DNA from: Myxococcales bacterium
GTDB taxonomy: Bacteria; Myxococcota; Polyangia; Nannocystales; Nannocystaceae
Assembly (NCBI GenBank): GCA_016793465.1
Contig: JAEUJW010000012.1
Span: 10,045 to 74,044 of the forward strand
DNA: 64,000 nucleotides
Reading direction: 5' to 3'
Shown here: positions 1 through 64,000 of the stretch, in pieces
Layout of the letters: each line of letters starts with the position of its first letter
How positions within the stretch are numbered: the stretch's first letter is position 1
Program-made: the position numbers and the translations under genes
The notes under the pieces: generated by a model
The model's database searches: none
The model's input: only the letters and a program-made list of their open reading frames with translations
Told to the model about the DNA's origin: nothing

Positions 1-765
1 GATCGGCTTGCCCCGCGCGTTGTGGAAGGGTGGGCGGCCGGCGAGCACCCGGTAGAGGGTGATCGCCATCGAGTACACGTCCGACCGGCGGTCGAGCGGA
101 AGCTGCGCGGCCTGCTCGGGGGACGCGTAGCCGGGCGTGCAGAGCACACGCCCGGCCTCGGTCGTCGGCGGGCCCGCGGCGTCGCGCAGGGCGCGGTCCG
201 GCTTGGCCAGGCCGAGGTCGATTACGACGGCCCGCGGCGGGCAGCCGGGCTCGCGGGCGACGAGGATGTTGCCCGGCTTGATATCGCGGTGGACATAGCC
301 CCGCTCGTGAACCGCGTGTAAGGCCTCGAGCGCGGGCAGGAGCAACTCGATCGCCTCGTTCCAAGGGAGGCGCTCCCCGGGACGCTCGCGCAGGTGCATC
401 TCGAGGTTGGGGCCGTCGAGCAGCTCCATAGCGATATAGGCGGAGTGCGTCGTCTTGCCGGTGCCGAACACCCGCACGAGGTTCCCGTGGCGGACCTGGG
501 CGGCAGCACGGGCCTCCTGAATCATGCGGGCGCGCATCTCGCCGGTCGCAATCTCCGGTCTCAGCAACTTGATGGCGACATCGATACCGAGCTCGTCGTC
601 GTGGGCGCGGTAGACATCGGCCATGCCGCCGCCGCCGAGGTGCGCCTGGATGGTGTAGCGCCCGGCGATGGTGATCCCGATGAGGTCGTCCTCCACCGTC
701 TCGCCCTGCTCCGAGTCGAGATCGTCGACCTCGACGAGCCGGAACTTGGGGCTGGTACTCGACAT
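1..765 (-). CDS. Ser/Thr protein kinase, N-terminal 255 residues (3' end outside window)
   Basis: Cytoplasmic Hanks-type kinase domain that phosphorylates Ser/Thr on unknown partners. Seen in the sequence: glycine-rich loop HLGGGGMADVY (residues 42-52), the VAIK lysine at K66, catalytic loop HRDIKPGN at 159-166, a DLG magnesium loop (DLG instead of DFG, common in bacterial kinases) at 183-185 and the APE-equivalent SPEQ near 215. About 30 acidic residues precede the kinase fold. The start is the only ATG that gives the complete N-lobe. The frame is open to base 1, so the C-terminal domains, which in myxobacteria often include a membrane segment and sensor repeats, are not visible. It is transcribed away from the defence genes and is probably ordinary chromosomal context. 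Confidence 0.9.
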   Translation of the reverse strand, partial: MSSTSPKFRLVEVDDLDSEQGETVEDDLIGITIAGRYTIQAHLGGGGMADVYRAHDDELGIDVAIKLLRPEIATGEMRARMIQEARAAAQVRHGNLVRVFGTGKTTHSAYIAMELLDGPNLEMHLRERPGERLPWNEAIELLLPALEALHAVHERGYVHRDIKPGNILVAREPGCPPRAVVIDLGLAKPDRALRDAAGPPTTEAGRVLCTPGYASPEQAAQLPLDRRSDVYSMAITLYRVLAGRPPFHNARGKPI

Positions 766-922
766 GGTGGACGTTCTCCCAAGCGACGCGCGGCACCGCG
801 CGGCTGGACTATAGGGGCCTCATGGAGACACTGTCTAGCGGCCGTTTCCACCCCTTCGGATCAGGGCGAGCGGAAACTTCTCGTCCCCCGTCTGGGTCAC
901 CGGCGCCCGACAGTCCAACCAC

Positions 923-1204
923 TCAACTGGTCGGCGCTCGCTGCCGCAGCCACTCTTGCGCGACTTCACCTGGGCTTCTTTTGCGGGTGTCGAGCCAAGA
1001 CGCGTCATTGCTGTTGGATACAAGCGCGTCTCGCATGTGGTTTAGGCACCGCGTGACCCGCGAGGGCGTCCACCCGTGTTCTTCCGCGACCTGGGCCTGA
1101 CGGCGGCCAGCCGCGAGGCCGCGAGCGACTTTTTCCAGATCCTCGGCGGGGATTTGGGGAGGTCCCACGCCCGACGCTACCAGAAACGCGCCCGGGTTTT
1201 CCAC
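923..1204 (-). CDS. Small helix-turn-helix DNA-binding protein (putative)
   Basis: A 93-residue protein with a GTG start. Residues about 22-55 read like a helix-turn-helix: an acidic helix (AEDLEKVARGL), a turn, then VAEEHGWTPSRVTRCL as a plausible recognition helix, similar in spacing to TrfB/KorA-type or sigma region 4-like folds. Nothing catalytic is seen. It is divergent from the two-gene operon at 1286, and the 20-bp inverted repeat at 1225-1274 lies just upstream of its start, so autoregulation through that operator is a natural inference. The ribosome-binding site is weak and an in-frame GTG about 14 codons downstream is an alternative start. Family assignment is by pattern only. Confidence 0.55.
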   Translation of the reverse strand: MENPGAFLVASGVGPPQIPAEDLEKVARGLAAGRRQAQVAEEHGWTPSRVTRCLNHMRDALVSNSNDASWLDTRKRSPGEVAQEWLRQRAPTS

Positions 1205-1224
1205 CGACCCAACGCGCTATTTTC

Positions 1225-1274
1225 TACCGATAATTTCTGTCGAATCCGACGCCGTTCGATAGAAATTATCGGTA
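1225..1274. promoter_or_regulatory. Near-perfect 20-bp inverted repeat, likely operator
   Basis: The left arm 1225-1244 (TACCGATAATTTCTGTCGAA) and right arm 1255-1274 are reverse complements at 19 of 20 positions and are separated by 10 bp. The arms are AT-rich in a GC-rich genome. The element sits in the 81-bp gap between two divergent genes, 20 bp upstream of the GTG at 1204 and 11 bp upstream of the ATG at 1286. The position and symmetry suit a dimeric repressor site covering both promoters. A hairpin in the 5' leader of the rightward transcript is the alternative. Confidence 0.65.
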
Positions 1275-1285
1275 AAATATACCGC

Positions 1286-1564
1286 ATGAACACGCGCACA
1301 GACGAGCACGAGGACGAATTCGCGCTGGATGGTCGAGGGGTGAAGCTGCTCCTCCCCGGGGGTGCCTTGGTCGTTCACATGCCCACGGCGGACGGTGTGG
1401 TTCTCCTCCGGGACTTCCATTCGGCACAGACCACAATCGACACATCGATACGCATTCAATATCAGGACCCCGGCGGCGGAATCCTGCGGGCATTCATACT
1501 CCCGAGCCTCCAGTCCCTGCTCGTTGCACTCGAGCAATTCGTTGTGGAAGGAGCGCGGCAATGA
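1286..1564 (+). CDS. Hypothetical 92-residue protein, first gene of a two-gene operon
   Basis: Unrecognised small soluble protein. After about 14 acidic/polar residues it has a compact alternating pattern (VKLLLPGGALVVHMPTADG, then VVLLRDFH) that suggests a small beta-rich fold. No cysteines or catalytic motif are seen. The frame is open further upstream to 1076, but that would run through the operator palindrome and into the divergent gene, so the ATG just after the palindrome is preferred. Its stop overlaps the next start as ATGA, which indicates translational coupling. Confidence 0.55.
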   Translation: MNTRTDEHEDEFALDGRGVKLLLPGGALVVHMPTADGVVLLRDFHSAQTTIDTSIRIQYQDPGGGILRAFILPSLQSLLVALEQFVVEGARQ

Positions 1565-1974
1565 TGCCCTTCACCTTCCCCATTACGCTTGGGCTGGTCC
1601 TCGTTGTCCTGGGTATCTCAGCCGTGGGCGCGTGGCTTTTGGTCCTGCTCTTCTCCCTGATCTGGCCGCCAAGTGGACCGAATCGAGGCATCAAGACGGC
1701 CAGGCCCGCGACCAACGACCTCACCGTCGCAACCACTCGACGCCGAGACGACGTCGTGATCGACTACATGGAAAATCGCATCGCCAGAGCACCTCGAACG
1801 CGACCGCGACGGATCGCGAAGGAGCATGAGAGCGACGTCGACGATGACCGCGCAACCCGGGAATGGCCCCCGGCCGTGCGCGGCGGCGCGGCAGCACAGG
1901 TGTTCGATCGTCCGGTCGATTCAAAGGCTCGAGATGGTGCGCCCGACGACGCCGACAGCGAGGTCGAGTTCTGA
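1561..1974 (+). CDS. Small membrane-anchored hypothetical protein
   Basis: A 137-residue protein with one strong N-terminal membrane segment (about residues 5-35, LGLVLVVLGISAVGAWLLVL and following), then a hydrophilic, charged, Arg/Asp-rich tail with no recognisable fold. A good Shine-Dalgarno (GGAAGGAG) lies just upstream and the ATG overlaps the preceding stop. The likely topology is a single N-terminal anchor with a cytoplasmic tail. Together with the 92-residue partner and the divergent HTH gene it forms a small regulated cassette beside the defence island. No function is assigned. Confidence 0.6.
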   Translation: MMPFTFPITLGLVLVVLGISAVGAWLLVLLFSLIWPPSGPNRGIKTARPATNDLTVATTRRRDDVVIDYMENRIARAPRTRPRRIAKEHESDVDDDRATREWPPAVRGGAAAQVFDRPVDSKARDGAPDDADSEVEF

Positions 1975-2117
1975 CTCGCACGGCCGCTGCAGCCCGTCCG
2001 GCGACGGCGTCGAGCCGCACCGCCCCTCTCCGGACCCGCGAGTTCGACCTCCGCCCGCGCGTTCCGGTGTTCGGCGCGGTTGTGGTCTTCTGGACACAGG
2101 AGTAGGATGCCGTCCTC

Positions 2118-5100
2118 ATGGACGTCTTCACCCTGCGGGATCAGGTCCTGGACGACTACCAGGCCTACATCCGCAGCTTTTTGAACGTCCGCGACCCGGA
2201 CATCGCCGCGCTGGTCGAACGCGAGCTGGGAGGAGGCCACCTGTGGCCGAGGCCGCTCCTCCAGATCAACCCCGCCTTCGAGTTCGGCGACAGCCTCGAG
2301 GACCTCGTCGCCGACGATGTCCTCCACCCGGTCTGTCAACGAGTCTTCCGGCACAAGCCGGAGCCCGGCGTCGATGGCGGTCCACTCCGCTTGTACCGCC
2401 ATCAGGTCGACGGCATCCGCGGTGGTCGTGCTGGCGACTCGTTCGTCCTCACCACCGGGACCGGCTCGGGCAAGAGCCTCTCGTACATCGTCCCGATCGT
2501 CGACCACGTCCTCCGCCAGCGAGAGTCCGGCGGGGAACGCAAGATCCAGGCGATCATCGTCTACCCCATGAATGCGCTGGCCAACAGCCAGGAGCGCGAA
2601 CTCGAGAAATTTCTAAAACACGGCTTCCCGGACGGCGCGCCGGTCACCTTCCGCTGCTACACGGGCCAGGAGAGCCAGGACAGCCGCAAGCAGATCCTCG
2701 ACGATCCGCCCGACATCCTGCTGACGAACTTCGTCATGCTCGAGCTGATCCTCACCCGGCATGGCGAGCGCCGGTTGATCGACGCGGCGCGCGGGCTCCG
2801 GTTCCTCGTGCTCGACGAGCTGCACACCTACCGCGGCCGCCAGGGCGCCGATGTTGCCCTCCTCGTGCGACGCGTCCGTGAGGCCTGCCAAGCCCGCGAC
2901 CTCGTGTGCATCGGCACCTCTGCCACGCTCGCGTCGAGCACGACGTGGCGCGAACAACAGAACGAGGTCGCCGGCGTCGCCTCACTCATCTTCGGCTCGC
3001 CCGTCGATCCCAGGCGCATCATCGGCGAGCTCCTGCGCCGACGCACGCCGCTCCTGGACCTCGACGACGACTCGATCCGCCAGCGCCTCCGGGTACGCGT
3101 CTCGGCGGGTCCGAGCCCTCACCTCGACGCTGACGACCCGCTCGCCTCGTGGATCGAGACGGCCCTCGGCCTCGACCTCTCCAGCGACGGCCGACTCATA
3201 CGTCGCATGCCACGCACCCTCGACGCTGTCGCCACGGAGCTGGCCAGCGACATCGAGCTCCCCGTCGACCTCTGCGCCCGGACGATCGCCGCGGCCCTCC
3301 TCGCGGGAAACACCGATGGACGCCCGTTCTTCGCCCTCCGCGTGCATCAGTTCCTGTCCAAGGGCGACACCGTCTATGCCCCCCTCAAGGCCGAAGGGCA
3401 GCGCCAGCCGACACTTCACGCCCAGGAGTTCGTCCCGGGGAGCGGCGGCGGCGAGCGGCTCTATCCGCTCGTCTTCTGCCGCGAGTGCGGCCAGGAGTAT
3501 TACGCCGTCGTCCGCCGCTCGACGGACCAGGGCTACATCTACGGCTCCTATCGTCGCGACTTCACGGACAATCCGGATGCGGAGATAGGATACCTCTATC
3601 TCAACACCCGCGACCCCTGGCCCGACCACCCCGACGACCTCCCGCGGTTCCCCGACACGTGGGTCGAGTCCAAAGACGGCAAGCTGCGCCTGCGCCGCGA
3701 ACGACGCGACGACGTCCCGCGCCCCTGCTTTGTCGCGCCCGACGGCCGCGAGGGCCACGGCGACCTGCGCGTCCACTTCCTGCCGGCCCCGTTCCGCTTC
3801 TGCCTGCACTGCGGGGTTCAGTACACCGCCCACGCTCGTTCCGACTTCGGCAAGCTCGCCACCCTCGGCACCGAGGGGCGCAGTACCGCGACGACCCTCC
3901 TCAGCCTGTCCGCTGTCCGTCGACTGCGTCAGGTCCCTGACCTCCAGCCGCATGCGATGAAGCTGCTCAGCTTCACGGACAACCGTCAGGACGCATCGCT
4001 GCAGGCCGGTCACTTCAACGACTTCGTGCACATCGCGATCGTGCGTTCCGCCCTGTGGCGCGCCGTCGCGGACGCCGGCCCCGGCGGCCTCACCCACGAG
4101 AACCTCACCGACGCCGTCTTCCGCGCCCTCGACCTCCCACTCGCAGGCTACGCCAGCAACCCCCATGTCGAGTATCGCCAGCGCGAGGAGACCGAACGGG
4201 CGCTCCGCCGCGTGCTCGGCTACCACGTCTACCGCGACCTCAAGCGTGGCTGGCGGCTCGTCGCCCCCAACCTCGAGCAGTCCGGCCTCTTGGTCCTCGA
4301 CTACTCCTCCCTCAACGAATTCAGCGCCGATACCCCGAAGTGGACGCAGCACCACCCGGCCATCGCCCACGCGGCTCCCGAGCAACGCCGACAGCTCTGC
4401 CGGATCCTACTCGATCACCTGCGCCGAGAACTGGCCATCCGCGTCGACTACCTCGACGACGCCCGCCGCGACGCCCTGTTGCAGATGTCTAACCAGTACC
4501 TCAACGAGCGCTGGCGGATCGACGACTTCGAACGCAACCTCGAGCTCGCCTGCACGGCCTTTCCGGGCGGCGAACCGCCGAAGGGTCGCCACCCGCGCGG
4601 CGTGTACGTCTCTCCCCGTGGCGGCTTCGCCCGCTACGTCCGTCACACGCTGCGCAGCGACCTCAAGACGGACGACCTCGAGCACATCCTCCGCGAACTG
4701 TTCGAGGCCCTGCTCGTTCCCGGCCTGCTCGAGCGAGTCGTCCCGCCCCGGGACGGAGCCCCGGCAGGCTATATGATCCCCGCCTCAAGCCTCGTCTGGT
4801 GCGCCGGCGCCGGCACGGACCGCTCCTGGGATCCGATGCGCGTGCCGCGTCCGCCCGCCCATGGCCTGCGTCCCAACGAGTTCTTCACCGCGTTCTACCG
4901 CGGTCGTAACAGTGACCTTCATACCCTCGCCGCGCGCGAGCACACCGCCCAGGTCCGCGTCGCCGACCGCAAGGACCGCGAGCGGGATTTCGGCAGCGCC
5001 GCCCTGCCGATCCTCTACTGCTCACCGACGATGGAGCTCGGCGTCGACATCCGCGACCTCAACGTCGTCAACATGCGCAACATACCGCCGACCCCGGCAA

Positions 5101-7601
5101 ACTACGCCCAACGCAGCGGTCGCGCCGGTCGCAGCGGGCAAGCCGCGTTCATCTACACCTACTGCACCGCCACGAGCCCGCACGACCAGTACTTCTTCCG
5201 CCGCCCCGAGAAGATGGTCGCCGGCATCGTCAGCACCCCGCGGCTCGACCTCGGCAACGAGGATCTGCTCCGCTCACACGTTCACGCGATCTGGCTCGCC
5301 GAGGTCGGTCTCGACCTCGGCGACTCGCTCGGTCATCTCCTCGACGTCGCCGGTGATCGTCCCTCCTTGAAGCTCCTCCGCGACGTTGAGACCAAGCTCG
5401 AGGATCTCACGGCCCGTGACCGCGCCCAGCGTCGCGCCGAATGGGCGCTCAGGGACTGCCTGCACGAATTCCTGGCCCGCCGCGGCCTCACCGTCGAGGC
5501 CTGGCTGACCGGCGTCTTCGCCGACCTACCAAAACGCTTCAACGACGCCTGCGAGCGCTGGAAGAGCCTGTTTCGGACCGCCAAGGACCAGCTCCAGCGC
5601 CAGCACAAGATCGCCGAGGACCACTCGCGCCCCGCCGTCGAGCGCGACCAGGCCAAGCGCCTGCGCGAGGAGGCCGATCGTCAGCTCAGCATCCTGGTCG
5701 ACCATGACCCCGACCAGCAGCACTCCGACTTTTACCCCTACCGCTACTTCGCCAGCGAGGGCTTCCTTCCCGGCTACAACTTCCCGCGGCTCCCGCTCTC
5801 TGCCTACCTTCCGGGCGCACGCCGGCGCCGCCGCGGCGGCCAGCGCGACGACGAGTACCTGTCTCGTCCCCGCTTCCTGGCCATCTCCGAGTTCGGCCCG
5901 CGCGCGATCCTCTACCACGAGGGTTCGCGCTACGTGATCCACCGCGTCCTCCTGTCTGCGGACAACAGCGAGGGTCGCCTCAAGGTCCGCGCCGCGCTAT
6001 GCGAGTCCTGCGGCTACCTCCACCGCCTGACCGATGATCCGGCGCCCGACCTCTGCGTCAACTGCCACGGCCGTCTCGCCAAACCCTTTAATAATCTCTT
6101 CCGCATGCGCCATGTCGCCGCCCGCCGCCGTGATCGCATCACATGCGACGAGGAGGAGCGTCAGCGCCTCGGCTACGAGCTCAAGACCGGCGTTCAGTTC
6201 GCCGGCCAACAGAGCGGCCACCCCGACGCGCGCTCCGCCGTTCTCCGCGCAGAGGACGGAACGCCGCTCGCCGAGCTCGTGTACGGCCACGCTGCCACGG
6301 TCTGGCGGATCAACCTCGGCTGGCGCCGCCGCAAGCCCGACCAACCCCCTGGCTTCGAACTCGACACCGAGCGCGGCTTCTGGGCCCGCAGCCGTCCCGA
6401 CCAGGAGGATGACCCCGATCCCGAGGACCCGCAGACCCCGCATCAGGAGCGCGTCATCCCCTACGTGGAGGACACCCGCAACTGCTTGCTCCTCCAACCG
6501 TCCGGGGAGATTGACGACTCGCTCATGGCCTCGCTGCAGGCCGCCCTCAAGACCGCCATCCAGCTCCACTTCCAGCTCGAGGACCGCGAGCTCGCCGCCG
6601 AGCCCTTGCCCTCGACCGAGGAGCGCCAGCAGCTCCTGTTCTACGAGGCCGCCGAGGGCGGTGCTGGCGTCCTGCGACAGCTCATCGACGACGAGGGAGC
6701 GCTGGCCCGCGTCGCCGCGACCGCGCTCGAGCTGTGTCACTTCGACCCGCAAAATGGCGATGACCAGGGCCACGCCCCCGGCGCCCGCGAGCGCTGCGAG
6801 GCCGCCTGCTACGAGTGTCTGCTGTCCTACTCCAACCAGTACGACCACGAGCTCCTACGCCGACACACCCTCGCGCCCCGCCTGATGGCCTGGTCGCAGG
6901 CCCGCGTGGTACCCGACCTCCGCATCACCCCGCCGCCGCCACGTGACACTCGCGCCGACACCCTCGGCCGCCACGACCTCTCCGACCTCGAGCGCCGCTT
7001 TCTCGACCTGCTGGTCGAGCTCGGCGTCGCGCTCCCGGACGCCGCCCAAAAACACCTCGATGCCGGCCCCTGCGTGGCGAACTTCTTCTACACCGCGCAC
7101 AGCCTCGCCATCTTCCTCGACGACCCGACGCATGACGACCCGGCCCAGCTCCGCCGCGATCAGGCCCTGCACGAGCGCCTCGAGGACGCCGGCTACGCCG
7201 TCCTCCGCTTCCACCATGCCGCCGACTGGACAGCCCTCGTACGCGCCCAACCCGGCATCTTCGGCACCGTCATCGCTAAGCCGGAGCCCCCTACTGCGCC
7301 GGTTCCTTCCCCGATCGACCTCAGCGACTACTCCGCCGCCTGGCGCCCGGTCATGCAGACCCTTGCCGGCCAGGGCATCGCCATCGAACCTGGCGGCGAA
7401 GTCGGACACCCCGTGGTCGGACGCTTTATCGCCACCTTGACCCGCGGTACCGTCACCGTCCATCTCATCGACACGACCGACCCGAACGCCCCCCGCGCTC
7501 GCAAGCACCTCACCGGCCACGGCGCCACCATCGTGATGTTCGCCGCCGCCGACCTCGAAGCGCTCCCTCCCGCCGCCCTCGTCTCGCAGGTGTTCGCATG
7601 A
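2118..7601 (+). CDS. Giant SF2 helicase with DUF1998 and C-terminal nuclease-like domain (DruE / DrmA-DrmB / MrfA-like)
   Basis: An 1827-residue DNA helicase-type ATPase. Visible in order: Walker A TGTGSGKS (113-120), DELH box at 233-236, GTSATL near 267, a first zinc knuckle FCRECG (about 454) and CLHCG (about 562), helicase lobe 2 with MELGVDI and [10 protein letters not shown] (about 970-1006), DUF1998 zinc sites CESCGYL / CVNCHG (about 1295-1315) and [12 protein letters not shown] (about 1561). A C-terminal DUF559/PD-(D/E)XK-like segment follows (about 1650-1715) with IFLDDPTH and a VLRF strand. DruE of Druantia and a DrmA+DrmB fusion both combine helicase with DUF1998, and the size suits DruE. 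The neighbouring DrmD and methylase genes favour a DISARM-class reading. It is the first gene of the operon and its stop overlaps the next start (ATGA). The start is the ATG near GGAG at about 2100. Confidence 0.85.
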
Positions 7602-9631
7602 CCGCCTTCCTCTACTCCCAGAGCTTCTTCGACGAGATCGACCACCTCGCGGCCGAGGACCGCGGCGCCATCCTCAGCTTCCTCGCCGCGTTCCAGCGCA
7701 ACCCGAAAAGCCCCGGCAACAGCCTCGAGCGCCTGCAGAACGACCTCTGGTCGGGGCGCATCACCCGCGATCTGCGGATGATTCTCCACAAGGACGGCGA
7801 CACCTGGGTCTTTCTCCGCGCCGACCACCACGACGAAGCATACCGCTGGGCAGAGCGGCGTCGCGTCGGTCGTCACCCGAGCACCGGCGCCCTGCAGGTC
7901 GTCGAAACCGTCGTCCGCGAGGTCCAGCGAGCGAGCGAGCCTTCGACCCCGCCGCTGTTCGCCGACCGGGCCGACGACTACATCCTCAGCCTCGGCGTCC
8001 CCTCGGCCTGGTTGCCGACGCTCCGCGAGATCCGCGACACCGACACCCTCCTCGAAGTCATCGCCCATCTCCCGCAGGACGTCGCCGACCGCCTGTTGCG
8101 CCTCTCGACCGGCGAGCTGGTCACGCCGCCCGAGCCGGTCCCTCTCACCATCCCCCTAGTCGACGCACCAGACGCGCGTCGTGACTTCCGGGTCATCGAG
8201 GACGAGGTCGGCCTGCGCCGCGCCATGGAGGAGCCCTTCGACCGGTGGATCCACTTCCTCCACCCCTCGCAGCAGGACCTCGTCGGCGCTCGTTTCTCGG
8301 GCCCCGCGAAGATCTCCGGCGCAGCAGGCACTGGCAAGACCGTCGTCGCCATGCACCGCGCCCGCCACCTTGCGCGCCAGGGCAAGCGCGTCCTCCTGAC
8401 CAGCTACGTCTCGACCCTGTGCACCAACCTGGAACGCCAGCTCCGTCGCCTGTGTACCACCGAGGAACTGACGAAGATCCACGTCGCCACCGTCCACAAC
8501 CAGATCCGCACCGTCCTGCGCAAGCACCACCCGGATCTGCAGCGAGCCGACGACACCGCCGTTCGTCAGGCCCTCACCCGCGCCGCCCGCGAGGTCGGCG
8601 GGTTCGACCTCGAGTTTCTCACCGCCGAGTGGGCCCATGTGATCCAGCCGCAGGGCATCGTCACCTGGGATCAGTACCGCGAGGCCAGCCGCACCGGCCG
8701 TGGACGGCCTCTCCTCGTCCGTGAGCGCAAGCAGATCTGGCAGGTATTTGAACGTGTGCGCCAGCTCCTCGCCGCAGCGCGCAAGGCTGACTGGGCGACC
8801 CTCACCGCCCGGGCCACCGAGCTACTCACCACAGGCCAGGTCGCCGGCGAGTTTGATGCCGTCCTCGTCGACGAGCTGCAGGACCTCCAGGCGGGCGAGC
8901 TCAAATTTTTAAAGGCGCTGTGTCGGAACCCTGGCGACCTGCTGCTCGTCGGCGACGCGGGCCAACGGATCTACGGCGCCGGCTTCAGCCTCGGCGCCCT
9001 CGGCATCGAGGTCCGCGGCCGCTCCTTCATCCTCAAGGTCAACTACCGCACGACCGAGCAGATCCGCCGGCACGCGGACCGAGTCCTCGGCGACCCGACC
9101 GACGACATGGACGGTAACACCGAGACCCGCCGCAACACCCGCAGCCTCGTCCAGGGCCCGGTGCCGACCCTGCAGGCGCACCGCAGCGCAAAATCCGAGA
9201 TCGAGGCCACCGTCGCCATGGTCCGCCAGCACCTCGCCGACGGACTTCCCGCCCCCGCGATCGCCGTGTTCGCCCGCACCAACGCCCAGCTCGACGCCGT
9301 GGCGGACGCCCTCCAGGACGAGAAGATCGCCGCTCACCTGCTCCGCGACGACGAGGACCGCGAGGACACCGCCGGCATCCGCCTCGGTACCATGCACCGC
9401 GCCAAGGGCCTCGAGTTCCGCGCCGTCATCGTCCTCGGCTGCAACGACAAGAACCTCCCCCACGCCAACACAATTAAAGACATCCAGGACCCCAGCGACC
9501 GCGAGCACGCGATCCAGGCCGAGCGCCAGCTCCTCTACGTCGCCATGACCCGCGCCCGCGAACGCCTCCACCTGTCCTGGCCCGGCACTCCGAGTCCCTT
9601 CCTCGCCCCCCTCACGGGTCGCACCGCATGA
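7598..9631 (+). CDS. RelE/ParE-fold domain fused to UvrD/Rep-type SF1 helicase
   Basis: A 677-residue two-part protein. Residues 1-90 have the RelE/ParE toxin-fold pattern: SQSFFDEIDHL, then a helical pair, RITRDLRMILHKDGDTWVFL and a final HHDEAYRWAERR. From about 215 a UvrD-like helicase follows: HPSQQDLV (Q motif), Walker A GAAGTGKT (241-248), Walker B VDELQDL (D425, E426), GDAGQRIYG, then MHRAKGLEF and ERQLLYVAMTRARERL. The family unwinds DNA 3'-5' using ATP. Here it probably acts with the giant helicase and DrmD, since all three overlap by 4 bp. The RelE part may be a degenerate nuclease or a docking fold; its activity cannot be judged from sequence. A rare TTA codon lies in TTT-TTA-AAG at 8906. 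Confidence 0.88.
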   Translation: MTAFLYSQSFFDEIDHLAAEDRGAILSFLAAFQRNPKSPGNSLERLQNDLWSGRITRDLRMILHKDGDTWVFLRADHHDEAYRWAERRRVGRHPSTGALQVVETVVREVQRASEPSTPPLFADRADDYILSLGVPSAWLPTLREIRDTDTLLEVIAHLPQDVADRLLRLSTGELVTPPEPVPLTIPLVDAPDARRDFRVIEDEVGLRRAMEEPFDRWIHFLHPSQQDLVGARFSGPAKISGAAGTGKTVVAMHRARHLARQGKRVLLTSYVSTLCTNLERQLRRLCTTEELTKIHVATVHNQIRTVLRKHHPDLQRADDTAVRQALTRAAREVGGFDLEFLTAEWAHVIQPQGIVTWDQYREASRTGRGRPLLVRERKQIWQVFERVRQLLAAARKADWATLTARATELLTTGQVAGEFDAVLVDELQDLQAGELKFLKALCRNPGDLLLVGDAGQRIYGAGFSLGALGIEVRGRSFILKVNYRTTEQIRRHADRVLGDPTDDMDGNTETRRNTRSLVQGPVPTLQAHRSAKSEIEATVAMVRQHLADGLPAPAIAVFARTNAQLDAVADALQDEKIAAHLLRDDEDREDTAGIRLGTMHRAKGLEFRAVIVLGCNDKNLPHANTIKDIQDPSDREHAIQAERQLLYVAMTRARERLHLSWPGTPSPFLAPLTGRTA

Positions 9632-12444
9632 CCTACGCCACCGGTTCCCTCGTCCGCGCCCGCGGCCGCGACTGGCTCGTCCTCCCCGAGTCCGACCCCG
9701 GCGCGCATCTCCTCGTCCTGCGCCCGCTCGGCGGCAGCGACGATGAAGTCACCGGCGTCGACACCCGCCTCGAGCCCGTCGAGTCCGCGACCTTCGCACT
9801 CCCCGACCCGGGCCCTGGCCTCGGCAACCATCGCACCCTCGGTATCCTCCGAGACGCTGTCCGCCTCGGCTTCCGCGCTGGCGCGGGTCCGTTTCGCAGT
9901 CTCGCGCGGATCGCCGTCGAGCCGCGCCCCTACCAGCTCGTCCCGCTGCTCATGGCCCTGCGCCAGCCGACCGTCCGTCTGCTCATCGCCGACGATGTCG
10001 GCGTCGGCAAGACGATCGAGGCATGCCTCATCGCCCGCGAGCTGCTCGACCGCGGCGAGATCCTCCGCACCGCCGTCCTCTGCCCGCCGCACCTCGCCGA
10101 GCAGTGGCAGCGCGCACTCCATCACCAGTTCCACATCGACGCCGCCCTCGTCCTCGCCGGCACAGCGGCCCGCCTCGAGCGCCGCTGTTCACCGGGTCAG
10201 TCGCTATTCGACCGCCACCCGCACGTCGTCGTCTCGCTCGACTTTATTAAATCCGAGCGCCGCCGCCACGAGTTCCTGCGCGTCTGCCCCGAGTTCGTCA
10301 TCGTCGACGAGGCCCACACCTGCGCCGCCGGGGCCGGCGCCTCGCAACGCCGCCACGACCTCCTGCGCGAGCTCGCCGTCCCGGATCGCCACCTCGTCCT
10401 CGTGACCGCCACCCCGCACTCCGGCGACGAATCCCAGTTCCGGTCGCTCCTCACACTCCTCGACCCCGCCCTCGCCGAGCTCCCCGAGGACCTCTCGGGC
10501 AACGCCCACCGCCGCGACCGCGAGCGCCTGGCCACCCACCTCGTCCAGCGCCGCCGCGGTGACCTCACCGCCTATCTCGGCGCCGAGTCTCGCTTCCCCG
10601 TCCGCGAGACCTCCGAGCGCACCTACAACCTCACCCCCGCCTATCGAAAATTCGTCGACCGCGCGCTCGCCTACTGCCGCGAGCGTGTGCGTGACCCGGA
10701 GGGCGGCAAGCACCGCCAGCGGATCCGCTGGTGGTCCGCGCTCGCCCTCCTGCGCTCGCTCGCCTCGAGCCCCGCCGCCGCCGCCGCCACCCTGCGCAAC
10801 CGTGCTGCCGGCCTCGACACCGCCGACGCCGACGAGGCCGACGTCGTCGGTCGCCGCAGCGTCCTCGACCTCGAGGCCGACAGCGCCGAGACCCTCGACG
10901 TCGCCCCCGGCACCGCCACCGAGGACAGTGAGGAGCACCCTGAGCGCCGCCGCCTCCTCGACCTCGCCCGCGAGGCCGACAAGCTCGCCGGCGCCGACGA
11001 CGCCAAGCTCGCCGGCGCGACCGCCATTCTCGACGAGCTCCTCGCCCTCGGCCACGCGCCGATCGTCTTCTGCCGCTTCATCCCGACTGTCGCTCACCTC
11101 GCCGACCACCTGCGAAAGCGCCTCAAGGACGTCCACGTCGAGGCCATCACCGGCGAGCTCCCCCCGGAAGAGCGCGAGCGCCGGGTCGACGCCCTCGACG
11201 AGCACCCGCGCCGCGTCCTCGTCTGCACCGACTGCCTCAGCGAGGGCATCAACCTGCAGGACCTGTTCGACGCCGTCGTCCATTACGACCTCTCGTGGAA
11301 CCCGACCCGCCACGAGCAGCGCGAGGGCCGCGTCGACCGCTACGGCCAGCCGAGCCCGCAGGTCCGCGCCGTCACGCTCTACGGCAAGGACAATCCGGTC
11401 GACGGCATCGTCCTCGACGTCCTCCTGCGCAAGCACCAGGCGATCCGCAGCCAGCTCGGCATCTCCGTCCCCGTGCCGATGGACACCGACGCCGTCGTCG
11501 ACGCAATTTTTGAGGGCCTCCTCCTGCGCAGCGACGCCGGCACCGACCAGATCACCTTCGACTTCGCCGAGCCCCAGCGCCGCGAGGTCGAGCGTGTGTG
11601 GGAGCGAGCCCGTGAGCGCGAGAAGAAGTCCCGCAGCGTGTTCGCCCAGGCCAGCATCGACGTCTCCGAGGTCGCCGCCGAGCTCGACGCCGCCCGCGAT
11701 GCCATCGGCGCCGCTCCCGACGTCGAACGGTTCGTCCGCACCGCCTTCGCCGGCCTCGGCGCCCACGTCACCACGACTTCGAAGCACCACCTCCACGTCG
11801 CCGGCCTCGGCCAGCTCCCCTCCGGCCTGCGCGACGCCATCGACGCCCGCGCCGACCTCACCGCCGTCTTCCAGCCCCCCGCCCCGCGCGGCGCCCAGCT
11901 GCTCACCCGCACCAGCCCCGTCGTCGAGGGCCTCGCCGGGTTCGTCCTTCAGACCGCCCTCGACCCCGCCCTCGCCGGTGACCCGCGCTTCGCCGAATCC
12001 GCCCGCCGCTGCGCCGCCGTCCGCACAGCCGCCGTCACCGGTCGCACCGCCCTCTACCTCCTGCGCCTCCGCTTCCACCTCGTCCACAGCGGCCCCGGCG
12101 GCCAGCGCCACGAGCTCCTCGCCGAGGACACCGCCCTGTGCGGCCTGCGCAACTTCGCCAGCGCCCCCGAGCGCCTCCCCGACGCCGACGTGCGCTCCCT
12201 CCTCGCCGCCGAACCCTCCGGCAACATCGTCCCCGACCTCGCCCGCACCAACGTCCAGCGCGCGCTCAACCCCGTCCCGGCCGACCTCTTCGCCGCCGTC
12301 GCCCGCGAGCGCGGCGAGGCCCTGCTCGACGCCCACCGCCGCGTCCGCAAGGCCGCCGGCCTCGCGCTGCGCGCCCTCAAGGTCGAACCCCACGCCCCCG
12401 ACCTCCTCGCCGTCTGCGTCTACCTCCCGCCGGCTCCCACCTGA
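9628..12444 (+). CDS. drmD: SNF2-family helicase, DISARM DrmD-like
   Basis: A 938-residue SNF2/SF2 ATPase expected to translocate on duplex DNA. The N-terminal SH3-like region matches what I recall of the DrmD start (a GSLVRARGRDWLVLPE opening). Walker A is DDVGVGKT (122-129), DEAH is at 227-230, followed by TATPHSGDE, and the second lobe carries TDCLSEGINLQ and the arginine-finger motif HEQREGRVDRYGQ. In class 1 DISARM, drmD lies next to the adenine methylase gene drmMI, exactly as here (next gene 12 bp downstream). The start overlaps the upstream stop (ATGA). The C-terminal ~300 residues are unassigned. Family call strong; DISARM membership is inferred from neighbours. Confidence 0.85.
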   Translation: MTYATGSLVRARGRDWLVLPESDPGAHLLVLRPLGGSDDEVTGVDTRLEPVESATFALPDPGPGLGNHRTLGILRDAVRLGFRAGAGPFRSLARIAVEPRPYQLVPLLMALRQPTVRLLIADDVGVGKTIEACLIARELLDRGEILRTAVLCPPHLAEQWQRALHHQFHIDAALVLAGTAARLERRCSPGQSLFDRHPHVVVSLDFIKSERRRHEFLRVCPEFVIVDEAHTCAAGAGASQRRHDLLRELAVPDRHLVLVTATPHSGDESQFRSLLTLLDPALAELPEDLSGNAHRRDRERLATHLVQRRRGDLTAYLGAESRFPVRETSERTYNLTPAYRKFVDRALAYCRERVRDPEGGKHRQRIRWWSALALLRSLASSPAAAAATLRNRAAGLDTADADEADVVGRRSVLDLEADSAETLDVAPGTATEDSEEHPERRRLLDLAREADKLAGADDAKLAGATAILDELLALGHAPIVFCRFIPTVAHLADHLRKRLKDVHVEAITGELPPEERERRVDALDEHPRRVLVCTDCLSEGINLQDLFDAVVHYDLSWNPTRHEQREGRVDRYGQPSPQVRAVTLYGKDNPVDGIVLDVLLRKHQAIRSQLGISVPVPMDTDAVVDAIFEGLLLRSDAGTDQITFDFAEPQRREVERVWERAREREKKSRSVFAQASIDVSEVAAELDAARDAIGAAPDVERFVRTAFAGLGAHVTTTSKHHLHVAGLGQLPSGLRDAIDARADLTAVFQPPAPRGAQLLTRTSPVVEGLAGFVLQTALDPALAGDPRFAESARRCAAVRTAAVTGRTALYLLRLRFHLVHSGPGGQRHELLAEDTALCGLRNFASAPERLPDADVRSLLAAEPSGNIVPDLARTNVQRALNPVPADLFAAVARERGEALLDAHRRVRKAAGLALRALKVEPHAPDLLAVCVYLPPAPT

Positions 12445-12456
12445 CCCGAAGGCCAC

Positions 12457-15400
12457 GTGACCCGCTCCGCCCGCAAGACCAGCTTCCAGCTCCCGACGCT
12501 CCACGGCGAGGGCAACCTGCTGCCCGACGACCTGCTGCAGCGGATCGCCGCCCACGACCCGCGCGTCCCGGGCCTCTCACCCGACGCCTACCACCTCAAC
12601 CCGGGCGAGACCCTGCGCGAGGTCATCTCGCGCGCCTGGCTGACCGTGCAGGCGATCTGGACCAGCTTCCAGGCCCGCCTCGCCGCCGTCCCGACTGACG
12701 ACCCCGCCACCACCCTCACGCGCGACCGCTGGCTCCTCCCGCTGCTCAAGGAGCTCGACTACGGCCGTCTCGTCACCACCAAGCCAATCACCGTCGGCGA
12801 CTGCACGTTCCCGGTCTCGCACACCTACCAGCACTCGCCGATCCACCTGCTCGGCTGGCGCGTCGACCTCGACCACCGCACCGAGAAGATCGCCGGCGCC
12901 GCCCGGGCCGCCCCGCACAGCCTCGTCCAGGACCTCCTCAACCGCTCGAAGGACCACCAGTGGGCCCTCGTGAGCAACGGCCGGACCCTCCGCGTCCTGC
13001 GCGACAACCTCAGCCTGGTCCGTCAGGCCTACCTCGAGTTCGACCTCGAGACGATGATGACCGGCGAGCACTTCGCCGACTTCGCCCTGCTGTGGCTCGT
13101 GTGCCACCAGAGCCGCATCGAGGCCGCGAAGCCCGACGAGTGCTGGCTCGAGAAATGGTTCGAGCACGCCCGCGACGAGGGCGTCCGGGCCCTCCACCGC
13201 CTGCGCGGCGGGGTCCAGCAGGCGATCGAGAGACTCGGCCGCGGCTTCCTCCACCCCCGCAACGAGGCGCTGCGCGACGCCCTCCGCACCGGCACGCTCA
13301 CCACCCAGGACTACTACCGCGAGCTGCTGCGCCTCGCGTACCGCCTGATCTTCCTGTTCGTCGCCGAGGACCGCGACCTGCTCCTCGACCCGGACGCCCC
13401 CGAAACCACCCGCGAGCGTTACACCCGTCACTACGCGACCACCCGCCTGCGCCGCCTCGCCGAGCGCCGCCGCGGCGGACCCCACGGCGACCTCTGGCTC
13501 GGCCTCCGCCTCGTCCTCGGCAAGCTCTACGCCGGCTGCCCCGAGCTCGGCCTCCCCGCCCTCGGCTCGTACCTGTGGAGCACTCGCGCCACCCCTCACC
13601 TCGATCAGGCCGAGCTCCCCAACGAGGACCTGCTCGCCGCCCTCCTCGCCCTCGGCCGCGTCGAGGACGACCGCGGCGTGTCCTACCCGGTCAACTGGAA
13701 GAACCTCGCCGCCGCCGAGCTCGGCAGCGTCTACGAGGCCCTGCTCGAGCTTCATCCAGAGCTGCACATCGAGGCCCGCACGTTCGACCTGCGCACCGCC
13801 GCCGGCAACGAGCGCAAGACCAGCGGCAGCTACTACACCCCCGAGGACCTGGTCAACCGCCTGCTCCAATCGGCCCTCACCCCCGTCCTCGAGGCCGCGA
13901 CCACCGGCAAGCCGCGCGAGGCCGCCATCTCCGCCCTCCTGGACCTCAAGGTCTGCGACCCCGCCTGCGGCTCCGGCCACTTCCTGGTCGCCGCGGCCCA
14001 CCGCATGGCCCACCGCCTCGCCGCCCTCCGCACTGGGGAAGACGAACCTGCCCCCAAGGCAAGGCAATCCGCGCTCCGCGAGGTCGTCGGCCGCTGCATC
14101 TTCGGCGTCGACATCAACCCGATGGCCGTCGAGCTATGCAAGGTCTCCCTGTGGATGGAGGCCCTCGACCCCGGCAAGCCCCTCAGCTTCCTCGAGGCCC
14201 ACGTCCAGTGCGGCAACTCGTTGCTCGGCGCGACCCCGGCGCTGCTCGCCCGCGGCATCCCCGAGAAGGCATTCGCCGGCAAGCTCGAGGGCGACGACAA
14301 CGAGGTCGCCAGGGCGCTGCGCAAGCGTGACCGCGACGAACGCAAGGGTGAGCGCGCGAACCTCGACCTGTTCGCCGCCCAGGCCCCCGCCGCCGCCCCG
14401 ACCAACACCGACGCCGCCCGCCTCCGCGAGCACGCCCTCATGGTCGACGCTGCCGACGATAAGTCGCTCACCGGTGTCGAATCCAAGGACTCACGCTACG
14501 CGTCCTGGCAGGCCTCCCCCGAACAGCGCCGCGCCGAGTTCCTGGCCGACCTGTGGTGCGCCACGCTCGTCTGGCGCACGACCGCCGATTTCGCCGCCGC
14601 AGCCCCGACGACCGCCGAGTGGCTACACCTCGTGCGCAAGCCCGCCGACGCCAAACCCGCAACCCTCGCTGCCCTCGCCGAGATCAAGCAGCAATACCGC
14701 TTCTTCCACTGGCACCTGCGCTTCCCGCAGGTATTCGCCCCCTCCACTGCGAAGCCCGAACTGGACGACCCCTGCGGCTGGAACGGCGGCTTCGACGTCA
14801 TCCTCGGCAACCCCCCGTGGGAGCGCGTCAAGCTGCAGGAAAAAGAGTTCTTCGCCGAGTGCGCCCCCGACGTCGCCGCCGCCGACAATGCCGCCCAGCG
14901 CAAACGCCTCATGGCCGACCTCCCGCGCAGCCGCCCCGATGTCTGGCGCGCGTGGCTCGCAGCCGTCCGCGCGAGCGAGGGCGAGGCCGTCCTCCTCCGC
15001 GACTCGGGCCACTTCCCGCTGTGCGGCCGCGGCGACGTCAACACCTACAGCATCTTCGCCGAGATCAACCTGCAGCTCCTCGCCAACCGCGGCCGCGCCG
15101 GCTTCATCGTCCCCACGGGCCTGGCGACCGACGCGACCACAAGCGACTTCATCGCCCACCTCGTCGACCGCGCCGGCCTCGCCTCGCTCGTCAGCTTCGA
15201 GAACTTCGGCACCACGTTCGCCGCCGTCAACAACCGCCAGTCGTTCTGCCTGGTCACGCTCTCGGCCGCCGCGGTCGCCGCGATGGCCTTCCAGTTCAAC
15301 GTCCACCAGCCCGACCGTAAGGAGGACCTCGGCCCCACCGAATACACGCTCGAGCCCGCCGACTTCCGCCTGCTCAACCCGAACACCCGCACCTGCCCGA

Positions 15401-17067
15401 CCTTCCGCACGAAGCGCGACGCCGACATCGTCCGCGGCATCTACCGCCGCGTCCCCGTCCTGTGGCGCGAGGGCGCCGCCGACGGCAACCCCTGGAACCT
15501 GTCGTTCCGCGCCATGCTCCACATGGCCAACGACTCCGGCCTGTTCAAGACCCGCGCGGAGCTCGAGCTGGCCGGCTGGCGTCTCCAGGGCGCCATCTTC
15601 ACCCGCGGCGACGAGCAGATGCTCCCGCTCTACGAGGCGAAGATGGTCCAGCACTACGACCACCGCTTCGCATCCCTCATCGAGGGCGACCCCGGCAACC
15701 GCCCCTCGCGCAAGTTCGAGGGCTGGTACGGCGCCGACACCCAGAACCCCGAGGAGTTCGTGACCCCCCGCTACTGGGTCGCCGCCAGCGAGGTCGCCGA
15801 ACGCATGGAGAGCCGCTGGTCCCGCGGCTGGCTCATCGGATGGCGAGATATCTGCCGCAGCACGGACTCCCGCACTCTAATATCGAGTCTTGTTCCTATT
15901 TCGGCGTGCGGCGATAAATTTCTCCTCGCGTTGACTACCACAACTCCATCCTGCTTCTACACGATGCTCTGCAGCTTCGTCGTTGATTACTGTACGCGAC
16001 AAAAGCTCGGAGGGACTTCCCTCAAATACTACACATTCAAACAGCTTCCGATTCTTTCGCCAGAGAGCTTCAGGTCACCGTGTTTGTGGAGCACGAAGGA
16101 CACGGTAGCCACCTGGATTTTGCCCCGCGTCCTCGAGCTCACCTACACCGCCTGGGACCTCGAGCACTTCGCCCGCGACATGGGCCACGAAGACCCGCCC
16201 TTCCGCTGGAACGACGCCCGTCGCCCTCTCCTGCGCGCCGAGCTCGACGCCGCCTTCTTCCATCTCTACGGCCTCCCCCGCGACGACGTCGCCTGGATCC
16301 TCGACACCTTCTGGGTCGTCCGCCAAAAAGACCAGAAGGCCCACGGCGAGTACCGCACCAGGCGCCTCATCCTCGAGCGCTACGACGCCATGGCCCATGC
16401 GATCGCCACCGGCACCCCCTATCCAACGGCCCTCGACCCGCCCCCCGCGCACCCGAGCCTGACCCATCCCCCGCGTCCTGCCGGCGCCACCACGTGGCCG
16501 CTCCCTCCGCAACCACGTGAGGTCATCGCCGACTTCACCGCTACCGTCGACGAGCTCGCCGAACCCGCCACCTCGAAACCCGCGAAGCCCCGCAAACGCT
16601 CCGAGCCTGCACCTGATCAAGGTTTCCAGCTCAAGAATCCTCCCAACACTCCACAGCTCGGCCTGACCTTCGCCGACCCGCCGTCACCTCCGCAGCCCGC
16701 TGTCCCTGGTTTCCGCCTCAAGGCCGAATCCCCCCAGGTCGGCCTCGGACTCGCCTCGACGCCCAAACCCGCGATCCCGGCACCACCACCCCCGACCGCG
16801 TCGCCCGCACCCACAGAGCCGCCACTCCTCCGCTCCTTGCGCGAAGGCGGCGGCTGGAGCGCCCGTCCCGACGTCCTGGCCATCGTCCGCGCTCTCCTCG
16901 ACGCGACATCTCCGCGCTCGCGCGACGAGATCCTCGCTGCCGCCGCCGTCGATGTGAAGTCATGGCCGTCAATAATTAAACTCCTCGTCGACAACGGATT
17001 GGTCACCACCCAGGGTAAGGCTCGCGCCACCCGTTATCTCCTTGCCAACCCTCCGACAGCCGTATGA
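12457..17067 (+). CDS. Large N6-adenine DNA methyltransferase (DrmMI / PglX / Eco57I-like)
   Basis: A 1536-residue enzyme with a GTG start that transfers methyl from S-adenosylmethionine to adenine N6. Seen: motif [10 protein letters not shown] at 501-509, motif IV NPPW at 785-788, then a long target-recognition region (about 800-1260). A Pro-rich linker with two imperfect copies of a GF-Q/R-LK...PQ-L/V-GL unit follows (about 1389-1435), and a C-terminal winged-helix-like end (about 1470-1536). Residues 1-480 are helical and unassigned; I see no nuclease motif there. It probably marks self DNA for the helicase module. Bases about 15,840-16,110, inside the recognition region, are clearly AT-richer than the rest. 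The stop overlaps the next start as ATGA. Confidence 0.88.
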
Positions 17068-18989
17068 TCAAGCAAATTACGTTCAAGTTCGGACCCTCGC
17101 CAGGTGTTAAGCCCACCAGTTTCCGCCCCGGACCCATGACTGTCATCGTCGGGCCGAACAACTCGGGGAAGAGTTTGTCCTTACGCGAGCTGAACAAGAG
17201 CCTGACCCATGGTCGGCATGACTGGTCGGAGGACAAATGGAAGGTGATCGGGGACATCGAACCGGAGCTCCCGTCCTCCGGAGCCGTCCGCACGGCCATT
17301 GAGAACGAGCTCGAAAAGGACTTCGCGCCGTTCAACAGCCTGGAGCTCAAGGATGATGGCCTCGCATTCCTGTTCAGTCTGGTCACGAGCAACCAAAACT
17401 TCGGAGACCTCCCACCCCTGTTGATGGAGGCCGTCAAGCACCTGCTGGTGCTGTTGGCCAAGCGCAAGGTCGCCGAGAACCTCGAGCGAGAAGGCAAGTT
17501 GTACCCCTTGGCCTCAAAGGCCGTGGAGAACTTACCGGAGATAACCGTCAAACCTGATAACCTCGACGACCTCATCAGGCAAAAACTCGATGAAGTCGTG
17601 GAAATGATCAAGAACAGCCACGAAGGGCTGCTCAATCTTTTGAGCAGCGTTCGCGGACAGTCACCAGCAGTTCTCGCGCAGGGTGGCTTCGTCAACCTGC
17701 GAGGCTACTTCAACCATATCCAGGGCACTGTGGCCTTCCTCGATGGAAAGACGAGGCTGTCGCTGATCAACCCGGAATCCACGGCCAGCATGCGGCGGCG
17801 CAACGTAGATGGCGGAACGCTCATGCGGCTCCGCAACGACCGCGCGCAGATGAACAGGCTGCGCAGCTACGTCTTCGACGCGTTCGGGCTTCACGCAGCG
17901 CTGGATATCCTCGAGATGAGCCAGATCAAGCTCGTCCTATCCCAGCTGCCGCTCCCAGACGGTATCGAAGATCACCTCGACGACGAGGCGCGAACGTTTT
18001 TTGCGGCAGCGACCGACCTGGGAGAATTCAGTGATGGTGTACGAACGTACATCGGTCTCCACGCACACCTGCTCAGCCAAGACTGCAGATATGCCATGAT
18101 CGACGAGCCCGAGGCATTCCTGCATCCTCCTCTCGCGCGTCGCCTCGGGGCCAACCTGACGTCGCTCGCAGCCGAGCGCGGCACCTATGTCTTCGCAGCC
18201 ACACATAGCCCTGAATTCCTCATGGGCTGTCTCTCGACCGGGCACCCCGTCAACGTGGTCCGCCTCGGCTACAAGAACGGCCAAGGTAGCGCGCGTGTGC
18301 TCGACCCTGAGCGCCTCAAGGAGATCATGCAGGATCCACTCCTCCGCTCCTCCGGCACGCTGAGCGCCCTCTTCCATGAGGCCGTGGTGATCTGCGAAGG
18401 GGCCAGCGATCGAGCCTTCTACTCCGAGATCAACAACCGGCTCATCCGTCATGAGCGAGACTACCCGCGGCGAATGCAGAGCAGTCTGTTCATCGACGTG
18501 ATCGGTAAAGCGTCCATCTCTCGAGCCGTGGACGGACTCAAGCACATGGGCGTCCCTGTGGCGAGCATCATCGACCTCGACATCCTCAAGGATACCAAAG
18601 TTCTCAACAAGATCCTCATGGCCATCGGCCTACACAAGACCGAGGCGGACTCGCTGTCGAACATGCGTGGCAACGTCATGATGCTCTTTACGGACCGCAA
18701 GGACCTGCTCAAAAAAGGTGGGGTCCAGGCCCTTGCGAAACCTGACGAACGAGCCGCCGTACAGCGATTCATCGACAACATGGGTGACACTGGCATCTTC
18801 GTCCCCGCGGGTGGTGAATTGGAGACCTGGCTGATCGACCTGGGCGTGTCCGATGTCGACAAGAGCGACTGGCCCGCGGCCATCTTCGAGAAGATGGGCA
18901 CGATGGATGAGGGCGTCAAACCCGCCGCAGGCGATGTCTGGGCATTCATGCGCACGATCGCCAGGTGGCTCGATCAACCAGCGAAGTAA
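17064..18989 (+). CDS. OLD-family ATPase-TOPRIM nuclease
   Basis: A 641-residue protein with an ABC-type ATPase head and a C-terminal TOPRIM nuclease. Walker A GPNNSGKS is at 30-37. The Walker B region MIDEPEAFLHPPLARRL lies near 340-358, followed by ATHSPEFL. The TOPRIM glutamate motif is CEGASDRAFY (about 450), with acidic IIDLDILKD further on. This layout is that of OLD/Gabija-GajA-type nucleases, which cut DNA under nucleotide control. No UvrD partner of GajB type follows it. Coupled to the methylase by ATGA overlap, but the gene is visibly lower in GC and uses more A/T-ending codons (for example TTA, ATA) than its neighbours, so it may be a later arrival in the operon. Confidence 0.85.
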   Translation: MIKQITFKFGPSPGVKPTSFRPGPMTVIVGPNNSGKSLSLRELNKSLTHGRHDWSEDKWKVIGDIEPELPSSGAVRTAIENELEKDFAPFNSLELKDDGLAFLFSLVTSNQNFGDLPPLLMEAVKHLLVLLAKRKVAENLEREGKLYPLASKAVENLPEITVKPDNLDDLIRQKLDEVVEMIKNSHEGLLNLLSSVRGQSPAVLAQGGFVNLRGYFNHIQGTVAFLDGKTRLSLINPESTASMRRRNVDGGTLMRLRNDRAQMNRLRSYVFDAFGLHAALDILEMSQIKLVLSQLPLPDGIEDHLDDEARTFFAAATDLGEFSDGVRTYIGLHAHLLSQDCRYAMIDEPEAFLHPPLARRLGANLTSLAAERGTYVFAATHSPEFLMGCLSTGHPVNVVRLGYKNGQGSARVLDPERLKEIMQDPLLRSSGTLSALFHEAVVICEGASDRAFYSEINNRLIRHERDYPRRMQSSLFIDVIGKASISRAVDGLKHMGVPVASIIDLDILKDTKVLNKILMAIGLHKTEADSLSNMRGNVMMLFTDRKDLLKKGGVQALAKPDERAAVQRFIDNMGDTGIFVPAGGELETWLIDLGVSDVDKSDWPAAIFEKMGTMDEGVKPAAGDVWAFMRTIARWLDQPAK

Positions 18990-18998
18990 GGAGAGCCC

Positions 18999-21089
18999 AT
19001 GCCCCCCGTCGACCTCACCGCCCCTGCTCCCTCCTACTGGAAGATCGCACCTGGCGAGCGCGCCGCGAACTGGCCCGAGTGCCAGAAGGGCGGCTACATC
19101 TCGATGGGTTATTACGAGCTCGGCGACCTCAAGGGCCTCACCCAGGCCCAATTCGACGCCCGACGCGACGAACTCCTGCGCACGGATCCCGGCTACGCCG
19201 GCCGCAAGCCGCACGGTTTAAACATGGTCTGGAAGTTCAGCCAGATCCCCGTCGGCGCCCGCATCGTCGCCAACCGCGGCCATTATGAAGTCCTGGGTAT
19301 CGGCACCGTCGTCCGCCCCTATTATTACGACGAATCCGCCGACTTCCCGCACCGCCTCGGCGTCCGCTGGGACGACACCACCCCGCGTAGCGTCGCCTTT
19401 AATTATTGGAACAGCACGCTGATCGCCCTCGACCGCGACGACTTCCTGTCGATCGTCGCGGCCCCCCGCAGCGACGGCCAGGTCACACCGCAACCCCGCC
19501 CGGCCCCGAACGCGACCGCGACCACGCCCCCGCGTGAGCGCACCCGTCGCGCCCCGCCCCTGACCTTCGAGCGCATCGTCCAGGCCATCGCCCGCAGCGG
19601 CTACTACTTCCCCGACGACCTGGTCGCCGCCTACCTGCTCGCCCTGCAGACCAAGCGCTTCGTCATCCTCTCCGGCATCTCCGGCACCGGCAAGACCCAG
19701 CTCGCCCTCCAGGTCGGCCGGGCGATGACCGCCTCCCGCCTCGCCGCGCTCGGTGAAGAGGAGCAGCCGGTACGCATCGCCCTGACCAGCAACGACCTCG
19801 ATCGCGCCTGGGTCCCGCTCCCCGCGGAGGTCCTCCAGCGCTTCCCCCGCTTCGCCACCGCCATCGAGCGCACCGGCGAGGTCATGCTCAGCACCCACGA
19901 CGACACCCGCGAACAGAGCACGCTCGTCGACCGCCGGACCGCCCATCGCCCCGTCCTCCGCCTCGAGGGCGCCGCCGCCGAGTGGCTGACCTCCGCCTAC
20001 CGCCCGGGCCAGCTCATCGCCATCGACATCGACGAGGACGCGAACCCGCCCTCCGTGTTCCTGCTACCGGCCTCACCCTCGGACACGGCGCGTTCGGTCG
20101 AAGTCGTCGCCGTCCGCCCCGACTGGACCGACCACCGCGGCCTGCTCGGCTTCTACAACCCCCTCACCCAGCGCTACCAGGCGACCCCGTTGCTGCGTCT
20201 ACTCCTCGCCGCGCGCGACGAGCTCGACCGGGCCGGCCGACAAAACCGCCTCCCGCGCCCCTACTTCGCGATCCTCGACGAGATGAACCTCGCCCGCGTC
20301 GAGCACTACTTCTCCGACTTCCTGTCGTGCCTCGAGTCCGGCGAGTCGATCCACCTGCACGACGACCTGCGCCTCGCCAGCGGCGACATCGACGGCGCCG
20401 AGCCGATCCCCACCCACCTCGAGATCCCCCGCAACGTCTTCCTCACCGGCACGGTCAACGTCGACGAGACGACCTACATGTTCAGCCCGAAGGTCCTCGA
20501 CCGCGCCTTCGTGTTCGAATTTAATAGCGTCGACCTCACGCACTACGGCCGCTCCACCCCGGCCAACCTCGCGCTCCTCCGCCTCACCCGCACCTTCCCG
20601 GACCCCTTCACCTTCCCCGGCAACCCGACCCCCGAGGACTGGGCCCGACTCGCCAGGCTCCCGCCCGCAGAGCCGGCGCTGCGCCCGATCCAGGCCATCC
20701 ACGAGGCCCTGCGCCGCGACAACCGCCACTTCGGCTTCCGCGTCGCCAACGAGGTCGCCCGCTTCCTCCTCCTCGCCGTCGAGCAGGCCGGCGACATCGT
20801 CCTCCCGAACGCCCTCGACCTCGCTGTCCTCGCCAAGGTCCTCCCCAAGCTGCACGGCACCCAGCAGGAGCTCGGCGAGCTGCTCACCCGCCTGTTCGCT
20901 ATCTGCGTGAACCCCGACGACCCGAAGTCCGCCCCGCCGATGGACGAGTGGGACCCGCTCGCCGACTCGCTCGTCGCACGCAAACCCGACACGCGACCGC
21001 AACGACCGCGACTGCCACGCAGCGCGGGCAAGCTGTGGCGCATGCATCGGCGCCTGTGCCAGCAGGGATTCGTCTCGTTCATCGAGTAG
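18999..21089 (+). CDS. McrB-like AAA+ GTPase with N-terminal EVE/PUA-like reader domain
   Basis: A 696-residue motor subunit of a modification-dependent restriction module. Residues about 1-155 look like an EVE/PUA-type base reader (YWKIAPGERAANWPEC, GYISMGYYELGDL, then FNYWNSTLI). The AAA+ part follows: Walker A GISGTGKT at 226-233, and the McrB-type Walker B/signature DEMNLARVEHYFSDFLSCLE near 427-446. In McrBC the motor recognises modified DNA and drives the McrC nuclease. The start has a good AGGAG nine bases upstream and sits 9 bp after the previous stop; the next gene starts 3 bp after its stop. A T-TTA-AAC heptamer is in frame at 19217. Family call strong; the modified base read is unknown. 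Confidence 0.87.
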   Translation: MPPVDLTAPAPSYWKIAPGERAANWPECQKGGYISMGYYELGDLKGLTQAQFDARRDELLRTDPGYAGRKPHGLNMVWKFSQIPVGARIVANRGHYEVLGIGTVVRPYYYDESADFPHRLGVRWDDTTPRSVAFNYWNSTLIALDRDDFLSIVAAPRSDGQVTPQPRPAPNATATTPPRERTRRAPPLTFERIVQAIARSGYYFPDDLVAAYLLALQTKRFVILSGISGTGKTQLALQVGRAMTASRLAALGEEEQPVRIALTSNDLDRAWVPLPAEVLQRFPRFATAIERTGEVMLSTHDDTREQSTLVDRRTAHRPVLRLEGAAAEWLTSAYRPGQLIAIDIDEDANPPSVFLLPASPSDTARSVEVVAVRPDWTDHRGLLGFYNPLTQRYQATPLLRLLLAARDELDRAGRQNRLPRPYFAILDEMNLARVEHYFSDFLSCLESGESIHLHDDLRLASGDIDGAEPIPTHLEIPRNVFLTGTVNVDETTYMFSPKVLDRAFVFEFNSVDLTHYGRSTPANLALLRLTRTFPDPFTFPGNPTPEDWARLARLPPAEPALRPIQAIHEALRRDNRHFGFRVANEVARFLLLAVEQAGDIVLPNALDLAVLAKVLPKLHGTQQELGELLTRLFAICVNPDDPKSAPPMDEWDPLADSLVARKPDTRPQRPRLPRSAGKLWRMHRRLCQQGFVSFIE

Positions 21090-21092
21090 CCG

Positions 21093-22721
21093 ATGCCGCC
21101 GCGTCTCTACAGCCCGGACGACCCACACACACCGATCGACCGCGGCGACGGCCCGCCGCGCCTCCAGGCCCATCACACCTACACCATCGAGGCTGACCCC
21201 CGCGAGCTCGACGACCTCGCCGCCGCGCTCCCACGCGACCTGCTGCGCCGCAGCACCGCCGGCACCCTGCAGCTCACCTTCGGCAACGCGGTCGGCCGCT
21301 TCGAGCTGCCACACCTCGGCCCCGTCGAGGTGTTCACCGGCAAGCTCGGCGACGACGACTTCACCCGCATGCTCGAGCAGCTCACCGACGCGCTCGCCGA
21401 GCTCCCCCTCGACGCCGGCACCGCCGCCCACGCTCCTTTCGAACGCGACGAGGACCCGACCCACCTGCGCTGGCTCGCGTTCCTCTACCTCCGAAAGATC
21501 TCCGACCCCGCCGCGCCCGCCCACCTGCAGCTCCTCCCGGCCCTGCATGCCGTCCTTCACCACCCGCACCGGCGCCTCGTCCGCGACGCCCAGTGGGTCC
21601 CGCTCGAGCGCACCCGCCACGTCGACCCTGGCCGCCTCCACCAGCTCCTGACCACCCGCGCCGGCCTCACCCGCACCGGAAGCAACCTCGCCCTCGCCGC
21701 CGCCCTCCGCGGCAACCTCCCGACGCACGTCGAGGAGGTCGTCCCGCGCACCGACCTCGATGTCCCCGAGAACCGGTTCGTCCGCCACTTCCTCGACCTC
21801 GCCCAGGGCCTCGTCCGCACCTTCCGCGCCGTCGCGCCGACCCAGCGGCCACACTTCCGCCGCCGCCTCGAGACCGACTGCGACCACATCGCCCGCGTCC
21901 TCGCCCCCGTCGACCGCCACCCTCTGTGGCGCGACCTCGGTCCGCTCGCCAGACTCCCCCTCGACTCCACGGTCCTGCAACGCGCCCGCGGCTACAAGGA
22001 CATCCTCCGCCACTACCTCCGCCTGCGCCAGAGCACCCGTCTGCCGCTCGACGCGTCCCGCGCCGCCGAGCTACTCGAGCTCAAGGACATCGCCACCCTC
22101 TACGAGCTGTGGACGTACTTCACCGTCGCCCGTGTCCTCACCGACCTCCTCGGCCCGCCGCGCAGCGCCGGCGCCTTCACCCACACCGACCTCCGCGCGA
22201 ACGCCCCCTGGGGCTTCCACCACACCTGGCCGCAGGGACACACGCTGCATTACAATCTGTCCTTCTCGCGCGGCCGTCCGCGACGATTCTCGTACGCCCT
22301 CCCGCTCCGCCCCGACATCGCCCTCGAGATCACCCAGGGCGCGAACGCCGGCCTCCACCTGTTCGACGCCAAGTTCCGCCTCCACCACATCCCCGACCCC
22401 CTCGCCGAGGACGACGACCCCGAGCAGCCGAGTTTTCGCCGGGACGACATCCACAAGATGCACACCTACCGCGACGCCCTCGGCGCCCGCACGGTCTGGG
22501 TCCTCTACCCCGGCGAGGTGTTCAAGTTCTATCCGACCGACCGCGACCTCCGCATCATCAAGAAATCCACAGACCTCCCCCCCGCCGCCATGGGCGTCGG
22601 CAGCATCCCGCTGATGCCCGGTCAACACGACGCCGGGGAGCTCCGCGAGATCCTGTTACGGCTGGGCGCCTCCGATCCCGCCTTGCCACCTGAGGTTCTC
22701 CCACCAGGCCAGGACTGGTGA
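21093..22721 (+). CDS. McrC-like nuclease subunit (DUF2357, PD-(D/E)XK)
   Basis: A 542-residue partner of the McrB-like motor. The N-terminal half is the DUF2357-type region (DLDVPENRFVRHFLDLAQ near 225). The helical segment LLELKDIATLYELWTYF (about 330) is typical of this family. The nuclease core follows, with PDIALEI (acidic residue) and LFDAKFRL giving a D-x-K signature near 425-430. It would cut DNA when recruited by the upstream protein. It is encoded 3 bp after the McrB-like gene, as McrB/McrC pairs normally are. It could equally be called an LlaJI-type restriction subunit; the two-gene organisation and motifs are clear. Confidence 0.83.
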   Translation: MPPRLYSPDDPHTPIDRGDGPPRLQAHHTYTIEADPRELDDLAAALPRDLLRRSTAGTLQLTFGNAVGRFELPHLGPVEVFTGKLGDDDFTRMLEQLTDALAELPLDAGTAAHAPFERDEDPTHLRWLAFLYLRKISDPAAPAHLQLLPALHAVLHHPHRRLVRDAQWVPLERTRHVDPGRLHQLLTTRAGLTRTGSNLALAAALRGNLPTHVEEVVPRTDLDVPENRFVRHFLDLAQGLVRTFRAVAPTQRPHFRRRLETDCDHIARVLAPVDRHPLWRDLGPLARLPLDSTVLQRARGYKDILRHYLRLRQSTRLPLDASRAAELLELKDIATLYELWTYFTVARVLTDLLGPPRSAGAFTHTDLRANAPWGFHHTWPQGHTLHYNLSFSRGRPRRFSYALPLRPDIALEITQGANAGLHLFDAKFRLHHIPDPLAEDDDPEQPSFRRDDIHKMHTYRDALGARTVWVLYPGEVFKFYPTDRDLRIIKKSTDLPPAAMGVGSIPLMPGQHDAGELREILLRLGASDPALPPEVLPPGQDW

Positions 22722-22752
22722 CTCCTGGCGCGCCTCCGACTATCCTGTCGCG

Positions 22753-23673
22753 GTGGACGGTTTTTTCGCGGTCACCGACCCGGGCTGGTACGAGCGCCTT
22801 GCCAGCCGTCCGGGACCACGCGACGCAAACTTTTGGCGGCCATCCACACGGCGCTTCAACCTGCAGCCCGGTACGCCGTTCTTTTTCAAGCTCAAAGCAC
22901 CGCACCACGCGATCGCCGGATTCGGCGTGTTCTGGGCGTTCACCGTACTGCCGGACTGGCTCGCCTGGGAGACGTTCGGCGACGCCAACGGCGTCGACGA
23001 CCTGGACGCTCTGCGCGCCCGGCTGCGCAGGATCCGCGAGGGCGCACGGATCGAGGCCGACCCGCTCGGACAGATCGGCTGCTGCCTCATTGCCGAGGCG
23101 ATGTTCTTCCCACCCGACCGGTGGATCTCGCCGCCATCGCACTGGTCGCCCCGGACGCAGACTGGCGCGACGTACTCGCTCGACACGGGCGAGGGCCAGC
23201 GGATCTGGCACGAGGCGCTCGGGCTCGCCAGCCTGCCGGCCTTGTGTCGACCGGCGACCACACCCGCCGCACCGCGGTATGGCCCGCCGGTGTTGCACCG
23301 CCCGCGTCTCGGGCAAGGCATCTTCCGCGTACAGGTGCTCGACGCCTACGACCGGGCTTGTGCCGTTACCCAGGAGCACTCCCTGCCGGTACTCGAGGCG
23401 GCGCACATCCGGCCGTACGCCCGCGGCGGCGAACACGACGTGGCCAATGGCCTGGTGTTGCGGACCGACCTACATCGCCTGTTCGACCGCGGCTACGTGA
23501 CTGTCGACGACGATTCGCGGTTCGTCGTCAGCAAACGTCTGCGCGAGGATTTCGCCAATGGTCGCTCGTACTACGAGCTTCATGGGCGAACCCTCCACGT
23601 GCCCTCATTCCCGTCACACCGCCCGTCCGCGGCAGCGCTCGAGTGGCACCGTGGCCAAGTCTTCCTCGGATGA
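22753..23673 (+). CDS. HNH endonuclease with N-terminal PUA/EVE-like domain
   Basis: A 306-residue nuclease. Residues 1-110 form a PUA-like region (VTDPGWYERL, FFFKLKAPHHAIAGFGVF, LPDWLAWETFGDANGV). The C-terminal HNH core has AAHIRPYARGGEHDVANGL followed by DLHRLFDRGY (about residues 216-245; the two His, Asn and third His are all present). The predicted role is cleavage of DNA sensed through the PUA-like head, possibly modified phage DNA. It starts at a GTG 31 bp after the McrC-like gene with no strong ribosome-binding site, so it may be the last gene of the long operon or separately expressed. A stand-alone 5-methylcytosine-type restriction enzyme is the alternative reading. Confidence 0.85.
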   Translation: MDGFFAVTDPGWYERLASRPGPRDANFWRPSTRRFNLQPGTPFFFKLKAPHHAIAGFGVFWAFTVLPDWLAWETFGDANGVDDLDALRARLRRIREGARIEADPLGQIGCCLIAEAMFFPPDRWISPPSHWSPRTQTGATYSLDTGEGQRIWHEALGLASLPALCRPATTPAAPRYGPPVLHRPRLGQGIFRVQVLDAYDRACAVTQEHSLPVLEAAHIRPYARGGEHDVANGLVLRTDLHRLFDRGYVTVDDDSRFVVSKRLREDFANGRSYYELHGRTLHVPSFPSHRPSAAALEWHRGQVFLG

Positions 23674-23924
23674 ATTTCCGGCGCAGCGGCCGGCCCGGCG
23701 GCCGAACACCACGCGAGGATCGTCGTCGTGGAGATCGCCAGGTCACGGCCGACGGGCCGGTAGGCGGTGAAGCGTAACGACGGTGAGGAGCAAAACCGCG
23801 TTCGAGACCTTCGGCCAGCGCGTCTCCGGCCACTCCGTGCTGCGCGCCGACAACCATTCGGTACGCAGCATCCCCGGTTCACGAGACTTGACGAGCGCCG
23901 CCGCCCAGCGACAAAGTCGCGCCC

Positions 23925-25007
23925 ATGGAGACGACGACCAACACCGGCTCGCGGAAGAAGCAGCCCTCGGGATCGTGCGCGGAATGCGGCACGGCCATTC
24001 TCAAGCGCAAGCGGCACTGTCCGAAGTGCGCGGAGCGCGCGGCCGAGCGCGCGCAGAGGGCGAAGGATGGGTACGTGGCGATCCAAACCGTCACAGGGCC
24101 GGTCGAGGTCCGCTTGCCGAAGATCGGCGTCTCCAAGTCCGTGGTCTTCGACACATACGATAGGCGTGCCTGTGAAAACTGGACCGAGAAGACACGGTGC
24201 GGCGAGCTCATCGACGTACTCTTGAGAATCCTGCACGCAAGCCCGCCCTACCTCACTCCGAGGGACGCACGCCGACACATGGCGCTCCTGTACCATCTTA
24301 AAAATTATCGTACGACTGTATGGGAATGGAACAAGCCGGAGAAAGAGTTCGCCGTCGAAGACATGCCATTGCGCGAGCTCAACCGAGCACTGAGCTCCTG
24401 GGTTCGCTCCTGGTTCCAGGGGCCGCATGCACTGGTGTCGTGCTACGCTCTGGATGTCGCGGAATTGATCCACGCGCACGCCTTCGGACTTTACAAGTAC
24501 ACAGATCAGCGTGACGCATGGAAGATCACGCCGCTCCTCCCGTCCGGGCTCATCAAGGAGCTCGACGGTCGCAGCCACTTCAGCGACGGCCCGTCGTTCA
24601 AACGCGACATGACAAGCGCCATCTCTGGAATCCTGGCCGTGGTCAAGGTCCCGCCGCGGGGACGCTGTGTCGGTCATCCCCCGAACAATGAGGTTCTTCT
24701 CGACGCAGGCGACGAATTCATCATCGAGATCGTGCGTTGCCACCTCAGTTCGAGTTTCTACGACTGGACCGCGATGACCGCGATCGACGACGACGAACCG
24801 GAGTTTAGCCTCTCACGTCAATTTGAGATCCCATGCGAGCTCCGCGGCCGTCACCTCGGCGGCGACGGACCATTCGAGCTCCGCGACAAGCCATACCACA
24901 GCCTGCAGCTCAAGATCCCGGGTCGCTGGCTGACCCATGTTCTGACCCACAAAGAGTGGAGGGACCCCTGGGTCACGACTCCATTGCCCGAGTGGATCTT
25001 CGGATAA
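23925..25007 (+). CDS. Zinc-ribbon hypothetical protein
   Basis: Not recognised. 360 residues. An N-terminal zinc ribbon is clear: C18, C21, C32 and C35 (CAEC and CPKC pairs) in a Lys/Arg-rich surround, so nucleic-acid or protein binding is plausible. The rest (about 60-360) is a mixed alpha/beta sequence with no catalytic motif I can name. The base composition is lower in GC than the genes on either side and codon use is mixed, consistent with recent acquisition. It lies 251 bp after the HNH gene, in a gap where I see no gene, and is convergent with the Mokosh-like operon. Position inside the island makes a defence-linked role possible but unproven. Confidence 0.7.
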   Translation: METTTNTGSRKKQPSGSCAECGTAILKRKRHCPKCAERAAERAQRAKDGYVAIQTVTGPVEVRLPKIGVSKSVVFDTYDRRACENWTEKTRCGELIDVLLRILHASPPYLTPRDARRHMALLYHLKNYRTTVWEWNKPEKEFAVEDMPLRELNRALSSWVRSWFQGPHALVSCYALDVAELIHAHAFGLYKYTDQRDAWKITPLLPSGLIKELDGRSHFSDGPSFKRDMTSAISGILAVVKVPPRGRCVGHPPNNEVLLDAGDEFIIEIVRCHLSSSFYDWTAMTAIDDDEPEFSLSRQFEIPCELRGRHLGGDGPFELRDKPYHSLQLKIPGRWLTHVLTHKEWRDPWVTTPLPEWIFG

Positions 25008-25053
25008 CTAATGAAATCCGTTCGACCAACGGTGTCAGCGACATGAACACCCC

Positions 25054-25094
25054 GAGGGACGTAAGCGATGCTACGTCGATTGCTGCTGTCCCTC
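25054..25094. terminator. Possible bidirectional terminator between convergent genes
   Basis: In the 85-bp gap between two convergent genes, GAGGGAC (25054-25060) pairs with GTCCCTC (25088-25094), and inside it GACGTA (25058-25063) can pair with TACGTC (25072-25077). The two stems overlap by three bases and are alternatives rather than one continuous hairpin. No long T-run follows, so intrinsic termination is uncertain. Confidence 0.3.
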
Positions 25095-26415
25095 ACACCA
25101 GACCGAGCGTCCGCACCAGCGAGGCGCGCAGCTTGGCGACCTCCTGGCGCTCATCGACACGGATGCCGGTCTCGCGTCGGAGCCCGCGGCCGGGCCGGGG
25201 GTTGAAGGAGAGCCAGTTGAAGCTGGTGATGATCGCGTGGCGACGGTCAACGATGACGAGCTTCTCGTGGGTGTTCCCGATCTCCACGGTCCGGAGCCTG
25301 CCCTGGTAGGTCTGTCCGAGGTGCTGGAGGCGCCGGAGCGCCTCGCTCTGATCCTGCGCCTTGCGATCGCCGCGGCCGGGGCCGCGTTCGATGCCGTATC
25401 CCACGACGATCTGCAGCGACTTCGCGCGCTGGAGGGCGCGCTCGATCCATCCCTGGAATTCGCCGTCCACCGCCGTCGTGGTCAGCCATGGCGACACGAT
25501 GATCAGCTCCTCGCAGGCCTCCAGGATCGCCCTCTCGAGCGCGGTGCGGTGCTCCTCGGTCTTGAGGATGCGCGCCGCGGGCCTCGCCGTCTCGACCGCA
25601 CGGTGGACCTCGTGTCCGGCCCGACCGACCTCGACAGTGCGCGGCTGCTCGTCGAGCGGGAGGACCTCGACGCCCTCCTTCTGCAGATGGCGCAGCGTCT
25701 CCGAGACCTTGCGGTCCTCCCCGCCCGCGACCAGGAGCCGCCAGTCCCATTCGTCGCGTTCGCTGTGGTACCAGACCTCGAGCTCGGCCTGTCGCCACGC
25801 CTGATAGCTGCCGGTCGCGCGCATGCGGACGATGTCGCGCTGTACGCGTTCCCCGCGCCTGGCCTCGTCGCGGAGGGCGAACGGGAGGCCGTGGCGGTCG
25901 AGGAGCGCCTGGATCTCGGCGTGGCGCACCTCGACGTCGAGCGGCCTGATCTCGAGGGGGATGGGCAGCGCGCGGAGCCCCATGTCGCGGACGGCGCGGT
26001 CCCGCTTGATCTCCCCGGCCTCGTAGCTCCACAGGAATTGGTCAGTGTACGGGTCGTGACGGGCCTCGACCTCGTAGGTCGCAGTCTGTCGGGTCTGCGA
26101 GGCGCCCAGGGCCCGGCGCCCGAGCGGCAGGAGCTGCAGGCGATCGGTCTGACCGAGGAGCTGGCGGCGGAGCAGGTTGACGATCGTCTGCGGGACGATG
26201 ACGCCGGAGTCGAGCCCGAGGAGCCGCTCGATCTCCGCCGGCTCGTCGACGCCCGCGTCGATGAGCCCGAGGATGGTCTCCTCGGCGAGGGTGAGCGGGC
26301 GATCGAACTCGACGTCGATCGTCAGCTTCCAGATCGTGTGAGGGAGGGCGACGGCCCGCGTCGAGACGCGCTCGTAGCCGTCGTTGATGAGCTGGGTGGT
26401 GCGATCGAGGGTCAT
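25093..26415 (-). CDS. mkoB: Phospholipase-D-fold nuclease, Mokosh MkoB-like
   Basis: A 440-residue protein. The C-terminal third carries one PLD motif: THEKLVIVD (His, Lys and Asp present, about residue 381) followed by ITSFNWLSFNPRPG, preceded by IIVSPWLTT about 70 residues earlier. Only one HxK motif is seen, so an active site would need a dimer. The N-terminal 250 residues contain a helical, possibly winged-helix region and are otherwise unassigned. Its start overlaps the stop of the kinase-helicase gene (ATGA). A kinase-fused SF1 helicase next to a PLD protein is the published definition of Mokosh type I (MkoA + MkoB), so this is expected to act as the effector nuclease. Confidence 0.82.
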   Translation of the reverse strand: MTLDRTTQLINDGYERVSTRAVALPHTIWKLTIDVEFDRPLTLAEETILGLIDAGVDEPAEIERLLGLDSGVIVPQTIVNLLRRQLLGQTDRLQLLPLGRRALGASQTRQTATYEVEARHDPYTDQFLWSYEAGEIKRDRAVRDMGLRALPIPLEIRPLDVEVRHAEIQALLDRHGLPFALRDEARRGERVQRDIVRMRATGSYQAWRQAELEVWYHSERDEWDWRLLVAGGEDRKVSETLRHLQKEGVEVLPLDEQPRTVEVGRAGHEVHRAVETARPAARILKTEEHRTALERAILEACEELIIVSPWLTTTAVDGEFQGWIERALQRAKSLQIVVGYGIERGPGRGDRKAQDQSEALRRLQHLGQTYQGRLRTVEIGNTHEKLVIVDRRHAIITSFNWLSFNPRPGRGLRRETGIRVDERQEVAKLRASLVRTLGLV

Positions 26416-29400
26416 GACTTCCTCCGCGGGGAGAGAATGTTCGCGTCGGGGATCTTGCGGATGAACGCGGCGAGCTCGCGGTCCTGCATGGCGGTGTCGC
26501 GGTGCCCGACGACCACGAGCAGCCGCTTCGCCCGCGAGAACGCGACGTTGAGCAGCCGCGGATCCCCGACGAACCGCAGGTCCTGGGTGTTGGCGCGGAC
26601 CAGCGAGTAGAGAATGATGTCGTCCTGCTTGCCCTGGAACGCGTGCACCGTGTCGATCCGGATTGTCAGCGCACGCCAGCGCTTGCCGCCGGGACGGACG
26701 CGATCAACGAGCTTCTCACGCTGATCCGCGTAGGCCGCGATCACGCCGATCGTGTAGGCGCCGCCGCGTGCCGCGAGCTCCTGCTCCCAGCCGACGAGGA
26801 GCGCCTCGATCGCGTCCACCTCCTCGAAGTTCCACCGGCTCTTGCTGGCGTCCGAGCGGCGCTCTCGACCCTCGACAATATCGACCCAGAAGATCCGGCT
26901 CGGGCCGTCGAACGCGGGCAGCGCCAGCGTGCGCTCCGCGTCGGCCACCCCGGTCTCGAGGCCGACCTCCGGGTAGTAGAGCTCGCCGATGACGGCGCCG
27001 ATCGACCGGTGCATACGAAACTGCCGGCGGAGCGTCGTCCGGTTGTCCGGGTTGATCCGCTCGAAGAGGTCCTCGAACAGCGAGCGGGCCGCGCGCTCGG
27101 GGTCGTGACCGGCGCGGATCAGGTCGGATCGCGTCTCCGTGGCGAGGAACGGCGGTAACTGCCGGTGGTCGCCGACGAGGATGAACCGCTCGCCCGCGAT
27201 CATCGCGACCAGCAGCTCCGACGTGGTCGCGCGCGCCGCCTCGTCGATGATCACGTAGTCGAAGCGGACGTCACGCATCCGTTTCCACAGCGTGGGGACG
27301 CGGAGCAGGGTCATCGCCCATACCTGCACCGACTCGGCGTAGTCCTGCTTGGCGTCGGGCACCTTGGCCAGCTTCTGGCGCCAGTTGGCGAGGATATCCT
27401 CGAGCTGTTTGCGGCGCGTTGAGGCCAGGCCGGTCGGGAGCGCGTGGGCCGCCTCTGTGCACCGCTCGATCGTCCGCCGTGCCCACTCCGCGAAGTCGTA
27501 GTCGAACCCGACCGCCGGGGCGTTGCGGCTGCGCAGGGAGCTGCGGTCGCGGACGATGCGCCACCGGGAGCCGAGGCGGATGTCCTCGGCGCGCAGCGCG
27601 TCGACGGCGTTCTGGACGGCCTCGTTGCCCTGCGAGGCCAGGAGGATGCGCGCCTGCGGGTCGCGGCGCAGGAGCTGCATCATGACCTCAGTAATGAAGG
27701 TCGTCTTGCCGGTCCCGGGCGGACCCTGGACCATGAAGATGTCCTTCGCCGCGAGGCACCTACTGACCATGTCGGCGACCTCGAGCGGGGGCGACAGCGG
27801 CTGGAGCAGCTCCACCGGGGCGCGCTCGTCGAGCGTGTTCTTCTCGGGGTGGAGCAGGAGACGGGCCAGGCGGGCGTTGACGGCGCGCCCGGCCTCGAAG
27901 GTGTCGATCGCCTTGTCCTGCCGGTCGAGCGCCGTGCGCTGGGCGAGATCCTCGCACACGAGGTCGCCTTGGACCGGGATCGTCGCAGCTCGCCGCAGCC
28001 GCAGCGTCAACGCGCGTCGCTCCGGCTCGTAGCTGTGTGCCGCGCCGAGCTCCTTGCCGCCGAGGGTAAAGCAGCTGTCGGGCGTGAGGTGCTCGTCCAG
28101 GCGATCGAGGTCGGCGGCGACGTGCGCCGGCTGCTCGCCGGGCGCGGGCAATTCCGCGGCCAGCACGGTGAGCACCAGGAACTCGTCGGTGACGTGTCGC
28201 GTCTTCGCGGCCGGCTCGCCGTCGGGCTCGGCGAGGGCGTAGCGGACCCGGATCGCCCCCAGGCGCTCACGTTGCTGCTCGAGGATGTAGTTGGCGACGT
28301 CGAGGAGGGCATCGATCTCCCCCTGCTCAGCGTGCCGGGCCTGGCCGCGCTGAAACTCCTCGTACGCGAATTCGATCAGGCCGATACCGGGCCCGTCGCC
28401 CTCGACGAGGAGGAACGGGGCCGAACTCGCCTGCTCGCGTTGCCTCGCGTGATCGGGCGGGTGCGGCAGGTAGTAGTCGACGAGCTTCAGCTTCTCGGGC
28501 TGATCGGCGTCCGCCGCGAGTCGGGCGCGCCCGAGCCGACCGAGGCAGACGATCGACCATTTCTTATGCTCGATCTCGGGCTCGTAGAAGATCCGCAGCC
28601 CGTGGTTGAGGTCGTCCAGCAGCGGCCCCGACAGGCCGCAGTCCTGCGCCTTGCGCCGCGCCGTGCTCGTCAGGACCACGCGCACGACCTCGCGTTCGAC
28701 GACCGCGTCGAGCGCGACCCGCAGCGCCCGCTCGACCTCGGCCGCGCCCGGGCGCCGGCCAGCGTCGGCGGCGAGGAGTTGCTGGACGAGCGGCGTCAGG
28801 TGATCGAGCACGGCCCGGTGCTCCGGGTCGACCTCGGCGAGGAGGTCCGGGAGCTTCTCCGCGTTGAAGTCGGCCTCGGGGAGCCGCCACGCCAGCATCG
28901 CGGCGAGGACGACCCCGAACGCGTGGAAGTCCGCCGGGAAGGACGTGTCCTGCCGGAGCACCTGCTCCGGAGCGGCGTAGGGCCGCGTGTAGAAGTCCCT
29001 CAGCGTCTCGCCGGCGGCGCCGCGGCCGTAGTTCTCGAGGATCCGGGCGATCCCGAAGTCGACGAGCCGGAGCTGCTGCTGGTCGCGGTCGACGAGGATG
29101 TTCCGCGGCTTGACGTCGCGGTGGACGATGTTTCGCTGGTGCGCCGTCACCAGCACGCCGAGGAGCCCCAGCGCCTGCTCGAGGCGCCAGCGCATCGTCC
29201 TCGCCAGCGGATCGAGCGTCGGGTCGCCGGCGCGGATCAGATCCTCGAGCGTCTTACCGCCGGGGATCAGCTCGAGGACGATATTGAGTCGACCGGCCTC
29301 CTCCTCGGGCTGGTAGTGCTGCATCTGCACGACGAACGGGTGCTCGAAGCCTCGCAGCGCCCCGACCTCGCGGCGGTACATCGCGCGCGCGATCTCCGGG

Positions 29401-29546
29401 TTCGGACCGCCGACGGACAGGACCTTGACGGCGACCCGCGTCTCGGTCTGGATGTCGTAGCACTCGTAGACGATCGAGCGTTCGCTCCGTCCGAGCACCT
29501 GCTTAACGCTGTAGCGGCCTTCGCACAGGCTGCGCGGGATGTTCAT
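26412..29546 (-). CDS. mkoA: Ser/Thr kinase fused to SF1 (Upf1-like) helicase, Mokosh MkoA-like
   Basis: A 1044-residue fusion. Kinase at about 10-270: atypical loop LGRSERSIVYE (18-28, lacking the usual GxGxxG), catalytic lysine VAVK at K41, HRDVKPRN at 142-149, DFG at 163-165, APEQ later. A middle region of about 300 residues has no clear fold. The SF1B/Upf1-type helicase follows: Walker A GPPGTGKTT (about 607-615), IIDEAARATTSE (about 768), GDHRQLPP, RRQFRMH, DTVHAFQGKQDDI and NVAFSRAKRLLVVVG. The family unwinds RNA or DNA 5'-3'. The ATG chosen has AGGAG six bases upstream; the frame is open 28 codons further but without such a site. Mokosh type I is the best match. Confidence 0.85.
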   Translation of the reverse strand: MNIPRSLCEGRYSVKQVLGRSERSIVYECYDIQTETRVAVKVLSVGGPNPEIARAMYRREVGALRGFEHPFVVQMQHYQPEEEAGRLNIVLELIPGGKTLEDLIRAGDPTLDPLARTMRWRLEQALGLLGVLVTAHQRNIVHRDVKPRNILVDRDQQQLRLVDFGIARILENYGRGAAGETLRDFYTRPYAAPEQVLRQDTSFPADFHAFGVVLAAMLAWRLPEADFNAEKLPDLLAEVDPEHRAVLDHLTPLVQQLLAADAGRRPGAAEVERALRVALDAVVEREVVRVVLTSTARRKAQDCGLSGPLLDDLNHGLRIFYEPEIEHKKWSIVCLGRLGRARLAADADQPEKLKLVDYYLPHPPDHARQREQASSAPFLLVEGDGPGIGLIEFAYEEFQRGQARHAEQGEIDALLDVANYILEQQRERLGAIRVRYALAEPDGEPAAKTRHVTDEFLVLTVLAAELPAPGEQPAHVAADLDRLDEHLTPDSCFTLGGKELGAAHSYEPERRALTLRLRRAATIPVQGDLVCEDLAQRTALDRQDKAIDTFEAGRAVNARLARLLLHPEKNTLDERAPVELLQPLSPPLEVADMVSRCLAAKDIFMVQGPPGTGKTTFITEVMMQLLRRDPQARILLASQGNEAVQNAVDALRAEDIRLGSRWRIVRDRSSLRSRNAPAVGFDYDFAEWARRTIERCTEAAHALPTGLASTRRKQLEDILANWRQKLAKVPDAKQDYAESVQVWAMTLLRVPTLWKRMRDVRFDYVIIDEAARATTSELLVAMIAGERFILVGDHRQLPPFLATETRSDLIRAGHDPERAARSLFEDLFERINPDNRTTLRRQFRMHRSIGAVIGELYYPEVGLETGVADAERTLALPAFDGPSRIFWVDIVEGRERRSDASKSRWNFEEVDAIEALLVGWEQELAARGGAYTIGVIAAYADQREKLVDRVRPGGKRWRALTIRIDTVHAFQGKQDDIILYSLVRANTQDLRFVGDPRLLNVAFSRAKRLLVVVGHRDTAMQDRELAAFIRKIPDANILSPRRKS

Positions 29547-29626
29547 GGCGACTCCTGGGGGACGTGACGACTCGGCGCGTCCGGCGACGGCCTCATAGCG
29601 AGGTCCCGGCACGCGGTCGGAGCGGC

Positions 29627-31003
29627 TCACGCGACGAGCGGATGGAACTCACGGGAGGGGCGAGACAGGCGCGGCGGCGACGCGACGCGGGCAGGCGAGC
29701 CAGCCGCGAGCAGACAGGAGACCACCCGCGTGAATCGGCCTTTGCCGACGGCGCAGTAGAGGATGCCGGCGGAGCGGCACGCACACGCGAATTGCTCGGT
29801 GTCGGCGTGACCCGAGAACCCGTGGGCGACGAGCACGAGGTCGTAGGTGCCGCCGCGAATGCGCTGCAGGAGCGCCTGCCGGCGACGCACCGCGCCGACC
29901 GAGGCGACCGCCTCGCACTCGAGGCCGAGCTCGTCGTGGAGCCGCGTCTCGAGCTCGGGGAAGCTGCGGTTGCTGATGAACAGCGCCCGCCGACCGGCGA
30001 ACAGCGCCCGCGCATGCGCGACGTCCGGCGCGGCCTGGGCGGGTGGCGCCGACCCCACTGCAGCCGCCGTCGCGTCGGGCGCGGCCGGGACCGCGCCGAT
30101 CACACGCTGTTGCAAGGCGGTCAGCCGACGGCGATCGCGGCGATCGGTGAGCTCGGGCCGGAGCTCGAGGAGCTGCGACTGGAAGGGGCGGCACAGCCGG
30201 GCCAGGGTCGGGTTGTCGAGGACGTCGAAGGCACGGAGCAGCCAGGCCAGGACGGACGCGACGCCAGCGTCCGGCCCCGGGGTGTCGGCGAGCAGCGCCT
30301 CGCTCCGGGGGTCTCGCCCGAGGTGGTGCGCCCAGGAAGCGGGCGCGAACGCCGGGTCGAGCTGCGCCGCGATCGAAGCGCCGTCCGGGCCGAGCGCCCG
30401 CGCGAGCCCCCGCAGCCGGCCGATCGCCGCGCCCCACGACGACCCCGGGGCGCAGCCACGGAGCCAGCGGAGCTCCGCGGCGATCCGGCGGAGCTCGTCG
30501 ATCCGGCGAGCAGCCTCGCCGAGCGCCGCGGGCGACGGGCAGTTCGCCACGCCCAGCGGCCCGCCGAGCGCAACAAGCGTCTCGGCGAGCCCCGCGAACA
30601 TCGCCGCCGGCGCGAACGGCCGCGGCATGCGAGCCGCCTCGTCGGACCACGACGGCGCGCGCTTCAGGCGCTCCGCCGCCTCGTCGGCGACGGCGTCCCA
30701 GGTCTGAAGGGGCTCCGGGGTCTCCGGGAACACGCGTTGCGGCCGCGTGGTGCGGGCGAGGGCGTAGACGTTGCCCGGCCACCATGTCTGTCCGAGCGCT
30801 TGCAGAACCTGCGCGACCTCGCGGACGTGCCGGTCGGCGAACCGCCCGCGCGCCTCGGCCGCGCGGGCACGAGCGATCCACGCGGTCATGGCGAGGCGCT
30901 GGCGTTCGGGCGTCGTCACCGCCAGATCGGGTCGTGCGGCGTCGATCTCGGCCAGGAGGGCGGTCAGGTCGGCGGGGGGTACGGAGAGGGTCTGCTTCGG
31001 CAT
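29627..31003 (-). CDS. Unknown protein with DUF2325-like C-terminal domain
   Basis: 458 residues. The first 330 are Ala/Arg-rich and helical with no motif I recognise. The last ~110 residues read like a DUF2325/Rossmann-type domain: GRRALFISNRSFPELETRL, then VASVGAVRRRQALLQRI and YDLVLVAHGFSGHADTEQF, ending CAVGKGRFTRVVSCLL. DUF2325-like domains recur in bacterial conflict loci, but their biochemical role is not established. It lies between the ECF sigma gene (56 bp downstream of that gene's stop) and the Mokosh pair (80 bp), all on one strand. The start ATG has GAGG upstream; the frame is open much further but overlaps the sigma-factor gene, so the longer version is rejected. Confidence 0.65.
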   Translation of the reverse strand: MPKQTLSVPPADLTALLAEIDAARPDLAVTTPERQRLAMTAWIARARAAEARGRFADRHVREVAQVLQALGQTWWPGNVYALARTTRPQRVFPETPEPLQTWDAVADEAAERLKRAPSWSDEAARMPRPFAPAAMFAGLAETLVALGGPLGVANCPSPAALGEAARRIDELRRIAAELRWLRGCAPGSSWGAAIGRLRGLARALGPDGASIAAQLDPAFAPASWAHHLGRDPRSEALLADTPGPDAGVASVLAWLLRAFDVLDNPTLARLCRPFQSQLLELRPELTDRRDRRRLTALQQRVIGAVPAAPDATAAAVGSAPPAQAAPDVAHARALFAGRRALFISNRSFPELETRLHDELGLECEAVASVGAVRRRQALLQRIRGGTYDLVLVAHGFSGHADTEQFACACRSAGILYCAVGKGRFTRVVSCLLAAGSPARVASPPRLSRPSREFHPLVA

Positions 31004-31059
31004 CGGGTCCTCGTGCCGTCGGTCGGCATGGAGGTGTCCCGTCAGCTGGGCAGATCGGC

Positions 31060-31602
31060 TCACGCGCCGTCGTGGCGGTAGGTGTCCTCGACGTCCTCGA
31101 CGCCGATCGCGTCGTCCGGGGTCCGCGTCTCGCTGGCGATCGCGTCGATGTGGCGCCGGGCGTCGGCGAGGCGACGCTTGATGGTCGCCGGGCCCTTGTC
31201 GACCGCCGCGGCGATCTGCTCGATGGTCAGGCCCTCGCAGCGCATGAGGAAGATCGTGCGCTCCTCCTCGTCGAGCCGGGCGAGCAGGACAGACACCCGC
31301 AGGCGACGGTCGACCTTCCGGCTGATCGTCGTCGTCGACGCGGCGAACTGCGACTGATGAAACTCTTCGTACGTCTTCAGCCGGGTCCGCGTCTGCAGCA
31401 GCTTCTTGCGGGCGATCCCCCACAGGTAGCGGTCGACGTCCTCGATCGGCCCGTCCAGCTTGGTGAGGAACACCTCGAACGTGGCCTGCACGAGGTCCTG
31501 CGCCTCGGCGCGCGGAACGCCGCTGCTGCAGAAGAATCGGTGCAGGCGGTTCGAATGGGCGCGCACGAGCGCGGCGATCTCGGACTGGGTGGGTTTGGCC
31601 AT
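31060..31602 (-). CDS. ECF-family RNA polymerase sigma factor
   Basis: 180 residues, the usual ECF length. Region 2 is visible at about 8-75 (VRAHSNRLHRFF, then AEAQDLVQATFEVFL, VDRYLWGIARKKL). Region 4 at about 110-165 has the helix-turn-helix LDEEERTIFLMRCEGLTIEQ followed by AAAVDKGPATIKRRLADARR. It would redirect RNA polymerase to a small set of promoters. A strong ribosome-binding site (AGGAG) precedes the ATG. No anti-sigma gene is adjacent, but the gene upstream encodes a transmembrane Ser/Thr kinase, so kinase-controlled activation (as in ECF43-type systems) is an inference worth testing. Confidence 0.9.
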   Translation of the reverse strand: MAKPTQSEIAALVRAHSNRLHRFFCSSGVPRAEAQDLVQATFEVFLTKLDGPIEDVDRYLWGIARKKLLQTRTRLKTYEEFHQSQFAASTTTISRKVDRRLRVSVLLARLDEEERTIFLMRCEGLTIEQIAAAVDKGPATIKRRLADARRHIDAIASETRTPDDAIGVEDVEDTYRHDGA

Positions 31603-31635
31603 GCTGCTCCTGTCCCGCGAGGCGGGGTGTTCGGC

Positions 31636-33789
31636 TCACGGGCGCCGATACGCCGCGACGACGCCGGCCGCGAGCCGCGCTTCACCGTGGCGCGCCGTGA
31701 ACTCTCCGAAGGCGGGGTCGCGACCGACCAGCGACCACGTGTGATGCACCCGCTCGCGCGCGCCGCGTCCGCTGACGAGTTCGAGGTGCCACAGGCCGGA
31801 CCTGTCGACCCGGCCCTTGCCATCCGACAAGATGTCACCGCTGCCGCGCTCACGGGCGGAGGCGACGGTGAGGTCGCACCCGGCAGCCCGGAGCTCGACC
31901 TCGTAGGTGCGGACATCTCGGGTCTCGCGATCACGCGCGAGGAACGACCATCGCCCGGCGTAGGCTTCGGCGCTGGCACACGCGTCGGTCCTCGCCGGCA
32001 ACGCCACCTTCACGGACGGATCGGGCGCCGGGCAGGTCGGCTCGGCCCACGCGTCGCTCGTGCAGGACCGGCGACACTCTGCCGTCGCGTCGGGGCCCAG
32101 GCAGCGCGCGCCGCACAGCGCGATGCAAGGCAGCCGACCGTCGGCGACCTCGTCCGGGACCGCCGTCCGCGCGCCACGCAGGACCCCGGAGAATCTCTGC
32201 TTGCCGCCGGCGGCCTCGGCGTGAAAATCACCGTACAGCCGATCCCCGTCGACGACGAACGCGAGATCGTAGATATGGTCGGCGGCGTCGCCTGCCTTCT
32301 TCGGGGCGAAACGACCGGCGAAGCTCCCGGTGAACGGCGCCGCCGCCACGAACTGGACGCGTTGGCGGTCGCTCCGCGGCTCGGCGTAGATGATGTCGTC
32401 GTTGCCGAGCTTGTGCAGGTCGACCTGCAAGCCGCACGCGGTCCCATCACTCGACAATTCGATGGTGTAGTGCCCGTTCCTGCCGATGTGCCGGGTCTGC
32501 TCGGCCCATTTCGCGGCGGCCGAGAAGCGCCACGCGCCGATCACCGCGCCGACGTCCGGACATTCGGGAGCCGCAGGGGGTGCAGGTGGCGGGGGCGGCC
32601 CCGGAGTCGCCACCTCCGCCTCCCATTCGTCGCCCACCGCATCCGCTTCTGCGACCACTCCCTGGTCGTCCCAGAACCCCATCGCCGTCACGACGCCGCC
32701 GACGGACAGCAAGCCGACCGCCGGGAACGCCAGCCAGGGCGCGAGGCTGCGGCTCCTCGTCGGTCGCACGGGCACGAGCTCGGTCGTCGAGTCCACGTCG
32801 ATGCCGAGGGCCACCGCGCGCCCCGTCGCCGACGATCCACGCGCCGGCTCGACCGGGGGCTGCAGCGCGGCGAGCAGCGCCGTCATGTCCGCGTGGCGGC
32901 GCGCGGGCTCGGGATCGAGGGCTCGGCGGAGCGCCTGCAGCACCGGATCCGGGAGCGGGACCCTGGGCTCCGCCAGCGGCCGGCGCGCGGCGGGGTTGTC
33001 GGACTCGGGGTCGTAGGGCAGCGCGCCGCACAGCGCCTTCCACAGCGCGGCGGCGAACGAGAATTGATCGCTGCGCGCGTCCTGGGGCCGGCCTCGCAGC
33101 GCCTCGGGCGACATGAACGCCGGCGTGCCGACGCGCGACCGCGCCGCGTCGTCACCGGCGGCCGCCGAGAGCGCGAGTCCGAAGTCGACGATCTTCGGCA
33201 CGCCGGCGACGAGGACCACGTTCCCCGGCTTGAAGTCGCGGTAGACGAACCCGGCCGCGTGGATGGCCGCGAGCCCCTCGCCGATGCGGCCGAACGTCGA
33301 GAGCACGAGCTCCTGGCTGGGCGACGACTCCTCCAGCCACTTCCGGAGCGGCACGCCGAGCTCCATCGCGACGTAGAAGCACCGGTGCTCGCCCGGCAGC
33401 AGCTTGAGCACGTCGAAGTCGTGGACGATCACGATGTTCGGGTGAACCACCCCGGCGACGAGCTGCGCCTCCCGCTTGACCGACCGAGCGAGCATGTCGT
33501 CGGCCAGCCCGGGGAACAGCTTGAGGGCCACCGGTCGGTTGAGCTTCGTGTCGAGGGCCTGGCACACCACGCTGCTCGCCCCGTGGTCGAGCACCTTGAG
33601 CACCTGAAAGCGACCGTCGGCGCTCATGACCGGCGTAAGCGAGAGGTTCGCGGTGAGGATCTCCTCGCGGAGCCGACGCTCCAGCGCCTCCACCGCCTCC
33701 ACCCGGTGCACGAACGTGAGGGTCGCCACGACGTTCGCACGATACTCCACGCCCATCGCCGTCCGATAGTGTGGACGGAACGTGAACAT
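31636..33789 (-). CDS. Transmembrane Ser/Thr kinase with twin extracytoplasmic repeats
   Basis: 717 residues. Kinase about 60-310: DHGASSVVCQA loop, VALK lysine at K90, catalytic loop YRDFKPGN at 183-190 (Tyr replaces the usual His of HRD, Asp kept), DFG at 202-204, SPEA. A single membrane segment follows at about 349-371 and a Pro/Ala-rich linker. Then come two diverged copies of an extracytoplasmic domain, about 410-540 and 605-717, each opening with a G-x-W-x-F core (GAWRF, GRWSF). A Cys-rich bridge between them (CIALCGARCLG and following) suggests disulphides. It would sense an external signal and phosphorylate a cytoplasmic partner. It lies 33 bp upstream of the ECF gene. ATG at 33756 is an alternative start. 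Confidence 0.85.
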   Translation of the reverse strand: MFTFRPHYRTAMGVEYRANVVATLTFVHRVEAVEALERRLREEILTANLSLTPVMSADGRFQVLKVLDHGASSVVCQALDTKLNRPVALKLFPGLADDMLARSVKREAQLVAGVVHPNIVIVHDFDVLKLLPGEHRCFYVAMELGVPLRKWLEESSPSQELVLSTFGRIGEGLAAIHAAGFVYRDFKPGNVVLVAGVPKIVDFGLALSAAAGDDAARSRVGTPAFMSPEALRGRPQDARSDQFSFAAALWKALCGALPYDPESDNPAARRPLAEPRVPLPDPVLQALRRALDPEPARRHADMTALLAALQPPVEPARGSSATGRAVALGIDVDSTTELVPVRPTRSRSLAPWLAFPAVGLLSVGGVVTAMGFWDDQGVVAEADAVGDEWEAEVATPGPPPPPAPPAAPECPDVGAVIGAWRFSAAAKWAEQTRHIGRNGHYTIELSSDGTACGLQVDLHKLGNDDIIYAEPRSDRQRVQFVAAAPFTGSFAGRFAPKKAGDAADHIYDLAFVVDGDRLYGDFHAEAAGGKQRFSGVLRGARTAVPDEVADGRLPCIALCGARCLGPDATAECRRSCTSDAWAEPTCPAPDPSVKVALPARTDACASAEAYAGRWSFLARDRETRDVRTYEVELRAAGCDLTVASARERGSGDILSDGKGRVDRSGLWHLELVSGRGARERVHHTWSLVGRDPAFGEFTARHGEARLAAGVVAAYRRP

Positions 33790-34014
33790 CGTTTGATCTG
33801 CATATAGTCGGCCCTGAAAAATTTCTCGCCGCTCGGTGAGCCGATCCCCCGACCTCGCGGGAGAGGGGTATCAGGAGCCCGACACGAAATGCCCTCTCCA
33901 CGACCGGTCTTTCGCCCCATGCGCCGCGGTCTGCCGCGACGGCCCGCTGTCGACGCCGCGTGGCGGCGTCGCGTGGCCTCCCGCTGTCAGCCCGTCCCGC
34001 TACACTCGGCGGCC
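33790..34014. promoter_or_regulatory. Divergent promoter region between the kinase operon and the Wadjet-like operon
   Basis: 225 bp between two divergent starts. The 60 bp next to the kinase gene are AT-richer (TATATGC and AAATTT words), as expected for a promoter, while the half next to jetA is GC-rich. No convincing -35/-10 pair, operator repeat or RNA structure was identified, so the elements themselves are not placed. Confidence 0.35.
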
Positions 34015-35448
34015 ATGAGCGAAGTCGCGCCCGACAACTGGCAAGACGCCCTGACCCGCCGCTTGCGCACCCTGGTGCGGCTCGGGCCGCTGCACCGCAT
34101 CGAGGCCGTGAAGGTCCACCGCGACGACGACTTCGCCGACATCGACCTGCGGGCACTGTGTCTACGCGCGCTCGACCTGACGATCGAACGGATGGGTCTC
34201 GGCACCGGGATGACGCACGAGGAGCTGCGCGACGAGCTCGAGCCGATCGTCGGCAGCATGCGCCCCGACCTCGCGGCGAGCGAGCGGCGCGGCATCGCCG
34301 ACGCGGTCGTGCTCGACCTGCTCAACGAGCGCGACCGCCGACGCGAGTTCCGCGAGCGCTACGTCGCCTTCGACGGCGAGCGCGTGGTCCACCGGGAGAT
34401 CAGCCTGCGACTGCTCCGCGAGTCCGAGCTCGGCGACGGCACGATCGTCCTGAAGGCGACGACCGAGGCGATCAACATCTACGCGGGCATGCTCGAGTAC
34501 CCGGTCGAGGACGCCCAGATCGCCGAGGAGGCGGTGCTGCGCTCGCAGATCCACCGCGGCCTGATCGCCGAGGCGGTCAAGACGGCCCAGCGCTACCGCA
34601 TGCGCAGCATCGAGTACGAGCAGAAGATCCAGAGCTACCTCGAGACCGCCCGACGCGACGTCACGCAGGTCGACTGGCTACACGAGGTCCTCACTTTCCT
34701 CGCGGGCGCGCGGACCCACCTCGAGGATCGCCAACGCCACGACCAGGACCTCCTGCGGAGCATCGAGGTCCGCCAGGACGTCGCCAGCGACGCCGACGCC
34801 GCCCAGCTCGCCCGCCTCCGCGACACCGTCGAGGAGTGCTACCGCCGCCACATGCAGCTCCACGGCCGCATCATCCCGGCCAACCAGGACTACCTGCGCG
34901 AGCAGGACCGCCAGGTGTTCCGCCCGCGCCTCGCCGCCTCGTACCCCGATCTCGAGGCCGACGTCCTCCGGACGGCGCTCGATCTGTCGACCGGCGCCCT
35001 CGCGGGCCTCGCCGATGGCCTCCTGGCCCGGTTCCAGCCGCCCAAGCCGCCTCCGCAGCTCCGCCTGAGCACGCTGATCGACAAACTGCTCGCCCCGCGT
35101 CGCGCCGCCGACGAGGCCGCGGTGACACCCGACCTGACGGACCTCGAGACCATCGACACCGACCACACCTACTTCACGCCCGACGACCAGGCCATCGTCG
35201 CCGACCTGCTCCAATCCCTCTCGCCCGGCGAGCACACGCTGTCCGCCTGGCTCGCCGAGCTGCGGGCCGACGCCGTCGCACCGCGGCTGCTCCGCCTGCT
35301 CGGGCTCCGGCTCCTCGCGGTGTTCGGCAACCCCGGCGACGCGCTCGCCCGCAGCTACGACGTCCGGGGCAGCGGCCGCTTCCTCGTCGACCCCGACTTC
35401 CTCGGCGACGACCTCATCCTCCGCAAACGACAGGACAAGGACCCATGA
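34015..35448 (+). CDS. jetA: Wadjet-like JetA (kleisin-type subunit)
   Basis: 477 residues, largely helical, with charged heptad-like stretches (SQIHRGLIAEAVKTAQRYRM and later LQHDQ-like repeats) and no enzymatic motif. The call comes mainly from context: first gene of a four-gene operon followed by a small winged-helix-type protein, an SMC-like ATPase and a TOPRIM-type nuclease, the order of JetABCD (equivalent to MksF/E/B/G). In that complex JetA bridges the SMC heads. The frame is open about 40 codons upstream, but the ATG here gives a normal protein start. Its stop overlaps the jetB ATG (ATGA). Which Wadjet type it belongs to cannot be settled by eye. Confidence 0.75.
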   Translation: MSEVAPDNWQDALTRRLRTLVRLGPLHRIEAVKVHRDDDFADIDLRALCLRALDLTIERMGLGTGMTHEELRDELEPIVGSMRPDLAASERRGIADAVVLDLLNERDRRREFRERYVAFDGERVVHREISLRLLRESELGDGTIVLKATTEAINIYAGMLEYPVEDAQIAEEAVLRSQIHRGLIAEAVKTAQRYRMRSIEYEQKIQSYLETARRDVTQVDWLHEVLTFLAGARTHLEDRQRHDQDLLRSIEVRQDVASDADAAQLARLRDTVEECYRRHMQLHGRIIPANQDYLREQDRQVFRPRLAASYPDLEADVLRTALDLSTGALAGLADGLLARFQPPKPPPQLRLSTLIDKLLAPRRAADEAAVTPDLTDLETIDTDHTYFTPDDQAIVADLLQSLSPGEHTLSAWLAELRADAVAPRLLRLLGLRLLAVFGNPGDALARSYDVRGSGRFLVDPDFLGDDLILRKRQDKDP

Positions 35449-36188
35449 CCCCCCTCCACCTCGACGCCATCGAGTCCGCGGCGCGCCTGGTCGCGTTCGG
35501 ATTGACCCCGGGCCTCAAGCCGGCGCGCGAGCCGGCCTACGCCCAGCTCATCGAGCGCTACCGGACCGACGCGGCGATGCGCCAGTGCACCGATACCGTC
35601 GCGCGCGGGCTGCAGCTCGCGGTCCTCGGGTTCACGCCGCAGGGCATCGTCCTCGGCGCCGACGAGGACGGCCCGTTCGTCCACAAGCTGAGCGACTACC
35701 GCCGGACCACGCTGAGCGTGGAGGACCGGATGTGCCACGGCCTCGTCCAGCTGGCGATCGCGGCCTGGTGCTTCCCGACCGCGCAGGACCTCGCGGCCTC
35801 GGACGACAGCGCCGGCATCCGCTTCTCGACCAACAACGTCGTCGGCTACCTCGGCCGGCTGAGCGAGGAGCTGCAGCGCCGCAGCCTGCACGACCCCGAG
35901 CTCGGCTCGCCCGAGCTGCGCGAGGCGTGGCGGGCGATCCTCCAGCGCCCCGAGACGCGCGCCACCCCCGACGGCCGCCGCACCGCGGGCACCCTGCACG
36001 GCATGGTCGAGTACGCCCTCGAGGTCCTCGAGAAGGGGAGCCTCGTGCGCCGCATGTCCGACGACGACGGCGGCACCTGGCAGGCCCTCGCGGCCTACCG
36101 CATCCACGTGCGCGAGCTCGCCGCGCACGACGCCTTCACCCTCGTCCAGGGCGCCCGCTCCGCCCGCGACACCGCCACCCGGGAGTAA
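35445..36188 (+). CDS. jetB: Wadjet-like JetB (KITE / DUF4194-type subunit)
   Basis: 247 residues, translationally coupled to jetA. Mixed helical protein with a likely winged-helix core (YRRTTLSVEDRMCHGLVQLA, FSTNNVVGYLGRLSEELQRR) and a short C-terminal strand pair. No catalytic residues. In MukE/MksE/JetB proteins this fold dimerises and binds the kleisin and DNA. It lies 5 bp upstream of the SMC gene. Assignment rests on size, position and general pattern rather than a signature motif. Confidence 0.72.
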   Translation: MTPLHLDAIESAARLVAFGLTPGLKPAREPAYAQLIERYRTDAAMRQCTDTVARGLQLAVLGFTPQGIVLGADEDGPFVHKLSDYRRTTLSVEDRMCHGLVQLAIAAWCFPTAQDLAASDDSAGIRFSTNNVVGYLGRLSEELQRRSLHDPELGSPELREAWRAILQRPETRATPDGRRTAGTLHGMVEYALEVLEKGSLVRRMSDDDGGTWQALAAYRIHVRELAAHDAFTLVQGARSARDTATRE

Positions 36189-36193
36189 CGAAC

Positions 36194-39100
36194 ATGGCCC
36201 GCCTCATGCGCCTCCACTTCGCGTCGATCGGCCACCGCGACGCCCGCCTGTCCCCCCTCACCCTCGACCTCCGCGACGAGAACCACGGCACCGGCGTCGA
36301 CACCGTGCTGTGGCTCCGCAACGGCGGCGGCAAGTCGTCGATCCTCAACCTGTTCTTCTCGCTGCTCCGGCCGGGCGCCCGCGACTTCCTCGGCTCGGCC
36401 GCGGAGGGCAAGAGCCGCCGCCTCGCCGACTACGTCAAGGACAACGACCTCGCGTATGTCGTCAGCGAGTGGGACCTCGCCCCCCGCCTCGACCTGCTCG
36501 GCTCGGCCCCGACCCACATCCACGTGCTCGGCCAGGTCCTCAGCTGGAAGGGCCTGCAGCGCTCACCCGACGAGTCCAAGCTGCGCAAGCTGCTGTTCAG
36601 CTTCCACGCCGGCGCCGGGCTCGGGTTCGACGATCTGCCGATCCGCGGCCTCGGCGAGCCGGTCGGCTCGTTCGAGGCGTTCCGCGAGTGGCTCGCCGGT
36701 CACAAGAGCCGCAGCCCCGCGCAGCAGGTCTTCTACACCGACGCGCCGTCGACCTGGCGCGCGCACCTCGGTCAGCTCGGCCTCGACCCCGACCTCATGA
36801 AGGTCCAGGTCGAGATGAACACCCGCGAGGGCGCCGCCGACGAGAGCTTCCGCTTCCACGACGCCAGGGCGTTCGTCGACTTCTTCCTGCAGCTCGCCAT
36901 GGACCTCGACAAGGCGAGCGAGCTGTCCGCCAACCTCGAGACCTTCCGCAGCAAGCTGCAGCAGCGGCCGGTCCTCCTGCTCGAGCGCCAGCTGTTCGAC
37001 GCCGCCTTGCCGCCGCTGCGCGAGCTCTCGGCCGCCGTCGACGCCCGCGAGGCCGCCCACCGCCACCTCGGCGAGGTCACCGACGCGGCCTCGGGTACCG
37101 CCGCCGCACTGCGCCAGCGCGCCGACAGCTTCGAGCGCCGCGCCGCCGAGCGCCGCGCGTCCCAGCAGGACGCCCAGGAGAAGGCCCGCCTCGCCGGCAA
37201 CGAGGCCGACCTCAAGCGCCGCTGGGCCAGCGGCGTCGAGCGCCACGCCATCCGCCTGCGGGCCAGGGAGGCCGAGGATGCGCTCGCCCGGGCGCGCGCG
37301 ATCGAGGCCGACCGCCAGCGGGCCGTCCACACCGTCGAGGCCGCCGGCACCCTCTCGCAGGTCGAATCTCTGGCCGCCCAGGTCGCCGCCAAGCAGGTCG
37401 CCCTCGACCGCAGCACGCAGGCGCTCGTGCCCCTGAAGGAGTCGCTCGAGCACGCGGGCTCGCGTCTGCGGCTCGCGCTCCGGCGGAGCGACGAGCTGCT
37501 CGCCGGGCACGAGCAGGAGGCCGCGACCCTCCACCGCGGCTGCAAGGCGACGGAGCAGGCGCTGCGCGACGAGCAGAGCCGGGCGGACACCCGGGCCGGG
37601 GGTCTGGCCGCCGAGATCCGCGGCCACCGCCAGCACCTCAAGGATCGCGAGCACGCGCGCGAGGCCCTCGGCCGCGACGGCGTGCTCGCCCCCTACGAGA
37701 GGGCGGAGGACGCGCTCGCTCGCTGGCAGGAGGCCGCCGCCCGCGCCGCCGCCCGCGCCCGCCAGGCCGGCGAGCGCCACGAGCAGCGCACGCGCGAGCG
37801 ACAGGAGCTCGCCGCCACGCTCCGCCCGCTCGGGGAGGAGCGCGGCCGGGTCGAGGCCCAGGCGAAGGCCGCGCGCACGACCCTCGACCAGGCGATCGGC
37901 TGGCGCGACCGTCTGCGCCGCACCCCGATCCTCGGCGAGGTCCAGGGCGTCGACGAGGCCGATCTCGAGCAGCCGCGCCTCGAGACCCTGCTGCGCCAGC
38001 AGGCCGAGGCGGCCCGTCGGAGGATCCTCGAGCTCGGCGTCGACGCGGCCGAGGACGAGCGGGCGCTCGCCGCCCTGCGCAGCGACGGCTTCCTCCCCCC
38101 GACCCGCGACGTCGAGGAGGTCGTGCGATCGCTGCGCGAGCGCAAGGTCGCCGCGCACGCTGGCCTGCGCTACCTCGCCGAGAACCACTCCAGCGCCGAG
38201 AGCCGCGAGCACATCGCCCGCGACCCCGCGCGCCACGCCGGCGTCGTCGTCCTCCGCCAGGAGGACCTCACCGTCGCTCGGACCCTCCAGACGCTCGACA
38301 TGCGCCTGCGGACCCCGATCCAGGTCACGTGGGTCCGCGCCGACGACCCGACCGACGGCGCCGCGTGCGTCCTGCCGCCCGACCCCGCCACCTTCGACCG
38401 CGCCGCCGCCGACGCCCGCCGCCATGAGCTCACCGAGATGAGCGAGGCCCGTCGTCGCGAGTCCGACGACCTCCACCGCCGCGAGCACGCCTGCAACGCC
38501 GCCGCCGACGAGCTGGCCCGCTGGCTCGCCGCGTGGGGCGGCGGCAAGCTCGAGGCGCACGAGTCCCTGCTCGGCTCCCTGGTCCGGCACGCGCAGCAGC
38601 TCGCCGAGCAGATCGCGGACGTCGAGGCGAACCTGGCCCGGCTCGCCGCCGACATCCAGGCGGCCGCCGACGAGCGCCGGACCGCCGACGCCGAAGCCGC
38701 CGCCGCGAAGCAGCACGCCGGCCGCGTCGCCGCCTTCATCGAGCAGTACGACCGCCACTTCCAGGCCTGGACCGACGAGCTCGATCGCCTGCAGCGCGAG
38801 TCCGACGCGCTCGGCCGCCGCCGCGACGAGCTCGCCGACCTGATCACGCAGGCCGGCGAGCGGACCCACGAGGCCCAGCGCCGGCTCGACGAGCTCGGGC
38901 ACCAGCGCCGCGCGATCCGCCGGCAGATCGACGCGATCCTCTACCGCGCCGCCGACGAGCCCGACGACGCCCCGACCGTCGCCGAAGCCGAGGCGCTCTA
39001 CGACCAGCTGCGCGCCAGCTACGAGCAGAAGACCAGCGAGAACCGCCTCCAGTGGGAGCTCGACCAGCTGCAGCAGGCCCTCCTCGGCGTGCGCGCCGCG

Positions 39101-40522
39101 TACACGCAGCATCTCGCCCGCGGCCTCGACGAGCCGGAGATCCGCCGCGCGCTCGCCCGCGGCGACCTGCCGGGCCAGCTCGCCCGCGGACAGGCGGCGC
39201 TGGCCGACGCTGTCCGCGACCACGCCCGGGCGGCCAACACCCACGAGATCGCCCAGAAGGCTGCCACCGAGCTCCAGCGCAAGCGCGACGCCGACGACGT
39301 CCCGACGGACGGCCGCCCCCTGCCGACCACCAGCCGCGACGCCGACGCGCTCGCCCTCCAGCTCCGCGACGAGGCCCTGACCGCCTCCGCCGAGCATGAG
39401 CGCCGGCGCGGCGAGGCGCAGCAGCACGACGAGGCCGCGAAGCAGCTCGCCACCCGCCGGGCCGCGCACGCGAACGTCCTCGACCTCCTGATCGCTGTCG
39501 CCGGCGAGCTCGCCGAGCGCCCGCCGCGGGACCTCCCGGACGACGACGACGCCGTCCGGTCCGCCGTCACCGACCTGTGCGCGCGCCTCAAGGACGCCCG
39601 CGCCGCGGACGAGCGGACGGCCCAGCGCGTGCGCAGCTGCGGCGAGGCCGTGCGCAGCATCGCCGCCGAGGAGCGGTTCGCCAGCCTCAAGAACCAGGCC
39701 CGCGACCGCCTACGGACCGACGTCGCCGAGCTCGCCGCCGACGCCGCGAAGTTCGCCGACGAGTTCGAGAAGGCGCGGGAGATCCTCGGCGCCGCGATCG
39801 CCGAGCTCGACGACCACCGCCGGATCCTGATCACCAACCTGATCGGCCTCGGCGAGGACGCCGCCCACGTCCTGCGCCAGGCCGCCCGCGCCAGCGTGCT
39901 CCCGGAGTCCCTCGGCCCGTGGGGCGGCCGCAGCTACCTGCGGGTCGACTTCCAGATCCCCGACGGCGACGCCGACAAGCAGGCGCGCATCGCCCCGCTG
40001 ATCGACCGCCTCATGGACGCGGCGACCGTGCCGAACGCCCTCAACCTCGTGCGCCAGGCGATCTTCGAGCTCGTCGGCGGACGTCACGACGCCTTCAAGG
40101 TCACCGTGCTCAAGCCCGACGCCGTCCTCCGCCCCGACGCGATCCCCGTCGAGCTGCTCAGCACCTTCAGCCGCGGCCAGCAGCTCACCGCCGCGATCCT
40201 CCTCTACTGCACGATCGTCCAGATCCGGGCCCGCCGCCGCGGCCGCGGCCGCGCCGTCGCCGACGCCGGCACCCTGATCCTCGACAACCCGATCGGCACC
40301 TGCTCGAGCCGCGCCCTGCTCGAGATGCAGCGGACGATCGCCCAGAAGATGGGCGTCCAGCTCGTCTACACCACCGGCGTCGAGGACGCCGACGCGATCG
40401 CCGTGCTTCCGAACACGATCCGCCTGCGCAACTCCCACCGCGACCGCCGGACCGGCGACCTCCACGTCACCGAGGATGCCGACCCCGTCGAGGCCGTGCG
40501 CCTCCACGCGAGGACCGCGTGA
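36194..40522 (+). CDS. jetC: Wadjet-like JetC (SMC-type ATPase)
   Basis: 1442 residues with split ATPase head and long coiled coils. Walker A LRNGGGKSS near the N-terminus (K47). Coiled coil about 290-500 and 560-1240, rich in Ala/Glu/Arg/Gln heptads and interrupted around 580-720 by what may be a hinge or elbow. C-terminal signature FSRGQQLTAA (about 1323) and Walker B LILDNPIG (about 1361), where Asn follows the Asp in place of the usual Glu, as in several MukB/JetC proteins. It would extrude DNA loops and identify small circular DNA for JetD. GGGAG precedes the ATG, and the stop overlaps the jetD GTG. Confidence 0.85.
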   Translation: MARLMRLHFASIGHRDARLSPLTLDLRDENHGTGVDTVLWLRNGGGKSSILNLFFSLLRPGARDFLGSAAEGKSRRLADYVKDNDLAYVVSEWDLAPRLDLLGSAPTHIHVLGQVLSWKGLQRSPDESKLRKLLFSFHAGAGLGFDDLPIRGLGEPVGSFEAFREWLAGHKSRSPAQQVFYTDAPSTWRAHLGQLGLDPDLMKVQVEMNTREGAADESFRFHDARAFVDFFLQLAMDLDKASELSANLETFRSKLQQRPVLLLERQLFDAALPPLRELSAAVDAREAAHRHLGEVTDAASGTAAALRQRADSFERRAAERRASQQDAQEKARLAGNEADLKRRWASGVERHAIRLRAREAEDALARARAIEADRQRAVHTVEAAGTLSQVESLAAQVAAKQVALDRSTQALVPLKESLEHAGSRLRLALRRSDELLAGHEQEAATLHRGCKATEQALRDEQSRADTRAGGLAAEIRGHRQHLKDREHAREALGRDGVLAPYERAEDALARWQEAAARAAARARQAGERHEQRTRERQELAATLRPLGEERGRVEAQAKAARTTLDQAIGWRDRLRRTPILGEVQGVDEADLEQPRLETLLRQQAEAARRRILELGVDAAEDERALAALRSDGFLPPTRDVEEVVRSLRERKVAAHAGLRYLAENHSSAESREHIARDPARHAGVVVLRQEDLTVARTLQTLDMRLRTPIQVTWVRADDPTDGAACVLPPDPATFDRAAADARRHELTEMSEARRRESDDLHRREHACNAAADELARWLAAWGGGKLEAHESLLGSLVRHAQQLAEQIADVEANLARLAADIQAAADERRTADAEAAAAKQHAGRVAAFIEQYDRHFQAWTDELDRLQRESDALGRRRDELADLITQAGERTHEAQRRLDELGHQRRAIRRQIDAILYRAADEPDDAPTVAEAEALYDQLRASYEQKTSENRLQWELDQLQQALLGVRAAYTQHLARGLDEPEIRRALARGDLPGQLARGQAALADAVRDHARAANTHEIAQKAATELQRKRDADDVPTDGRPLPTTSRDADALALQLRDEALTASAEHERRRGEAQQHDEAAKQLATRRAAHANVLDLLIAVAGELAERPPRDLPDDDDAVRSAVTDLCARLKDARAADERTAQRVRSCGEAVRSIAAEERFASLKNQARDRLRTDVAELAADAAKFADEFEKAREILGAAIAELDDHRRILITNLIGLGEDAAHVLRQAARASVLPESLGPWGGRSYLRVDFQIPDGDADKQARIAPLIDRLMDAATVPNALNLVRQAIFELVGGRHDAFKVTVLKPDAVLRPDAIPVELLSTFSRGQQLTAAILLYCTIVQIRARRRGRGRAVADAGTLILDNPIGTCSSRALLEMQRTIAQKMGVQLVYTTGVEDADAIAVLPNTIRLRNSHRDRRTGDLHVTEDADPVEAVRLHARTA

Positions 40523-41541
40523 GCGCCGCCGAGGTCCTCCTGCACGCGCTGCGCGAGCACGCCGGCAAGCGCCGGCGCCTCGCCCTCGACGACGTCTGGC
40601 ACGTCTTCCGCGCCACGCTGGCGATCGAGTACAGCGACCGCGGACGCGAGGCCCTCGCCGCCTACCTCGTCGACCTCCAGGGCCAGGGCCACCTGCAGCT
40701 CCCGCGCCAGCACAGCCTGTGGGACCGCACGCCGGAGCCCCCGCTCCCGCGGTGGGTCCAGCTCGCAACCCCGGCCCGGGCCGGCCCCCCGATCGATCAC
40801 CGCGCCGTCGCCTGGCCGCCCGAGCTGGCGCGTCTGGTCGACGAGCCGCGGATCGCCCCGGATGTGCTGCAAGACCTCCTCAAAATTAAACGATTCCTCG
40901 CCGAGGGCGGCCGCCGACGCGAGCCCGTGCCGCTGCGCGAGCGCTCGGTCGAACTCCTCGGCGACGAGAAGCGCCTCGACGTGCTGCTGCGCTCGCGCCT
41001 GTTTCGCAGCATTGGCCTCGGCCCCGAGATCCTGCGCGCGCGCGAGGTCCCCGTCCCGATCGTCTGGGAGCCCGGACCCGACGACACCGACGCCACCAGC
41101 ATCCTCGTCCTCGAGAACCTGCACACGTACGACTCCTTCCGCCGCTGGAACGCCCGCGAGGGCGCACACCTCGCGGTTGTCTACGGCGGCGGCAAGGCGT
41201 TCGCCGGCATGCTCGACGACCTCGGTCGCATCGTCGTCGACCTCGGCGCCTTCGCGATCCACTACTTCGGCGACCTCGACGCCGAGGGCCTGTACATCGC
41301 CGCCGCCGCCGCCCGGGCCCTCGGCGAGCTCCCGCTCGTCGCCGCCGAGCGCTGGTACGACCTCCTGCTCGCCCGCGGCGCAGGTCTCGAGCTCCCGGAC
41401 ATCGAGCCAAGCACCCCCGAGTTCGCCCTGCTCTGGCTCCCGGAGCGCCTCCGAGACCCGGTCCGGCAACTCCTCGCCGCCGGCCGGCGCCTCCCCCAGG
41501 AGCTCGTCGGGTGGGAGCAACTGCGAACTTCCACCCGATAG
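40519..41541 (+). CDS. jetD: Wadjet-like JetD (DUF2220 TOPRIM-type nuclease)
   Basis: 340 residues, GTG start overlapping the jetC stop (GTGA). The N-terminal part looks like winged-helix arms (ALDDVWHVFRATLA, AAYLVDLQGQGHLQL). The C-terminal TOPRIM-like nuclease carries the JetD pattern: LENLHTYDSF with catalytic E199, a short GGGK turn, then YFGDLDAEGLYIA with D252 and D254. JetD cleaves plasmid DNA once the JetABC motor has trapped it. An AT-rich codon run (CTCAAAATTAAACG) occurs near residue 123. The operon is intact, so a functional anti-plasmid system is likely. Confidence 0.87.
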   Translation: MSAAEVLLHALREHAGKRRRLALDDVWHVFRATLAIEYSDRGREALAAYLVDLQGQGHLQLPRQHSLWDRTPEPPLPRWVQLATPARAGPPIDHRAVAWPPELARLVDEPRIAPDVLQDLLKIKRFLAEGGRRREPVPLRERSVELLGDEKRLDVLLRSRLFRSIGLGPEILRAREVPVPIVWEPGPDDTDATSILVLENLHTYDSFRRWNAREGAHLAVVYGGGKAFAGMLDDLGRIVVDLGAFAIHYFGDLDAEGLYIAAAAARALGELPLVAAERWYDLLLARGAGLELPDIEPSTPEFALLWLPERLRDPVRQLLAAGRRLPQELVGWEQLRTSTR

Positions 41542-41631
41542 ATCCATCGTCACCAATCGCGGCCTCCAGCTCGCGGCGAAGATGCGGTCGGAGTTGTCGT
41601 CGAGGGGGGGCGGCGTGGAGATCGCTGTCGC

Positions 41632-42006
41632 TCACTCTCGGTCTTTACCGGTCAGCAGATACTCGAGCCGATCGCTCTCGACGGCCACGCGCCGGAGGAC
41701 CATCAGGAACTCTCGCGCGGTCGCACCGGCCGTGGGTAGCCACCCGGAGGCGACGATGCGGCCGCGGGGGTCGATGCGAAAGCTGACGAGCTGGGTCGTG
41801 CGGTTGAGCCGCCAGAGCCGGAGCGCGAGGTCCCCCGAGCTGCGCCCCGCGAATGAACGGACGACGACCGCATGGAACTCGAACGCGTCCTCGGTCGCCA
41901 GGACCCGTACGCGGTGTCGGCGGCCGCTCTCGAAGCGAACCAGCACACCGTCACCGTCGACCTCGACGGACGATCCGCGGCAGAAAGTCCGCCAGTCAGC
42001 GCCCAT
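41632..42006 (-). CDS. YbjN / type III chaperone-fold-like small protein
   Basis: 124 residues, last gene of the four-gene minus-strand operon; its ATG lies within the helicase gene's last codons (11-bp overlap). The pattern LRLWRLNRTTQLVSFRID, then GRIVASGWLP and a C-terminal helix VLRRVAVESDRLEYLL resembles the YbjN/TY3-chaperone-like fold, which usually binds proteins rather than acting as an enzyme. A longer in-frame reading extends 44 codons into the helicase gene and is not preferred. Role in the operon unknown; a small adaptor or stabiliser is plausible. Confidence 0.62.
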   Translation of the reverse strand: MGADWRTFCRGSSVEVDGDGVLVRFESGRRHRVRVLATEDAFEFHAVVVRSFAGRSSGDLALRLWRLNRTTQLVSFRIDPRGRIVASGWLPTAGATAREFLMVLRRVAVESDRLEYLLTGKDRE

Positions 42007-45000
42007 CCGTCCCTTCCTCCCGGAGATCGTCCTCGAAGGCCGCGAGGGCCGCGTCGCGGCCGTCGTCGAAGTGCTCGCGCTCCATGCGGTCGGCCTGCTC
42101 CGCGACCCGGCGCACCAGCGCCCCGACGCGCGAGGCATCGTGCTCCGGTGCGCCGAGGAGCACGTCGTCCTCGACGGTCAGGTCGTAGCGGCGCTCCTCC
42201 CTCGTCAGGATGGCGCCGATCCGCGACGGGAGCCGCGCGGCGCGGGCGGCGATCGGTTCGGGCTCGGCATCGGGATCCGTGCGGCCGATGGGGCTGATGC
42301 AGCGGACGAGCGGACAACCGGACTCGGCCCTCAGGATGAGCGTGAACGGCTGGACCCGGCCGTTCGGCAGCGTGGCCGTCCCGAGCAAGGAGCCCCACGA
42401 CGGGTGCGGTGCCCACACGACGGACAGGCCACCGAGGGCCGGTCGCGTCAGGCATGCGAAGCGCTCCCGCAGCCGAGCGGCGAGGTCGTCGGCGACCGCG
42501 AGAGACCGCTGTGACCCGCGGAGCGTCGACTCGAGCACCGGGAAGGCGCTCCGGAGCGGCTCGCGGGGGGCCTCGCGCTGCCGTCGCGTGACGAGGATCT
42601 CGCGCTCCACGTCGATGCGGCGTCGCTCCGTCGCGGGCGCTTGCAGAGACTCGTGCATCAGGCGCATGAAGACGTTCATGCGATCGAGCACGCGCTCGAC
42701 CTGCAGCACCTCGATCGTGTCCTTGAGGTAGGGGAAGTACACCTGCAGCAGATCATCACCTGCCGGTTCGCGGTTGAGCGTCGACAGCCGGCGGTCGGAC
42801 TGCGAGCGCACGCGGTCGATCCGGCCGATCCTCTGCTCCATCGCGGAGGGCGTCCACGAGATCCCGTAGTGCAGGACCGAGGAGCAGAACGTGTGCAGGT
42901 CCTCGCCTTCCTGCAACAGATCGGTCGTGACGAGCACGAACGGATAGCCCGGCATCCTGAACTGCCGGACGAGCGTCTTGTTGACGGACCCCGCCATCCC
43001 TCCGGTCGGCTGTTGCTCGCGCAGCAGCCGCGCCAGCTCCTGGCTCGATTCGTTGAGCGGATGGTTGCGGACGTCGGGCGCGTTGACATCGAGCAACAGC
43101 TCGAAGTTGTCCGCGAGATCGGCCAGCTCGTCAAAGGCCTGCCACCGGTGAGAGGGGCCCGCACAGCGCCCGGACTCGAGGACGTCGAGGTAGTCGACGA
43201 GCAGCCGCTCGCCGCCGGACTCCTGTTCGTCGGGCTCGTCGACCGGCTCGGCGCGCCCTGCCCCGCGCCCGAGGGCCAGCGTGGTGCGTCCAGACACGGC
43301 GGCGACGTAGAGATCGATGAACGCGTGGCCTAGGCGGGCCGCAGCGGCGAGCAGCTCGGCGCGGAGCACCTGCTCGCGGAACTGCCCGCGAAACCCGTCG
43401 ATCGTGGTCGCCGGCGTCGACGGGCCCGGCCAGATGCGGGCCCGCAGCGCCGCCCGCTCGGGTCGCCGCAGCTCGGTGAAGAATGTCCGGCGCTCGAGCG
43501 CGACGGCGATCTCGGGCGGCGCCGTCGCGGCGGGTTCGCGGGCCACGGAGGTGCGGAAGCGTTCGTCCCAGATCACGGCGGCGCGAGCCGCATGCTCGCC
43601 CCCGCCGTCCCGGAGGAGCTCGAGGGCCGCGCCCTGGGCGGCTTCCAGGCGGCTCGCTCGCGTCGCCACGCGCGCCTTGCGGCTGAGGTACTTCGCCGCC
43701 CGCCTGCGGACCTGCTCGGCGGCGTCCGCCTCGGACAGCCCGACCGCCGCGGCGAGCGCCCGCAGAACGCCCTCCGACTCGGCGTCGAGGAGGTCCATCA
43801 CGTAGTTGTCGGCGAAGAAGGTCGAGTATGGGCCGCTGCCCTTGATGAAGCGGGCCTGCAAGTTGGCTCCGCTGAGGGTCCCCTTCGGGCCCGTGCCACG
43901 GAAGAACCACGCGAAGAACGTGTCGACGCCGCCGCTGTCGTCGGGGTCCTCCTCGGCGCGGACGGTGTCGAGCGGCGCCGAGGTCGGGGCGCGCGGGCCT
44001 GCCATGGCCTCGGCCCGCTCCCGGCGGTACTGCGCGACGAGCACGTCGAGCTGCGCGTGCAGGTCGGCGGAGAGGCGCCCGCGGAGGTGGGGGATCAGCC
44101 AGTCGTCGTAGCGCTCGTCGAGCTTGCGCTTCAGCTCCTTCACCGACGCCACGCGTCGCACGAACAGGAGCGACTTCTTGCCGGTCTGCCAGGCCGCCTG
44201 AAGGCTGTCGACGACCGCGTCCATCTTCGGGTGCGGCATCTCGCGCCCGAACTTCCGTCGGTAGCTCGCGGCGAGGCGGTTGAGGTCGTGCACGTCGATC
44301 CCCTCGCGCTCGCGCGCGTCCTCCGCCTGCTCCGAGTCGTCGAACACCGCCCCGTCGTCGTCGTCGCGCTTCAGCTTCGCGGTCTCGAGGAAGCTCTCGA
44401 ACGACGCGAGCATGCCGATCTGGAACGAGCGGTTGAACTGCTTGCCGCTGAGGAGCTCGCTGACCTTCTTCTGCACCAGCGCGACGAGCAGGCGCTGCCG
44501 GACGTCGGCGATCTCGATCGGCGCGTCGTGCTGATGCACCCCGCCGGCCCGCCACTCTCGGCGGTACAGGTTCTTCGTGTGCTCGCCCCCCGCGATCTGG
44601 ATCGTCGTCACGCGACGGACCAGGAAGCGGGCCGCGACCTCCTTCTTGCGCGCCTCGGGCACCTCCTCACGGCGGAGCTCGTCGAAGCCGGAGGCGAGCC
44701 CGAACAGATCCAGCTGGTTCCAGACGTGCCGGTAGGTCTCCTCGAGCGGCGTCGCCGACAGGAACAGCACGCGCTCGGCACGAGGGCCGTAGCCGGGAAA
44801 CCGTCGCGGGCTCGGGGCCTCGCCGGGCGGGTGGCGACCGAACGCGAGGCTGAGCACCTGGTTTCGGGTCGAGCTGCCGCTCGCTACGCCGTGCTTGAGG
44901 TTGTGCGCCTCGTCGACGATCACCAGGTCGAACTTCGGCAGCGCGCAGCACAGCACCTGGGCGACGCGCCGCTTGAAGTCGGCCTTGTCCGCGCCCGCGA

Positions 45001-45520
45001 AGACCTCGTCGCTCAGCCAGGGGAGCTGCTCGCGGAGGCGGTCACGCAGCCGTCGCCGGTCCTCGTCCGTCTCGCGGAGCGGGAGGCTGAAGCTGGACAT
45101 GCGGACGAAGAAGTCGCGGTTGGGGTCGAGGCTGGTCTCGTGGACCAGCTCGATCAGGTTGTCGCAAGAGACGAGCGCGCGGGCGGGGCGCCCGTCGAAC
45201 GACCGCACCCGCAAGTCTTCGAACCGCACGTTGTTGGCGGCGAAGTTGCTCAGCTCCTTTTGCCACTTGAGCTGGATGTTCTCCCGCGGCGCGAGGAAGA
45301 GGACGCGGAAGTCGGGCGCGAAGTGGCGGAACAGGGCGAGCGCCCCGAGCGCGACGTAGGTCTTGCCCATCCCGACCTCGTCGGCGAGATACGCGACCCT
45401 GTGCTCGCACAGGAGGTTGTGCAGGGCCACGGCGCCCCGGAGCTGCTCCTCGGCGCGGTGGCCCTCGCCGATCCTCCGCCCGAAGTCGAGGAGCGCCCGC
45501 GCGGCCTCGAGGTCGATCAT
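41996..45520 (-). CDS. SNF2-type SF2 helicase of an unassigned helicase-PLD operon
   Basis: 1174 residues. Helicase lobe 1: ADEVGMGKTY (Walker A, K53), APRENIQLKW, DEAH at 203-206 (IVDEAHNLKH) and FLSATPLEETY. A long insertion of about 400 residues, mostly helical, separates the lobes. Lobe 2 has TTDLLQEGEDLH, then MEQRIGRIDRVRSQSDRR (about 897-915). The C-terminal ~250 residues are unassigned. These motifs indicate ATP-driven duplex translocation, as in DrmD or other SNF2-like defence helicases, but it differs clearly from the DrmD at 9628. It overlaps the PLD gene by 4 bp upstream and the YbjN-like gene by 11 bp downstream, so the four products are probably made together. Confidence 0.83.
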   Translation of the reverse strand: MIDLEAARALLDFGRRIGEGHRAEEQLRGAVALHNLLCEHRVAYLADEVGMGKTYVALGALALFRHFAPDFRVLFLAPRENIQLKWQKELSNFAANNVRFEDLRVRSFDGRPARALVSCDNLIELVHETSLDPNRDFFVRMSSFSLPLRETDEDRRRLRDRLREQLPWLSDEVFAGADKADFKRRVAQVLCCALPKFDLVIVDEAHNLKHGVASGSSTRNQVLSLAFGRHPPGEAPSPRRFPGYGPRAERVLFLSATPLEETYRHVWNQLDLFGLASGFDELRREEVPEARKKEVAARFLVRRVTTIQIAGGEHTKNLYRREWRAGGVHQHDAPIEIADVRQRLLVALVQKKVSELLSGKQFNRSFQIGMLASFESFLETAKLKRDDDDGAVFDDSEQAEDAREREGIDVHDLNRLAASYRRKFGREMPHPKMDAVVDSLQAAWQTGKKSLLFVRRVASVKELKRKLDERYDDWLIPHLRGRLSADLHAQLDVLVAQYRRERAEAMAGPRAPTSAPLDTVRAEEDPDDSGGVDTFFAWFFRGTGPKGTLSGANLQARFIKGSGPYSTFFADNYVMDLLDAESEGVLRALAAAVGLSEADAAEQVRRRAAKYLSRKARVATRASRLEAAQGAALELLRDGGGEHAARAAVIWDERFRTSVAREPAATAPPEIAVALERRTFFTELRRPERAALRARIWPGPSTPATTIDGFRGQFREQVLRAELLAAAARLGHAFIDLYVAAVSGRTTLALGRGAGRAEPVDEPDEQESGGERLLVDYLDVLESGRCAGPSHRWQAFDELADLADNFELLLDVNAPDVRNHPLNESSQELARLLREQQPTGGMAGSVNKTLVRQFRMPGYPFVLVTTDLLQEGEDLHTFCSSVLHYGISWTPSAMEQRIGRIDRVRSQSDRRLSTLNREPAGDDLLQVYFPYLKDTIEVLQVERVLDRMNVFMRLMHESLQAPATERRRIDVEREILVTRRQREAPREPLRSAFPVLESTLRGSQRSLAVADDLAARLRERFACLTRPALGGLSVVWAPHPSWGSLLGTATLPNGRVQPFTLILRAESGCPLVRCISPIGRTDPDAEPEPIAARAARLPSRIGAILTREERRYDLTVEDDVLLGAPEHDASRVGALVRRVAEQADRMEREHFDDGRDAALAAFEDDLREEGTDGR

Positions 45521-47577
45521 GGCTCGGCGTCCTCCGTCTGCACGGCGGCCGCGCGTTTGAGGAACCAGCGGTCGAACCAGTCGAGGAATCCGGGCATATC
45601 GGCGTCGCCGCGAGCGAGCTCGTCGCGAACAGAAGACCCCTCGCCGATCCGCAACTCAAGCGTCCGTACGTCTTCGCGCCGCAGGTCCCAGTAGTCCGGG
45701 AATGTGCGACCGAGCTCGCGCAGGAGCTGCCTGGCGCACAGCAGGACGACATACTGCTCGACGCGGTCGCCGCCTCCTCCGGTGATGTCCGCCAGGACGC
45801 GGTCGATCAGGGTACCCAGCGAGTCGTACTTCTTGCCGAACAAGCGGTACTCGGCCTCGCGCTCCTTGCCGGCGGCGAGCGCCGCGCGGACGTGCTCCTC
45901 GAGGCAGGCGAAGGCGTGGAATATCCCGGCGAAGCGGTCGAACAGCGTCGACTCCGTCCGCAGCGGCGTCCATTTCGTCAGCAGCGGATCGTCGTCGCCG
46001 ACGGCGGCGCGCGCCTCGAGGAAGGCCGCCCGCTGCTCGACCGTCAGCAGCGCCCAGTAACGCAGGATGTCGGCCGCGCTCAGGTCGAACAGCAGCGAGG
46101 GACGACGCGCCATCCCCTCCTCCTGGACGAGCAGCAGCCCCGGCTCGGGCCGCTCACCGACGACCTCGAGCACCGAAGTCGACAGCAGGGTCTGCTCGAG
46201 TCGTGCGCTGTGCTCCGCACCGAGCGGGCTCCACACGCGCGCCGGCAGGTCGGCAAGCGCTAACACTGTCACGCCGCCGTGACGCACGAGCAGCGCCGGG
46301 GAGGGCCCGTCGCCGCCCCAGAGCGCGATGGCCTCGCGGGTGTCCCAGCGGTAGCGGAGCACCAACCGAGTCCCGCCACTGGTCGTCGTGCCCTCATCCT
46401 CCTCGCGGGGTGCAAACCCCGGCGGTCGCCGACTCTCGACGCCCAGCCACCAGTCCGGGCGCGCGCCCGTCGTCGCCTCGACCAGAAAGCCAGTCTCCCA
46501 GTTGCCCCCGCGACCCGCGACCCGGAGGGCGGCGGTCGTCAGGTTGGCCGAGCCGACGTACAGGAACTCGCGGCCGCCGCGCTTCGGCTCGAAGAAGCGA
46601 TACACCTTCGCGTGCACGACCCGCTGCTTGATGGCCTCCGCCTTGCCGAGCCGCAGCAGCTCGCCCGGCAGCGCCCCCCAGGAGGCCCCACGAGCGCACA
46701 TCCACTCGAACAGCGCCTCGGAGCACAGCGCCTCGCCGCGATCGTTCCGCGGCAGGAACACGCGGACATCCCGGGGCTCGAAGCGGTCGACCAACGCCGC
46801 CAACGGGGCCGACTCTCCGCCACCATCGAAGTAGGGCGAGACGACCTCGAGGCAGAGGCCGTGGAGCAGCTTGCCCGCGGTGCCCGCGAGGAAGTCCGGA
46901 AGCGATGCTTCACCGCCGTGGAAGTGCGTCGAGAGGCGCCCGTCGACCACGCGCCTGTCGAGCTGCGTCGTGTCGCGGAGAAACGCACGGATGTCGGAGG
47001 CGGCGCCGTGCGCCGCCCGTAGCTCGTCGTTGGGTCGGCGGCCCTCGGCCGCGCGTACGAGCCGGTCCACGAACTCGAGGAGCGCGTCGCGGAGCGGCGT
47101 TCGCTCTCCTGCCTGGATCTCCTCGACATGGGCGACCTCGACGTTCTCCCACCACCCGGCGCGCGTCAGGTTCGCCGAGGAGCACGAGCACAGGAGGGCG
47201 CGTGCGGGGGGCTTCTGCCCGTCGGCCTCGGTGTCCTCGACCAGGACCAGCACGTTCTTCGGGTGGAAGATGCCGGTCGAGTGCTGAATCGGGTACCGGC
47301 GGACGTCGAGCTTCATCCCGCCGCTGCCGTCGACGATGCCGTTCTGGTCGTAGTAGAGGGCGATCGTCCCGTCGATCGACCGCAGGGCGTCCTCGAGCTG
47401 CACGAGCTTGATCTTGCCGTCGTGGCTGAGCGGGATGTCGAGGAAGACCGGGAGGACCTCGGTCTCGAAGAAACTCGGCTCGAGACGGAACGTGGTGAAG
47501 ATCGCAGACACGAGCTTGCGGCCACGCATCCGCTCCTGGTAATGCTCCGACAGCACGGCCCGCGGGATCTCGGTCAT
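45517..47577 (-). CDS. PLD-superfamily nuclease with two HxK motifs
   Basis: 686 residues. Two PLD half-sites are visible: GIFHPKNVLVL (H105, K107) followed by SSANLTRAGW, and VVHAKVYRFF (about 320) followed by GSANLTTAAL. A complete intramolecular active site is therefore possible. The spacing HxK to S/N-rich motif matches the TDP1-like/PLD nuclease layout seen in several defence nucleases. The C-terminal 300 residues are unassigned. Its start overlaps the stop of the 449-residue protein and its stop overlaps the SNF2 helicase start. Expected to cut nucleic acid delivered by the helicase. Unlike MkoB at 25093 it carries both half-sites. Confidence 0.82.
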   Translation of the reverse strand: MTEIPRAVLSEHYQERMRGRKLVSAIFTTFRLEPSFFETEVLPVFLDIPLSHDGKIKLVQLEDALRSIDGTIALYYDQNGIVDGSGGMKLDVRRYPIQHSTGIFHPKNVLVLVEDTEADGQKPPARALLCSCSSANLTRAGWWENVEVAHVEEIQAGERTPLRDALLEFVDRLVRAAEGRRPNDELRAAHGAASDIRAFLRDTTQLDRRVVDGRLSTHFHGGEASLPDFLAGTAGKLLHGLCLEVVSPYFDGGGESAPLAALVDRFEPRDVRVFLPRNDRGEALCSEALFEWMCARGASWGALPGELLRLGKAEAIKQRVVHAKVYRFFEPKRGGREFLYVGSANLTTAALRVAGRGGNWETGFLVEATTGARPDWWLGVESRRPPGFAPREEDEGTTTSGGTRLVLRYRWDTREAIALWGGDGPSPALLVRHGGVTVLALADLPARVWSPLGAEHSARLEQTLLSTSVLEVVGERPEPGLLLVQEEGMARRPSLLFDLSAADILRYWALLTVEQRAAFLEARAAVGDDDPLLTKWTPLRTESTLFDRFAGIFHAFACLEEHVRAALAAGKEREAEYRLFGKKYDSLGTLIDRVLADITGGGGDRVEQYVVLLCARQLLRELGRTFPDYWDLRREDVRTLELRIGEGSSVRDELARGDADMPGFLDWFDRWFLKRAAAVQTEDAEP

Positions 47578-48923
47578 CGCGGACCTCTCAGCTCGTACGC
47601 GACGTTACGCAGCGATTCGATGAAATATGCGTGACGCCAGTAGTGCGGGAGCTCGTCGGCCGTCGGGAGCCGGGCGAGCTCGGCGTCGCGGAAGCGCACG
47701 AACAGCTTCCCGTCGCGAACTTCCACCCATGCCGCCGCTGCCGAGCGCGCCTTCATCACGGCGGCGTTCTGCGCGAGCACCAGCTCGAGAGCATCGTCAT
47801 ACCTCGCAGCGTGGAACGACGCCGCGAGCGCCAGCCACCGCCGACCTGATTCGCCATCCTCGACCGGCGAACGGAGCTCCGGCTCGAGCGCCGCGAGGGT
47901 CTCGAGGTCGATCGTGCGCTGCATCGCCGCGCCCCAGTGCCTGCGCACATCCTCCACGACTTGCGCTGGTCGCTGCCCGTCAGAGCCGAGCACGTGTTCG
48001 AAGAACACGACGGCCGGTGCGAGCAACAGTTCGGCCGCGCGGATCTTCTCGAGGCGGTCCGCGAGAGCTTCGCCAACCGCACCGCGCCGCACCGCGCGGG
48101 CCGCCAGCGTGCGTACCGTCTCCGCCGTCGGCGACCAGTCGCGGTCGTCGAGCGTCTCGCTGAGCAGCTCGGCGAACAGACGCTGCTTGCCGTGGGTACC
48201 TCGCGCCGGGTCGTGGTCACCGCGACCGCCACACAACAGGTGCTCCCGGTAGAGCACCCGCTCGGGTGCCCTTAACATCGCTATCACCCTGCCAATTCCC
48301 TGCAGCACCGCGGCGTCCCTTGAACGCTCACGGACGTCGAGCATGTACTCGCGCTCCGCCAGACGCTCGAGGATCCCCTTCACCGTCCGGAGCCCCACCG
48401 AATCGAGCGTGGGCAAGAGGCTGCGCTCCACGACCTCTCTGGCCTCCGTCGTGAGACGAGTCGGCTCCCCTTCGAGCAGTCCCGATGCTCGGGCAGGGAC
48501 CGAATAGAGGCCCCAGAGGCCGTAGACCTTCTGACTCCCGAGTATTTGCGCGGTGGCATCGGCTCCGAGCTTGACGCGATCTCCGTCTGCGAGCCGCTGC
48601 GCGACGCGCTCCGTCCCGCGGAAGCCCCGCTCGCGGTTGACATGCGATCGCGCGTACGCAGCCAGCTGCTCCCACTTCAAGAAAGTGTCCACGCGGTCCG
48701 CAGGACCGCCCGCGTCAGCGACCCGTTCGGCGAAGTAATAGCCGAGCAGCAACACGGTGAAGTCCCGCACCGAGCTGCTGACGGTCGTCAGGTTCGCCAC
48801 GACGCGGCGGCCCAGCCGGGACCAGATCGACTGCACGCCCAGCGGATCTCGCGAGCCTTTGATCGCGGCGCGGGCGTCGAGCTGGGTGAGGAACGGCGTG
48901 GGCATCGAGCCAGACCCAGACAT
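47574..48923 (-). CDS. Unknown 449-residue protein, first gene of the SNF2-PLD operon
   Basis: Not recognised as a named family. 449 residues, helical throughout. Near the N-terminus is a conserved-looking block (AAIKGSRDPLGVQSIWSRLG, then SSSVRDFTVLLLGYYFAERV). Later blocks are LGSQKVYGLWGLYSVPARAS and, at the C-terminus, DELPHYWRHAYFIESLRNVAYELRG. No cysteine clusters, P-loop or nuclease motif. The pattern suggests a sensor or specificity subunit for the helicase and PLD nuclease. The ATG chosen follows AGGTAGG; ATG at 48905 is a second option. The IS remnant begins about 12 bp upstream of the start codon, so the native promoter has probably been displaced. Confidence 0.72.
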   Translation of the reverse strand: MSGSGSMPTPFLTQLDARAAIKGSRDPLGVQSIWSRLGRRVVANLTTVSSSVRDFTVLLLGYYFAERVADAGGPADRVDTFLKWEQLAAYARSHVNRERGFRGTERVAQRLADGDRVKLGADATAQILGSQKVYGLWGLYSVPARASGLLEGEPTRLTTEAREVVERSLLPTLDSVGLRTVKGILERLAEREYMLDVRERSRDAAVLQGIGRVIAMLRAPERVLYREHLLCGGRGDHDPARGTHGKQRLFAELLSETLDDRDWSPTAETVRTLAARAVRRGAVGEALADRLEKIRAAELLLAPAVVFFEHVLGSDGQRPAQVVEDVRRHWGAAMQRTIDLETLAALEPELRSPVEDGESGRRWLALAASFHAARYDDALELVLAQNAAVMKARSAAAAWVEVRDGKLFVRFRDAELARLPTADELPHYWRHAYFIESLRNVAYELRGPR

Positions 48924-48935
48924 CCTACCTGGTAT

Positions 48936-49315
48936 TGAGCCGCGGACCGCGGTGAGTTTCAGGATAGTTGCCGCCCGGCTATTCAGGCGTGCTTGGCCTT
49001 GGAATCGCGGCGTTCGGGGTTGAGGCAGACGACGCGGACCGGGTTCCAGGAGCGGGTCTCACCGCTCCAGCGTTCGGGGTGGCGGCGACGGGCAGCGGCG
49101 TAGACGCTGCGGCGGCGGGCCAGGATGCCCTGGTGACGGCCGAAGTGGCGGTCGTCGGGGGTCACGAAGTTGATGGCGCTGTGGAGGTGTCTGGTGTTGT
49201 ACCAGTCGGCGAATTGTTCGAGCCAGGCGCGGGCCGCCGCGAGGTCGGCGAACGGGCGCGAGGGGAAGTTCGGGCGGTATTTGAGGGTGCGGAAGAGGGC
49301 TTCCGAGTAGGGGTT
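48936..49315 (-). mobile_element. 3' remnant of an IS3-family insertion sequence
   Basis: The element's end is placed at a TGAGCC sequence (48936), about 50 bp beyond the transposase stop, and contains a small palindrome (CCGCGGACCGCGG) of the kind found near IS ends. The internal side stops abruptly where the group II intron begins at 49316. The opposite half of the IS, with its other terminal repeat, is not present in the window. The exact terminus is inferred. Confidence 0.5.
48983..49315 (-). pseudogene. Truncated IS3-family transposase (integrase-core C-terminus)
   Basis: About 110 codons of the DDE/rve transposase C-terminus remain: NPYSEALFRTLKYRPNFP, then WLEQFADWYNTRHLHSAINF and LARRRSVYAAARRRHPERWS. 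The catalytic Glu of DDE is the E of YSEALF; the two Asp residues are missing because the 5' part is gone. The full family motif begins with Asp-Asn-Pro-Tyr; here the Asn codon is the first one left, and the intron's GTGTG begins immediately before it. Non-functional. Confidence 0.85.
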
Positions 49316-49829
49316 GTGTGCGCCTTGAGAAGGCACATTCATTACCGGGTGAAAGTCCCGGCCGGTCAACTGTCGCTCCGACCGGAAGCACCTGGAGCGG
49401 CCCAGGAGGTAACAAATGGGCTGAAGCACTGCAGGAAAAGGCCTCGAAAGGAGGTCAGCGAAGCATGCGGGCTGTAACGAGTAGTGAACGCTGAGCAGGC
49501 CCCGAAACGGCCGTTGTGGACGCCGACCCATCATAATCCTGGGGAAGGTCGTAGTTCATGGGGAAGTGAGCGACTTGCGCACCCATGAAGTCCACCGGGG
49601 TAGTGGCGATAGCACGCATGCAACAGAGTGAGTTGTGCAACAAGGGAAGTCTGCACCGGACTATCTCGGCTGGCTGCCGAGAAACAACGGCGGTCCCGTG
49701 AGGGACGGACGTCGGCCGGCGCAGATGGCGGATGGGTTCGTAGTACCGATGAAACCCGGTAACGCGGGTGGAGGGAAGGGGCCCTGATCCAGGAAACGGG
49801 AACAAAGCGGCGAAAGCTAGGAGATTGGC

Positions 49830-51167
49830 GTGAGCCTACAAACTCCGATAACGGTTGGGAAGCTGCAGACAGCCCTACACGAGAAAGCGAAGGCGGAACC
49901 GGACTATCGTTTCTATGTCCTTTGGGACAAGGTATGGCGGATGGACGTCCTCACCCACGCATATGCCCGTTGTCGTGCAAACGGCGGCTCGGCGGGCGTG
50001 GACGGGGAGACCTTCCGCGACATCGAGGACCAGGGGCGAGAGCGGTGGATCGGGAACCTCCAGGAGGAGTTGCGGAGCATGCGCTACGTGCCGCGGCCCC
50101 TTCTTCGAGTGTGGATCCCCAAGAGTAACGGCGGCGAGCGCCCTCTCGGCATTCCGACGATTCGCGATCGGGTCGTGCAGATGGCGATGGTGCTCGTGAT
50201 CGGGCCGATCTTCGAGACCGATCTGCTTCCACAGCAGTACGGTTTTCGGCCCAGGCTGGACGCCAAGATGGCGGTCCGGCACGTGTATTTCCACCTCACC
50301 AAACATCGGCGGACCGAGGTCGTCGATGGTGACCTGAAGGACTACTTCAACACCATCCCGCACGGCCCGTTGATGAAATGCGTGGCCAGACGGATCGCGG
50401 ACGGTCGTGTACTGTCCGTGATTCGATCCTGGCTCTGCGCATCGGTCGAGGAGCGACGAGGGCGACGAATCCAGCGCAGAGCGGATGCGAGGAAGACTCA
50501 TCGGGGGACCCCGCAAGGAGGCGTGATCTCTCCGATGCTGTCGAACCTCTATTTCAGGCGCTTCGTGCTGGCCTGGTACAGATTCGGCTTTGCGAGTAAG
50601 CTCGATGCTCACCTCATCAACTATGCTGACGATCTGGTGATCTGTTGCCGCCCTGGTGGTGGTGCAGAGGCATTGGCTCGGATGCGAGAACTGATGGATC
50701 GGCTCGGGCTCATCGTGAACGAAGAGAAGACCAGGCTCGTCACCCTGCCGAAGGAGGAGGTGACCTTCCTCGGCTACACGTTCAAGACCTGCTACACGCG
50801 GACGGGTCGTCCCTATCTGGGGACGAGACCGTCGAAGAAGGCGCTGCAGCGGGTTCGCCGTCGGGTCCACGAGGAGACGTCGATTTCCCGGTTGAACTCC
50901 ACACCCGCGAACCGGGTCGAAGTGCTCAATCGGATCGTACGTGGATGGTGTGGGTATTTTAATCAGGGACCTGTGTTCCGCGAGTACCGCATCATCAAGG
51001 CGTACACCAAGCGGCGTCTCCGGAGGTGGTTGATGAAGAAGCACAAACGGCAAGGCACGGGGTACCGCCAATACTCCGACGAATTTCTCTACGAGAAACT
51101 CGGCCTGTACGAACCGTGGGTGGTCCATCACGACCAGCCGAGCGCGAAGTCGCGAGGTCCTGGATGA
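49830..51167 (+). CDS. Group II intron reverse transcriptase/maturase (LtrA-type)
   Basis: 445 residues, GTG start with AGGAG just upstream. RT blocks in order: YVPRPLLRVWIPKSNGGERP (about 86-105), GDLKDYFNTI (167-176), GTPQGGVISPMLSN (226-239) and the catalytic YADD at 265-268, then EKTRLVTL and FLGYTF. The maturase X domain includes GWCGYF (about 373). It ends with a YRQYSDEFLYEKLGLYEPW tail and no HNH endonuclease, so it is an En-minus type that would use nicked or replicating DNA for primer supply. It binds the intron RNA, assists splicing and copies the intron into DNA. All catalytic residues are present. Confidence 0.95.
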   Translation: MSLQTPITVGKLQTALHEKAKAEPDYRFYVLWDKVWRMDVLTHAYARCRANGGSAGVDGETFRDIEDQGRERWIGNLQEELRSMRYVPRPLLRVWIPKSNGGERPLGIPTIRDRVVQMAMVLVIGPIFETDLLPQQYGFRPRLDAKMAVRHVYFHLTKHRRTEVVDGDLKDYFNTIPHGPLMKCVARRIADGRVLSVIRSWLCASVEERRGRRIQRRADARKTHRGTPQGGVISPMLSNLYFRRFVLAWYRFGFASKLDAHLINYADDLVICCRPGGGAEALARMRELMDRLGLIVNEEKTRLVTLPKEEVTFLGYTFKTCYTRTGRPYLGTRPSKKALQRVRRRVHEETSISRLNSTPANRVEVLNRIVRGWCGYFNQGPVFREYRIIKAYTKRRLRRWLMKKHKRQGTGYRQYSDEFLYEKLGLYEPWVVHHDQPSAKSRGPG

Positions 51168-51200
<33 letters not shown>

Positions 51201-51241
51201 GATGGGCGGGAGTCTGGAAACGGAGTCACGGCAAATCCTAC

Positions 51242-51471
51242 ACGGGCACGAAGAGGGAAACCTCGGATACAGACAAGGACGAGCCTGAAGGACCACCGCG
51301 CCAGCTCCCGACCCTACCGGTGGTCGACGTATTGCCGGTCGCGGACGTGTCCGCCGAGGTGGCCGAGGTGTCGCCGGTGCTGGCGGCGTCGGAGTCCGAC
51401 GAGCCGCCGCCGGGGCCGCAGGCGAGCAGGGTGAGCAGGGCGAGTGAAGGGGGGCGCATCAAGCCAGGCAT
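51242..51471 (-). pseudogene. N-terminal fragment of a Thr/Ser-rich lipoprotein
   Basis: The reading frame opens with a lipoprotein signal peptide (RPPSLALLTLLACG, lipobox ending at Cys) and continues into a low-complexity Ser/Thr/Asp/Gly stretch (SADTSATGNTSTT) typical of myxobacterial lipoproteins. It then loses this character and stops at the intron's 3' boundary. ATG at 51459 is an alternative start. Only about 50-75 codons remain, so the gene is broken. It lies 43 bp downstream of the VIT-VWA gene stop on the same strand. Confidence 0.6.
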
Positions 51472-51513
51472 GCGGGGAGGCTAGCCTGGCTCGATGCGAG
51501 CGGGCAACGCGGG

Positions 51514-54201
51514 TCAGGGGCGAAGCCACACCCTGAGGTCGAGGGTGAACGCGCCCGAGGGGGCGGCGCTGCTGCGCAGGGAGGCCTCGAGGTGCTCGCC
51601 GATGCAGGTGCGGGTGGCCGCGGCGAGGGGCTCGCCGGCGTGGAAGGCGAGGTCGTGCAGGCGGTGGCCGGTGAGCACGCGGACGACCAGCCGGAGCTTG
51701 CGCAGGTGGAGGCGGCGGGCGTGCTCGCCGTCGCGGAGGCAGGCCGTGAGCTGCGCGAGGTCGTCGCCGAGGGCCGCGCGCAGGGCGTCGGCGGCGGCGA
51801 CGGTGGGGCCGGTGATGCGCGCGAGCCGGGCGCGCGCGGACGGGCCGCGCGAGCCGCTGCCCGCCGGGGACGCCGGCACGCCGTCGCGCCGGAGGCCGCT
51901 GCGCAGCGCGCCCTCGGGGGTGTGGTCGGGCGAGACGAACGGGCCGGAGGTGGCGGCGAGGCGGATGCCGGCGTGGTCGCGGCCGGCGGTCGGGGCGAGG
52001 TCGACGACGGCCGTGAAGTCGCGCGAGGTGCCGCCGACGGGGACGCCGCTCATCTCGTCCATGCGCACGCGGGTCACGCGGGCGGCGTCGCTGCGGAGCG
52101 CAGATTGCATGTTGACCTGGACGCCGCGGCTGCGCCGCCCGAGGGCGTGCTCGGGCGAGATGTCCTGCGGGACCTCGACGGGCTGCACGACGTTGCTGCG
52201 CGGGCCGTGGACGACGCGGGCGGAGTCGACGGCGACGAGGCTCGTGTAGGCGGTGACGAGGTGGTAGTCGAGGCCGGTGGCGAGGATGTCGCCGGCGATG
52301 GCGTCGGCGACCGCGGAGTCGGGCGCGGTGATGCGGCGCAGGTCGAGCTCGTCGACGCGGGCGCGGGCCCACAGGCTGGCGAGCACGTCGGTGCGCTCGC
52401 CCGCGAGGTCGACCTCGACGGGGACCGTGACGACGCGGGCGCCGAGGCTGCCGCGGAGCGCGAGCTTCGGCCGGACCGGCGCGGCGCCGGTGTAACGGCC
52501 GTGGAGGACCAGCGGGCGGCTGGCGAACAGGTCGCGCGACTCGGGGTAGACGGCGTCGACGCGGATGCCGCCCCAGTCGACGGCGAGGTCGGTGAGCACC
52601 GGCGCGTCGATGAGGCGCTCGAAGGTCCGGACCGCGCGGGAGATGTCGGCGGGCGTGTGGATCGCCAGCGGCACGCCGGCGCCGGCCTGCGAGAGCTCGG
52701 CGATCAGGTGCGTGTTGGGCGACGAGCCGATGCCGACGCCGAACACGCGGGCGCGGCGGCCGAGCTGCCGCTGGCGCTCGACGAGCAGGCGCGCGCGCCG
52801 GGCGATCTCCGCCTCCTCGCCGGTGTTGCCGTCGGTCAGGAAGAACACGTAGCGGTGGCGGTCGGCGGGCACCGGGCTGGCGAGCGCGCCGTCGACGGCG
52901 CCCGCCATCTCGGTGCCGCCGGCGGCGGTCAGGCCGTCGACGAACTCGAGCGCCTGACGCACGTTGTCGCGGGTGGCCGGGCGCGGGGCCGCGAACAGGC
53001 GGCCGGTCGCGCCGCTGAACACGAACACGTCGAAGGTGTCGACCGGGCGGATGCCGGCCAGGGACTCGCGCATGGCGGCCTTGGCGAGCGCGAGCGGTGC
53101 GCCGGACATCGAGCCCGAGACGTCGACGACGAACAGGAGCTCGCGGCGGCCGATGAGCTCGTCGACGTCGAGGCGCGGGGGCTCGGCGACGAGCATGAAG
53201 TGTCCGCCCTGGTCGCCGCGTGGCTGGACGAACATGCGGGCGACGGGGCGGGCGGCGGCGCTGCGGTAGCGCAGGACGAAGTCGCGGTTGGGGATCCTGT
53301 CGCGGTCGCTGAGCTTCAGGTGCAGGCGTTCGCCGGTGGCGAGCGCCTGGACCTCGTGCATCGGCGTGATCCAGCTGTGGATCGGGCTGCCGGCCTCGGC
53401 GACGACCTCGATGGCGATGTCGTGGCCGCTGCGCTCGCCGCGGCCGACGGTCGGCGGGGTGATGCGCGAGGCGTCGGGCACGCGGTCGGTGTCGGGCAGC
53501 TCGCCGCTGCCGCGCCGGCCGATCGCGGCCCCGGGGACGTAGCGCGGGCCGACCACGGTGGGGAACACGAACTCGTACTCGCCGCCGTCGTAGCTGAGGG
53601 TCTGCAGGTAGTGGAGCTCGACGTCGACGGTCTGGCCGGGCGGGATGTTGGCGATCGACTGGGTGAACACGTTGGGCCGCTCCTGCTCGAGCAGGGCGGC
53701 GGTGTGGCCGGCGTCGGCGGCGGCCTGATAGACCTGGCGGGCCTGGTTCTTCTCGCGGACCTCGGCCTCGATCGTGCGGTCGCCGAGGATCATGCGCATG
53801 CGATCGACGGCGCTGTTCTCGGGCAGAGGGAAGGTGTAGACCGCCTCGAGCGGGCCCCTGCGGTCGTTGACGAACCGCTGGGTGACGATGACCTCGGCGA
53901 CCGGGCCGCGCAGGTGGGCGCGCACGCTGGTGCTGCGCAACGGCAGGGCGCCGCCGCCGGCGAGCTCGAGGCGCGGGAGCTCGCCGGGCTCGGTGTAGAC
54001 GACCGACCGCGGCGGCTCGTCGGCGCGGGCGCGCGTCCACTGATCCTCGGGCACGAGCACGTACTGCGGCTCGCCCTCGAGGAAGGCCTCGGGCTCGGGG
54101 GCGAGTTCGGGGTCGGCGTCGGGGTGATAAAACGTGACGTCCGTGGACCCGGCGCAGGCGAGTACCCCGGACAGCCCGAAACAGAGGATGTACAGCCGCA
54201 T
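51514..54201 (-). CDS. VIT-VWA domain lipoprotein with TonB-plug-like motif
   Basis: 895 residues. Lipoprotein signal (LSGVLACAG, Cys about 16), so it is probably anchored in the outer or inner membrane facing the periplasm or surface. A VIT domain occupies about 75-200 (VIVTQRFVNDRRGPLEAVYT, FPLPENSAV, then NIPPGQTVDVEL). The VWA domain is at about 350-540 with an intact MIDAS start DVSGSMSG and FFLTDGNTGEE. Near residue 715 is VPVGGTSRDFTAVVDLAP, a motif I associate with myxobacterial TonB-dependent receptor plugs. A conserved helical tail follows. Likely adhesive or protein-binding role. The ATG at the signal peptide is chosen over the longer open frame. Confidence 0.85.
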   Translation of the reverse strand: MRLYILCFGLSGVLACAGSTDVTFYHPDADPELAPEPEAFLEGEPQYVLVPEDQWTRARADEPPRSVVYTEPGELPRLELAGGGALPLRSTSVRAHLRGPVAEVIVTQRFVNDRRGPLEAVYTFPLPENSAVDRMRMILGDRTIEAEVREKNQARQVYQAAADAGHTAALLEQERPNVFTQSIANIPPGQTVDVELHYLQTLSYDGGEYEFVFPTVVGPRYVPGAAIGRRGSGELPDTDRVPDASRITPPTVGRGERSGHDIAIEVVAEAGSPIHSWITPMHEVQALATGERLHLKLSDRDRIPNRDFVLRYRSAAARPVARMFVQPRGDQGGHFMLVAEPPRLDVDELIGRRELLFVVDVSGSMSGAPLALAKAAMRESLAGIRPVDTFDVFVFSGATGRLFAAPRPATRDNVRQALEFVDGLTAAGGTEMAGAVDGALASPVPADRHRYVFFLTDGNTGEEAEIARRARLLVERQRQLGRRARVFGVGIGSSPNTHLIAELSQAGAGVPLAIHTPADISRAVRTFERLIDAPVLTDLAVDWGGIRVDAVYPESRDLFASRPLVLHGRYTGAAPVRPKLALRGSLGARVVTVPVEVDLAGERTDVLASLWARARVDELDLRRITAPDSAVADAIAGDILATGLDYHLVTAYTSLVAVDSARVVHGPRSNVVQPVEVPQDISPEHALGRRSRGVQVNMQSALRSDAARVTRVRMDEMSGVPVGGTSRDFTAVVDLAPTAGRDHAGIRLAATSGPFVSPDHTPEGALRSGLRRDGVPASPAGSGSRGPSARARLARITGPTVAAADALRAALGDDLAQLTACLRDGEHARRLHLRKLRLVVRVLTGHRLHDLAFHAGEPLAAATRTCIGEHLEASLRSSAAPSGAFTLDLRVWLRP

Positions 54202-54600
54202 AAGACCGGGATAGCGGGTCGCGATCATTAAACGTCCGGGCGCAGATCGGACCCGCGCGGAGGTCCGCGCCGCACCGGCGGCGCAGGTGAAGGGCCGCGG
54301 TGCGAGGTACGTTGGAGGTCCGAACCATGCGCGGGCGCTGCGCTGCGACGACGGGCAGCGCGGCAGCGTGGTGATGCGCGGGGACTCGCAGGTGGTGGTC
54401 GGGCCGCTGCCGGCGGAGGGCGTGGAGCGCAAGCTGCAGGTGCTCGGAGTGGCGGGCAGCCACGGGCCGGTGACGCTGGCGACGCGGTGCTGCAGTGCGA
54501 GGTGCGGCCGGACAGCCTGCGCTGCGTGCGGGCCGAGGCGGGGTACTGAGGGCCGCAGGGGGGCGGTCGACGCGGGGGCGGATCGTGCTATGGAGGCGGC
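54202..54600. other. Intergenic stretch with a possible degraded ORF
   Basis: 399 bp between the VIT-VWA start and the CPXCG gene. On the plus strand, about 54335-54480 reads as plausible protein (CDDGQRGSVVMRGDSQVVV and following). After a one-frame shift around 54480 it continues to a stop at 54549 (LQCEVRPDSLRCVRAEAGY), so a small frameshifted gene is possible. The promoter of the minus-strand lipoprotein must also lie here. No RNA gene or repeat seen. Confidence 0.3.
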
Positions 54601-54780
54601 ATGGACGACAGCGTGAACGTGCAGTGCCCGTACTGTTTCGAGTTCGTGACCATCGTCGTCGACCCGGGCACGCGCGGCGAGATGGTGCAGGACTGCGAGG
54701 TGTGCTGTCGGCCGTGGCGGATGATCGTGCGGCGGCGGCGAGACGGCTCGCCGGCGGTGATCGTCGACCGGGCGCAGTGA
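54601..54780 (+). CDS. CPXCG-type cysteine-rich miniprotein
   Basis: 59 residues, too short for most gene callers. Two cysteine pairs form a zinc-ribbon-like fold: QCPYC near the N-terminus (C9, C12) and CEVCCRPW (C32, C35, C36). A hydrophobic strand VTIVVDPG lies between them, and a basic tail follows. This is the layout of the CPXCG motif family of conserved small bacterial proteins of unknown function. The ATG follows GGAGGCGGC. The stop is 16 bp before the stop of the convergent effector-associated-domain gene. Confidence 0.75.
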   Translation: MDDSVNVQCPYCFEFVTIVVDPGTRGEMVQDCEVCCRPWRMIVRRRRDGSPAVIVDRAQ

Positions 54781-54796
54781 CGGCGGTCCGCGGGGC

Positions 54797-55402
54797 TCAG
54801 GGCTTGAACTGCTGGTAGACGTGGAGGATCTCGCGCTCGCGCAGCGGACGCGCGCGCACGAGGGCGGCGAACAACGGCTCGTCGAGCGCGTCGCGGCGCG
54901 CGAGCTCGTCGATCGCGGCCTCGATCACTGCGGTCAGCGAGGCGTTGGGCCCGGGGAGCGCGGCCTCCAGCTCGGCGCCGCCGGGCAGGTCGCGGAGCAG
55001 CCGCCGCACGTCGTCGCTGGTGAACATGACGTGGAAGAGCTTCACCAGCGCCCGCTCGCCGGCGCGGGTGTCGGGGGCGACGGGGACGGGGGCGGCTGGT
55101 TGGTGGCGGCTCAGTTCGTCGAGGGCCTGATTAAAAATCGCGGCCTGGGGGAGGGGGCCGGAGAGGAAGGCGGCGGCCTCGAGCCAGGCGCGCAGGGGGA
55201 CGCTGCCGTCGGCGAGCCGGGGGATCTTGTTGAGGCTGTGCAGGTCGTTGAACAGCTGGGCCAGCGGGTTGTCGGCGCGCGACAGCTTGCCGACGAGCTC
55301 GTTCGGCAGGGCGGCGAGCAGCGAGTCGCGGTGGAGGCTGGCCTCGACGGCGGCCCGGGCGAGCGCCTGGATCGTCATGGGGGTGAGCAGGGCCGTGGTC
55401 AT
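54797..55402 (-). CDS. Orphan adaptor with tandem effector-associated domains (EAD)
   Basis: 201 residues made of two small helical death-fold-like modules. N-terminal: residues about 10-97, with LNKIPRLADGSVPLRAWLEA. C-terminal: about 117-200, an EAD1-like unit (LVKLFHVMFTSDDVRRLLRD, AALPGPNASLTAVIEAA). A Pro/Val linker joins them. EADs in multicellular bacteria link sensors to effectors in NTP-dependent conflict systems by homotypic pairing. Here no enzyme domain is attached, so it would bridge proteins encoded elsewhere. The start is the ATG at 55402 rather than the longer open frame because the extra residues look unstructured. It has no operon partner in the window. Confidence 0.7.
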   Translation of the reverse strand: MTTALLTPMTIQALARAAVEASLHRDSLLAALPNELVGKLSRADNPLAQLFNDLHSLNKIPRLADGSVPLRAWLEAAAFLSGPLPQAAIFNQALDELSRHQPAAPVPVAPDTRAGERALVKLFHVMFTSDDVRRLLRDLPGGAELEAALPGPNASLTAVIEAAIDELARRDALDEPLFAALVRARPLREREILHVYQQFKP

Positions 55403-55501
55403 CGCCGGCGGCCATTGTATCGCATCGCGAACGCGGCCCGGTGGCGCCGAGATCACAGGCCGCGTCGGCGGCGCGGGGTGGCTGCGTCGCGGACGCGAGG
55501 C

Positions 55502-56383
55502 TCAGGCCGAGGCGCCGGCGCCGGCCCAGGCGGGGCGCCAGCTGCGGGGGCGGAGCGTGAGCACCTCGTAGCCGTGGTCGGTGACGAGGATGGTGTGCTC
55601 GGTCTGGGCCGACCACTTGCGGTCCTGGGTGACGGCGGTCCAGCCGTCGGCGAGCACGTCGCAGTGCTTGGTGCCCTGGTTGATCATCGGCTCGATGGTG
55701 AAGGTCATGCCGGGCTTCAGGCGCAGGCCGACGCCGTACTTGCCGACGTGCGAGACCTGCGGGGCCATGTGGAACTCGCGGCCGATGCCGTGGCCGCAGA
55801 AGGCCTCGACGACGCCGTAGCCGTGCTCCTTGCCGGCGAAGTCGGAGATCGCCGCGCCGATGTCGCCGATGCGCTTGCCGGGGCCGACCTCGCGGATGCC
55901 GCGCCACAGCGACTCGCGGGTGACGTCGACGAGCCGCTGGGCCTCGGGGTCGGTGGCGCCGCCGACGACGTACATCTCGGAGCAGTCGCCGAAGTAGCCG
56001 TCGAGGGTGGTGGTGATGTCGATGTTGAGGATGTCGCCGGCCGCGAGCACGCGCTCGCCGGGGATGCCGTGGCAGACCACCTCGTTCGGCGAGGTGCAGA
56101 TCGACTTGGGGAAGCCCTTGTAGTTCAGCGGCGAGGGGTAGGCCCGGTGCTTGACGATGAACTCGTGGCACAGGCGGTCGAGCTCGCCGGTGGTGACGCC
56201 GGGGACGACGTGGGGTTCGATGAAGTCGAGGACTTCGGCGGCGAGGCGGCAGGTCGCCCGCATCTTTTCGATCTCTGCCCGGCTCTTGATCTCGACGGCC
56301 ACGTGTTGCTTCCCGTTGAGCGTGCGGATGGCACGCATGGTGAGTGAGCGCAAACGCCCCGCGAACGCGGTTGCGAAGCCCAT
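55502..56383 (-). CDS. map: Type I methionine aminopeptidase
   Basis: 293 residues. Removes N-terminal methionine from nascent proteins in the cytoplasm. The core is complete: NYKGFPKSICTSPNEVVCHG, metal ligands in DILNIDITTTLDGYFGD (two Asp), GHGIGREFH (His), FTIEPMIN (Glu) and EHTILVT (Glu). The extra N-terminal 25-40 residues before the family core may be over-called; ATG at 56338 is a second option and neither has a clear ribosome-binding site. Essential housekeeping gene in most bacteria, though several paralogues are common. Confidence 0.95.
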   Translation of the reverse strand: MGFATAFAGRLRSLTMRAIRTLNGKQHVAVEIKSRAEIEKMRATCRLAAEVLDFIEPHVVPGVTTGELDRLCHEFIVKHRAYPSPLNYKGFPKSICTSPNEVVCHGIPGERVLAAGDILNIDITTTLDGYFGDCSEMYVVGGATDPEAQRLVDVTRESLWRGIREVGPGKRIGDIGAAISDFAGKEHGYGVVEAFCGHGIGREFHMAPQVSHVGKYGVGLRLKPGMTFTIEPMINQGTKHCDVLADGWTAVTQDRKWSAQTEHTILVTDHGYEVLTLRPRSWRPAWAGAGASA

Positions 56384-56477
56384 GGCGGGGGAGTCTGGGA
56401 GTCCGCGCGGCGCGGGTCAAGGGCCGCGGGCGTGACCCTGGCACGGGCGGGCAAGCTGTGCGAGGCTTCGCCCCCCG

Positions 56478-57452
56478 ATGGCCCCCCCTCGCAGCCCGAA
56501 GACGGTGTTCGATGCGCTGGCGGACCGGCAATTGCTCATCGTCAGCGGCAAGGGCGGGGTGGGCCGGACGACGGTGGCGGCGCTCCTGGGCCTGGCGCTG
56601 GCGCGGCGCGGGCGGCGGGTGCTGGTGGCGACGGTCGGGCTCGACGACCGCCTGGCGTGGATGCTGGGCCGCCCGGCGCTGAACGAGACGCCGGAGCCGG
56701 CCCTGCGCAACCTGTACGTGCAGCGGGTCTCGCCGCACGTGTGCATCCGCGAGTACGGGGCGCTGATCCTGCACAGCGAGCGGCTGGCCGGGGCGGTGTT
56801 CGACAGCGGGCCGATGCGGCGGGTCATCCGCACGGTGCCGGGGCTCGACGACTTCGCGATCCTCGGCAAGGTCTGGCACGAGGCGGTGCGCGCGCACAGC
56901 TTCGACGCGATCGTGTTCGACGGGCCGGCGACCGGACACCTGCGCTACTGCCTGGGGATCCCCCGCACGATCCTGCGGACCCTGTCGGTGGGGCCCCTGC
57001 CGCGCGAGGCCAGGCTCATGCAGGACAGCCTCGAGGACGCGAGCCGCGTGCAGGCGGTGCTCGTCGGGCTGCCGGATCGCTGGCCGCTGACCGAGCTCGG
57101 CGAGATGGCCACGAGCCTCCGTGAGGAGCTTCACGTCAATATCGGGGCGCTGGTGGTCAACGGGCTGTGGCCGGGCGGGCTGCCGGCGCTGCAGGCACCG
57201 CCGGCCGAGCGCGACCCGGACGGCGCGGTGGCGCGGATGTTCGCGGCCACCGACGTGGTCCGCGGGCAGGCGCAGCGCCAGCGCGAGGGCGTGCGGACCT
57301 GGCTCGAAGGACAGGCGCACGTCGGGTCGGCGGTGATCGGCCTGCCGTGGCGCTGGCAGGGCTTCAACAGCGACCGCGGGGCGGCCGACCTCGAGGCGCT
57401 GCTCGCCGAGGTCGACCGGGCCGAGGGTCCGGCGCTGGCGGAGGCGATTTGA
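56478..57452 (+). CDS. ArsA/Get3-like ATPase with altered P-loop (R30)
   Basis: 324 residues of the SIMIBI/ArsA class. The deviant Walker A reads SGKGGVGRTT: the signature lysine K25 is present, but the P-loop lysine is Arg at position 30. Other family landmarks: ATVGLDDRLAWMLG, then FDAIVFDGPATGHLRYCL (switch region) and VNGLWPGG. Loss of the P-loop lysine predicts poor nucleotide hydrolysis. The second ArsA-like gene at 57996 has the reciprocal change, which suggests a heterodimer like the paired ArsA-type ATPases of actinobacteria. Convergent with the biotin carrier gene (5 bp between stops). Confidence 0.85.
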   Translation: MAPPRSPKTVFDALADRQLLIVSGKGGVGRTTVAALLGLALARRGRRVLVATVGLDDRLAWMLGRPALNETPEPALRNLYVQRVSPHVCIREYGALILHSERLAGAVFDSGPMRRVIRTVPGLDDFAILGKVWHEAVRAHSFDAIVFDGPATGHLRYCLGIPRTILRTLSVGPLPREARLMQDSLEDASRVQAVLVGLPDRWPLTELGEMATSLREELHVNIGALVVNGLWPGGLPALQAPPAERDPDGAVARMFAATDVVRGQAQRQREGVRTWLEGQAHVGSAVIGLPWRWQGFNSDRGAADLEALLAEVDRAEGPALAEAI

Positions 57453-57457
57453 CGCGG

Positions 57458-57997
57458 CTACGCGGAGGCGCCGCCGAGGTCGAGCTCGACCAGCAATTGG
57501 CCGGCGTCGACGGCGGCGCCCTGCTGGGCGTGGATCGCCTTGATGACGCCGGCCGCGGGGGCGTGCATCTCGTTCTCCATCTTCATGGCCTCGACGATGA
57601 CGATGGGCTGGCCGCGCTCGACCGACTGGCCGACGCTGACGAGGATGCGGACGACGCGGCCGGGCATCGGCGCCTTGACCTGCGAGCCGGCCCTGGCGCC
57701 GGCGCGGCCGCCGGACATGGCGCTGGCGAGGGCGGCGGCCTGGGCGGTGCGGACCTCGAGGTCGACGGCGTGACCGGCGACGCTGGCGTGGGTCGGCGTG
57801 GGCTCGCCGGCGAGGCTGACGCAGCGGTGGACCTCGGGGGCGGTCACGAGGGTGCGGCCGCCGCCGCTGGGCGTGACGGTGTGGGCGATGCCGTCGACAT
57901 GCGCGACGCCGCGGTCGACGCGGACCGTGTGCTCGCGCTCGCCGACGCGGACGACAAATTCCTGGACAACGGGCACGGCGGCGGAGAGTAGACCCAT
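57458..57997 (-). CDS. Biotin carboxyl carrier domain protein
   Basis: 179 residues. C-terminal biotinyl/lipoyl domain with the biotinylation motif EAMKMEN (K139) and KAPMPGRVVRI, as in the carrier part of acetyl-, propionyl- or methylcrotonyl-CoA carboxylases. The N-terminal strand set (VVRVGEREHTVRVDRG) is common in stand-alone carriers. No carboxylase subunits are adjacent. The ATG at 57997 overlaps the divergent gene's ATG within one CCATGG; a GTG at 57976 is an alternative that would remove the overlap. Confidence 0.88.
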   Translation of the reverse strand: MGLLSAAVPVVQEFVVRVGEREHTVRVDRGVAHVDGIAHTVTPSGGGRTLVTAPEVHRCVSLAGEPTPTHASVAGHAVDLEVRTAQAAALASAMSGGRAGARAGSQVKAPMPGRVVRILVSVGQSVERGQPIVIVEAMKMENEMHAPAAGVIKAIHAQQGAAVDAGQLLVELDLGGASA

Positions 57998-59096
57998 GGC
58001 GATGGCCACGTCCACCCGAGATCTACTGGCGCTGGCCGCGGCCCGGCGGGTGGTCCTGTGCGTGGGTCCGGGCGGGGTCGGCAAGACGACCTGCGCGGCG
58101 GCCCTGGCCCTGGCGCTGGCCCAGACCGGGCGGCGGGTGCTGGTGGTGACGATCGACCCGTCGCGACGGCTGGCCCAGGCGCTGGGGTTCCAGGCGGCGG
58201 TGGCCGGCGGCGAGGAGCACCCGGTGGCGCTGCCCGGCGGCAACGGCCGGCTCGACGCGCTGTGGCTGGCGCCCGACAAGGTGTTCGCCGAGCTCGTGCG
58301 CGCCTACGCGGAGGACGCGGCGTCGGCCGCGGGCATTTTAAAGAATCCGCTGTACCAGGCGATGGCCGAGAACCTCGGCGGGGCGATCGAGTACGCGGCG
58401 ATGGCGAAGCTGCAGCTGCTGTACGCGCAGGGGCGCCACGACATCATCGTGCTCGACACGCCGCCGACGGCCAACGCGATCGACTTCCTGTCGGCGCCGG
58501 AGCGGCTGCACGAGCTGGCGACCAACCCGGCGACGCGGCTGATCGCCGGCGGCGGCAAGCTCGGCAGCAAGCTGCTGGGCATCGGCAACGGGCTGGTGCT
58601 GAAGGCGCTCGGCACGATCGCCGGCGGGAGCTTTTTAAGCGACCTCGGGGCGTTCGTCCGCGACTTCTCGGGGGTGCTCGCCAAGTTCCAGGAGCGCGGC
58701 GGCGACTTTCAAAAATTGCTGACGTCGCCGGCGACGGGGGTGGTGCTGGCGACGTCGACGACGGCGTTCAGCGTGCGCGAGGCGCTCGACTTTTTAAAGA
58801 TCTTGCACGCCCGCGGGCTGCACGTGGACTCGGTGGTGCTCAACCGCGTGCTGCCGCCGTTCCCGCCGCAGCCGGACATCTCGGGGCTGCTGCCGGCGGA
58901 GGACGAGCGGCGGGTGGTCGAGGCGTACGCGGGGCTGCGGGCGCAGGGCGAGCAGGCGCTGGCGGCCAGTCGGGCGCTCACGTCGGCGTACCCGCAGGTG
59001 CCGCTGTGGCTGCTGCCGCAGCGCGAGCCGCCGCCGACGGCGCTGACGGACCTGCAGGAGCTGGTTGCGCAGATGGTGAGATTCGGCGGCGGGTAG
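57996..59096 (+). CDS. ArsA/Get3-like ATPase lacking the signature lysine (P25)
   Basis: 366 residues. The P-loop reads VGPGGVGKTT: the P-loop lysine K30 is kept while the ArsA signature lysine is Pro at position 25, the mirror image of the gene at 56478. Other motifs: TIDPSRRLAQALG, DIIVLDTPPTANAIDFL (switch II DTPPT) and VVLNRVLPP. GGAGAG lies nine bases before the ATG and supports this start. Three rare TTA leucine codons occur (58338, 58635, 58794), each in a run of A/T bases. The partner ATPase is probably the product of the gene 540 bp upstream. Roles in membrane-protein targeting or lipid-linked processes are possible but not shown. Confidence 0.88.
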   Translation: MAMATSTRDLLALAAARRVVLCVGPGGVGKTTCAAALALALAQTGRRVLVVTIDPSRRLAQALGFQAAVAGGEEHPVALPGGNGRLDALWLAPDKVFAELVRAYAEDAASAAGILKNPLYQAMAENLGGAIEYAAMAKLQLLYAQGRHDIIVLDTPPTANAIDFLSAPERLHELATNPATRLIAGGGKLGSKLLGIGNGLVLKALGTIAGGSFLSDLGAFVRDFSGVLAKFQERGGDFQKLLTSPATGVVLATSTTAFSVREALDFLKILHARGLHVDSVVLNRVLPPFPPQPDISGLLPAEDERRVVEAYAGLRAQGEQALAASRALTSAYPQVPLWLLPQREPPPTALTDLQELVAQMVRFGGG

Positions 59097-59353
59097 CCGG
59101 CGAGACGGCGGCCTGGCTCGACGTGTACGAGGGCGTCGGGCCCGCGCCGGGCGAACTGGATCGCGGTGAATCGTCGACGCGCGAGGCGAGGCGTCGCGCG
59201 GCCCTCGCTACGTCGCAGGTCAATCGTCACGGTTACCGTGACCCGTGGCCGTATCTCCGGCGAACAATCGGAGGGTGGGGGCGAGCGGGTTTGATGACTT
59301 CATGACAATCGGCATAATCGCGGTCATGGTACAGGAGGAGGCGAGGGGGAACC

Positions 59354-60133
59354 ATGGTGGTCGGATTCATGGCGTTCGTGGTGCTGGCGGGGGCGAGCGC
59401 GCCGGCGCCGGGGGTCGAAGCGCAGGCGGTGAATTCGGGGGCGACGGAGCCGCTGTCAGAGGACGAATCGCAGGCGGACGCGGCGGCCGCGAGCTCGGGG
59501 GCGCCGGGGGTCGAATCACAGGCGACCGCGGATTCGCGGGCGCAGGCGACGGGGTCGGTCGCGAGTATCGCAGCGCAGTTGCCGGCGTCGGCCGCGCCAG
59601 CGCCGGCGGTCGAATCGAAGGTCGTCGTCGCGCCGCGCCCGGAGGACCGACGGAGGCTGGTATTCGCCGGCACCGTGGGGCTCGGGTGGAACATCTTGTC
59701 GCCGGTGCCCTCGACCGAGGTGTCGCTGTTCCTCGGCTCGTCGCTGCGGCCGCGCGAGCGCCGGGGCAGCGCCGACGTGTGGCGGACGGCGCTGGGCTAC
59801 GAGCTGACGGTGAGCGCGGGCGGGGCGGACTATACGGCGGCGTTTCTCAGCTACGGCGGGCGCTACGGGCTGGTATATCACCGGCACCACCTGACGGCGG
59901 TCGGCTACGGGGCGAACAACGGGCGGCTCTATTATGCGTTCGGCGGCGGGGTGTCGCTGTTTCGCACGAGCCCGACCGCGCTCGAGGCCGACGTCAAGTT
60001 GGGCGTGGTGCTCGGAGTGCGGAGAAAGACCCTAATTAAAGGTATGGTCGGGGGGCAGGCGCGGATCGTCGGGATCATTCACGGGATACCGACGATGCAG
60101 CTCGGTGTGTTCGCGGGGTTGATGGTTTTTTAG
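59354..60133 (+). CDS. Putative secreted or outer-membrane barrel-like protein
   Basis: 259 residues, not recognised as a named family. Short hydrophobic N-terminus (FMAFVVLAGASAPAP) as a signal peptide, then about 65 residues of Ala/Ser/Gln low complexity with imperfect internal repeats (PGVEAQA, PGVESQA). From about 95 alternating strands ending in aromatic residues follow (FAGTVGLGWNIL, VSLFLGSSL, LSYGGRYGLVYHRHH, GRLYYAFGGGVSLF). The C-terminus ends in Phe, as outer-membrane barrels often do. GAGGGGG precedes the ATG. The 257 bp upstream hold no gene that I can see. Confidence 0.65.
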   Translation: MVVGFMAFVVLAGASAPAPGVEAQAVNSGATEPLSEDESQADAAAASSGAPGVESQATADSRAQATGSVASIAAQLPASAAPAPAVESKVVVAPRPEDRRRLVFAGTVGLGWNILSPVPSTEVSLFLGSSLRPRERRGSADVWRTALGYELTVSAGGADYTAAFLSYGGRYGLVYHRHHLTAVGYGANNGRLYYAFGGGVSLFRTSPTALEADVKLGVVLGVRRKTLIKGMVGGQARIVGIIHGIPTMQLGVFAGLMVF

Positions 60134-60158
60134 TTAGTTAATTAATTAATTAATTAAT
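60132..60158. repeat. Short tetranucleotide repeat (TTAA/TTAG) at convergent gene ends
   Basis: A run of TTAG, TTAG, then TTAA-type units directly after one stop codon and covering the opposite gene's stop (TAA at 60154-60156). Entirely A/T apart from two G bases, in a GC-rich genome. A simple-sequence tract of this type is prone to slippage, and being self-complementary it may help mark the ends of both transcripts. Confidence 0.8.
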
Positions 60159-61224
60159 CGTCGGTGTCACGGGGGCGGAGGGTGACGGCGAAGGGCTGGG
60201 CGTCGTCGGCATAGGAGTCGACGCGGAGCTGGTGGAGGCCGGGCTCGAGGTTGACGGCGAGGTGCTCCCCGGCCGGGACGTAGGACGGCACGCCCTGGCC
60301 CGGGCATCCGAAGCATGGCGACAGCGTGAACTCCACACGCACGTCGCTGTGGGCGTCGAGATCGTAGATACCGGCGCGGGGGATCTGAACGGAGACGATC
60401 TGGAAGATCGGTGGGCCGCCGCGCGGATCGATGCCGCCGACGGTGGCGGGGTCGTCGCAGTCCATGAAGCCGGCGAACGTCCAGGTGTCGCCGGACCACG
60501 GCAGGACCGGGGCGCTGCAGATGGCCGTCGACAGGTCGTGGGGGAAGTCCTCGCACCCCAGGTCGCCGCGCATGAAGTGGTCGACCTCTTCAGCAAAATC
60601 GAGGTCGTAGATGGCGCGGAAGGCCCGGGAGAGCTGCGCTTCGGTGTAGGGCGGGTAGAGGCGGGCGTTGAGGCGGTAGAGCTTGTCGTGGCCGTGACGC
60701 GTGAGCAGGAAGGCGGTGAAGCGGGCGGCGTCGAAGTAGTCGACGTCATCGCTCGAGATGGCGAAGAGGTCGGTGCGGGGGTCGACGGACTGCGGGGTGT
60801 GGAAGAGGACCGGCCAGCCGTGGGCGAGGACATCGTAGGTGGTGGCGAGGCCCTCGTTGAAGTATGGCGTGAGCGGGTCGGCGAACACGAGGGCGTGGAC
60901 GAGCTCGTGGGTCGAGGCCGGGTCGTCGAAGCTCATGGCGTGGGTGCCGGGCGCGAAGCCGCCTTTGCCCTCGGCGAGGTTGCCGAGCAGGGCCTTGCGA
61001 TCGGCGGCGTCGAGCCAGGAGTAGCGGACCTGCCCGGGCATGGGGACGTTGAGGTGCTCGCTGTAGGCGACGACGAGGTCGTCGAGGTAGGCGACGGTGC
61101 CCGCGCAGATGCTGTACCCGGCGCTGTGCTCGTAGAGGATGTGCTCGCCCTCGTGCTGCACGAGCTCGGGCAGGCAGGCAGCGAGCATGCCGAGGCCGGC
61201 GGTGATGCCGAGGCGGAGCTTCAT
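60154..61224 (-). CDS. Lipoprotein with HELVH metallopeptidase-like motif
   Basis: 356 residues. Lipoprotein signal (GLGMLAACLP, lipid-modified Cys at 17). Around residue 105 it has STHELVHALVF, a HExxH zinc motif, and 15-20 residues on PYFNEGLATTYD, the downstream Glu-containing helix typical of gluzincins/peptidase MA-like enzymes. The C-terminal ~130 residues form a beta-rich domain with a Cys pair (CFGCPG) and resemble a secreted-protein carbohydrate- or Ca-binding fold. Likely exported, cell-surface or periplasmic. Its ATG overlaps the stop of the FG-GAP gene (ATGA), so the two are co-translated. Confidence 0.75.
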   Translation of the reverse strand: MKLRLGITAGLGMLAACLPELVQHEGEHILYEHSAGYSICAGTVAYLDDLVVAYSEHLNVPMPGQVRYSWLDAADRKALLGNLAEGKGGFAPGTHAMSFDDPASTHELVHALVFADPLTPYFNEGLATTYDVLAHGWPVLFHTPQSVDPRTDLFAISSDDVDYFDAARFTAFLLTRHGHDKLYRLNARLYPPYTEAQLSRAFRAIYDLDFAEEVDHFMRGDLGCEDFPHDLSTAICSAPVLPWSGDTWTFAGFMDCDDPATVGGIDPRGGPPIFQIVSVQIPRAGIYDLDAHSDVRVEFTLSPCFGCPGQGVPSYVPAGEHLAVNLEPGLHQLRVDSYADDAQPFAVTLRPRDTDD

Positions 61225-64000
61225 GGCGCCTCCGGGGCGGAGCGGCGGACCCACAGGCGGTCGGTGTCGGCGGTGATGCCGAGGAGGTCGAGGACGGAGT
61301 CGCCGTCGAGGTGGGCGGCCGCGAGCTGGCCGTCCGGGACGAGGATCCACCCTTCGACGGGGGAGGCGTCGAGGATGAAGCGCAGGGGTCTGTAGCCGCC
61401 GACGAAGTCGATGAGGCCGTCGCCGTCGAGGTCGTCGGCGAGGAAGTGCAGGACGATGAAAGATTCGAGCAGGACGGTCGGGACGCGAGGCACGCGGCCG
61501 CGGAGGTCGACGCGGGCCAGGTGATCGTCGGCGGCGAGCACGAGCTCGTCGACGCCGTCGCCGTCGGTGTCGGCGGCGGCCAGTCGCCACCGGCGCTCGG
61601 GGTCGGCGAGCAGCTCGACGCCGGTGGAGGTGCCGTCGCGGTCGCCCCAGAAGACGCGCAGCGGGCGTGCTTCGCCGGGGGCGACGACGAGGTCGGTGTG
61701 GCCGTCGGCGTCGAAGTCGGTGCCGATCATGGCCGGCGGGAGAGAGGACTCCGGGCGATCGGGAGCGATCGCGACCTCCCAGAGGGGCGATGGGGGATCC
61801 GGCGAATCTTTCGACGTGATGTCGGGGACGACGACGAGGTGCGCGGCGTCGTCGGCAACGCCGAGGATTGCGAGGTCGGGCGGGCCGTCTTTGTGGGTGA
61901 GGGGGACCAGCGCGAGCGGATCGCCGGCGAAGTGGAAGCGGGCGGCGGATTTAATAATGTGGCCGTCGCGGTGGGTCAGGAGCTCGACGTGGCCGGCCGA
62001 GGCGAGGATGACCTCGTCGCCGGGCGTGTCGTCCAGCGGGGCGGCGGTGACGGCGGTGAAGCGACGGTCGCCGCCGACGCGGTGCCAGGCGGCGCGGGTC
62101 GGGGTCTGTTCGCCGCCCCAGATCACGCCGAAGCCATTAATTAAAATGGCGTCGCGCATGGTGGTGGTGACGAGGATGTCGGTGCGGGCGTCGGCGTCGA
62201 GGTCGCCGGTGGCGAGGCTGGTGAGGCGGGTCGGGGCGCCGGGGTAGGTCTCGCTGCGCTGGAGGGCCGGGGCGAGCGTGGGGCGGAGCACGGCGAGGCC
62301 GCGCTCGTTGCGGGTGGCGGCGGTGGGGCGGCCGTCGGGGTCGACGTGGAGGGCGCAGCTGTCGTTGTAGTAGTTGGAGCGCGGCTGGTGCTGGAAGCGG
62401 CCGTCGGCGGCGCCGAGGGCGACGCGGAGCTCGTTGACGGAGCAATAGACGAGGTCGGGGTGGGGGTCGTGGTCGATGTCGGCGAGGGCGATCCGGCTGG
62501 CCCAGGAGAAGTCGCTGTCGTAGCTGCGACGGACGATCGGCGGGTCGGCGGCGAGGTGGGGGAGCTCGAGGTGGACGCCGTAGTCGAGCAGGAGCGCGTC
62601 GACGGTGCCGTCGCGGTCGAGGTCGCCGAGCGCGAGGGTCGCGCTGCCGTCGAAGTATGGCTGCAGCTCGTCGGTCAGTGCGATGGTGGTGCCGGGGCCC
62701 TCGACGCCGTCGAGGGTAACGAGCAGGCGGTCGGTGTCGGTGTAGACGAGGGCGACGAGGTCGTCGCGGCCGTCGGCGTCGACGTCGGCGGAGGCGAGCT
62801 GGCGCGGGTCGCCGGCGGCGATCGGTCGCGTGAGGGACAGGAGCTCGCCGGCGGGGTCGAAGCGGAGGACTGTGAGGCCGGCGTCGTCGGCGACGCCGCG
62901 GGGGGCGAGGGCGACGGCGGAGCTGCCGGCGCCCCAGGGGTCGAAGCCGGCGTGGAGGCGCCACGGGATGACGGGTAGAGGGACATGGGAGGTGTGGGCG
63001 AAGCCGGCGTCGCCGCGGCCGACGGCGACCGTCACGGCGGGGCTGGCGTCGCCGATCACGAGGTCGAGCAGGCCGTCTCCGGTGACGTCGGCGGCGGCCA
63101 GCGAGACGATGTCCGCGGGGAGCTCGAGGTCGGCGGGGGCGGACCAGGTGGTGTCGGGCTGGCCGAGGCGGACGGCGATCTCGCTGCCGCGGGTGACGGC
63201 GAGGTCGAGCAGGTCGTCAGCATTAAAGTCGGCGAGCGCGATCGGGCTGTGTGAGCCGCCGCTGCCGCGCCACACCTCGGTGAACAGGTGGGCGGGGGTC
63301 AGCGAGTGGCGGGCGCCGCCGCCGGGCGCGCGGGTGAGGATGGCGTCGCCGTCGCGGGCGACGCCGGTGGGCTGGTCGTGGGGCGGGCCGATGACGCGGT
63401 CGAGGAACTGGTCGCGCTCGTCGAACTCGCTGGCGAGCAGGCGCACGCCGTCGCCGGAGATCAGCCAGCGGCGGCCGGCGGCGTCGCGGTGGGCGACGAA
63501 GCCCTCGCTCGGGCCGCTCTGAGGGACGAGCGCGCGCGCGGTCGCGAAGGTGCCGCGGCCGTCGTTGGCGTGGAAGAACACCTCGGCGGAGGTGCGACCC
63601 TGGGTGAGGAGGTCGAGCGTGCCGTCGCCGTCGAAGTCGGTGAGGTCGAGGTGCTCGGGGGCGGGCACGGTGGGCAGAGACTCGACGGCGAAGTCGGCGG
63701 CGGCGCGGGCGATGACGGCGGCGGAGGCGGCGAAGTCGAGGGCGACGAGGTCGGGGCGCTCGTCGCGGTCGACGTCGGCGACGGCGAGGGCGACGAGGTC
63801 GTCGCCGGCGGGGATGGTGCGCACGACGGAGAGGTCGGCGGCGAGGATGGTGAGGTCGCCCGTGAGTTTCACATGGCCTGACGGCCACCAGCGATGCATG
63901 AAACGAGCCGCGTCTTGTCGTAGCATCGCGTCGACGTCAGCGAGAGGACGGAAGTCCGTTTGGTGCGAGGTAAGCCCGGCCGTGAGTTTGTCCCTGGGGC
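61221..64000 (-). CDS. FG-GAP/VCBS-repeat protein (5' end beyond window)
   Basis: At least 926 residues of repeating Asp-rich units such as LTDFDGDGTLDLL, LADFNADDLLDLAV, IDHDPHPDLVYC and TDFDADGHTDLVV, the calcium-binding loops of FG-GAP (beta-propeller) repeats in exported proteins. At least a dozen copies are visible. The ATG at 63926 would give a protein with no signal peptide, while the frame stays open with sensible residues to base 64000, so the true start is probably outside. Co-transcribed with the HELVH lipoprotein downstream. A secreted or surface adhesion-type protein is likely. TTA and other A/T codon runs occur near 62140. Confidence 0.85.
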   Translation of the reverse strand, partial: PRDKLTAGLTSHQTDFRPLADVDAMLRQDAARFMHRWWPSGHVKLTGDLTILAADLSVVRTIPAGDDLVALAVADVDRDERPDLVALDFAASAAVIARAAADFAVESLPTVPAPEHLDLTDFDGDGTLDLLTQGRTSAEVFFHANDGRGTFATARALVPQSGPSEGFVAHRDAAGRRWLISGDGVRLLASEFDERDQFLDRVIGPPHDQPTGVARDGDAILTRAPGGGARHSLTPAHLFTEVWRGSGGSHSPIALADFNADDLLDLAVTRGSEIAVRLGQPDTTWSAPADLELPADIVSLAAADVTGDGLLDLVIGDASPAVTVAVGRGDAGFAHTSHVPLPVIPWRLHAGFDPWGAGSSAVALAPRGVADDAGLTVLRFDPAGELLSLTRPIAAGDPRQLASADVDADGRDDLVALVYTDTDRLLVTLDGVEGPGTTIALTDELQPYFDGSATLALGDLDRDGTVDALLLDYGVHLELPHLAADPPIVRRSYDSDFSWASRIALADIDHDPHPDLVYCSVNELRVALGAADGRFQHQPRSNYYNDSCALHVDPDGRPTAATRNERGLAVLRPTLAPALQRSETYPGAPTRLTSLATGDLDADARTDILVTTTMRDAILINGFGVIWGGEQTPTRAAWHRVGGDRRFTAVTAAPLDDTPGDEVILASAGHVELLTHRDGHIIKSAARFHFAGDPLALVPLTHKDGPPDLAILGVADDAAHLVVVPDITSKDSPDPPSPLWEVAIAPDRPESSLPPAMIGTDFDADGHTDLVVAPGEARPLRVFWGDRDGTSTGVELLADPERRWRLAAADTDGDGVDELVLAADDHLARVDLRGRVPRVPTVLLESFIVLHFLADDLDGDGLIDFVGGYRPLRFILDASPVEGWILVPDGQLAAAHLDGDSVLDLLGITADTDRLWVRRSAPEAP

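Follow-up and report, generated by a model that had tools for sequence, protein, structure and literature searches.

We conclude that the four overlapping genes A, B, C, and D at positions 41632 to 48923 of the window (the whole 64,000-nucleotide stretch of DNA analyzed) probably encode an anti-virus system and represent a variant of a candidate entry in one defence database. In our preferred reading, to which we give a probability of roughly 0.6, their products would form a complex akin to PDC-M27 and Azaca that acts against phages (or mobile DNA), with D as an integral, chaperone-fold fourth subunit on the helicase. All four genes lie on the minus strand, and the coordinates bear out the successive overlaps of 4, 4, and 11 bp given in the initial annotation when D begins at the ATG at 42006. 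The mechanically called ORF for D begins at 42138; a start at the ATG at 42006 instead makes D overlap C by 11 bp and yields a protein of 124 aa, the most frequent D length among relatives whose starts were picked by nearness to the end of C. The features are as follows:

47574 to 48923, minus strand: gene A, 449 aa, PDC-M27A-like
45517 to 47577, minus strand: gene B, 686 aa, PLD-family nuclease with two HxK motifs, kin of ZacB and PDC-M27B
47257 to 47265, minus strand: first HxK of B (H105-P-K107); H105 and K107 invariant in 22 aligned proteins
46606 to 46614, minus strand: second HxK of B (H322-A-K324); H322 and K324 invariant in 22 aligned proteins
41996 to 45520, minus strand: gene C, 1174 aa, SF2/SNF2-type helicase or translocase, kin of PDC-M27C
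45359 to 45373, minus strand: Walker A of C (residues 50–54); G50, G52, K53, and T54 invariant in 21 aligned proteins
44903 to 44914, minus strand: DEAH-type box of C (residues 203–206); D203, E204, and H206 invariant in 21 aligned proteins
41996 to 42490, minus strand: C-terminal extension of C (residues 1011–1174), possible second chaperone-fold domain
41632 to 42006, minus strand: gene D, 124 aa, type III secretion chaperone/YbjN fold

The four genes form a real operon, and their linkage is far above chance expectation. Among the 33 loci found with A, B followed A in 29 and C was present in 23. D was found in every locus that has an intact C and further sequence past the end of C (20/20); it was the final gene, overlapped C in most loci, and in one of the 20 was naturally fused to C. 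The initial annotation had named unlinked homologues in other genomes as evidence against a system; when this was examined the homologues were linked, and its description of a single operon with a helicase and a PLD nuclease in a defence island was supported. A was present in 6 of 195 Myxococcota genomes and D in 4, beside C every time. The genomes searched had no D outside the operon apart from one weak, broken match, a second D-like match in genome G005 that is interrupted by stops. The tree mixed phyla, and defence-type genes were present in some flanks in a scan made without a control set.

Individual loci departed from this arrangement in several ways. A was kept without B, C, or D in L020 and was cut to about 128 residues in L032; B was shortened in L013; C read in two frames in L016 and ended near residue 995 in L015, followed by transposase-like sequence; and L029 was broken. 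In genome G193, A was on one contig and C-D on another. A transposase-like ORF (L014) and an AlbA-like ORF (L021), both named by eye with no family call, lay between A and B. A conserved fifth gene upstream of A was considered and rejected: a same-strand ORF ended there in 19 of 26 loci, but only L004 and L024 shared it, as a DUF2779-like protein. A viral home was also rejected, because the IMG/VR loci L034 and L035 were the same sequence as L004 (99.8%); they were left out of the locus counts. No plasmid copies of the window's A or B were found.

The first protein belongs to a real family, as had been proposed from its patterned blocks. At least 850 proteins matched A at E ≤ 1e-3 among the 7998 candidates scored, and 36 positions were invariant across 37 aligned rows. 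A is mostly helical, and perhaps has a winged-helix part near residues 50–205. Neither Foldseek with the fold of A (best E 0.37) nor a profile search (nothing under E 0.28) found a match among solved structures, and VIA gave nothing informative. The PADLOC model PDC-M27A matched A at 4e-19 (66.7 bits).

B was homologous to ZacB of Azaca over about 300 columns by profile comparison (P 4.5e-11). The PADLOC ZacB model matched B at 6.5e-17 with 59.6 bits, compared with 391–556 bits for three true ZacB proteins, and PDC-M27B gave a weak match (2.1e-8). The only relative among solved structures at E ≤ 0.1 was the restriction endonuclease 2c1l (E 0.0021). C carries the Pfam domains ResIII and Helicase_C, and matched PDC-M27C at 3.6e-81 and ZacC at 6e-20 (69.4 bits, compared with 1136 for true ZacC); its profile matched no solved structure at the strict limit of 1e-8.

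D has a predicted structure (pLDDT 90) with the type III secretion chaperone/YbjN fold. The designation "YbjN-like" in the initial annotation holds by this fold and by profile comparison with 15 generic YbjN regions, one of which may repeat a neighbour (P 7e-9). D resembles the superfamily of TY-Chap, YbjN, and type III secretion class I chaperones in predicted fold and generic-YbjN profile, but differs from it in lying within a helicase-nuclease operon and in scoring below the Pfam gathering scores (22.5 against 27 bits for TY-Chap1, 16.3 against 22 for YbjN). YbjN was matched by 7 of 20 D proteins at E ≤ 1, the best at 4e-5. NCBI gives one relative of D the name "YbjN domain-containing protein"; D has 84 close relatives. 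The D profile found nothing under E 0.28 among solved structures, and PADLOC gave no match for D or for one relative's D. Two papers describe TY-Chap domains predicted in other antiviral neighbourhoods (PMC9503650) and binding of the YbjN-fold protein DR1245 to the SSB-like protein DdrB (PMC3575483).

The C-terminal extension of C was present in all 21 aligned C proteins. It occurred together with D in the four-gene clade, and neither was detected in six related loci. In hhalign the extension matched D with P 9e-4, the top of 48 windows; comparison with the 15 generic YbjN regions was not significant (P 0.25), with other B and C windows scoring higher. The extension had no shared Pfam match, and its profile found nothing under E 0.28 among solved structures. 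In a small scan of 12 proteins, the extension model scored 2.0 bits against one A protein and 0.3 bits against one PDC-M27 C, matches that we take to be noise. Judged from sequence comparison, the extension is a possible second chaperone-fold domain. Co-divergence of the extension was looser (r 0.64–0.74), and co-divergence may stem from shared descent alone.

In this reading, A-B-C-D would have anti-phage activity. C would be a DNA translocase or helicase, powered by ATP, that loads onto DNA which is foreign or damaged, and B would degrade that DNA. A would supply the third core subunit and would probably serve as an adaptor that binds DNA or a partner. D, as a putative peptide-binding chaperone fold, would dock on the C-terminal part of C, where it might either hold the machine off or sense a phage protein. 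One elaboration of this scheme, which we regard as possible but doubtful, is that C bears its own secretion-chaperone-like C-terminal domain and D completes a heterodimer with it, much as SycN and YscB form a heterodimer in type III secretion. This peptide-binding pair would be a phage-protein sensor: the C tail and D would capture a phage protein (a single-strand-binding protein, for example) by its unfolded tail, and the nuclease would be turned on. If so, this would be a defence complex with a secretion-chaperone pair as its receptor.

A rival reading, which we consider unlikely, is that D, with the C tail, restrains B or the whole complex until a phage protein displaces D, freeing the nuclease and causing abortive infection. 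D would then act as the chaperone does in toxin-antitoxin modules under chaperone control. Chaperone folds of the type III kind bind and restrain partner proteins, DR1245 binds DdrB as noted above, and D comes at the end of the operon with an overlap onto C in most loci, all of which fit restraint. However, the fusion partner of D is the helicase rather than the nuclease, and three loci each of PDC-M27 and Azaca have a like nuclease but no detected D. Those same three PDC-M27 loci, and the matches of A, B, and C to the PDC-M27 models, would also suit an ordinary divergent PDC-M27 in which D can be dispensed with, serving as an accessory or aiding expression, and has no mechanistic role. We consider this more unlikely still, because D was found in 20/20 testable loci, one of them the natural fusion, and always beside C in the 4/195 Myxococcota genomes that have it. 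A DNA-repair or genome-maintenance module is very improbable: DR1245, which shares the fold, acts together with the SSB-like repair protein DdrB, but the patchy spread (A in 6/195 and D in 4/195 genomes), the mixed phyla, the defence-type genes in some flanks of the uncontrolled scan, and the presence of PDC-M27 relatives on conjugative and mobilizable plasmids all argue against it.

The preferred reading, a PDC-M27/Azaca-kind complex with D as its fourth subunit, was compared with known systems. DISARM has the same enzyme pair (DrmC, PLD; DrmD, SNF2), of which B and C are remote matches. It was rejected because the scores fell well short of the NCBIfam cut-offs (66.7 of 610 bits for DrmD, 18.9 of 133 for DrmC) and the four genes contain no DUF1998 (DrmB) domain or DNA methylase. 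Mokosh was rejected because none of the four genes has a kinase domain at E ≤ 1 and no Mko model was found for C among 25 of 30 PADLOC families. Both exclusions had been made in the initial annotation and stand.

Its further claim that the combination was undescribed and could not be named was not supported for the core: A, B, and C match PDC-M27, a candidate in PADLOC-DB 2.0.0, and two of them, B and C, are related to ZacB and ZacC of Azaca. The proposed check against PADLOC gave a divided answer, in that A-B-C is matched by PDC-M27, whereas the four-gene form with D is not modelled there. In the open-access library searched, no paper named PDC-M27, DUF6361, or ZacABC.

Azaca, reportedly described in 2022 as ZacA-ZacB-ZacC and reportedly active, likewise has three genes that include a PLD protein and an SNF2-type helicase. 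Its ZacA is a DUF6361 protein, whereas A had no match to ZacA or DUF6361 at E ≤ 1, and membership was rejected for this reason. Profile comparison of A with DUF6361 gave P 0.04–0.12; the comparison at P 0.04 scored 24.4, and none of 20 column shuffles scored above 20.9. Neither D nor the C extension was detected in three Azaca loci.

PDC-M27 has homologous A, B, and C in the same order. In the PDC-M27 loci L063, L091, and L092, our profiles scored 62–71 bits against the A proteins, 42–64 against the B proteins, and 223–231 against the C proteins. These C proteins adjoin the four-gene group in the tree, which did not settle the branching order among PDC-M27, L058, and the four-gene group. They are 869–893 aa long, compared with 1146–1208 aa for C in the four-gene loci (19 intact, separate C genes from genome loci), and neither D nor the C extension was detected in the three. 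The locus has the fourth gene and the longer C, whereas the three PDC-M27 loci seen have three genes and a short C. The three PADLOC PDC-M27C models have 656, 892, and 1217 positions, and the long one means that some PDC-M27 helicases may also have an extension. Because three loci are few and one model is long, the locus was filed as a PDC-M27 variant rather than a plain member. Searches for further PDC-M27 loci gave one new locus from 298 genomes and none intact from 247, and megablast found no E. coli copies of L063.

Helicase-nuclease defence systems are common, but in many cases it is not known how they discriminate between phage and host. In one clade of the candidate system considered here, the motor protein is longer and a chaperone-fold subunit is added; both features are kept across several phyla, and the proposed switch can therefore be tested gene by gene. 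PDC-M27, hitherto a database name, gains a fuller anatomy and a place beside Azaca.

The four overlapping genes reported in the initial annotation were borne out in locus, gene order and overlaps:

41632-48923, minus strand: operon A-B-C-D, with overlaps of 4, 4 and 11 bp
A, minus strand: first protein, 449 aa
B, minus strand: PLD nuclease, 686 aa
C, minus strand: SF2/SNF2 helicase, 1174 aa
D, minus strand: predicted YbjN-like or type III secretion chaperone fold, 124 aa counted from the ATG at 42006

The nearest relative of A found by protein search is metagenome-derived and 93% identical, and the closest C in the tree is that of Corallococcus sicarius.

Pfam assigned ResIII and Helicase_C to C; the matches of B (PLDc_2), D (TY-Chap1) and A (DUF7291, its only row, E 0.01) were under cut-off, and NCBIfam gave the four proteins only matches far under cut-off. 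Searches of PADLOC-DB matched A to PDC-M27A (4e-19), B to ZacB (6.5e-17) and PDC-M27B (2e-8), and C to PDC-M27C (3.6e-81) and ZacC (6e-20), with no match for D. The A-B-C core is therefore related to PDC-M27, a database candidate, and to Azaca (ZacA-ZacB-ZacC), and the claim that the combination was undescribed is not supported for this core. PDCs are putative systems put forward as candidates by guilt-by-embedding, and most lack experimental validation (PMC12988326); PDC-M27 was named in no paper in the open-access literature searched. A PLD-like domain is tabulated for both Azaca and Mokosh (PMC10952713).

Linkage of the genes in other genomes was examined by scanning with an alignment of A, a method that requires exact matches to short patterns and can miss loci. 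The scan gave 33 loci out of 37 pattern matches; two additional viral-contig loci were copies of one of the 33. Downstream of A, B was present in 29/33, C in 23/33 and D in 20/33, and the B-C overlap was 4 bp in most loci. The four loci without B comprised two at contig ends (L001 and L028), one with a broken A and 643 bp remaining (L029), and one with A alone and 8.6 kb remaining (L020). Three loci had C without D: in L014 and L016 the contig finishes within or just past C, and in L015 C ends near residue 995 and is followed by transposase-like sequence. D was thus present in all 20 testable loci, those with an intact C and sequence past it, as a separate gene in 19 and fused in one (L033). 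Apart from these loci, a 47.5-kb faecal phage record (MT835507.1, 16719-17156) encodes a segment that shares 43% identity with residues 12-158 of A.

Among 195 Myxococcota genomes, A was found in six, four of them with full-length copies and D in the same genome. The match in G146 lies at the same place as that of the broken L013 contig, the match in G087 is a 30-residue scrap, and in G193 A and D are on different contigs. D was found in four of the 195, all within the six with A, and every D adjoined C. Seven operon-bearing genomes had one D match each, with an extra weak match containing stops in G005. The Pfam YbjN model matched 15 places in 12 of 58 Myxococcota genomes scanned, and the D genes of the two D carriers in that set (G001 and G193) were absent from these places. 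A protein search, which depends on shared short words, found 84 relatives of D. Pairwise distances of the four proteins correlated (r 0.78-0.97; C-D 0.86; 10 loci plus the window, 5000 permutations), as would also be expected from shared descent alone.

By eye, the C extension (residues 1011-1174) resembles D in its succession of helices and strands (one helix, four strands, one helix, two strands, one helix) and in its end, RVAxxADxLE....GxD. Profile comparison with D gave P 9e-4 over 38 columns. Among 48 profile segments covering A, B and C, the one bearing the extension ranked first, at 25.5 (P 0.0016; next 18.4), a P of about 0.08 when multiplied by 48. The extension and D had no Pfam match in common, and a profile search of solved structures found no relative of the extension. 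Against generic YbjN regions the extension gave P 0.25, and several B and C segments scored higher. Kinship of the extension to D is a lead rather than a result; were it true, C and D would contribute one half each to a chaperone pair, with both in tandem in L033.

Most likely, C would move along DNA and B would cut it, like other helicase-nuclease defences, with A a putative third core subunit. D is tied to C by adjacency, one fusion and co-occurrence with the C extension. The YbjN-type protein DR1245 binds the SSB-like DdrB (PMC3575483), and a phage SSB is the trigger of another defence system, according to the title of that report (PMC10732053); both lend plausibility to a possible role for D in peptide sensing.

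The operon has a defence setting: it adjoins Wadjet type III, and Mokosh-, Dpd- and Druantia-type genes are also within the window:

2118-12444: DruE-like helicase, NERD+UvrD protein and full-length DpdE in a single run
26412-33789: MkoA-like protein (6e-162) and two more genes, one kinase-like
33889-41541: Wadjet type III (JetA3, JetC3 and JetD3 matches), convergent with the operon, ending about 90 bp from D
49343-51241: group II intron (two Rfam matches), just upstream of A

At E<=1e-8 PADLOC gave no match for the JetB position or for the 670-aa gene at 29627-31639 in the MkoA-like run. The mixture of Druantia and Dpd parts in the first run is unusual. The intron appears to interrupt a transposase gene of the integrase-core type (rve_3, Pfam). 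The ORFs here are 49830-51167, labeled a reverse transcriptase on reading, and 48983-49534. No tRNA genes were found in the window. In the relatives' flanks, a scan covering 97 of 99 selected ORFs, with no control set of random ORFs, gave matches to BREX-, Dpd-, DISARM- and Zorya-type models. Two four-gene loci have a DUF2779 protein directly upstream of A (L004, 8463-9995; L024, 1802-3445), and the PDC-M27 locus L092 has one at 880-2382, with a single gene intervening.

Three PDC-M27 loci, L063, L091 (Vibrio nigripulchritudo plasmid) and L092 (Rhodoferax antarcticus plasmid), have A-B-C with a C of only 869-893 aa. A sensitive six-frame scan of these and three Azaca loci found neither D nor the C extension at E<0.5. 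Because the PADLOC M27C models have 656, 892 and 1217 positions, other PDC-M27 helicases may have an extension, although none was seen in the three loci examined. L058 (2159-14052) is a related yet different locus. It has a short SNF2 and a PLD, and its first gene, of 433 aa, faintly resembles A at the start (6.3 bits). It adjoins another helicase and, judged by eye, an actin/Hsp70-like protein.

A maximum-likelihood tree built on the first 990 residues of C placed all 21 four-gene or fused proteins in one group (support 99/96), with the fused L033 nested next to L030; the tree carries a long-branch warning for L058, L033 and L057. The PDC-M27, L058 and four-gene lineages join at an unresolved fork, with Azaca farther out. 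Phyla are intermixed, which suggests transfer. With the root placed at the midpoint, D and the extension may have been either gained in this clade or lost in the neighbors. ZacA is a DUF6361 protein; A is colinear with it over 280 columns and both have an RD-x-LG motif (P 0.04, or 0.12 with three sequences; score 24.4, against at most 20.9 in 20 column shuffles and 16.8 for the reversed profile). A distant shared ancestry for the first genes of the PDC-M27-like operon and Azaca is possible but unproved. No description of the four-gene form was found in the open-access literature searched; with its chaperone-fold subunit, it is a distinct, conserved variant of a known candidate core.
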